22,341 nt of DNA, from positions 1-22,341 of IMG/VR virus record IMGVR_UViG_3300025767_001019; one strand, given 5' to 3'. Shown piece by piece: positions 1 to 22,341 of this stretch. Position 1 is the first letter of the stretch; each line of letters begins with the position of its first letter. The DNA is from a virus. The notes beneath the pieces were generated by a model, which was given only the letters and a program-made list of their open reading frames with translations, was not told the origin of the DNA and made no database searches. The position numbers and the translations under genes are program-made.

Positions 1-233
1 TGCGGATACTCCTTACGCATTAGTCTAAGATACTTTATTTCACGTTCAAACTTTTCATCCATCAAACTGGGGTCAACTACTTGATTATGCCCTCCGTGAT
101 ATCCTTCATCGTTATAGTACCATTGACAAAACTGTTGTTTGTCATCACTAATAAGACTAGTGTAAATCAAATTGTTTCTACAAAGTCCTTTGCCTGGAAC
201 GTTGTTATAATAATATGAAAAATTAGTGTTCAA
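1..233 (-). CDS. 5' fragment of an unrecognised gene, probable TTG start
   Basis: An open minus-strand frame runs 77 codons off the left edge of the window without a stop. The translation begins MNTNFSYYYNNVPGKGLCRN and later carries YYNDEGYHGGHN and an acidic/basic helix-like stretch (MDEKFEREIKYLRLMRKEYP). No ATG occurs before codon 58, and the only early start is TTG at 233-231. An AAGG lies about 9 nt upstream, inside the end of the methyltransferase gene, so the two genes overlap by 11 bases and are probably coupled translationally. The composition looks like real protein (aromatic, Gly/His-rich, no low-complexity). The EREIKYL segment loosely recalls the N-lobe of choline/aminoglycoside-type kinases, but this is a faint resemblance and I do not assign a function. 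It is the second gene of the leftmost minus-strand unit. Confidence 0.6.
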   Translation of the reverse strand, partial: MNTNFSYYYNNVPGKGLCRNNLIYTSLISDDKQQFCQWYYNDEGYHGGHNQVVDPSLMDEKFEREIKYLRLMRKEYP

Positions 234-1212
234 AGTTTACTACCTTAATATTTTGTGTTTGTGTTATATTGTAATTATGTGCTGTTTCTGTTTTGATTAA
301 ATGTATTTGCTGATCGTTATATGATAAAATAAAATTACCATCATTAAAATTTTGCTGTATTCTAAATGCGCTGTCTGCATTTATTACTATAGCATATTGT
401 GCAAACGGTCCCCAGTTGTCGCATACATCGGTGTATAACTTATGTTCTTTGTATTCCATACCTGTTCTAAATATAAACAAGTAATTTTTAGTAGACTCTA
501 AATCTATACTCCAGTCTATTTTAGTTTCTAAAGATACAGGATTATTAATATCTATGTTATAGCCTTGTTCTGGTTTTCGGTTATAATGTATATCACAAAC
601 GTCTAGTACTTGACTTAGATTATTAAATGTTAACCCGTGTAAGCCTGGTGTTAATTTTACTTCTTTTTTGTTTAATATTTTGTTAATTGTTTTAGAAAAA
701 CGTTCGTCGATAGCAATACCTGGATTGCATATACTGTTGTCGTTAGTAAGTAATCTTTTAGCATAGTTATCACTGATCTCAATTGCATGCACTTCTAAAA
801 AATATTTGTTGGGAATAATTTCTGGTAATGTACTGTCAATTACATTAAGTAATGATTCTCCCCAAAGAGTGTGATTGATTGTTTCTGTAAAAATGCAATC
901 AATATTGGTATGTTGACTTATTTTATCTGCTGTAAATTGACCACTTATCAAAGTAATTTTATTTTGTAAGCCTAAACTCTTAATTATTTCGACGCCTAAA
1001 TTATATGTATCTTCCATTTCTTCGTATGCAACTATTGATTTTGCTCCGTGTTCTAATGCAAGTAAAGAAAGTATGCCTGATCCAAACCCTATCTCTAAAC
1101 AATGTTTACCCTTAACGTCTTGTAATATATTCTTATAAAATTTATTACGCAACACGTCATTAATCATGGGTAACCCATATTTGAGGTGTAAATATTCAAA
1201 AGTTGTATTCAT
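223..1212 (-). CDS. PRMT-like SAM-dependent methyltransferase
   Basis: A 329-aa class I methyltransferase. The SAM-binding motif I is LEIGFGSGILSLLALEHGAK at residues 39-58, followed by VAYEE (residues 61-65), where an acidic residue normally binds the SAM ribose. After this comes FTETINHTLWGESLL. Its two glutamates, E110 and E119, are nine residues apart, the same spacing as the double-E loop of protein arginine methyltransferases (PRMT1 E144/E153). The following segment, with IIPNKYFLEVHAIEI, fits the PRMT link to the C-terminal barrel, and DNWGPF near residue 265 could stand for the THW loop. Inference: it methylates a guanidino or similar group on a protein or small molecule. It is the first gene of a minus-strand unit, with a late-type octamer (GGTAAGTA) 5 nt before the ATG and no Shine-Dalgarno site. 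A small-molecule methyltransferase of the same fold is the main alternative. Confidence 0.72.
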   Translation of the reverse strand: MNTTFEYLHLKYGLPMINDVLRNKFYKNILQDVKGKHCLEIGFGSGILSLLALEHGAKSIVAYEEMEDTYNLGVEIIKSLGLQNKITLISGQFTADKISQHTNIDCIFTETINHTLWGESLLNVIDSTLPEIIPNKYFLEVHAIEISDNYAKRLLTNDNSICNPGIAIDERFSKTINKILNKKEVKLTPGLHGLTFNNLSQVLDVCDIHYNRKPEQGYNIDINNPVSLETKIDWSIDLESTKNYLFIFRTGMEYKEHKLYTDVCDNWGPFAQYAIVINADSAFRIQQNFNDGNFILSYNDQQIHLIKTETAHNYNITQTQNIKVVNFEH

Positions 1213-1217
1213 ATTAA

Positions 1218-1225
1218 TACTTACC
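1218..1225 (-). promoter_or_regulatory. Late-type promoter octamer of the PRMT-like gene, leaderless geometry
   Basis: The minus strand reads GGTAAGTA, then five bases (TTAAT), then ATG. It has one mismatch to the GATAAGTA form seen at 4288-4295. The spacing is the same as at the other leaderless island promoters. It sits back to back with the plus-strand octamer at 1227-1234, one base apart. The mismatch makes it the weakest member of the set. Confidence 0.5.
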
Positions 1226-1226
1226 G

Positions 1227-1234
1227 AATAAGTA
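1227..1234 (+). promoter_or_regulatory. Late-type promoter octamer AATAAGTA, leaderless geometry
   Basis: AATAAGTA is followed by TATGT and then the ATG at 1240. No Shine-Dalgarno site is present. T4-family late octamers occupy about -13 to -6, so a 5-nt spacer puts +1 on the A of the ATG. The 14-base block 1221-1234 (TTACCGAATAAGTA) is almost the same as 4283-4295 (TTACCGATAAGTA). Confidence 0.65.
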
Positions 1235-1239
1235 TATGT

Positions 1240-2055
1240 ATGATAAAAGGTATTGGCGGGAAAAAATATATTGATCTAGATCCGCACCTAGATATTGAAG
1301 GGTTTCGCAATTTGCACCCAGAAATATGCAAAGGCTTTGCACTAGCAAGAGACTATGCAAAAGAAGGCACATGGATGGCACCAGGGTTTGAATGGAAAGA
1401 TAGTAGTTACATACTAGACTGGAAGCCTATATATAAAGCATGGGACGAGTATCAAGCATTACCTGATAACGATCCTATTAAAATTGAAGGTAATAAAATA
1501 TTGCCTACAGATTTTAGCGATTATAAACAGCGTAATATTTTTACACGTTACTTAAAAACTACACTAGGAGCAAACGATCCATACATATATTATTTTTTAT
1601 GGAACGAAGGTGACTGGAACGAACGTAGTGCCGAACGACAAAAAACGCAAGAAGCAAGTTATTTTCCAGGCGTAGTTGAGTGGGTAGAAAATTTGCAAAC
1701 ACAAGGCATTATTGATCGGATAGGCAGAGTTATATTTTTTCATTGCGATCATAATGGCAGAGCTTTTGAACATAGAGACTTAGATGCCGATAATGGAGTA
1801 CACGATGATAAACAATATAGTCCGCACAATGATGAATTCATACATATACGCTTTCGCACAAAGAGAGGCTTTTATATTTGGGATCCCGAGTCCCAGAATA
1901 AACACTACCTCAACTGTAATGCAGCCTTTTGGAATGACCAAGATTGGCACGGCGGAGAAGAGTCAAAAGAAGTTGAATACGGATTACGAATAGATTGTAA
2001 ATTTTCCCAAGAATTTAAAAAGATCTTAGGCATTGATCATCTAGAGCATTACTAA
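1240..2055 (+). CDS. Putative Fe(II)/2-oxoglutarate oxygenase, 271 aa
   Basis: The C-terminal half has the order expected of a double-stranded beta-helix dioxygenase. An iron-binding H178-x-D180 lies in FEHRDLD after a hydrophobic strand (RVIFFHCDHNG). A distal H237 is in DWHGGE, and R250 in YGLRID is about 13 residues later, as for the 2-oxoglutarate carboxylate ligand. The N-terminal 100 residues are rich in Trp and acidic residues and match no family I recognise. At 271 aa it is longer than the minimal oxygenase next door. It heads a two-gene plus-strand unit and shares one base with the next gene (TAATG). The promoter octamer is 5 nt before the start and there is no Shine-Dalgarno site. 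The substrate is unknown. The family assignment rests on motif order, not on overall similarity. Confidence 0.65.
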   Translation: MIKGIGGKKYIDLDPHLDIEGFRNLHPEICKGFALARDYAKEGTWMAPGFEWKDSSYILDWKPIYKAWDEYQALPDNDPIKIEGNKILPTDFSDYKQRNIFTRYLKTTLGANDPYIYYFLWNEGDWNERSAERQKTQEASYFPGVVEWVENLQTQGIIDRIGRVIFFHCDHNGRAFEHRDLDADNGVHDDKQYSPHNDEFIHIRFRTKRGFYIWDPESQNKHYLNCNAAFWNDQDWHGGEESKEVEYGLRIDCKFSQEFKKILGIDHLEHY

Positions 2056-2543
2056 TGAAATATGTCGGTAACTGGAAACATAGAATACATCCTGGGTTGC
2101 GTCAACGTGTTTTAGATACACAAGGGCAAGCAAGACCAAGAGACTGGCCCCCTGCATTTGCTGTAGAAAGCGATGAATACAAACGTGCCGAAGAAGCAGG
2201 ATATGATCTTACACAAGTACATTGGTGGGTTTATGAAGAACAAAATTTAGGTCCATTGTTGTTGCCTTTAGAAAATAAATGTCACTGGTGGTTAACTAAA
2301 CTATACCCAGGTCAATTTATGCCTATGCATAGTGATCCGCATACACACGAACGTCCTTGCAACCGATATTGGATACCTTTACAAGATTTTGAACCAGGAC
2401 ATGTTTTCATTTATAAAGATAAATTGATAAAAGATTATAAAGAGCTCGATGTGTTTAAATATGAATCTAGTACAGATTTACACGGAGCCGCAAACATTGG
2501 ACATACCCCAAGGGTAATATTACAAGTTACTGAATTTCTATAG
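2055..2543 (+). CDS. Aspartyl/asparaginyl beta-hydroxylase-like oxygenase
   Basis: A compact 162-aa protein with the full set of Fe(II)/2-oxoglutarate ligands: H92-S-D94 in MPMHSDPH, H143 in DLHGAANIG and R153 in TPRVILQV, ten residues after the distal histidine. This spacing is typical of the aspartyl/asparaginyl beta-hydroxylase branch. The N-terminal part (many Trp, Pro and Arg residues) probably builds the substrate side. Its start codon overlaps the stop of the preceding oxygenase gene (TAATG), so translation is probably coupled. Its 3' end overlaps the convergent radical SAM gene by 17 bases. It may hydroxylate a side chain of a peptide or a free amino acid. The sequence does not say which. 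Confidence 0.78.
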   Translation: MKYVGNWKHRIHPGLRQRVLDTQGQARPRDWPPAFAVESDEYKRAEEAGYDLTQVHWWVYEEQNLGPLLLPLENKCHWWLTKLYPGQFMPMHSDPHTHERPCNRYWIPLQDFEPGHVFIYKDKLIKDYKELDVFKYESSTDLHGAANIGHTPRVILQVTEFL

Positions 2544-3540
2544 TATCTATTGTATACTTTTTAAATTTAGGTAATACTTCCTGTTCTACTTTTTTGACAT
2601 CGATATTGTTTTTAGGACACATACTACATTCGTCTATATGACAATATATATTTTCCATCATATCATCTATAGTTTCAGGTGTACACTTAGTTAAGTCCAG
2701 TGGTTCATAGTTTAAATATTTTTGCCAATCCGGATCATCTAAACTATCATACCTTTCTAACATTGTTTCCAATGTGCCTAACGCAGCACATTTATATATT
2801 TTTCTGTCTCTAAGTAAAGCACAAAACCCACTAGGACAACTATTCCAATAAGATTGTTTTGGATCATCGGATTCAAAAGGTTTAGGTATTCCGTCTACCC
2901 ATTTTGTAATACTTTTAAAGTAAGGCGATTCTATATAGTATATGCCGTACCCATCGCCAATCCAGCCACGGTCGTTGCCGTCAAGCATGTCATATGAAAA
3001 GTCTAAGGTGTTCATGTGTGTGATCCATTCTTGACCACCTGCTTTCATGTCAATAACTTTTTCCCACCAATCAGTAGCGGTCGCCTCTGTAGTTAATTCT
3101 AAACGCCTTGCAAGTTCTTCAGTGTTTGCAATTACTTTTTCGGAATAAGTTTTATCTACAAACTCTGGAAAATGATTACATACTTGAACCATTAAATTAT
3201 ATTTTTTTGTAAGGTATACAACCTTATCCATATTGTCTTTACGATCTAGTAAAGAACCATTTGTAGGAAAGAATATTGTTGCTGTAGGTTCTAGTGTTCT
3301 AAGGTATGCAATTATTTCATGTACTTTGTCAAGATACAGTAACGGCTCACCACCTAGTATTCCCCAAATATTTACATTAAAGTTTTTGTGTGCAAGGTAT
3401 ATACTTTCTTTAATTTCGTCCATCTCTGGATCTAATACACCTTTACCACGTATGTGATCACTTCTAGTGTCACACTGATTACACGCCAAGTTGCACTTAT
3501 TACCATAAAATATATCTAATATTTTAATGTCTCTTTTCAT
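2527..3540 (-). CDS. Radical SAM enzyme with C-terminal auxiliary-cluster cysteines
   Basis: The N-terminus carries C16-x3-C20-x2-C23 in NKCNLACNQCD, which binds the SAM-reducing [4Fe-4S] cluster. GILGGEPLL follows near residues 60-68, the GGEP motif of radical SAM barrels. The C-terminal third has C-x4-C-x10-C (CPSGFC...IYKCA) and, after about 55 residues, CHIDECSMCPKN. This SPASM/twitch-like pattern suggests at least one auxiliary iron-sulfur cluster. The same pattern recurs in the radical SAM genes at 4301 and 9774. The 337-aa length is normal for such enzymes. It is the second gene of a minus-strand unit, overlapping the upstream oxygenase gene by 17 bases. An AGGA lies 6 nt before the ATG. 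The reaction is unknown; peptide or small-molecule modification is the usual role of the type. Confidence 0.85.
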   Translation of the reverse strand: MKRDIKILDIFYGNKCNLACNQCDTRSDHIRGKGVLDPEMDEIKESIYLAHKNFNVNIWGILGGEPLLYLDKVHEIIAYLRTLEPTATIFFPTNGSLLDRKDNMDKVVYLTKKYNLMVQVCNHFPEFVDKTYSEKVIANTEELARRLELTTEATATDWWEKVIDMKAGGQEWITHMNTLDFSYDMLDGNDRGWIGDGYGIYYIESPYFKSITKWVDGIPKPFESDDPKQSYWNSCPSGFCALLRDRKIYKCAALGTLETMLERYDSLDDPDWQKYLNYEPLDLTKCTPETIDDMMENIYCHIDECSMCPKNNIDVKKVEQEVLPKFKKYTIDTIEIQ

Positions 3541-4261
3541 ATTGTTTCCTGTAACTGTTTGCTACTAAATCTATAAAGTCCATTTTTCTACTACCGGGTA
3601 TTCCGTGAGCAATCAAATGTGTTCTTGTGTGTAGACTATTATTTATAACGCTATGATAGTTGCGTATATTAATAATAAATGCTTTACCTGCACTAAACGG
3701 AACAACGCCATGGCCTTCTAAAGTCATCTTGCACATAGGAGGGTGTGTAATTGCTATATTAATAGGTACACCAAAGTCCAACATATCTATGCCTTCTTCA
3801 CCTGGTAGTCGTCCTGGAGCGTCACTGTGTGGACTTATCTGTCCATTAGACTCTAGTTCCATAAACCGTATACGTCTGTAACGTTCATATGGAAATTCTT
3901 CCCAAAAACTTTTTATGTTAGGAGTATGTTCACTTAGGCTAGTCCACTTATAAGGAACATCATCTTCCGTTGTCCAATCTCCGTAGTTAGTCCATGCACC
4001 TGTTTTATCAACATCAATACCATGTATGCAAGTACTATTCCACCCAGGATGATCATCGCCTCTATGACTAACATAGTTTGCAGACTTTGCTTCACTTGCC
4101 CATAACTCGTATGGAATATCAATATCAAGTTCTAACCAAGCAAAGTTACTTTTGTTTAATAACCAACTTGCAATGTCATAGTTAGTTGTAAGATAACTAG
4201 GTGCTTCGGGTAATGTTGCATTAAAGTCTTTGTTAGCATTATAGAAATCTAAGGCATTCAT
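3524..4261 (-). CDS. Aspartyl/asparaginyl beta-hydroxylase-like oxygenase, 245 aa
   Basis: Fe(II)/2-oxoglutarate ligands are all visible: H145-S-D147 in ISPHSDAPGR, H203 in RNYHSVIN and R213 in HTRTHLIAHG, ten residues after the histidine. The core FMELESNGQISPHSD followed by VPINIAITHP is characteristic of the aspartyl/asparaginyl hydroxylase branch. I chose the ATG at 4261-4259 over one two codons upstream at 4267. The upstream ATG overlaps the last base of the late octamer GATAAATA, and the inner ATG is exactly 5 nt after that octamer, as in the other island genes. There is no Shine-Dalgarno site. It is first in a two-gene minus-strand unit with the radical SAM gene that follows. The pairing suggests a shared substrate, but this is inference. 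Confidence 0.78.
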   Translation of the reverse strand: MNALDFYNANKDFNATLPEAPSYLTTNYDIASWLLNKSNFAWLELDIDIPYELWASEAKSANYVSHRGDDHPGWNSTCIHGIDVDKTGAWTNYGDWTTEDDVPYKWTSLSEHTPNIKSFWEEFPYERYRRIRFMELESNGQISPHSDAPGRLPGEEGIDMLDFGVPINIAITHPPMCKMTLEGHGVVPFSAGKAFIINIRNYHSVINNSLHTRTHLIAHGIPGSRKMDFIDLVANSYRKQYEKRH

Positions 4262-4266
4262 AAACA

Positions 4267-4274
4267 TATTTATC
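4267..4274 (-). promoter_or_regulatory. Late promoter octamer GATAAATA, leaderless geometry
   Basis: The minus strand reads GATAAATA, TGTTT, ATG. The octamer is identical to the ones in front of the fibre gene (15317-15324) and the small gene set (20088-20095), which have leaders of about 28-35 nt. Here the spacer to the ATG is only 5 nt. It lies 13 bases from the divergent octamer at 4288-4295. Confidence 0.72.
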
Positions 4275-4287
4275 TGCGTATATTACC

Positions 4288-4295
4288 GATAAGTA
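4288..4295 (+). promoter_or_regulatory. Late-type promoter octamer GATAAGTA, leaderless geometry
   Basis: GATAAGTA is followed by CTAGT and the ATG at 4301, a 5-nt spacer, with no Shine-Dalgarno site. It is preceded by TTACC, the same as at the promoter of the 1240 gene. It would drive the long plus-strand unit of five coupled genes up to about 8716. Confidence 0.68.
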
Positions 4296-4300
4296 CTAGT

Positions 4301-5143
4301 ATGATACACATCTCACACCTTGAATGGCACGTTGCACATGCATGTAATTTTACTTGCGAAAACTGTTGTCATTTTTCTAATCACGGGCATAGTGTTCCTG
4401 TGACCTATGAAGAAATAAGTGAATGGTACGATAGTTGGGCGCACAGAATAGCACCAGCAACAATTGACATACTAGGTGGTGAGCCTCTACTTAACAAACG
4501 TATTTGTGATATTGTAGAGCTTACACGTAAGAAATGGGATAAGCCTAGTTTAGAAAGACTTGACATAACAACTAATGGTGTGCTATTATATAAGTATCCT
4601 GACCTTCCAAAGGTACTTGCTGATAATAATTGCGGATTAAAAATATCCAAACATGGTACTAATCATGAATATAATGAGCTTTGGAAAGGTATTGAAAACA
4701 TTGCACTGGAGTGGAAAGAGCAATACAATATAAATGTAGATTTTTGGAAATCTGATGTAGTATGGTATAAAATGTATAAAGGGTTTGGTTCTAATATGGA
4801 ACCTTATGAAGATAATGATCCTGAGGAAAGTTGGAATAATTGTATAACAGGACAAGACTGTTGGCAAATACATCAAAACAACTTATATAAGTGTGCTCCG
4901 TTAGCATACTTGCCTATGACAGCAGACACATACAATTTGTCTAGCAAGTGGGATCCCTATTTAAAATATAGAGCATTAACACCAGATTGCACTGACGAAG
5001 AACTACAAGAATTTTTTAATCGCAAAGCGGAAAGTTTTTGTGCAATGTGTCCAAAGAATCCTGAAATATTACATAGGAAAAATGATCCTAGATTAAATAA
5101 AAAACATTATGAAGAACTGCCAGTAAAGGTAATATATGACTAA
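4301..5143 (+). CDS. Radical SAM enzyme with C-terminal auxiliary-cluster cysteines
   Basis: A 280-aa protein with C15-x3-C19-x2-C22 in HACNFTCENC at the N-terminus and DILGGEPLLN near residues 57-66. The C-terminal part holds C-x5-C-x10-C (CITGQDC...LYKCAPL) and later FCAMCPKN, matching the cysteine layout and even the CPKN ending of the radical SAM protein at 2527-3540. The two are therefore paralogues. The protein is short for a SPASM enzyme. It starts a five-gene plus-strand unit and overlaps the aminotransferase start by 8 bases (ATGACTAA). An AAAGG inside its 3' end serves as ribosome site for that gene. Its own start has no Shine-Dalgarno site and sits 5 nt after a late octamer. The substrate is unknown. 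Confidence 0.83.
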   Translation: MIHISHLEWHVAHACNFTCENCCHFSNHGHSVPVTYEEISEWYDSWAHRIAPATIDILGGEPLLNKRICDIVELTRKKWDKPSLERLDITTNGVLLYKYPDLPKVLADNNCGLKISKHGTNHEYNELWKGIENIALEWKEQYNINVDFWKSDVVWYKMYKGFGSNMEPYEDNDPEESWNNCITGQDCWQIHQNNLYKCAPLAYLPMTADTYNLSSKWDPYLKYRALTPDCTDEELQEFFNRKAESFCAMCPKNPEILHRKNDPRLNKKHYEELPVKVIYD

Positions 5144-6056
5144 CAAATATAATAGAGCACATATGCCATTTGGAAATGCGTTTAGTGTTGCTGACGATAA
5201 AGTAATGAACCTATTAGTTCAAGATACAACTCCGGCACTTGCTCTTGCTGATGAAAATATTCATACTAAGTTTTGTAATGAGTACAAAGAATGGATAGCA
5301 ACAACTAATAATAATCGTGTGCTAGGATTAGATGAGTACAAATATGCATGTTATACTAATGGTACTACTGAAGCATTTGATAAATTCTACGCAAAGCACA
5401 GCACAAAAAGATTCCGCTTTTTTAAAGGCGAATATCTTTACCATCGACTAAGTTGCAGGAACAATAATTATGATTGGGAATATATAGAAGATGGCAGGCT
5501 AAACAAAAATGATGTTGTTATAATAAGTTTACCTTTTTCGGATACTGGAAACAAACATAAAGACATGGATTTTATTTTACATAATTGTAGTGCAATGGGA
5601 ATTCCAGTATTATTAGATTGTGCATACTTGGGTGTATGCAATGATATTACATTTGACTTAACTCACAAATGTATTACTGATGTTACATTTAGTCTTTCAA
5701 AAAGTTTGTACGCAGCGCACCTAAGAATTGGTATGCGATTAACTAGAGAAGACGATGACGATCCATTATTTGTAACAAATAAAATTGGATATATTAATCG
5801 TGCATCTGCACACATTGGTAGAAAATTAATAAAGCAGTTTCACCCAGACTATATCTACAATAAGTATAGAAGCCGGCAGTTAGAGATATGTGATATTTTA
5901 GATGTTGAACCAAGTGACTGTGTACTGTTTGGTATAGGTGACGACAAATGGAACGAATACAATAGAGATAGAGACACTAATAGATTAAGTTTTCACAAGT
6001 ACTTAAACGTTAGTGATAATGATGAATTAAGGAATATTGCAGATGAGAAAAGGTAA
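5136..6056 (+). CDS. PLP-dependent aminotransferase-like protein (fold type I)
   Basis: A 306-aa protein, shorter than the usual 350-400 aa. TNGTTEAFDKFY at residues 74-85 fits the phosphate-cup region of fold type I aminotransferases. VLLDCAYLGVC gives D161, the expected partner of the PLP pyridine nitrogen. FSLSKSLYAAHLRIG places K189 as the Schiff-base lysine, followed by R197-x-G, the usual S-x-S-K...R-x-G arrangement. These three elements in order make the family call reasonable. The C-terminal small domain is short. It might act on an amino acid or on a keto group of the compound handled by the neighbouring radical SAM enzymes. An AAAGG lies 6 nt before the ATG. Translation is coupled to both neighbours. 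A lyase or desulfurase of the same fold is an alternative. Confidence 0.7.
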   Translation: MTNKYNRAHMPFGNAFSVADDKVMNLLVQDTTPALALADENIHTKFCNEYKEWIATTNNNRVLGLDEYKYACYTNGTTEAFDKFYAKHSTKRFRFFKGEYLYHRLSCRNNNYDWEYIEDGRLNKNDVVIISLPFSDTGNKHKDMDFILHNCSAMGIPVLLDCAYLGVCNDITFDLTHKCITDVTFSLSKSLYAAHLRIGMRLTREDDDDPLFVTNKIGYINRASAHIGRKLIKQFHPDYIYNKYRSRQLEICDILDVEPSDCVLFGIGDDKWNEYNRDRDTNRLSFHKYLNVSDNDELRNIADEKR

Positions 6057-7311
6057 ACTTATTAATATGGAATGGATGTGCGATTACAACTATTTCACGG
6101 ATGAAGAATTTGACCCAATTAGAACAAAGTTGCTACAAGATCAACTTGACGAAGCAGCTAGTGAAGGTGTAAACGTAGTATTAGGATTATGGTTCTTGGA
6201 TGGGTTTTTACCAATAAAGCGTAAAGATGCTTTTATAAAACACATACAAGATCTAAAAGATTATGCCGCTAGTGTAGGTATTAATGAATTTTATATTGCA
6301 AGTGGACACGGAGAAGACTTTGAAGGCCTTCCTGTTAAACATTATTTCTTTGACAATGTATTTAGAATATGTATGAACGCATATAGAAACTTAATGGACC
6401 GTTTGCCACAAGAATGGGATACTACAAAAGAAAAAGCACTACTACTCGGCGGTATGCCTGATCGTTGTAACCGTATTGGGTTACTAGCAAGATTGTATGA
6501 AGAAGGTATAGTACCAGATAAAGTTGATCATACATTTTTTCCTCCTTGGGCACCATCAGATAAAGTATGGTGCAGAGATTATATAAGAGAAATTTATCCA
6601 GATTGGACAGATGAAAAATATGAAAAGTTTCTTGTAGATTGTGAAAAACGAGTTGACGATAGATACTTAACTTGTATGCCGTGGTACGGTAATTATACTA
6701 CTGAAGAATTTGATAGACCTTGGTACGAAGTTAGAGAAACTGAATGGGTTAAGAATCCTACACTTATTGATTCTAGAGTATATGAAGATTGTTTATTTGA
6801 TATTGTAAGTGAAGGTCCTAACTATTGGGGAACTGGCAATTATCAATTTTTAACTGAAAAGTTTTGGCGTTGTGCTATGCATAGGCGACCTTTTATATTA
6901 GCAGGCTGGCCAGGACAATGGGACTACTTAGAGCAACAAGGCTTTAAAACTTTTGCAGAATATCTACCTATTCCACACTACGGCAAAATTGAAGATGATG
7001 AAGAACGTATGAAGGCTGTAGTTGTAAATGCAAAATATCTATTAGAGAATAGACAGCATGACGAAGATATAGCAAAAGATGTAGAGTTTAATTTCCAAAA
7101 AATTATAGAAAAGAATGAAGCTCAAAAAACTATGTGGAGACATTGGCACGATGACTTATGTATTGATTGGTGGCAACTAGAAGCTCTTATTGTAAATCGT
7201 ATAGGATATTCGGACATTATAATGAACTTACCTGAAGAATACTTGCCTGATCATTTGTATAATCCAACAACAGATGATCCCGCTGAACGTGATTATAAAA
7301 AGGATGAGTAG
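6043..7311 (+). CDS. Probable glycosyltransferase-like protein, 422 aa
   Basis: No catalytic motif can be named with certainty. The best clue is around residues 275-310: FLTEKFWRCAMHRRPFILAG, then WDYLEQQGFKTF. An E-K-x(4-6)-P-F-x(3)-G element followed by L-x(3)-GF-x-TF recalls the C-terminal nucleotide-sugar-binding half of GT-B-type glycosyltransferases and of proteins annotated in large marine phages. The first 200 residues include LLLGGMPDRCNRIGLLARLY, compatible with a Rossmann-like half. Start choice: TTG at 6037, ATG at 6043 and ATG at 6067 are all in frame. ATG 6043 is preferred because AAGGA at 6029-6033 lies 9 nt upstream. It overlaps the aminotransferase gene by 14 bases and ends directly before the next start. 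The function remains open. Confidence 0.5.
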   Translation: MRKGKLINMEWMCDYNYFTDEEFDPIRTKLLQDQLDEAASEGVNVVLGLWFLDGFLPIKRKDAFIKHIQDLKDYAASVGINEFYIASGHGEDFEGLPVKHYFFDNVFRICMNAYRNLMDRLPQEWDTTKEKALLLGGMPDRCNRIGLLARLYEEGIVPDKVDHTFFPPWAPSDKVWCRDYIREIYPDWTDEKYEKFLVDCEKRVDDRYLTCMPWYGNYTTEEFDRPWYEVRETEWVKNPTLIDSRVYEDCLFDIVSEGPNYWGTGNYQFLTEKFWRCAMHRRPFILAGWPGQWDYLEQQGFKTFAEYLPIPHYGKIEDDEERMKAVVVNAKYLLENRQHDEDIAKDVEFNFQKIIEKNEAQKTMWRHWHDDLCIDWWQLEALIVNRIGYSDIIMNLPEEYLPDHLYNPTTDDPAERDYKKDE

Positions 7312-8229
7312 ATGAAAAAGTGTGCGGCATTTTGGAAACATACTAATCTGAGGAATAGCGATAAGATATTTCCTTGTTGCCGTTTTAAAAAACCTGTAGG
7401 TATTTTTGATGGTAATGTTTCTGATATATTGCATAGCGATGTATATAACAAATTAAGAGAAACAGATGTTTCTACTTTGCCTGAGTGTTCAAAATGCATG
7501 TACGAAGAAGACAATGGAAAGAAAAGCCTACGTCAAAAATTTAATGAAACATATGACATGGAAACTATTGGTATAGAATACTTAGAAGTTGGTTTGGACA
7601 ATATATGTAATTTAAGATGTGACGGGTGTTGGGCAGAGTTTAGTTCTAGTTGGTCTGAAAAACAGTTTCCAGACAAGCCAAAAAGTTTTCATATTCGTTC
7701 TGGAAGAGACATAGAACAACTTCCTGATACTCTTAACAAAATATTATTCTTAGGCGGCGAGCCTCTTATGACTACACGCCATTATAAAATTTTACAAAAA
7801 ATAAAAGACCCTTCAAACGTAGAAGTAACCTATAACACTAATGCAACATTCTTGTTGCCCGAGCAACAAATAAGTTTACTCAAAACATTTAAAAAGGTTC
7901 ACTTTATAGTTAGTATAGATGGATACGGAGAACTAAATGATAAAGTACGAAGCGGTAGCAAATGGAGTCAAATATTAGAGTTTATAAATCAAATAAAAAC
8001 TCTTGGATTTAGTATGTCTGTAAACAGTGTATTGCATTTAAATAATTGGCATGGATTTATAGATTTAGAAAAATTTATTAAAGAAATAGATGTAGATTGG
8101 GAAGTTAATATTTTAACATATCCAACACGTTTAGATGTTGCAAACTATAACAATAAACAAGAAGTACTAGACTTAGTAAACAAAACAAATATACCGAACA
8201 AAGAATATGTCATCAACCATTTATCATAA
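7312..8229 (+). CDS. Radical SAM enzyme with N-terminal twitch-like cysteine region
   Basis: A 305-aa protein. The radical SAM motif is internal: C99-x3-C103-x2-C106 in NICNLRCDGCW. It is followed by ILFLGGEPLMT and by IVSIDGYGELND, a typical later barrel strand. In front of it are cysteines in the order C4, C22-C23 and C59-x2-C62 (CSKC). This fits proteins annotated as twitch-domain radical SAM in marine phages, where an extra cluster region precedes the barrel. The end is short compared with such proteins (often 350 aa or more), so the C-terminus may be reduced. The start directly follows the stop of the upstream gene, with AAAAGGA 8 nt before it. It overlaps the next oxygenase gene by 23 bases. 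Confidence 0.8.
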   Translation: MKKCAAFWKHTNLRNSDKIFPCCRFKKPVGIFDGNVSDILHSDVYNKLRETDVSTLPECSKCMYEEDNGKKSLRQKFNETYDMETIGIEYLEVGLDNICNLRCDGCWAEFSSSWSEKQFPDKPKSFHIRSGRDIEQLPDTLNKILFLGGEPLMTTRHYKILQKIKDPSNVEVTYNTNATFLLPEQQISLLKTFKKVHFIVSIDGYGELNDKVRSGSKWSQILEFINQIKTLGFSMSVNSVLHLNNWHGFIDLEKFIKEIDVDWEVNILTYPTRLDVANYNNKQEVLDLVNKTNIPNKEYVINHLS

Positions 8230-8716
8230 TGTGCAAAAACTTGCAATAGAAGAAGCACAGTCGGTAGAAAACTTACTACCGCATTTTACAAATGTACTTG
8301 ATGTTGACGACAGTCCGGATTTAACTGATGTTCATCCTCGTGATAGAAACGATATTAATTTAAATTTTATAACTGTAGACAATACATTATTTCCAAAAAC
8401 ATTTAAGTTATTAGAAACAGTACCTGGATTTATAGATGCAAACATTATTGGGATAGGTCCTCAGTCTCAATTATATACACATGTTGACACTGTAGAGTTA
8501 AAGCCGTACACTGAAATAGACTGGACAAGTGTTTACATTGGAATGTTTGTTCCTAGTTTTAATTCTAAAGAAGTTGCAGTAAAAGTTGGTAATGTAATTA
8601 ACAATCATTCTGACATTATATTATTTGATACACAAATTCCACATAGTGCATGGAATTGGACAGACGAATGGTGGGTATCTATCAGAGTTGCTGTAAAGTC
8701 TAAAACAATGCAATAA
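8207..8716 (+). CDS. Small aspartyl/asparaginyl hydroxylase-like oxygenase
   Basis: A 169-aa protein with H92-V-D94 in LYTHVDTV, distal H146 in QIPHSAWN and R160 in WWVSIRVAV, the order and rough spacing of Fe(II)/2-oxoglutarate oxygenases. The strand before the distal histidine (DIILFDTQIPHSAWN) is typical of the jelly-roll core. It is the last gene of the five-gene plus-strand unit and starts inside the radical SAM gene before it, with only a weak AAAG upstream, so it is probably translated by coupling. Its stop codon TAA (8714-8716) is itself part of the late octamer that drives the following amidinotransferase gene. The substrate is unknown. Confidence 0.7.
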   Translation: MSSTIYHNVQKLAIEEAQSVENLLPHFTNVLDVDDSPDLTDVHPRDRNDINLNFITVDNTLFPKTFKLLETVPGFIDANIIGIGPQSQLYTHVDTVELKPYTEIDWTSVYIGMFVPSFNSKEVAVKVGNVINNHSDIILFDTQIPHSAWNWTDEWWVSIRVAVKSKTMQ

Positions 8717-8719
8717 ATA
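8712..8719 (+). promoter_or_regulatory. Late promoter octamer AATAAATA, leaderless geometry
   Basis: AATAAATA is followed by TTTTT and the ATG at 8725, again a 5-nt spacer with no Shine-Dalgarno site. The octamer overlaps the stop codon of the upstream oxygenase gene, so the amidinotransferase can be transcribed alone. Confidence 0.68.
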
Positions 8720-8724
8720 TTTTT

Positions 8725-9783
8725 ATGCAAATATCAACAAATAATCATTGGGATCCCTTAGAAGAAATTATCGTAGGCATTGCTGACCATGCACGGTTGC
8801 CAACTGTTGACTATAGCACTATGAATATGAGTTATAGCAATCACAATATAGAAGATATAAAACCACTAGAAGGGCCATATCCAAAATGGTTAATAGATGA
8901 AGCAAATGAAGATCTGCAAGGGCTGTCTGATTTGCTTACTAGTATGGGTGTAAAAGTTCACCGTCCCCAAGTATTAGATCATAGCGTAAAGTACAGCACA
9001 CCAGAATGGGAAACAACAGGTTGGTATACATGGTGTCCAAGAGACTTACTATTACCACTAAACAATTTAGTTATTGAAACTCCAAGTTCGTGTCGTAGTA
9101 GATATTTTGAAACTAGAGCGTATCATAATATAATGCTAGACGCAATACGAGATGGAGTTGAATGGATATCGGCACCTAAGCCAATTTTAAAAGATGAGAG
9201 TTTTCAATTTGAAGATATTGACGGCAAGCCTAGTCTAACTAATTTAGAGCCTATATTCGATGCACCTAATTGTGTACGTTTAGGTAAAGATATACTTTTT
9301 CAAATTAGCAATACTGGTAATCATTTAGGCATGCAATGGTTAAAAAATACACTAGAGCCTAGAGGTTATCGTATACATGCAGCTGAACATATTTACAGTT
9401 ATGCTCATATGGATAGTACTATTATTCCACTTGCACCTGGCAAAGTTCTTTTAAATAGTTCTAGAGTAAATCCTAATAATTGTCCTAAAATATTTGATAA
9501 GTGGGATAAAATTTACTTTGAGGATGTTAATGTTAATCCTACTACTGTAGAAGGTCCTGGTAGTATTAGTCCTTGTTCACCGTATATTGGTATGAACATA
9601 CTAAGTGTAGATCCTACAACAGTTATTGTAGGAGAAGATCAAACTAACTTAATACGTGTTTTAGAAAAACAAGGGTTTACTGTAGCAACAATTAGAATGA
9701 GACATGCACAAACACTTAGCGGTGGCCTGCATTGTGCTACGTTAGATTTACGTAGACGCGGCAGTTTACAAGACTATACTTGA
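8725..9783 (+). CDS. Glycine amidinotransferase-like enzyme
   Basis: A 352-aa enzyme matching the arginine:glycine/inosamine-phosphate amidinotransferase family over its length. The start has NHWDPLEEIIVG, the hallmark first strand. The middle has FDAPNCVRLGKDILFQ with D179 and YAHMDSTIIPLAPGKVLLN with H228. The end has GGLHCATLDLRRRGSLQDY with C337. These correspond to the catalytic Asp254, His303 and Cys407 of human AGAT. The family moves the amidino group of arginine to an amine through a Cys-amidino intermediate. All key residues are present, so it should be active. The acceptor (glycine, an aminocyclitol or another amine) cannot be read. It has its own leaderless-type late promoter. Its end overlaps the convergent radical SAM gene by 10 bases. 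Confidence 0.9.
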   Translation: MQISTNNHWDPLEEIIVGIADHARLPTVDYSTMNMSYSNHNIEDIKPLEGPYPKWLIDEANEDLQGLSDLLTSMGVKVHRPQVLDHSVKYSTPEWETTGWYTWCPRDLLLPLNNLVIETPSSCRSRYFETRAYHNIMLDAIRDGVEWISAPKPILKDESFQFEDIDGKPSLTNLEPIFDAPNCVRLGKDILFQISNTGNHLGMQWLKNTLEPRGYRIHAAEHIYSYAHMDSTIIPLAPGKVLLNSSRVNPNNCPKIFDKWDKIYFEDVNVNPTTVEGPGSISPCSPYIGMNILSVDPTTVIVGEDQTNLIRVLEKQGFTVATIRMRHAQTLSGGLHCATLDLRRRGSLQDYT

Positions 9784-10622
9784 AGAACTTTAATTTTCTT
9801 TGAGTTTGAAACTTCAGGCAATTTTATTATTTCGGCCCATGGACAAAACGCACATTGTGATTGCGGCTCTAATCTAGTTTTACTCCACTCTACAAATTCT
9901 TCTACTGTACAACCTAAGTCTTGTGATGCTAACTCTCTGTACTGTGCATCTATTTGAAATGTTTTTGCTAGTTGCGGAAGTAGAGCTTGTCTAGCACATC
10001 TGTAAAAGCGTCCTTCTAAGAAATACATACATTCTCGTGCAATACAATTTGCATGAGCTTGTTCTGCATCAACTAATCTATCCCATGTAAGAACTTCGCC
10101 CGGTTTTGCTATTAGACTTTCTTTATAGAAAAACCATGCTTCAGAAATCTTACCAACCACTGGTCCATCAATACCATTACGCATGTAATAATGTGTATCA
10201 CCATCTTCATGTTGTTCTGTAAATTTTTCATATGTTATATTAGGATATTCTTTTTCAAACCATTCAAACACAGATTTTAAATCAGCAGGCGAATGTGCAG
10301 ATATTTCAAGTTGCCATCCTCTTTCATTCCAGTTACTTGGTATGTTAGATAACTTACGTCCGTTTGTTACTATCCATTTGTCTTTGTGAAAAGGCCAGTT
10401 TATGTCTACTAGTGTCATCCATTCATTTAGATGCGGATTAGTAGTAGGTTCTCCACCAAGAATTGTAATGGTTTCAAAATCAACTTTGCCTTTAAGTTTC
10501 TCTAAATGACCTTCAGGTTTGAAATGCCCGCCCCAATTTAAGTTGTTATAAGTAAAACAACTATCACAGCCGATATCACATGTATGGCTAATATATAAAC
10601 TAAGTTCGGGTAATGTAAGCAC
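9774..10622 (-). CDS. Radical SAM enzyme, probable leaderless GTG start
   Basis: About 282 aa. C15-x3-C19-x2-C22 in HTCDIGCDSC binds the SAM cluster, and TILGGEPTTNPHL follows. The C-terminal third repeats the layout of its paralogues at 2527 and 4301: C-x4-C-x10-C (CIARECMY...FYRCA), then CAFCPW. Start choice: an in-frame ATG exists at 10640, but the late octamer AATAAATA (10628-10635) lies between it and the GTG at 10622-10620. The GTG is exactly 5 nt after the octamer, as in the other island promoters. The ATG has neither promoter nor Shine-Dalgarno site in front. The gene stands alone on the minus strand between plus-strand genes. Its stop overlaps the convergent amidinotransferase gene by 10 bases. 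The reaction is unknown. Confidence 0.82.
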   Translation of the reverse strand: MLTLPELSLYISHTCDIGCDSCFTYNNLNWGGHFKPEGHLEKLKGKVDFETITILGGEPTTNPHLNEWMTLVDINWPFHKDKWIVTNGRKLSNIPSNWNERGWQLEISAHSPADLKSVFEWFEKEYPNITYEKFTEQHEDGDTHYYMRNGIDGPVVGKISEAWFFYKESLIAKPGEVLTWDRLVDAEQAHANCIARECMYFLEGRFYRCARQALLPQLAKTFQIDAQYRELASQDLGCTVEEFVEWSKTRLEPQSQCAFCPWAEIIKLPEVSNSKKIKVLQV

Positions 10623-10627
10623 ATAAC

Positions 10628-10635
10628 TATTTATT
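10628..10635 (-). promoter_or_regulatory. Late promoter octamer AATAAATA, leaderless geometry
   Basis: The minus strand reads AATAAATA, GTTAT, GTG. The 5-nt spacer decides the start codon of the radical SAM gene at 10622. It diverges from the plus-strand octamer at 10674-10681. Confidence 0.65.
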
Positions 10636-10673
10636 GTCATGTTTCGAAAATGTTTTGCTGGTGTGAAAACGAT

Positions 10674-10681
10674 GATAAGTA
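10674..10681 (+). promoter_or_regulatory. Late-type promoter octamer GATAAGTA with a normal leader
   Basis: GATAAGTA is followed by a 22-nt stretch that contains AAAGGA at 10692-10697, 6 nt before the ATG at 10704. This is the only island promoter with a Shine-Dalgarno leader. Confidence 0.6.
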
Positions 10682-10703
10682 TTATTATTAGAAAGGAACG
10701 CAG

Positions 10704-11780
10704 ATGAAGGTATCAAATATTCCAGGACTTGGATCTTTTGGACGCTATATTGATGATGTAGATTTTGACAACCTCACCTCCGAAGAGTGGCTTGAAATTG
10801 GAAAATTACATCTAAATGGTCTTGTAACAATATTAAGAAATGTTAATATTACCAAAGACCAGTTTAATTCGCGTATGCGAGAGTTTGGTCCATTTAAAGG
10901 AACACGAAATTCTAGAGCACATTTTAAAATCAAATACGGAGAAGACTTTGATCCTAAAGACGAAAACGCATTTGATCGGTTTAATGTTACTCCACAAGAC
11001 CGTAGCTATCTGAGCTACAAAAAACACTTTGTAGAACAAACTGAAGGCGGCAACTTCCTAACAAGAATAACAGGACGCAAGGATGAAGATGGTAATGCAC
11101 TTGGTGTTTTTTCGTCTGGTGAATTGCATTGGCATAGTAACGAGTCTAGTGAAATTACATTTTCGCCAGAAGTAGCATTGTTAGGCGGACAACATATGAT
11201 AGGAAGTACAACTGGATTTGTACAGAGTGTTGATGCATACAATGACTTTAGTGAAAGTTTCCGTAGTGAATTAGATGAGATGGTTGTTATACATAACTAT
11301 ATTCCGGGCGGTATTAATGATATTGAACTTACAGACAAAGAAATGGGTAACATGTTACAGATGGAATTTTGTTACCATCCTGATGCAGAAGTTCCTTTAG
11401 TATTAACTAGTCCAGGCGGACACAAAGGCTTGCACTACACAACTAATACAGCAACAGGCATTAAAGGTATGAGTCAAACAGAAAGTGATAAGATCTTTAA
11501 AATTATAGATAATCAAGTGTTTACTGACAAGTACATTTATGACCATAAGTATAAAACTGACAACGAATTATTATTGTTTGATAATAGTGTAACACTTCAT
11601 AGAAGAAAAGATCCCGGACATCCTGACAGAGTAGCATATAGAATACAATATGATCCTTCAAATCTTTTAGATAGTCCTTGGTATCCATTTGATCATTTGC
11701 CCGAATATGCAGAAAGATATAAACAGCAAACACATGAACTAATTCAAACATTAAATATTCAGGATTTTAAATTACCTTAA
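10704..11780 (+). CDS. TauD/TfdA-like dioxygenase with HxN in place of HxD
   Basis: A 358-aa protein. The N-terminal part (NGLVTILRNVNITKDQF near residues 38-54) is typical of TauD-like dioxygenases, where this region precedes a jelly-roll core. The iron site is in GELHWHSNES. By alignment with the TauD W-H-T-D motif the ligands would be H144 and N146, so the usual aspartate is an asparagine. The distal H299 lies in LFDNSVTLHRR, and R313 in VAYRIQYD matches the 2-oxoglutarate arginine. Such enzymes usually hydroxylate small molecules. The Asn may change iron binding or reactivity. It is the first gene of a three-gene plus-strand unit with a good Shine-Dalgarno site, and it ends directly before the next start codon. 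Confidence 0.8.
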   Translation: MKVSNIPGLGSFGRYIDDVDFDNLTSEEWLEIGKLHLNGLVTILRNVNITKDQFNSRMREFGPFKGTRNSRAHFKIKYGEDFDPKDENAFDRFNVTPQDRSYLSYKKHFVEQTEGGNFLTRITGRKDEDGNALGVFSSGELHWHSNESSEITFSPEVALLGGQHMIGSTTGFVQSVDAYNDFSESFRSELDEMVVIHNYIPGGINDIELTDKEMGNMLQMEFCYHPDAEVPLVLTSPGGHKGLHYTTNTATGIKGMSQTESDKIFKIIDNQVFTDKYIYDHKYKTDNELLLFDNSVTLHRRKDPGHPDRVAYRIQYDPSNLLDSPWYPFDHLPEYAERYKQQTHELIQTLNIQDFKLP

Positions 11781-13634
11781 ATGAAAAACGTATACCTCTT
11801 TCAAGTCAATTACCAGATGGGGCATGGACAATATACTAGTCTATGGCTACCTTATAGTGTAGCATCTATATGGGCATATGTCGAACAGTTTGATGAGATA
11901 AAAAATAACTTTCATGTTAAGGATTGTATTTTTAAGCGAGAAGAATTTAAAGACGTAATAGACAGAATGGAAGATCCTGATGTTTGTTTGTTTAGTCATT
12001 ACTTGTGGAATGATAATTATAATCTAGAACTTGCTAAACTAATTAAAGAGCGTTGGCCAAATGTACACATTGTATTTGGTGGCCCGCAAGTAGACGAAAC
12101 AGCAAGTAACTTTTTGTTAGTTAATCCGCATGTTGACACTGTAGTAATTAATGAAGGCGAAGTATCTCTACATACACTTCTTAAAGACTATTTAGAGGAT
12201 GATGTAAAACCAATATACCATGTTGCACGTAGAGTACAACTAGAAGGCTTACCTAGTCCATTTACAGATAGTAATATTCTACAAAAAATAGTTGATGAAA
12301 ATCCTGCAACAAAGTGGGCTACTTGTATTGAAACAAATAGAGGTTGTCCATTTAAATGTAGTTTTTGTGATTGGGGAAGTCTAACACAAAGTAAAATTAC
12401 AAAATTTGATCTTGATAAAGTATACAAAGAATGGGACTGGATAGTAAACAATGGTATTGAATACGTTCATATTGCAGATGCTAACTTTGGTGTGTTCTAT
12501 GAAAGAGATAAAGAAATAGTTGACTACATTGTAAAATGTAAAAAAGATACAGACTTTCCTCATAATGTAAGTGCTACATGGTATAAAAATGCTGCTGAAA
12601 AAATGATTGGTCTTGCTAAAATACTTGAAGATGTAAATCTAAACAAAGGATTTACGCTTAGTGTACAAAGTATGAATGAAGAAACACTTGATAGTATCGA
12701 ACGCAAAAATATGGAAATGTCTAAATTAGCAGACATGTATGCACAATGCGAAAAACAAGATGTAGCATACTATACTGAATTTATTTTAGGATTACCTTTT
12801 GAAACATTACAAACGTGGAAGAAAGGATTATGTGCTGCGGTAGAAGCAGGATGTCATCATCATATTGATATTCACCCATTGGAAGTATTAAAGAATAGTG
12901 CATTTGCTCAGCAGGTAAAACAATTTAATTACGAAGTGTTTACGTTTACTGTTGTAACTAAAAAACAACCTTCTCTTATACCAGAAAGACACAATTATGT
13001 TATTGCTAGTGAATTTATGACAAGACAAGAATACATAGATTCTTGGATGTTTAGTTGGCTAGTACTACACTTCCATCATTATGCATGGACACAACTTCTT
13101 GCTAGATTTGCTCGTAAATATAAAAACCTTTCTTACTTACAGTTCTATGAAGATCTATTTGAACAATGTATAAGCAAAGATCCGTTCTTTATGGATTTAT
13201 ACAATAAACAAGAAGCTGAACTTAAAAGTTTCTTTTGGAATACATCTAGTGATACAGTATTTGACAACGACAATGTAATTGTAGTTCTTAATCAAATAGA
13301 ATGGCACGAAAATAGAGACAAGGTACAACAAATAATATCTGATTGGGCAAGAACATATTTTAGTGATCTTGAAGACGACTTACTTGAAGAAGTAATACAT
13401 ATGAATACACTGTGGGTTACAAACATGGGTAGACATGATGTACATGAAGAAATGTTTGATTACAATATACCAGAGTATATTGTTGGCGATCAGGAACTAG
13501 TAAAACAGCCAGTAACTTATACATTCAGTAATAAGTATCGTTGGCCAAATAATAAAGATTTCAAAGATAAGTTATTCTATAAAAATAGAAACGGCTTTAG
13601 TATACAAAAAATAGAAAGGGTTAGCGATGCCTAA
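11781..13634 (+). CDS. B12-binding-domain-type radical SAM protein, 617 aa
   Basis: The largest gene of the island. Residues 1-150 look like the Rossmann-like cobalamin-binding domain of this radical SAM class: LAKLIKERWPNVHIVFGGPQ at about residues 84-103, then VVINEGEVSLHTLL. The DxHxxG motif that coordinates cobalt in base-off enzymes is not visible, so cobalamin may bind without a His ligand or not at all. The radical SAM motif is C189-x3-C193-x2-C196 in TNRGCPFKCSFCDWGS. It is followed by HIADANFG and by FILGLPFET, usual in this class. The C-terminal 200 residues match nothing I recognise. The gene follows the TauD-like gene without a gap and overlaps the next oxygenase by 8 bases. Methylation or ring rearrangement are common reactions of the class. 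Confidence 0.85.
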   Translation: MKNVYLFQVNYQMGHGQYTSLWLPYSVASIWAYVEQFDEIKNNFHVKDCIFKREEFKDVIDRMEDPDVCLFSHYLWNDNYNLELAKLIKERWPNVHIVFGGPQVDETASNFLLVNPHVDTVVINEGEVSLHTLLKDYLEDDVKPIYHVARRVQLEGLPSPFTDSNILQKIVDENPATKWATCIETNRGCPFKCSFCDWGSLTQSKITKFDLDKVYKEWDWIVNNGIEYVHIADANFGVFYERDKEIVDYIVKCKKDTDFPHNVSATWYKNAAEKMIGLAKILEDVNLNKGFTLSVQSMNEETLDSIERKNMEMSKLADMYAQCEKQDVAYYTEFILGLPFETLQTWKKGLCAAVEAGCHHHIDIHPLEVLKNSAFAQQVKQFNYEVFTFTVVTKKQPSLIPERHNYVIASEFMTRQEYIDSWMFSWLVLHFHHYAWTQLLARFARKYKNLSYLQFYEDLFEQCISKDPFFMDLYNKQEAELKSFFWNTSSDTVFDNDNVIVVLNQIEWHENRDKVQQIISDWARTYFSDLEDDLLEEVIHMNTLWVTNMGRHDVHEEMFDYNIPEYIVGDQELVKQPVTYTFSNKYRWPNNKDFKDKLFYKNRNGFSIQKIERVSDA

Positions 13635-14112
13635 TTACATAACTACTATTCCAAATTTTTGGAAGAAAGATCTAGCTGAACATACCTATGCTAGAAAAGT
13701 AGATTGGTCCGCAAAAAACTTTGATCACTTAGATAAAGGTGACTATAATACTGGCCATTTACTACAAAGTTTTAACGAAGAGTTACCCAATATACAGCAA
13801 TTTAAAGACGTCTTAGACGCTCATACAGCGTCTGTAAGCTGGACTTGCATATTGCCCAATGTCATACTACCAACGCACAAAGACACCTTTTATACGCTAC
13901 GACAGGAGCATAATGTAGAGCTTGACGACTGTTATCGCTACTTAATATTCTTAGAAGATTGGGTGTTTGGACAGTACGTTGGGTTTGAAGATACTAGTAT
14001 AACTAAATGGGGTGCTGGTGATGTGTGGAGGTTTACAGGACACGAAATGCATTACGGAGTAAACGCTAGTGCGTTAAACTTCCATACCTGTCAAGTAAGT
14101 ACGTTTGCTTAG
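13627..14112 (+). CDS. Small oxygenase-like protein with an altered 2-oxoglutarate site
   Basis: A 161-aa protein with H84-K-D86 in LPTHKDTFYTLR and a distal H142 in GHEMHYGVNAS after WGAGDVWRF. This fits the jelly-roll of aspartyl/asparaginyl hydroxylase-like oxygenases. About ten residues after the distal histidine, where the family normally has an arginine for 2-oxoglutarate, the sequence is NFHTCQVS. No arginine is there, and H153 or another residue would have to take its place. The enzyme may therefore use another arginine, bind a different co-substrate or be inactive. AAAGGG lies 6 nt before the ATG, which overlaps the radical SAM gene by 8 bases. Its 3' end overlaps the convergent fibre gene by 4 bases. 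Confidence 0.65.
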   Translation: MPNYITTIPNFWKKDLAEHTYARKVDWSAKNFDHLDKGDYNTGHLLQSFNEELPNIQQFKDVLDAHTASVSWTCILPNVILPTHKDTFYTLRQEHNVELDDCYRYLIFLEDWVFGQYVGFEDTSITKWGAGDVWRFTGHEMHYGVNASALNFHTCQVSTFA

Positions 14113-15281
14113 TGTAGATCTACCCAGGCTATACCTGTGTATACTTGTAATTTTGTCTCTGTAGTATTAAACACAACCATACCAGCTGCCGGTGTTAGTG
14201 CATTTCGAACACCAGTTGTCATATTAGCAAATGTTGCTGCACCACCAAATACAGCGGTCTGTTGTGCATTTAATGTAAGTGCGGCTACTGTGCCTGTTAC
14301 TGGATTAGTTGTACCAAATACAATACTTCCAGGTACAAAACCTGCTGTAGGAGTACCGTCTACAGCTACTTGGATAACAGCCGCTGCGCCCGGATTATTA
14401 GCTGAGTCATAACCAAAATAGTTAATACCTAATATTTCATCTCCGTCTTGTACAGCTGCTCTAGATGCGTGTGTACCTCTTGATTTTGTAAAAACAACTG
14501 AAGAACCTACATCGGATTCTGTAGCTGCATCAATGTCAAAAAGTGAATAACCATCATCGGCGTTTCCGTCCGTAGTAATCTTAATACCAGCTTTATTATT
14601 ACCTGTTGAGTCTATGCCCGAAAGTCTTAAAATAGCAGTATTAACATCTTGTGTTGTAACAGTAGAGTTAACTACGTTACCTAATACTTGTCCGTTGAGT
14701 CCATCAATAACTGTAGTTGAATCATCAGCAAATACTGAACCAGTTACATCACCAGTTAAGTCACCAGTTACATTACCAGTTACTGCACCAGTATGTGTAC
14801 CTGCTGTATCGCCTGTAACATCACCTGTAACATCACCTGTAATGTTAATTTGGTAAGTAGCACCTACAACTAAGCCACCTGATTGATCGTCATTTGGAAC
14901 AAATTTTGTACCGTTCCATTTTAATACTTGTCCTACAGTAGGTACATTAGATGCTGTATCTACGTCTAGTAGTGCATTAATTGATTTATCTGATAGTATA
15001 GTTGCATCGCCTGGTTGAAACTCGTTATCACTGTCGTTCCATACAAGGCTTTGCCCTGCTGTTGGAGCAACAGAAGTAATATCTACATCGCTTAAATCAT
15101 CAACACTTAAGGTAGAGTTAGCAACGTCAACAGCAATACCACCTGTTGTAGCACCATCGCCTACATAAAGTTTCTTAGTATCTGTTGTGTATATTAATTC
15201 GCCTTCAGCTGGCACCGGCAAAGCTACACCGTCTAGTGTCAATCTTTGTGCATCTGTGCCTCTTCTTAATCGCAATGCCAT
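14109..15281 (-). CDS. Fibre-like virion protein with Mtd-type N-terminus
   Basis: A 390-aa protein. Residues 1-50 (MALRLRRGTDAQRL, then AEGELIYTTDTKKLYVGDG) match the N-terminal module shared by the major tropism determinant and many phage fibres, which attaches the protein to the virion. Two related units follow at about 58-92 and 99-131 (DLSDVDITSVAPTAGQSLVW and LLDVDTASNVPTVGQVLKW). A Gly-x-x-x repeat (GDVTGDVTG... to GDVTGS) covers residues 149-182 or so. The C-terminus (GMVVFNTTETKLQVYTG, then WVDLH) is a common fibre ending. GGGAG lies 9 nt before the ATG, downstream of a late octamer GATAAATA. It may be a short whisker or accessory fibre. The role in receptor binding is inferred. Confidence 0.8.
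   Translation of the reverse strand: MALRLRRGTDAQRLTLDGVALPVPAEGELIYTTDTKKLYVGDGATTGGIAVDVANSTLSVDDLSDVDITSVAPTAGQSLVWNDSDNEFQPGDATILSDKSINALLDVDTASNVPTVGQVLKWNGTKFVPNDDQSGGLVVGATYQINITGDVTGDVTGDTAGTHTGAVTGNVTGDLTGDVTGSVFADDSTTVIDGLNGQVLGNVVNSTVTTQDVNTAILRLSGIDSTGNNKAGIKITTDGNADDGYSLFDIDAATESDVGSSVVFTKSRGTHASRAAVQDGDEILGINYFGYDSANNPGAAAVIQVAVDGTPTAGFVPGSIVFGTTNPVTGTVAALTLNAQQTAVFGGAATFANMTTGVRNALTPAAGMVVFNTTETKLQVYTGIAWVDLH
14740..14856. repeat. 12-bp tandem repeat inside the fibre gene
   Basis: About ten 12-bp units run through this stretch. The last four are almost perfect (TCACCTGTAACA, units at 14809, 14821, 14833 and 14845). The earlier ones are the variant CCAGTTAcatca with changes in the second half. 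On the coding (minus) strand each unit gives four residues of the form G-D/N-V/x-T. Length change by slippage in whole units would keep the frame. Confidence 0.85.
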
Positions 15282-15316
15282 TTGTTATAACTCCCAATGA
15301 TTTAAGTTTACATATA

Positions 15317-15324
15317 TATTTATC
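15317..15324 (-). promoter_or_regulatory. Late promoter octamer of the fibre gene
   Basis: The minus strand reads GATAAATA, 35 nt before the ATG at 15281. The leader holds GGGAG. This is the ordinary arrangement for a structural late gene of a T4-like phage and serves as the internal comparison for the leaderless island promoters. Confidence 0.72.
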
Positions 15325-15333
15325 ATAAAAGAG

Positions 15334-15654
15334 TTATTTTCTTTTCTTCATAAATATCTTTGTACGTTTGGTAATATCCTTCTTTACACGTTCAATATCT
15401 ACCACAAAGTTCACACTTTGTAGTACATCTTCGTATTCTTGCATAAGGTCTTCCATACTTTGTTCGAACGCTTCTGCATTTTCGCCTATTGGAAGTTTAG
15501 GATCATTTTCTATAACCCATATTTTACCGTCTGTGAATGTGACTTCAACGGCCTTAATGTATTCAGTAGGAACAACTTTTATGTCGATATTACCGAGTAC
15601 TTCAGGCCATTTGTCAATAACTTGTTTGCTGAGTTTATTCTTCTTCTTAGGCAC
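15334..15654 (-). CDS. Small basic/acidic conserved phage protein, 106 aa
   Basis: Begins MPKKKNKLSKQVIDKWPEVL and ends with the basic run RVKKDITKRTKIFMKKRK. A small beta-rich core (VEVTFTDGKIWVIEND) is followed by an acidic helix (EQSMEDLMQEYEDVL). No membrane segment or known motif is seen. It overlaps the end of the upstream gene by 8 bases and is the last gene of the small unit driven from the octamer at 16534-16541. It resembles conserved hypotheticals found near structural genes in marine T4-like phages. I do not assign a function. Confidence 0.72.
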   Translation of the reverse strand: MPKKKNKLSKQVIDKWPEVLGNIDIKVVPTEYIKAVEVTFTDGKIWVIENDPKLPIGENAEAFEQSMEDLMQEYEDVLQSVNFVVDIERVKKDITKRTKIFMKKRK

Positions 15655-16246
15655 TTGCGGCGGACTTCTTACTACTTTTCTTAGTAGGTACTAGATCTTC
15701 CGCCTGTTCTCTTAAACGCTTCGCTTCTTTAAATAAAGTATCTGCTTGAGAACGGTATTGTGCTGCTAAGTCTTCGTCACTTAAAACATCGTTAGATGAT
15801 GGAGCAACTGGTGCTTCTGCAATCACAGGTTGTGGTGTTGTCTCAGACTTTTCAGAACCTTTGTCTTGAGGTTGTAGAGCTAAGTCTTCTACTGTAACAC
15901 CTTTTTGTGTTGCAATAGCATTATTAAGTTCTGACAACGTAACAGTATTCTGCATGTCTGGAGTCATTTCAATTTTATCAGTTGGCATCTTTGATAACTT
16001 ACCGGTTCCGGCAAATGCTCTAAGCATGTTTCTACCATCTGGTAATTGAGTTCTATCCATTGCTTCTGCGAGTTCGTATGCTGTTTGACCTGCATTACTT
16101 TCAACCAAGTTCATTAACGCATCATGTGCGTCTGATTCAAGACTGTCAGTGAATACAACTAAACATTGATCTGCTTCTTTAGGCACGACTCTATACGCTA
16201 CTACGCAACGTCTTTTTGGATTAATTTGTCTACCAATATGTTTCAT
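15647..16246 (-). CDS. Conserved phage hypothetical with Pro/Ala-rich linker, 199 aa
   Basis: The first 75 residues look folded and conserved (RQINPKRRCVVAYRVVPKEA, then ALMNLVESNAGQTAYELAEAM, with DRTQLPDGRN). Residues 110-150 are a low-complexity linker rich in Pro, Ala, Ser and Thr. The last 45 residues form a probable amphipathic helix (QADTLFKEAKRLREQAEDLV) and a Lys/Ser tail. An AGGAG within the end of the upstream gene serves as ribosome site. It is the middle gene of a three-gene late unit. The family seems shared by marine T4-like phages, but no function is known to me. Confidence 0.75.
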   Translation of the reverse strand: MKHIGRQINPKRRCVVAYRVVPKEADQCLVVFTDSLESDAHDALMNLVESNAGQTAYELAEAMDRTQLPDGRNMLRAFAGTGKLSKMPTDKIEMTPDMQNTVTLSELNNAIATQKGVTVEDLALQPQDKGSEKSETTPQPVIAEAPVAPSSNDVLSDEDLAAQYRSQADTLFKEAKRLREQAEDLVPTKKSSKKSAASA

Positions 16247-16247
16247 A

Positions 16248-16496
16248 TTATTCTCCTGTTGGAGCCTCTTGTGCTTCCGTGTTAGCTTCTTGTTGTGCTT
16301 GTACAGCGTTTAAGAATGCTTCTAATTTACTATACACCGTACCGACAGTAGTCATTTCGTTAGGCTTAAAAGCGCCACGAGTTGATGCAACATCAATAAT
16401 TGATTTCATTGCTGTCAGATCCTGTACAGTAAGATCTGGTGCAGGTGCTTGTTGTTGTTCAGTAGCAGGTGCTTCTGTTTTGTTTTCGTCGCTCAT
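16248..16496 (-). CDS. Small conserved phage hypothetical, 82 aa
   Basis: The ends are low-complexity and rich in Glu, Gln, Ala and Pro. The central part, LTVQDLTAMKSIIDVASTRG followed by FKPNEMTTVGTVYSKLEAFL, is probably two helices. This core is familiar from small hypothetical proteins of marine T4-like phages. AGGAGA lies 9 nt before the ATG, and a late octamer is at 16534-16541. It leads the three-gene unit. The function is unknown. Confidence 0.75.
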   Translation of the reverse strand: MSDENKTEAPATEQQQAPAPDLTVQDLTAMKSIIDVASTRGAFKPNEMTTVGTVYSKLEAFLNAVQAQQEANTEAQEAPTGE

Positions 16497-16533
16497 AATT
16501 TATATTCTCCTATATTAATATATATGCGTACTT

Positions 16534-16541
16534 TATTTATT
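16534..16541 (-). promoter_or_regulatory. Late promoter octamer AATAAATA
   Basis: The minus strand reads AATAAATA about 37 nt before the ATG at 16496, with AGGAGA in the leader. It overlaps the stop codon of the upstream 89-aa gene. Confidence 0.65.
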
Positions 16542-16806
16542 TGTACTTCAGATGTGGACACGCCAACATGAAATAACTTGCTTCTTTTGGATCTTCAAAT
16601 CCTACTTTAATATTACTATGTCCAAAGGTACGAGTCTTTTCTCGTGAAACATAATATCTATTTTTCAAATTTTCAAATATCCACTTTTCAATACTACTTT
16701 CCATATTGTAGGAAATAGGTAAACTAACAACTTCAAAATGCCTAGGCAAATATTGAGTGCTGCGTACCTTAAAGTAGTTTAAAGGGTTAGGCTGTTTGAG
16801 CTTCAT
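16537..16806 (-). CDS. Small phage hypothetical, 89 aa
   Basis: Starts MKLKQPNPLNYFKVRSTQYL and ends ASYFMLACPHLKYK. It is a mixed alpha/beta small protein with a basic middle (NLKNRYYVSREKTRTFG). A TTG six codons upstream (16824) extends the frame. I prefer the ATG at 16806 because GGAG lies 12 nt before it and TTG has no better site. Either way it overlaps the end of the VWA gene by about 20 bases or more and is probably co-transcribed from the sigma70-type promoter of that gene. The function is unknown. Confidence 0.65.
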   Translation of the reverse strand: MKLKQPNPLNYFKVRSTQYLPRHFEVVSLPISYNMESSIEKWIFENLKNRYYVSREKTRTFGHSNIKVGFEDPKEASYFMLACPHLKYK

Positions 16807-18094
16807 AATGAGCTGTAACTCCAAATGGGGCTAATAGTTCTTTATTATGATTACTGTGAATAATAAACACTGTATCACAGTAGTCGGGATCTCCCCAGCT
16901 ATCCCATGCATAACCGTCAGTAAACATTAAAAACTTTTTAGGCGTAATGCCTTGGTCTTTCATGTATGTCCAGTTACACATAAAGTCAGTACCACCACCG
17001 CCTAAGATTTCATATGACATCAAATCTTGGCCTTCTGCGGCAGTAAAGTCTTCTTCGTTATATACACCAGTATCAAAGCACCACAATTTAATTGCATAGT
17101 CTTTGTACTCGTCCATAATACCTTTTACTTCAGTTAAGAAATCAGTTGCCTGATCATTGCCAATTGAACCACTCATATCGATTGCAATACATAAGTCGAT
17201 AGTATCTTGGAAGTTCATTCCAGGCAATATAGCACCAGTGTGCCAACCTTTACGTGAAGGACGACTAAATGTATAGTCGCTTTTAATTGTTGATTGAATT
17301 TGCTGACGAAGCAGATCACGCCAATTGATCTTAGGCTCTGTAAGCTCTTTGATCATACGTTCGACACCTTTAGGAACATTACCAGCACCTGCACTCTGTG
17401 CGGCTGTTATCATGTTCTCTTTTATTTCGTCACGTATCTTTTTAAGTTCTTCTTTAGAGTAAGTAGGTTTTTTACCGTCTTTACCTTTGCCGTCATCTTT
17501 GCCGTCTTTACCAGATGAACCATTTTCGTCACCGTCACCGTCGGTCCAGTCAATGTGCTCGTCAAGTAATTCGCCTAATGCGTTAAGTTGTTCTTCGTCA
17601 TACTTTTCAAATAGGTCGTCATAAACTTCTTCTGAAGACCAATCTTCGTATTTAAAGTCTTGGTAACAGTCAACAATTTTAGGCTTAGTACCAATGCTGT
17701 CTCTTACAAGAATATTGTTTACAACGTAGTCTTGTGCAATATTAGACAGCATAGCATCTAAGTTGCGGCCTTGCCAAGTTCTACGTTCTAAGTGATCAAA
17801 TACACAATGTAAAATTTCGTGTGCAATAACAAACTCAATTTCTTTATTGTCCATTGCATTAAAGAACTGAGTGTTAAAAAATAAGTTTCTGCCATCTACG
17901 GCTGCTGTAGGACACCAGTCGTCTGCGGCTTGGATTTTAAGGCGTGTTGCCATATTACCAAAGAAAGGATGCTTGAGAAGAAGTCCTACTCGTGCAACAA
18001 TAATGCGATCAAGTACATCTTCACGCATTACTTTAAGTTCGGATTCAGTAATGTCTGGATTAGGTGACCAGTTCTTTTTACCTTCTACGCTCAT
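16787..18094 (-). CDS. VWA-domain protein with HEILH metallopeptidase-like motif
   Basis: A 435-aa protein. The N-terminal half contains FVIAHEILHCVFDH with H92-E93-x2-H96, a zinc-binding HExxH signature, as in the putative metallopeptidase domain of DUF2201 proteins. A low-complexity Gly/Asp/Lys linker covers about residues 184-210. The C-terminal half is a von Willebrand factor A domain with a MIDAS motif D306-M-S-G-S310, plus GGGGTD at 365-370 and FTDGY at 391-395. In cellular pairs such VWA proteins work with a MoxR ATPase to mature or remodel other proteins, and a moxR gene lies directly upstream. It has its own sigma70-type promoter, and AAAGGA 8 nt before the ATG. A role in assembling a phage or host complex is inferred. 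Confidence 0.88.
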   Translation of the reverse strand: MSVEGKKNWSPNPDITESELKVMREDVLDRIIVARVGLLLKHPFFGNMATRLKIQAADDWCPTAAVDGRNLFFNTQFFNAMDNKEIEFVIAHEILHCVFDHLERRTWQGRNLDAMLSNIAQDYVVNNILVRDSIGTKPKIVDCYQDFKYEDWSSEEVYDDLFEKYDEEQLNALGELLDEHIDWTDGDGDENGSSGKDGKDDGKGKDGKKPTYSKEELKKIRDEIKENMITAAQSAGAGNVPKGVERMIKELTEPKINWRDLLRQQIQSTIKSDYTFSRPSRKGWHTGAILPGMNFQDTIDLCIAIDMSGSIGNDQATDFLTEVKGIMDEYKDYAIKLWCFDTGVYNEEDFTAAEGQDLMSYEILGGGGTDFMCNWTYMKDQGITPKKFLMFTDGYAWDSWGDPDYCDTVFIIHSNHNKELLAPFGVTAHYEAQTA

Positions 18095-18124
18095 GTGCTA
18101 TGTCCTTTCTAAGTTTATATATAT

Positions 18125-18153
18125 ATTATAACAAGATTTCTTGGTGTTGTCAA
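18125..18153 (-). promoter_or_regulatory. Sigma70-type promoter of the VWA gene
   Basis: TTGACA (18153-18148) and TATAAT (18130-18125) are both perfect consensus on the minus strand and are separated by 17 bases. The gene starts about 31 nt after the -10 box. This is an early-type phage promoter read by the host RNA polymerase. Confidence 0.88.
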
Positions 18154-18160
18154 CCAGAAA

Positions 18161-18192
18161 AGGTGAAAGGGCGAGTATTAACCCGCCCTTTC
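18161..18192 (-). terminator. Rho-independent terminator after moxR
   Basis: On the minus strand GAAAGGGCG (18192-18184) pairs perfectly with CGCCCTTTC (18173-18165) around a 10-nt loop. It is followed by ACCTTTTC, a weak T-tract. It lies six bases past the moxR stop codon and just before the VWA promoter, so the two genes are insulated from each other. Confidence 0.8.
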
Positions 18193-18197
18193 TATTC

Positions 18198-19286
18198 TTA
18201 AGAACCCTGTGCAGCCTTAATATACTTACCATAACGTTCATGGAATTCATCAAAGCAATCTACAGCGTCCGGATCAATGGGCAATGAATACTGAGTAAGT
18301 GCGAGCTTAATGCCCATTACAACTAATTCAGTATCAAAGTTATCCATTGAAAATCGCAGGAAGTTATTAACTTTCTTATCGAAGTCTTTGTCGTTCTTGT
18401 TATCAGCTTCTTGTAGCTCATAACACAATGACACAGTGAGGGAATACATAGCACTGATTTCTTTACTGGCCATCTCCTTGACTTTTCCTGCTAAAATGTC
18501 ACTTGGATTAGGCATCTGAGACGCAACTTTACGGTGCGCCATAAACTTGACAGCCAAGCCTTCTCCAACTGACCCACTAACTAAATCTGTAGTAGTGGTT
18601 TCGTCTACATCGTCTGCGAGCAATTCGCTTACAAACGACCAAGAACGAGGTGTTGCAAATGAACGACTTGCACTTCTTGGATCGAAGTCATATAAGTCTT
18701 TCTTTGCAAATGTTAAGTAACCAACAACGTCTTTGTGTTGATTGTTGTTAACAGCCCACTGGAACCAGTCATCAAATGATACAGCAAGTTCTAAGTGGAT
18801 AAAACGGTTTGCTAACGGAGCAGGCATTCTGTAAGTAACACCTTTGTCAGCTTCACGGTTACCAGCCGCAATAATTACAACATTGTCTGGCAACTTATAT
18901 TGCCCAACTCTGCGGTTAAGAATCAGCTGATATGCAGCCGCTTGTACAGCAGGCGCCGCTGAGTTCATTTCGTCTAAGAACAAAACGACATAGTCGAATT
19001 GTGATGCAAATTCTTCTGTAGGAAGTTCTGCTGGTGCGCCCCACACCATTGTACCTGAGTTGCTGTCAAAGTACGGAATACCTTTAATGTCTGTAGGTTC
19101 CCAAAGTGACAAACGAATGTCGATCAAATGCGAGTTACCAAGGTCTTCGGTAATTTGTCTAACAATATCAGACTTACCAATGCCTGGAGGCCCCCAAAGG
19201 AAGATAGGACGATTCTTGCGAATAGCATGATTAATGCTTGACTTTGCGCCGTTCGGCGAAACTGTTCTTGTGATTACGTTTTCCAT
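18198..19286 (-). CDS. MoxR-family AAA+ ATPase
   Basis: A 362-aa AAA+ protein. The Walker A motif is GPPGIGKS at residues 32-39, Walker B is VLFLDEMN at 101-108, and AAGNRE at 140-145 fits sensor 1. The MPAPLANRF element at 154-162 with R161 fits the arginine-finger region of MoxR proteins. The MoxR branch has helper ATPases that act with VWA partners, and here the VWA gene is next downstream. It has a sigma70-type promoter and a leader of about 50 nt with AGAGG. A hairpin terminator follows its stop codon. Separate promoters would allow the ATPase and its partner to be made in different amounts. The client protein is unknown. Confidence 0.9.
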   Translation of the reverse strand: MENVITRTVSPNGAKSSINHAIRKNRPIFLWGPPGIGKSDIVRQITEDLGNSHLIDIRLSLWEPTDIKGIPYFDSNSGTMVWGAPAELPTEEFASQFDYVVLFLDEMNSAAPAVQAAAYQLILNRRVGQYKLPDNVVIIAAGNREADKGVTYRMPAPLANRFIHLELAVSFDDWFQWAVNNNQHKDVVGYLTFAKKDLYDFDPRSASRSFATPRSWSFVSELLADDVDETTTTDLVSGSVGEGLAVKFMAHRKVASQMPNPSDILAGKVKEMASKEISAMYSLTVSLCYELQEADNKNDKDFDKKVNNFLRFSMDNFDTELVVMGIKLALTQYSLPIDPDAVDCFDEFHERYGKYIKAAQGS

Positions 19287-19334
19287 ATTGTATTACCTCT
19301 TAGTTATCAGTGCGAATTTCTAACTTATGTATAT

Positions 19335-19363
19335 ATAATACTACCAATTGGGGGTAATGTCAA
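19335..19363 (-). promoter_or_regulatory. Sigma70-type promoter of moxR
   Basis: TTGACA (19363-19358) and TATTAT (19340-19335) lie 17 bases apart on the minus strand. The ATG is 48 nt after the -10 box. It occupies the 96-base gap between the upstream 130-aa gene and moxR. Confidence 0.85.
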
Positions 19364-19382
19364 CCGTTTTCTGCAGTTTTTT

Positions 19383-19775
19383 TTAATTATTTTCGTCTTT
19401 ATTTTGACGAGATAACGCTTTAGTAAGTCCATACTTACGTAGATCACCTGAGAAAAGAGACAGTTCGACCGCCTTCTTTTGGTGTGTTACTTGAATAGAT
19501 CTTGGTCCTATGTAGTAAGGACAGTCAATAAACTTGTCTAAAAAGATAATAACTTGAGTTGTCATCGGCATATCATGTGGATAAGGTACATCGTATGTTG
19601 CTACTTCTGCTTGTGTAAGTACATCTAATCCTGCGTCTGTAAGTCTAAGTCCACCAGTGTCCTTGCTACGTGTATTATGCCACCACAAAGGCATATGCTC
19701 CTTAACAGATAAGTCGTTAAAACTTTTACCTAGTTCTTTTAGGAATAACTTTGTGTAGGTTTCTTTCCAGTTCAT
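19383..19775 (-). CDS. Conserved phage hypothetical, 130 aa
   Basis: Begins MNWKETYTKLFLKELGKSF. Later parts include PLWWHNTRSKDTGGLRLTDA and VPYPHDMPMTTQVIIFLDKF. The second half (GPRSIQVTHQKKAVELSLFS) looks like a small beta sheet. The GGLRLTDAGLDVL segment resembles a winged-helix-like turn, but this is too weak for a call. Its ATG overlaps the stop of the upstream gene (ATGA). It ends the small gene set that begins at 20059. The function is unknown. Confidence 0.72.
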   Translation of the reverse strand: MNWKETYTKLFLKELGKSFNDLSVKEHMPLWWHNTRSKDTGGLRLTDAGLDVLTQAEVATYDVPYPHDMPMTTQVIIFLDKFIDCPYYIGPRSIQVTHQKKAVELSLFSGDLRKYGLTKALSRQNKDENN

Positions 19776-20059
19776 TCAGTTACAATTTCGCCTGTTGACA
19801 ATTTATACACAAAGAAGTCTTCACATGAAAACAGTTCGTTAAGTTTTTGTGCTAAGTTGTGGGCATGCCCTGGATTAGAAAAACTTGTTTTCTTATATTT
19901 TGGTCCAGGATAATTTGTTAAAGCGTTTGAACTTTTTAAATTGAATGGTTTATCTTTATAGAATACGGCCCAGATAGCATCAGCATCTAAGACTTGCTCA
20001 CATCTATAATTCTTTTTGTTTACATGTTCTAAAAGAACATTTGGCTTTGGTCTGCTCAT
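19772..20059 (-). CDS. Small phage hypothetical, 95 aa
   Basis: Starts MSRPKPNVLLEHVNKKNYRC. The middle part (DADAIWAVFYKDKPFNLKSS) is followed by PGPKYKKTSFSNPGHAHNLA, and the end is KLSTGEIVTE. It is probably a compact alpha/beta fold. AAGGT lies about 8 nt before the ATG, downstream of a late octamer GATAAATA, so this unit could be expressed late although it lies among early genes. It is coupled by ATGA to the next gene. The function is unknown. Confidence 0.72.
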   Translation of the reverse strand: MSRPKPNVLLEHVNKKNYRCEQVLDADAIWAVFYKDKPFNLKSSNALTNYPGPKYKKTSFSNPGHAHNLAQKLNELFSCEDFFVYKLSTGEIVTE

Positions 20060-20087
20060 ATATACGTACCTTAATTAACTACGTATA

Positions 20088-20095
20088 TATTTATC
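20088..20095 (-). promoter_or_regulatory. Late promoter octamer GATAAATA
   Basis: The minus strand reads GATAAATA 28 nt before the ATG at 20059. The leader contains AAGGT. It sits downstream of the RNase H unit, which has a sigma70-type promoter. Confidence 0.68.
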
Positions 20096-20118
20096 TCTTT
20101 TTTGAGTTAAATGCTAGT

Positions 20119-20373
20119 TTATTTCCACTCAGTACCACCGTCTAATTGCACCTCTACGGGCTCATTGTCTAGTGTTTGTACATGTTCTTTAATAAACTGT
20201 TCCATGTCTCCATTGAGTCGAGACATCACTTCTCCTAGTGTAAATGCTAATCTTTTTGCTGTATCGATGTCAATTCTAACATCTTTAGCTCTACTAGCGT
20301 CAGCACTCTTAACAGTTTGAATAAACTGTTGTACTGGAAAAGTGTTTATTGGATCAAGATTTTTGGTTTGCAT
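20119..20373 (-). CDS. Small phage hypothetical, 84 aa
   Basis: Begins MQTKNLDPINTFPVQQFIQT and is rich in helix-forming residues through DTAKRLAFTLGEVMSRL. It is acidic at the end (EPVEVQLDGGTEWK). It overlaps the end of the 156-aa gene by 20 bases and is the third gene of the RNase H unit. No motif is recognised. Confidence 0.7.
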   Translation of the reverse strand: MQTKNLDPINTFPVQQFIQTVKSADASRAKDVRIDIDTAKRLAFTLGEVMSRLNGDMEQFIKEHVQTLDNEPVEVQLDGGTEWK

Positions 20374-20824
20374 TTGACAGTTCCTGACGCATAGTAAGAT
20401 CGTTTTTAAATGGACCTTTGTAGTTGTAACGTTCTAATGTAATTAGTTTAGGACAAAAACTCTTTACCCAACCTTTGTCAAAGTGGATAATGTAGTATCC
20501 TGCACAATATAAACTCTTGCTCTTACGACTTTTAGTAAACAATGCAAACTTACGATGTACATCATAAATTACATTGTAAGGTGTAGTGCTAGTTGGAAAC
20601 CCATAAATTTCTTTTTCAGTTTCAAACTGTACTGAAGGCTCTTTATCAAATATAGTAAGCCCAAGCTCGTTTTTTAATTGTTTTTTGTTTTCAAAGAATG
20701 CAACACCGTTGTTTGCAGAGAACATAAACTTTTCGTCATTGAAACTCAAGGTTCCTAACTTCTCACCTTCTTCTTCAACAATCCAGAACTTGTCTTTTAG
20801 TATTGTTTTTGCTTTTATGCTCAT
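20354..20824 (-). CDS. Conserved phage hypothetical, 156 aa
   Basis: Starts MSIKAKTILKDKFWIVEEEG, then GTLSFNDEKFMFSANNGVAF. The pattern of short strands and a basic middle (FALFTKSRKSKSLYCAGYYI) suggests a beta-rich protein. Similar proteins are common next to replication genes in marine T4-like phages. The ATG overlaps the RNase H stop (ATGA), so the two are translationally coupled. A role in nucleic acid metabolism is possible only from context. Confidence 0.74.
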   Translation of the reverse strand: MSIKAKTILKDKFWIVEEEGEKLGTLSFNDEKFMFSANNGVAFFENKKQLKNELGLTIFDKEPSVQFETEKEIYGFPTSTTPYNVIYDVHRKFALFTKSRKSKSLYCAGYYIIHFDKGWVKSFCPKLITLERYNYKGPFKNDLTMRQELSNANQKS

Positions 20825-21810
20825 TTAATATATCTCGCTTGTAAAGGTTCTGCGTAGTATTGAGCCTGATCAGCAATACGTTGCATATCCCATTTAGCAC
20901 AGAACTTCATAAGACGCATACCAACTTGTGCTATTTCCTTAGGATTATCTGTTGCTTCGTTAATTGTTTCATCTATAATAGCACGTATCTCTGCAGGTTG
21001 TGCTGTTAAATCACATAGCACAACATTACGTTGATAGTCATCTAGTACACGATGTTCTACACCTTCATGATCAGTCCAACGCTGTAGCATCATGTTATTC
21101 CAGTTGTAACCTTTTGTACTCTTATCTTCGTATGCTTCAATAAGGCCTACTTTGTTCTTAGTGCCTTTCTTACGTACACCTGGATATGCACTGAATACAT
21201 TATCACTAGTGTCGCCACGCATACACTTTTCAAACAACATAAAGTCAGGATCGGGTGCAGGCTTTTCTAATTTAGTTTTCTTGTCTATTACAGGATTACC
21301 TTTCTTATCAAAGTAACCTTCGTGTGTAATAGTTAAGTCTTGTATGCCACTATACTGTGTTACGTTAGGTGCAATAAGTTGTGCAAAGTCGCCATCTGTA
21401 CTAATAATAACATGCTTGTCATTAGGGTGTGCTTGTACCCAACCTGCAATAAGATCATCTGCTTCTAGTTGTTTGTGTCGCATAACAGTACAGTTAGTCT
21501 TGTCGCTAACAAAGTCTTTAAACTCGTCAAAGATTTCCCAAAACACTGTATCTTCTTCTGACTCAGTTACAGTCATCTTATCACGTGCAACTTGTCTGTT
21601 ACGCTTGTAAGGTTCGTAAAAGTCTTTACGCCAGCTACGACCTTCTAAGCAAAACACAACATGTGTGCCGTTAAAGTCTTGCCATGCCTTCTTAACACTG
21701 TTAAGTGTAATATGCATAGCCATGCCTACCTTAGTATCAATGTCGCCACGTACTACATGCCTTGCACGGAAAAATGTGTTAGCTGTATCTACTAGAATAT
21801 ATGTTGCCAT
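20821..21810 (-). CDS. rnh: T4 RNase H/FEN-family 5'-3' nuclease
   Basis: A 329-aa protein with the acidic residues of the FEN/T4 RNase H family. D8 is in ILVDTANTFFRARH at the start, E116 with D118-D119 in QLEADDLIAG, D139-x-D141 in STDGDFAQL, and D200 with D203 in MRGDTSDNV, followed by AYPGVRKKG, a helix-hairpin-helix-like DNA-binding turn. T4 RNase H (305 aa) removes RNA primers and some adjacent DNA from lagging-strand fragments, and this should do the same. It has a perfect sigma70-type promoter, as expected for an early replication gene, and AAAGG 7-8 nt before the ATG. The two genes downstream are coupled to it. Confidence 0.92.
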   Translation of the reverse strand: MATYILVDTANTFFRARHVVRGDIDTKVGMAMHITLNSVKKAWQDFNGTHVVFCLEGRSWRKDFYEPYKRNRQVARDKMTVTESEEDTVFWEIFDEFKDFVSDKTNCTVMRHKQLEADDLIAGWVQAHPNDKHVIISTDGDFAQLIAPNVTQYSGIQDLTITHEGYFDKKGNPVIDKKTKLEKPAPDPDFMLFEKCMRGDTSDNVFSAYPGVRKKGTKNKVGLIEAYEDKSTKGYNWNNMMLQRWTDHEGVEHRVLDDYQRNVVLCDLTAQPAEIRAIIDETINEATDNPKEIAQVGMRLMKFCAKWDMQRIADQAQYYAEPLQARYIK

Positions 21811-21839
21811 TAGTTCGCCTTTGCGTAATTTATAATACT

Positions 21840-21868
21840 ATTATAACACCAAATCTGGCTGTTGTCAA
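21840..21868 (-). promoter_or_regulatory. Sigma70-type promoter of the RNase H unit
   Basis: TTGACA (21868-21863) and TATAAT (21845-21840) lie 17 bases apart on the minus strand, both perfect. The ATG at 21810 is about 29 nt after the -10 box. The -35 end overlaps the last bases before the upstream 132-aa gene stop. Confidence 0.9.
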
Positions 21869-21871
21869 GCA

Positions 21872-22270
21872 CTAAGATACTTCTGATTTGCCTTTATCGA
21901 TAGGTACTACGTTAATATACCCTGCTTCAGTTTTAGGATCTTGTCCTTCTTCTTGAAGCATTTGACTAACAATAGTTCTAAACCACTGATCAACAATTTG
22001 TTCGTTCGATTCGCCTTGATATCCTGCATCAAGAAGTTCTTCGATAAATTCGTTGTTCCAGTCAAGTTCAAAGAATCCGTTTCGAATGTTGTCTTTATTA
22101 ACTTGTGTATCTAATACAGCAACCCAAGGTTGACCTGCTTTAGTAGCGGCAACCTTTTCTGCTTCAAGTGCCGCACGTCTTACATCTTCTGCTGAAGGCT
22201 CTACTGTCGGCTCATCAATCTTCTTTGTGATGCCTGCATTATTTAAAAGTTTATTAAACCAATTGCTCAT
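21872..22270 (-). CDS. Conserved phage hypothetical, 132 aa
   Basis: Begins MSNWFNKLLNNAGITKK, then an acidic/Ala-rich helix region. The core (AGQPWVAVLDTQVNKDNIRN, then GFFELDWNNEFIEELLDAGY and EQIVDQWFRTIVSQML) resembles a small conserved protein of marine T4-like phages. AAGGAG lies 9 nt before the ATG, inside the end of the upstream gene, and the ATG overlaps its stop (ATGA). I do not know a function. Confidence 0.76.
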   Translation of the reverse strand: MSNWFNKLLNNAGITKKIDEPTVEPSAEDVRRAALEAEKVAATKAGQPWVAVLDTQVNKDNIRNGFFELDWNNEFIEELLDAGYQGESNEQIVDQWFRTIVSQMLQEEGQDPKTEAGYINVVPIDKGKSEVS

Positions 22271-22341
22271 AATCCTGCTCTCCTTACACGTTTTTCTAAA
22301 TCACCACCGTCTTCAATTGGTGCTGTCATAGCTCGTTCGTG
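22267..22341 (-). CDS. C-terminal end of an upstream phage gene
   Basis: A 24-codon open frame enters from the right edge and ends with TGA overlapping the next ATG (ATGA). The visible end is MTAPIEDGGDLEKRVRRAGL. The ribosome site of the next gene (AAGGAG) is inside it. Too little is present to name the protein. Confidence 0.6.
   Translation of the reverse strand, partial: HERAMTAPIEDGGDLEKRVRRAGL

Follow-up and report, generated by a model that had tools for sequence, protein, structure and literature searches.

The late promoters of T4 consist of an octamer that covers positions -13 to -6 (PMC1524935). This puts +1 six bases past the end of the octamer. In mycobacteria and other bacteria, leaderless mRNAs arise where the -10 element of a promoter is fused to a start codon, with an RTG at +1 and no Shine-Dalgarno (SD) site (PMC4633059). 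The classical leaderless genes of phages cited in that study are those of lambda and P2, which are isolated cases. For the pelagimyophages, a study with standard methods reported that it had found no late promoters (PMC7029224). Here, I describe phages in which T4-type, gp55-dependent late promoters appear to be fused to start codons, so that leaderless late mRNAs are predicted beside leadered ones. Judged from the sequences, this reading is given a probability of about 0.82.

The window, that is, the whole stretch of DNA analyzed here, is a virus record of 22,341 bases. The sequences of its backbone genes place it near the large phages of the T4 superfamily, and its MoxR-like ATPase (18198-19286, minus strand) shows 47% identity to that of the Pseudomonas jumbo phage PA5oct. 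About 600 stretches in IMG/VR match the window, and 593 of these were confirmed as relatives. The left 14 kb form an accessory island with radical SAM, 2-oxoglutarate oxygenase-like, TauD, amidinotransferase-like, and methyltransferase-like genes. The original prediction held that six octamers of this island, each followed by exactly five bases and a start codon, give leaderless late mRNAs. As shown in Table 1, all six octamers lie where they had been placed and on the expected strands, with ATG after the five bases in each case except the last, which has GTG. Five of them have the form RATAARTA, the exception being the octamer of the methyltransferase-like ORF.

Table 1. Octamers in the window, with their distance to the start codon and the genes that follow.
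Octamer	Position	Strand	Bases to start	Start	SD site	Gene and remarks
GGTAAGTA	1218-1225	-	5	ATG 1212		methyltransferase-like ORF (223-1212)
AATAAGTA	1227-1234	+	5	ATG 1240		ORF 1240-2055
GATAAATA	4267-4274	-	5	ATG 4261		Asp/Arg hydroxylase-like ORF
GATAAGTA	4288-4295	+	5	ATG 4301		radical SAM ORF (4301-5143)
AATAAATA	8712-8719	+	5	ATG 8725		amidinotransferase/arginine deiminase-like ORF; octamer overlaps the stop codon of the preceding gene
AATAAATA	10628-10635	-	5	GTG 10622		radical SAM-like ORF
GATAAGTA	10674-10681	+	22	ATG 10704	AAGGA	TauD-like gene; seventh octamer of the island, leadered
GATAAATA	15317-15324	-	35	15281	present	leadered
AATAAATA	16534-16541	-	37	16496	AGGAGA	leadered
GATAAATA	20088-20095	-	28	20059		leadered

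At the called gene starts of the window, the octamer is found at a spacing of 5 nt six times and at 22, 28, 35, 37, 45, 50, and 62 nt once each. The pattern RATAARTA-N5-RTG occurs five times, versus 0.29 ± 0.54 times in dinucleotide shuffles of the window, none of which reached five. At two of the fused sites, the longest ORF opens upstream of the fused codon (at 4267 and 10640). Homologues lack these upstream start codons and open at the equivalents of 4261 (ATG) and 10622 (GTG), the latter being an ATG in the homologues. Thus, the fused codons are the better starts. The octamer at 1218-1225 has the least support of the six; three homologues were all that could be recovered, and the two distant ones do not keep the spacing. 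The fused layout of the amidinotransferase-like gene is kept in one of 15 distinct homologue upstream regions, and the others look leadered or coupled. The window genes 3524 and 4301 have octamer-like boxes at spacing 5 in homologues down to about 51-66% identity. The three octamers before backbone genes are indeed leadered, but the 28-37 nt that had been given as their leader length is the spacing between octamer and start. Thus, the predicted leaders are about 23-32 nt long. The TauD-like gene of the island is also leadered and has an SD site, and its homologues L140 and L405 are leadered too. Thus, the island is not uniformly leaderless.

Is this spacing common among related phages? I analyzed 3.36 Mb of non-redundant related phage DNA after repeat masking (the window group; 210 contigs and 3,905 genes) and a pelagimyophage set of 0.61 Mb. 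A scan of the genome and related phages against a shuffled background had been asked for beforehand; against shuffles of the window and letter permutations in the window group, the octamer at spacing 5 lay far above expectation. In the window group, NATAARTA stands before ATG gene starts 114 times at spacing 5, 34 times at spacing 4 (in 20 families), and seven times at spacing 6. Spacings 2-3 and 7-15 are nearly empty, with nine cases in total at 9-15, before a second hump at 16-36 nt. Hardly any leaders of about 1-10 nt are seen, as expected if two designs work, one with a leader that has room for an SD site and one with no leader. Of the octamers at spacings 0-15 before ATG, spacing 5 accounts for 114 of 185 in the window group (binomial p of about 1e-87) and for 50 of 71 in the pelagimyophages (p of about 9e-44). 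These p-values count homologues as independent, and kinship is corrected for by the number of families; the 5-nt class, counted as NRTAARTA, spans at least 51 families in the window group and 13 in the pelagimyophages, with no detectable similarity to one another. Thus, the constant spacing was not inherited from one ancestral gene. The homologues of gp48 have an ATG start at spacing 5 in 20 of 20 cases.

RATAARTA at spacing 5 occurs 78 times in the window group, versus a mean of 3.2 for permutations of its letters, and ranks first of 420. In the small pelagimyophage set, it shares the top rank with several one-base variants because TATAAATA is the octamer used most often there. In 15 related records, the octamer-N5-RTG pattern was found 29 times among the matches listed, versus twice for a reversed control. 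Two other spacings were rejected as start classes. A peak of RATAAATA at spacing 1 comes from an ATG inside a conserved GATAAATATATGCGTA element, which opens very short frames only, while the cases at spacing -1 are mostly overlaps with fused starts or chance.

The translation signals divide along the same line. SD motifs are present at 4% of the window-group starts at spacing 5, at 73% of the leadered starts at spacings 16-36, and at 47% of the other starts. The 4-nt "matches" at fused starts are the TAAG inside the octamer itself, and across the 5-nt class of the first survey, the window included, no SD match of 5 nt or longer was found, as had been claimed for the six sites. The fused start codons of the window group are 114 ATG, two GTG, and no TTG (p=5e-18). 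The homologues of window gene 1240 are a natural test visible in the sequences. Among 50 distinct upstream regions, 33 have NRTAARTA at spacing 5 and six more have GCTAAGTA. An SD motif was found in none of the 40 homologues with the octamer at spacing 5 or 4 but in eight of the nine without it (Fisher p=2e-8). Thus, the homologues of this gene switch between octamer-N5-ATG without an SD site and an SD site without the octamer.

Where would transcription start? With the geometry of T4, spacing 5 puts the A of the ATG at the sixth base after the octamer. At leadered promoters, this base is a purine in 80% of cases in a T4-like phage, 93% in two cyanophages, 66% in the window group, and 74% in the pelagimyophages. 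The share jumps over that of the fifth base in all four groups; the window group has a weaker signal than the T4-like phage or the cyanophages. This enrichment is consistent with +1 on the A, as indirect evidence. For the 34 cases at spacing 4, +1 would have to lie one base further upstream. Boxes of the form NATAARTA or NRTAARTA, which agree with an 8-bp box of the TATAAATA type, lie upstream of genes in both the leadered and the fused layouts. A gp55-like protein is encoded by six relatives (G001, G002, G003, G005, G006, and G012) and by PA5oct; the T4 gp55 query sequence was 100% identical to X01804. The copies of G001 and PA5oct match the PHROG "sigma factor for late transcription" (PHROG_12791/234) with E values of about 1e-78 and 8e-82. 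The gene was thus located in relatives, while the window is a fragment without it. A PF02916 profile search for the gp45 clamp gave no match anywhere, HTVC008M and the controls included.

The original prediction reserved the leaderless design for accessory enzymes and the leadered one for structural genes. This division did not hold. Among the relatives of the window, the fused design is found on the genes for the terminase large subunit, portal, baseplate wedge, tail tube, and head-tail adaptor. The cultured Pelagibacter phage HTVC008M has nine genes with the octamer at spacing 5, including those for the tape measure, the gp2 end protector, gp48, gp25, a baseplate-like protein, a dioxygenase, and CsgF, and all nine starts coincide with the start codons annotated by the depositors. 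In KC465899, these starts lie at 6280, 7562, 19456, 31132, 49760, 75559, and 142360 and, on the minus strand, at 16007 and 18916. PA5oct has four such genes. Thus, the predicted leaderless late mRNAs are not confined to accessory genes. Both designs exist, as had been proposed, but the choice is made gene by gene and switches between relatives instead of following the gene category. The octamer at spacing 5 was found before no gene in one T4-like coliphage, cyanophages S-RIM8 and S-CAM7, or Caulobacter phage Cr30. In a small sample of the SAR11 host, TATAAT-N6-ATG was barely above the control, with no clear fusion of promoter and ATG, and SD motifs were rare (13% of genes).

These data suggest the following scheme. 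The octamers would be T4-type late promoters, bound and read late in infection by the host RNA polymerase carrying a gp55-like late sigma factor of the phage. In the window lineage and the pelagimyophages, many of them may be placed so that +1 is exactly the first base of the start codon, and the host RNA polymerase would then make leaderless mRNAs. Ribosomes would engage the 5′-terminal AUG without an SD site, on the assumption that the host supports leaderless translation. Other genes of the same phages would have a leader of about 11-31 nt with an SD site, and a gene can pass from one design to the other during evolution. Since a fused unit is only 16 bp long, two fit back to back, and divergent genes could be served from a gap of 16-60 bp. 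Such compactness may be among the advantages of the fused design.

Could the octamer act in translation instead? As an A/U-rich enhancer or an operator in a longer mRNA from an upstream promoter, it might also sit at -13 to -6 of the start codon, and read-through mRNA could indeed cover the 27 fused octamers of the window group and the 21 of the pelagimyophages that run into, or directly adjoin, the end of a preceding gene on the same strand. However, 112 of the 160 fused starts of the window group lie in divergent gaps, where there is no upstream co-directional gene. The same octamer acts at a distance in the leadered class with an SD site, its sequence is the gp55 consensus of T4 and not a known ribosome signal, and the class at spacing 5 is absent from the T4-like and cyanophage genomes, which have the octamer too. 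I consider this explanation quite unlikely. It is also unlikely, on present counts, that the octamers are genuine late promoters with a variable +1, giving mostly leaders of 1-3 nt or transcripts that begin just inside the gene and use another in-frame start. The sites at spacings 4 and 6 show a tolerance of one base, but the near emptiness of spacings 2-3 and 7-15 argues against a wider scatter, and the fused codon is conserved as the first common residue of the homologues.

The fused motif might instead be a module for junctions or recombination by which accessory cassettes spread, with a spacing that is inherited and not selected. The motif turns up often in exchangeable genes of islands and in back-to-back divergent pairs, and 80 of the 160 fused starts in the window group lie in divergent gaps of 16-60 nt. 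The families that carry it are unrelated and include core virion genes, however, while the flanks differ between sites and the spacing is kept in homologues with an identity of only about 55-66%, so that this origin is very improbable. Chance has a negligible share. Octamers rich in A and T, like this one, are frequent before genes in an AT-rich genome, but the excess over shuffles in the window, the first place that the octamer takes among its permutations in the window group, and a sharp peak at one single position in both lineages bear out the claim that the spacing is hard to obtain by chance. Thus, predicted leaderless late transcription from fused promoters is the reading strongly supported by the sequence statistics, which comprise the spacing and its bimodality, the absence of SD sites, the nearly ATG-only starts, the switching among homologues, the gp55 homologue in relatives, and the calibrated position of the predicted +1.

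It seems probable to me that leaderless late mRNA is a regular means of expressing core virion and accessory genes alike in two marine branches of the T4 superfamily, the window lineage and the SAR11 pelagimyophages, through the fusion of gp55 promoter and start codon. Late translation independent of SD sites would then be phage-wide and would have been missed because searches expected leadered late promoters; the fused layout may help to explain why those of the pelagimyophages could not be found (PMC7029224). The prediction is concrete and genome-wide: in abundant ocean phages, one of them a cultured phage of Pelagibacter, late transcripts would begin at AUG. In these phages, the ways and the reasons in which leaderless translation serves a phage after cell takeover could be studied in a natural setting. 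For annotation, the octamer-N5-ATG rule corrects start codons misplaced by gene callers, as it does here in favor of 4261 and 10622.

Neither leaderless mRNAs nor T4 late promoters are new in themselves; their systematic fusion in T4-type phages apparently is, although priority is not certain. No description of leaderless T4-type late mRNAs was found in the literature, the coverage of which was incomplete, so that this is weak evidence of absence. Giant phage AR9 was rejected as a precedent because its 5′ UTRs are 26-491 nt long. The mycobacterial leaderless mRNAs share the fusion of promoter and start codon without an SD site, whereas a phage late sigma factor is predicted here, in a lytic-type phage and with almost only ATG. 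Lambda and P2, as cited in (PMC4633059), have phage mRNAs opening at AUG, as predicted here, but the present phages have dozens of such predicted cases among late genes per lineage, all in one geometry. The pelagimyophages of the HTVC008M group share the octamer-N5-ATG class with the window lineage, on virion genes as well, while their octamer is mostly TATAAATA or CATAAATA and their spacer is GTNNT. The closest system is the gp55/gp33/gp45-dependent late promoter of T4 (TATAAATA), which has in common the octamer, the gp55 homologue (in relatives), a +1, predicted here, about six bases past the octamer, and a leadered class with an SD site. In contrast to T4 late promoters, the octamers here are often GATAAGTA or GGTAAATA, and spacing 5, of which one T4-like phage, two cyanophages, and Cr30 have no case, is the commonest.

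Units in which the T4-type late-promoter octamer is followed by five bases and ATG (the fused design) were found in back-to-back pairs within ~30-45 bp, facing opposite genes, in the window and in related phages. Each pair is predicted to drive two genes in opposite directions. In the related records L370 and L383, the homologue of the window gene starting at 1240, which itself has a fused promoter, has a leadered late promoter with AATAAATA ~20 nt upstream and an AGGAG motif. Thus, the fused and leadered designs interchange. It was also observed that a conserved extended element, GAGATAAATATATGCGTA(G/T), lies 3′ of the octamer at the leadered late promoter in many relatives (~20 further cases besides those tabulated).

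Promoter features and late sigma factor loci in the window and other phage records
Feature	Record	Position	Strand	Sequence
Divergent fused promoters	window	4260-4303
Divergent fused promoters	window	1210-1242
Divergent fused promoters	G001	~20900-20945
Divergent fused promoters	G015	~27520-27570
Divergent fused promoters	L057; L087
Extended element, leadered late promoter	L040	~9209		GAGATAAATATATGCGTA(G/T)
Extended element, leadered late promoter	L005	~4389		GAGATAAATATATGCGTA(G/T)
Extended element, leadered late promoter	G002	~88541	(-)	GAGATAAATATATGCGTA(G/T)
Near-perfect sigma-70 promoter, backbone gene	window	18125-18153	(-)	TTGACA-N17-TATAAT or TATTAT
Near-perfect sigma-70 promoter, backbone gene	window	19335-19363	(-)	TTGACA-N17-TATAAT or TATTAT
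Near-perfect sigma-70 promoter, backbone gene	window	21840-21868	(-)	TTGACA-N17-TATAAT or TATTAT
gp55-like late sigma factor	G001	91790-92047	(+)
gp55-like late sigma factor	PA5oct	71191-71571	(+)

The island (window 223-14112) resembles a cluster for small-molecule or peptide modification. Its products include several radical SAM proteins, a B12-binding radical SAM protein, Asp/Arg hydroxylase-like oxygenases, TauD, and amidinotransferase/deiminase-like and methyltransferase-like proteins.

The three sigma-70 promoters of backbone genes suggest that the host sigma factor and ordinary leadered mRNAs may serve early or middle transcription. In a sample of the SAR11 host group (G029:C1:1-400000), only 13% of called genes have an upstream GGAG/AGGA/GAGG motif; thus, Shine-Dalgarno use there looks low.

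In this lineage, the gp55-like late sigma factor has a length of ~280 aa, whereas T4 gp55 is ~100 aa shorter; the additional ~100 aa lie N-terminal to the conserved core.
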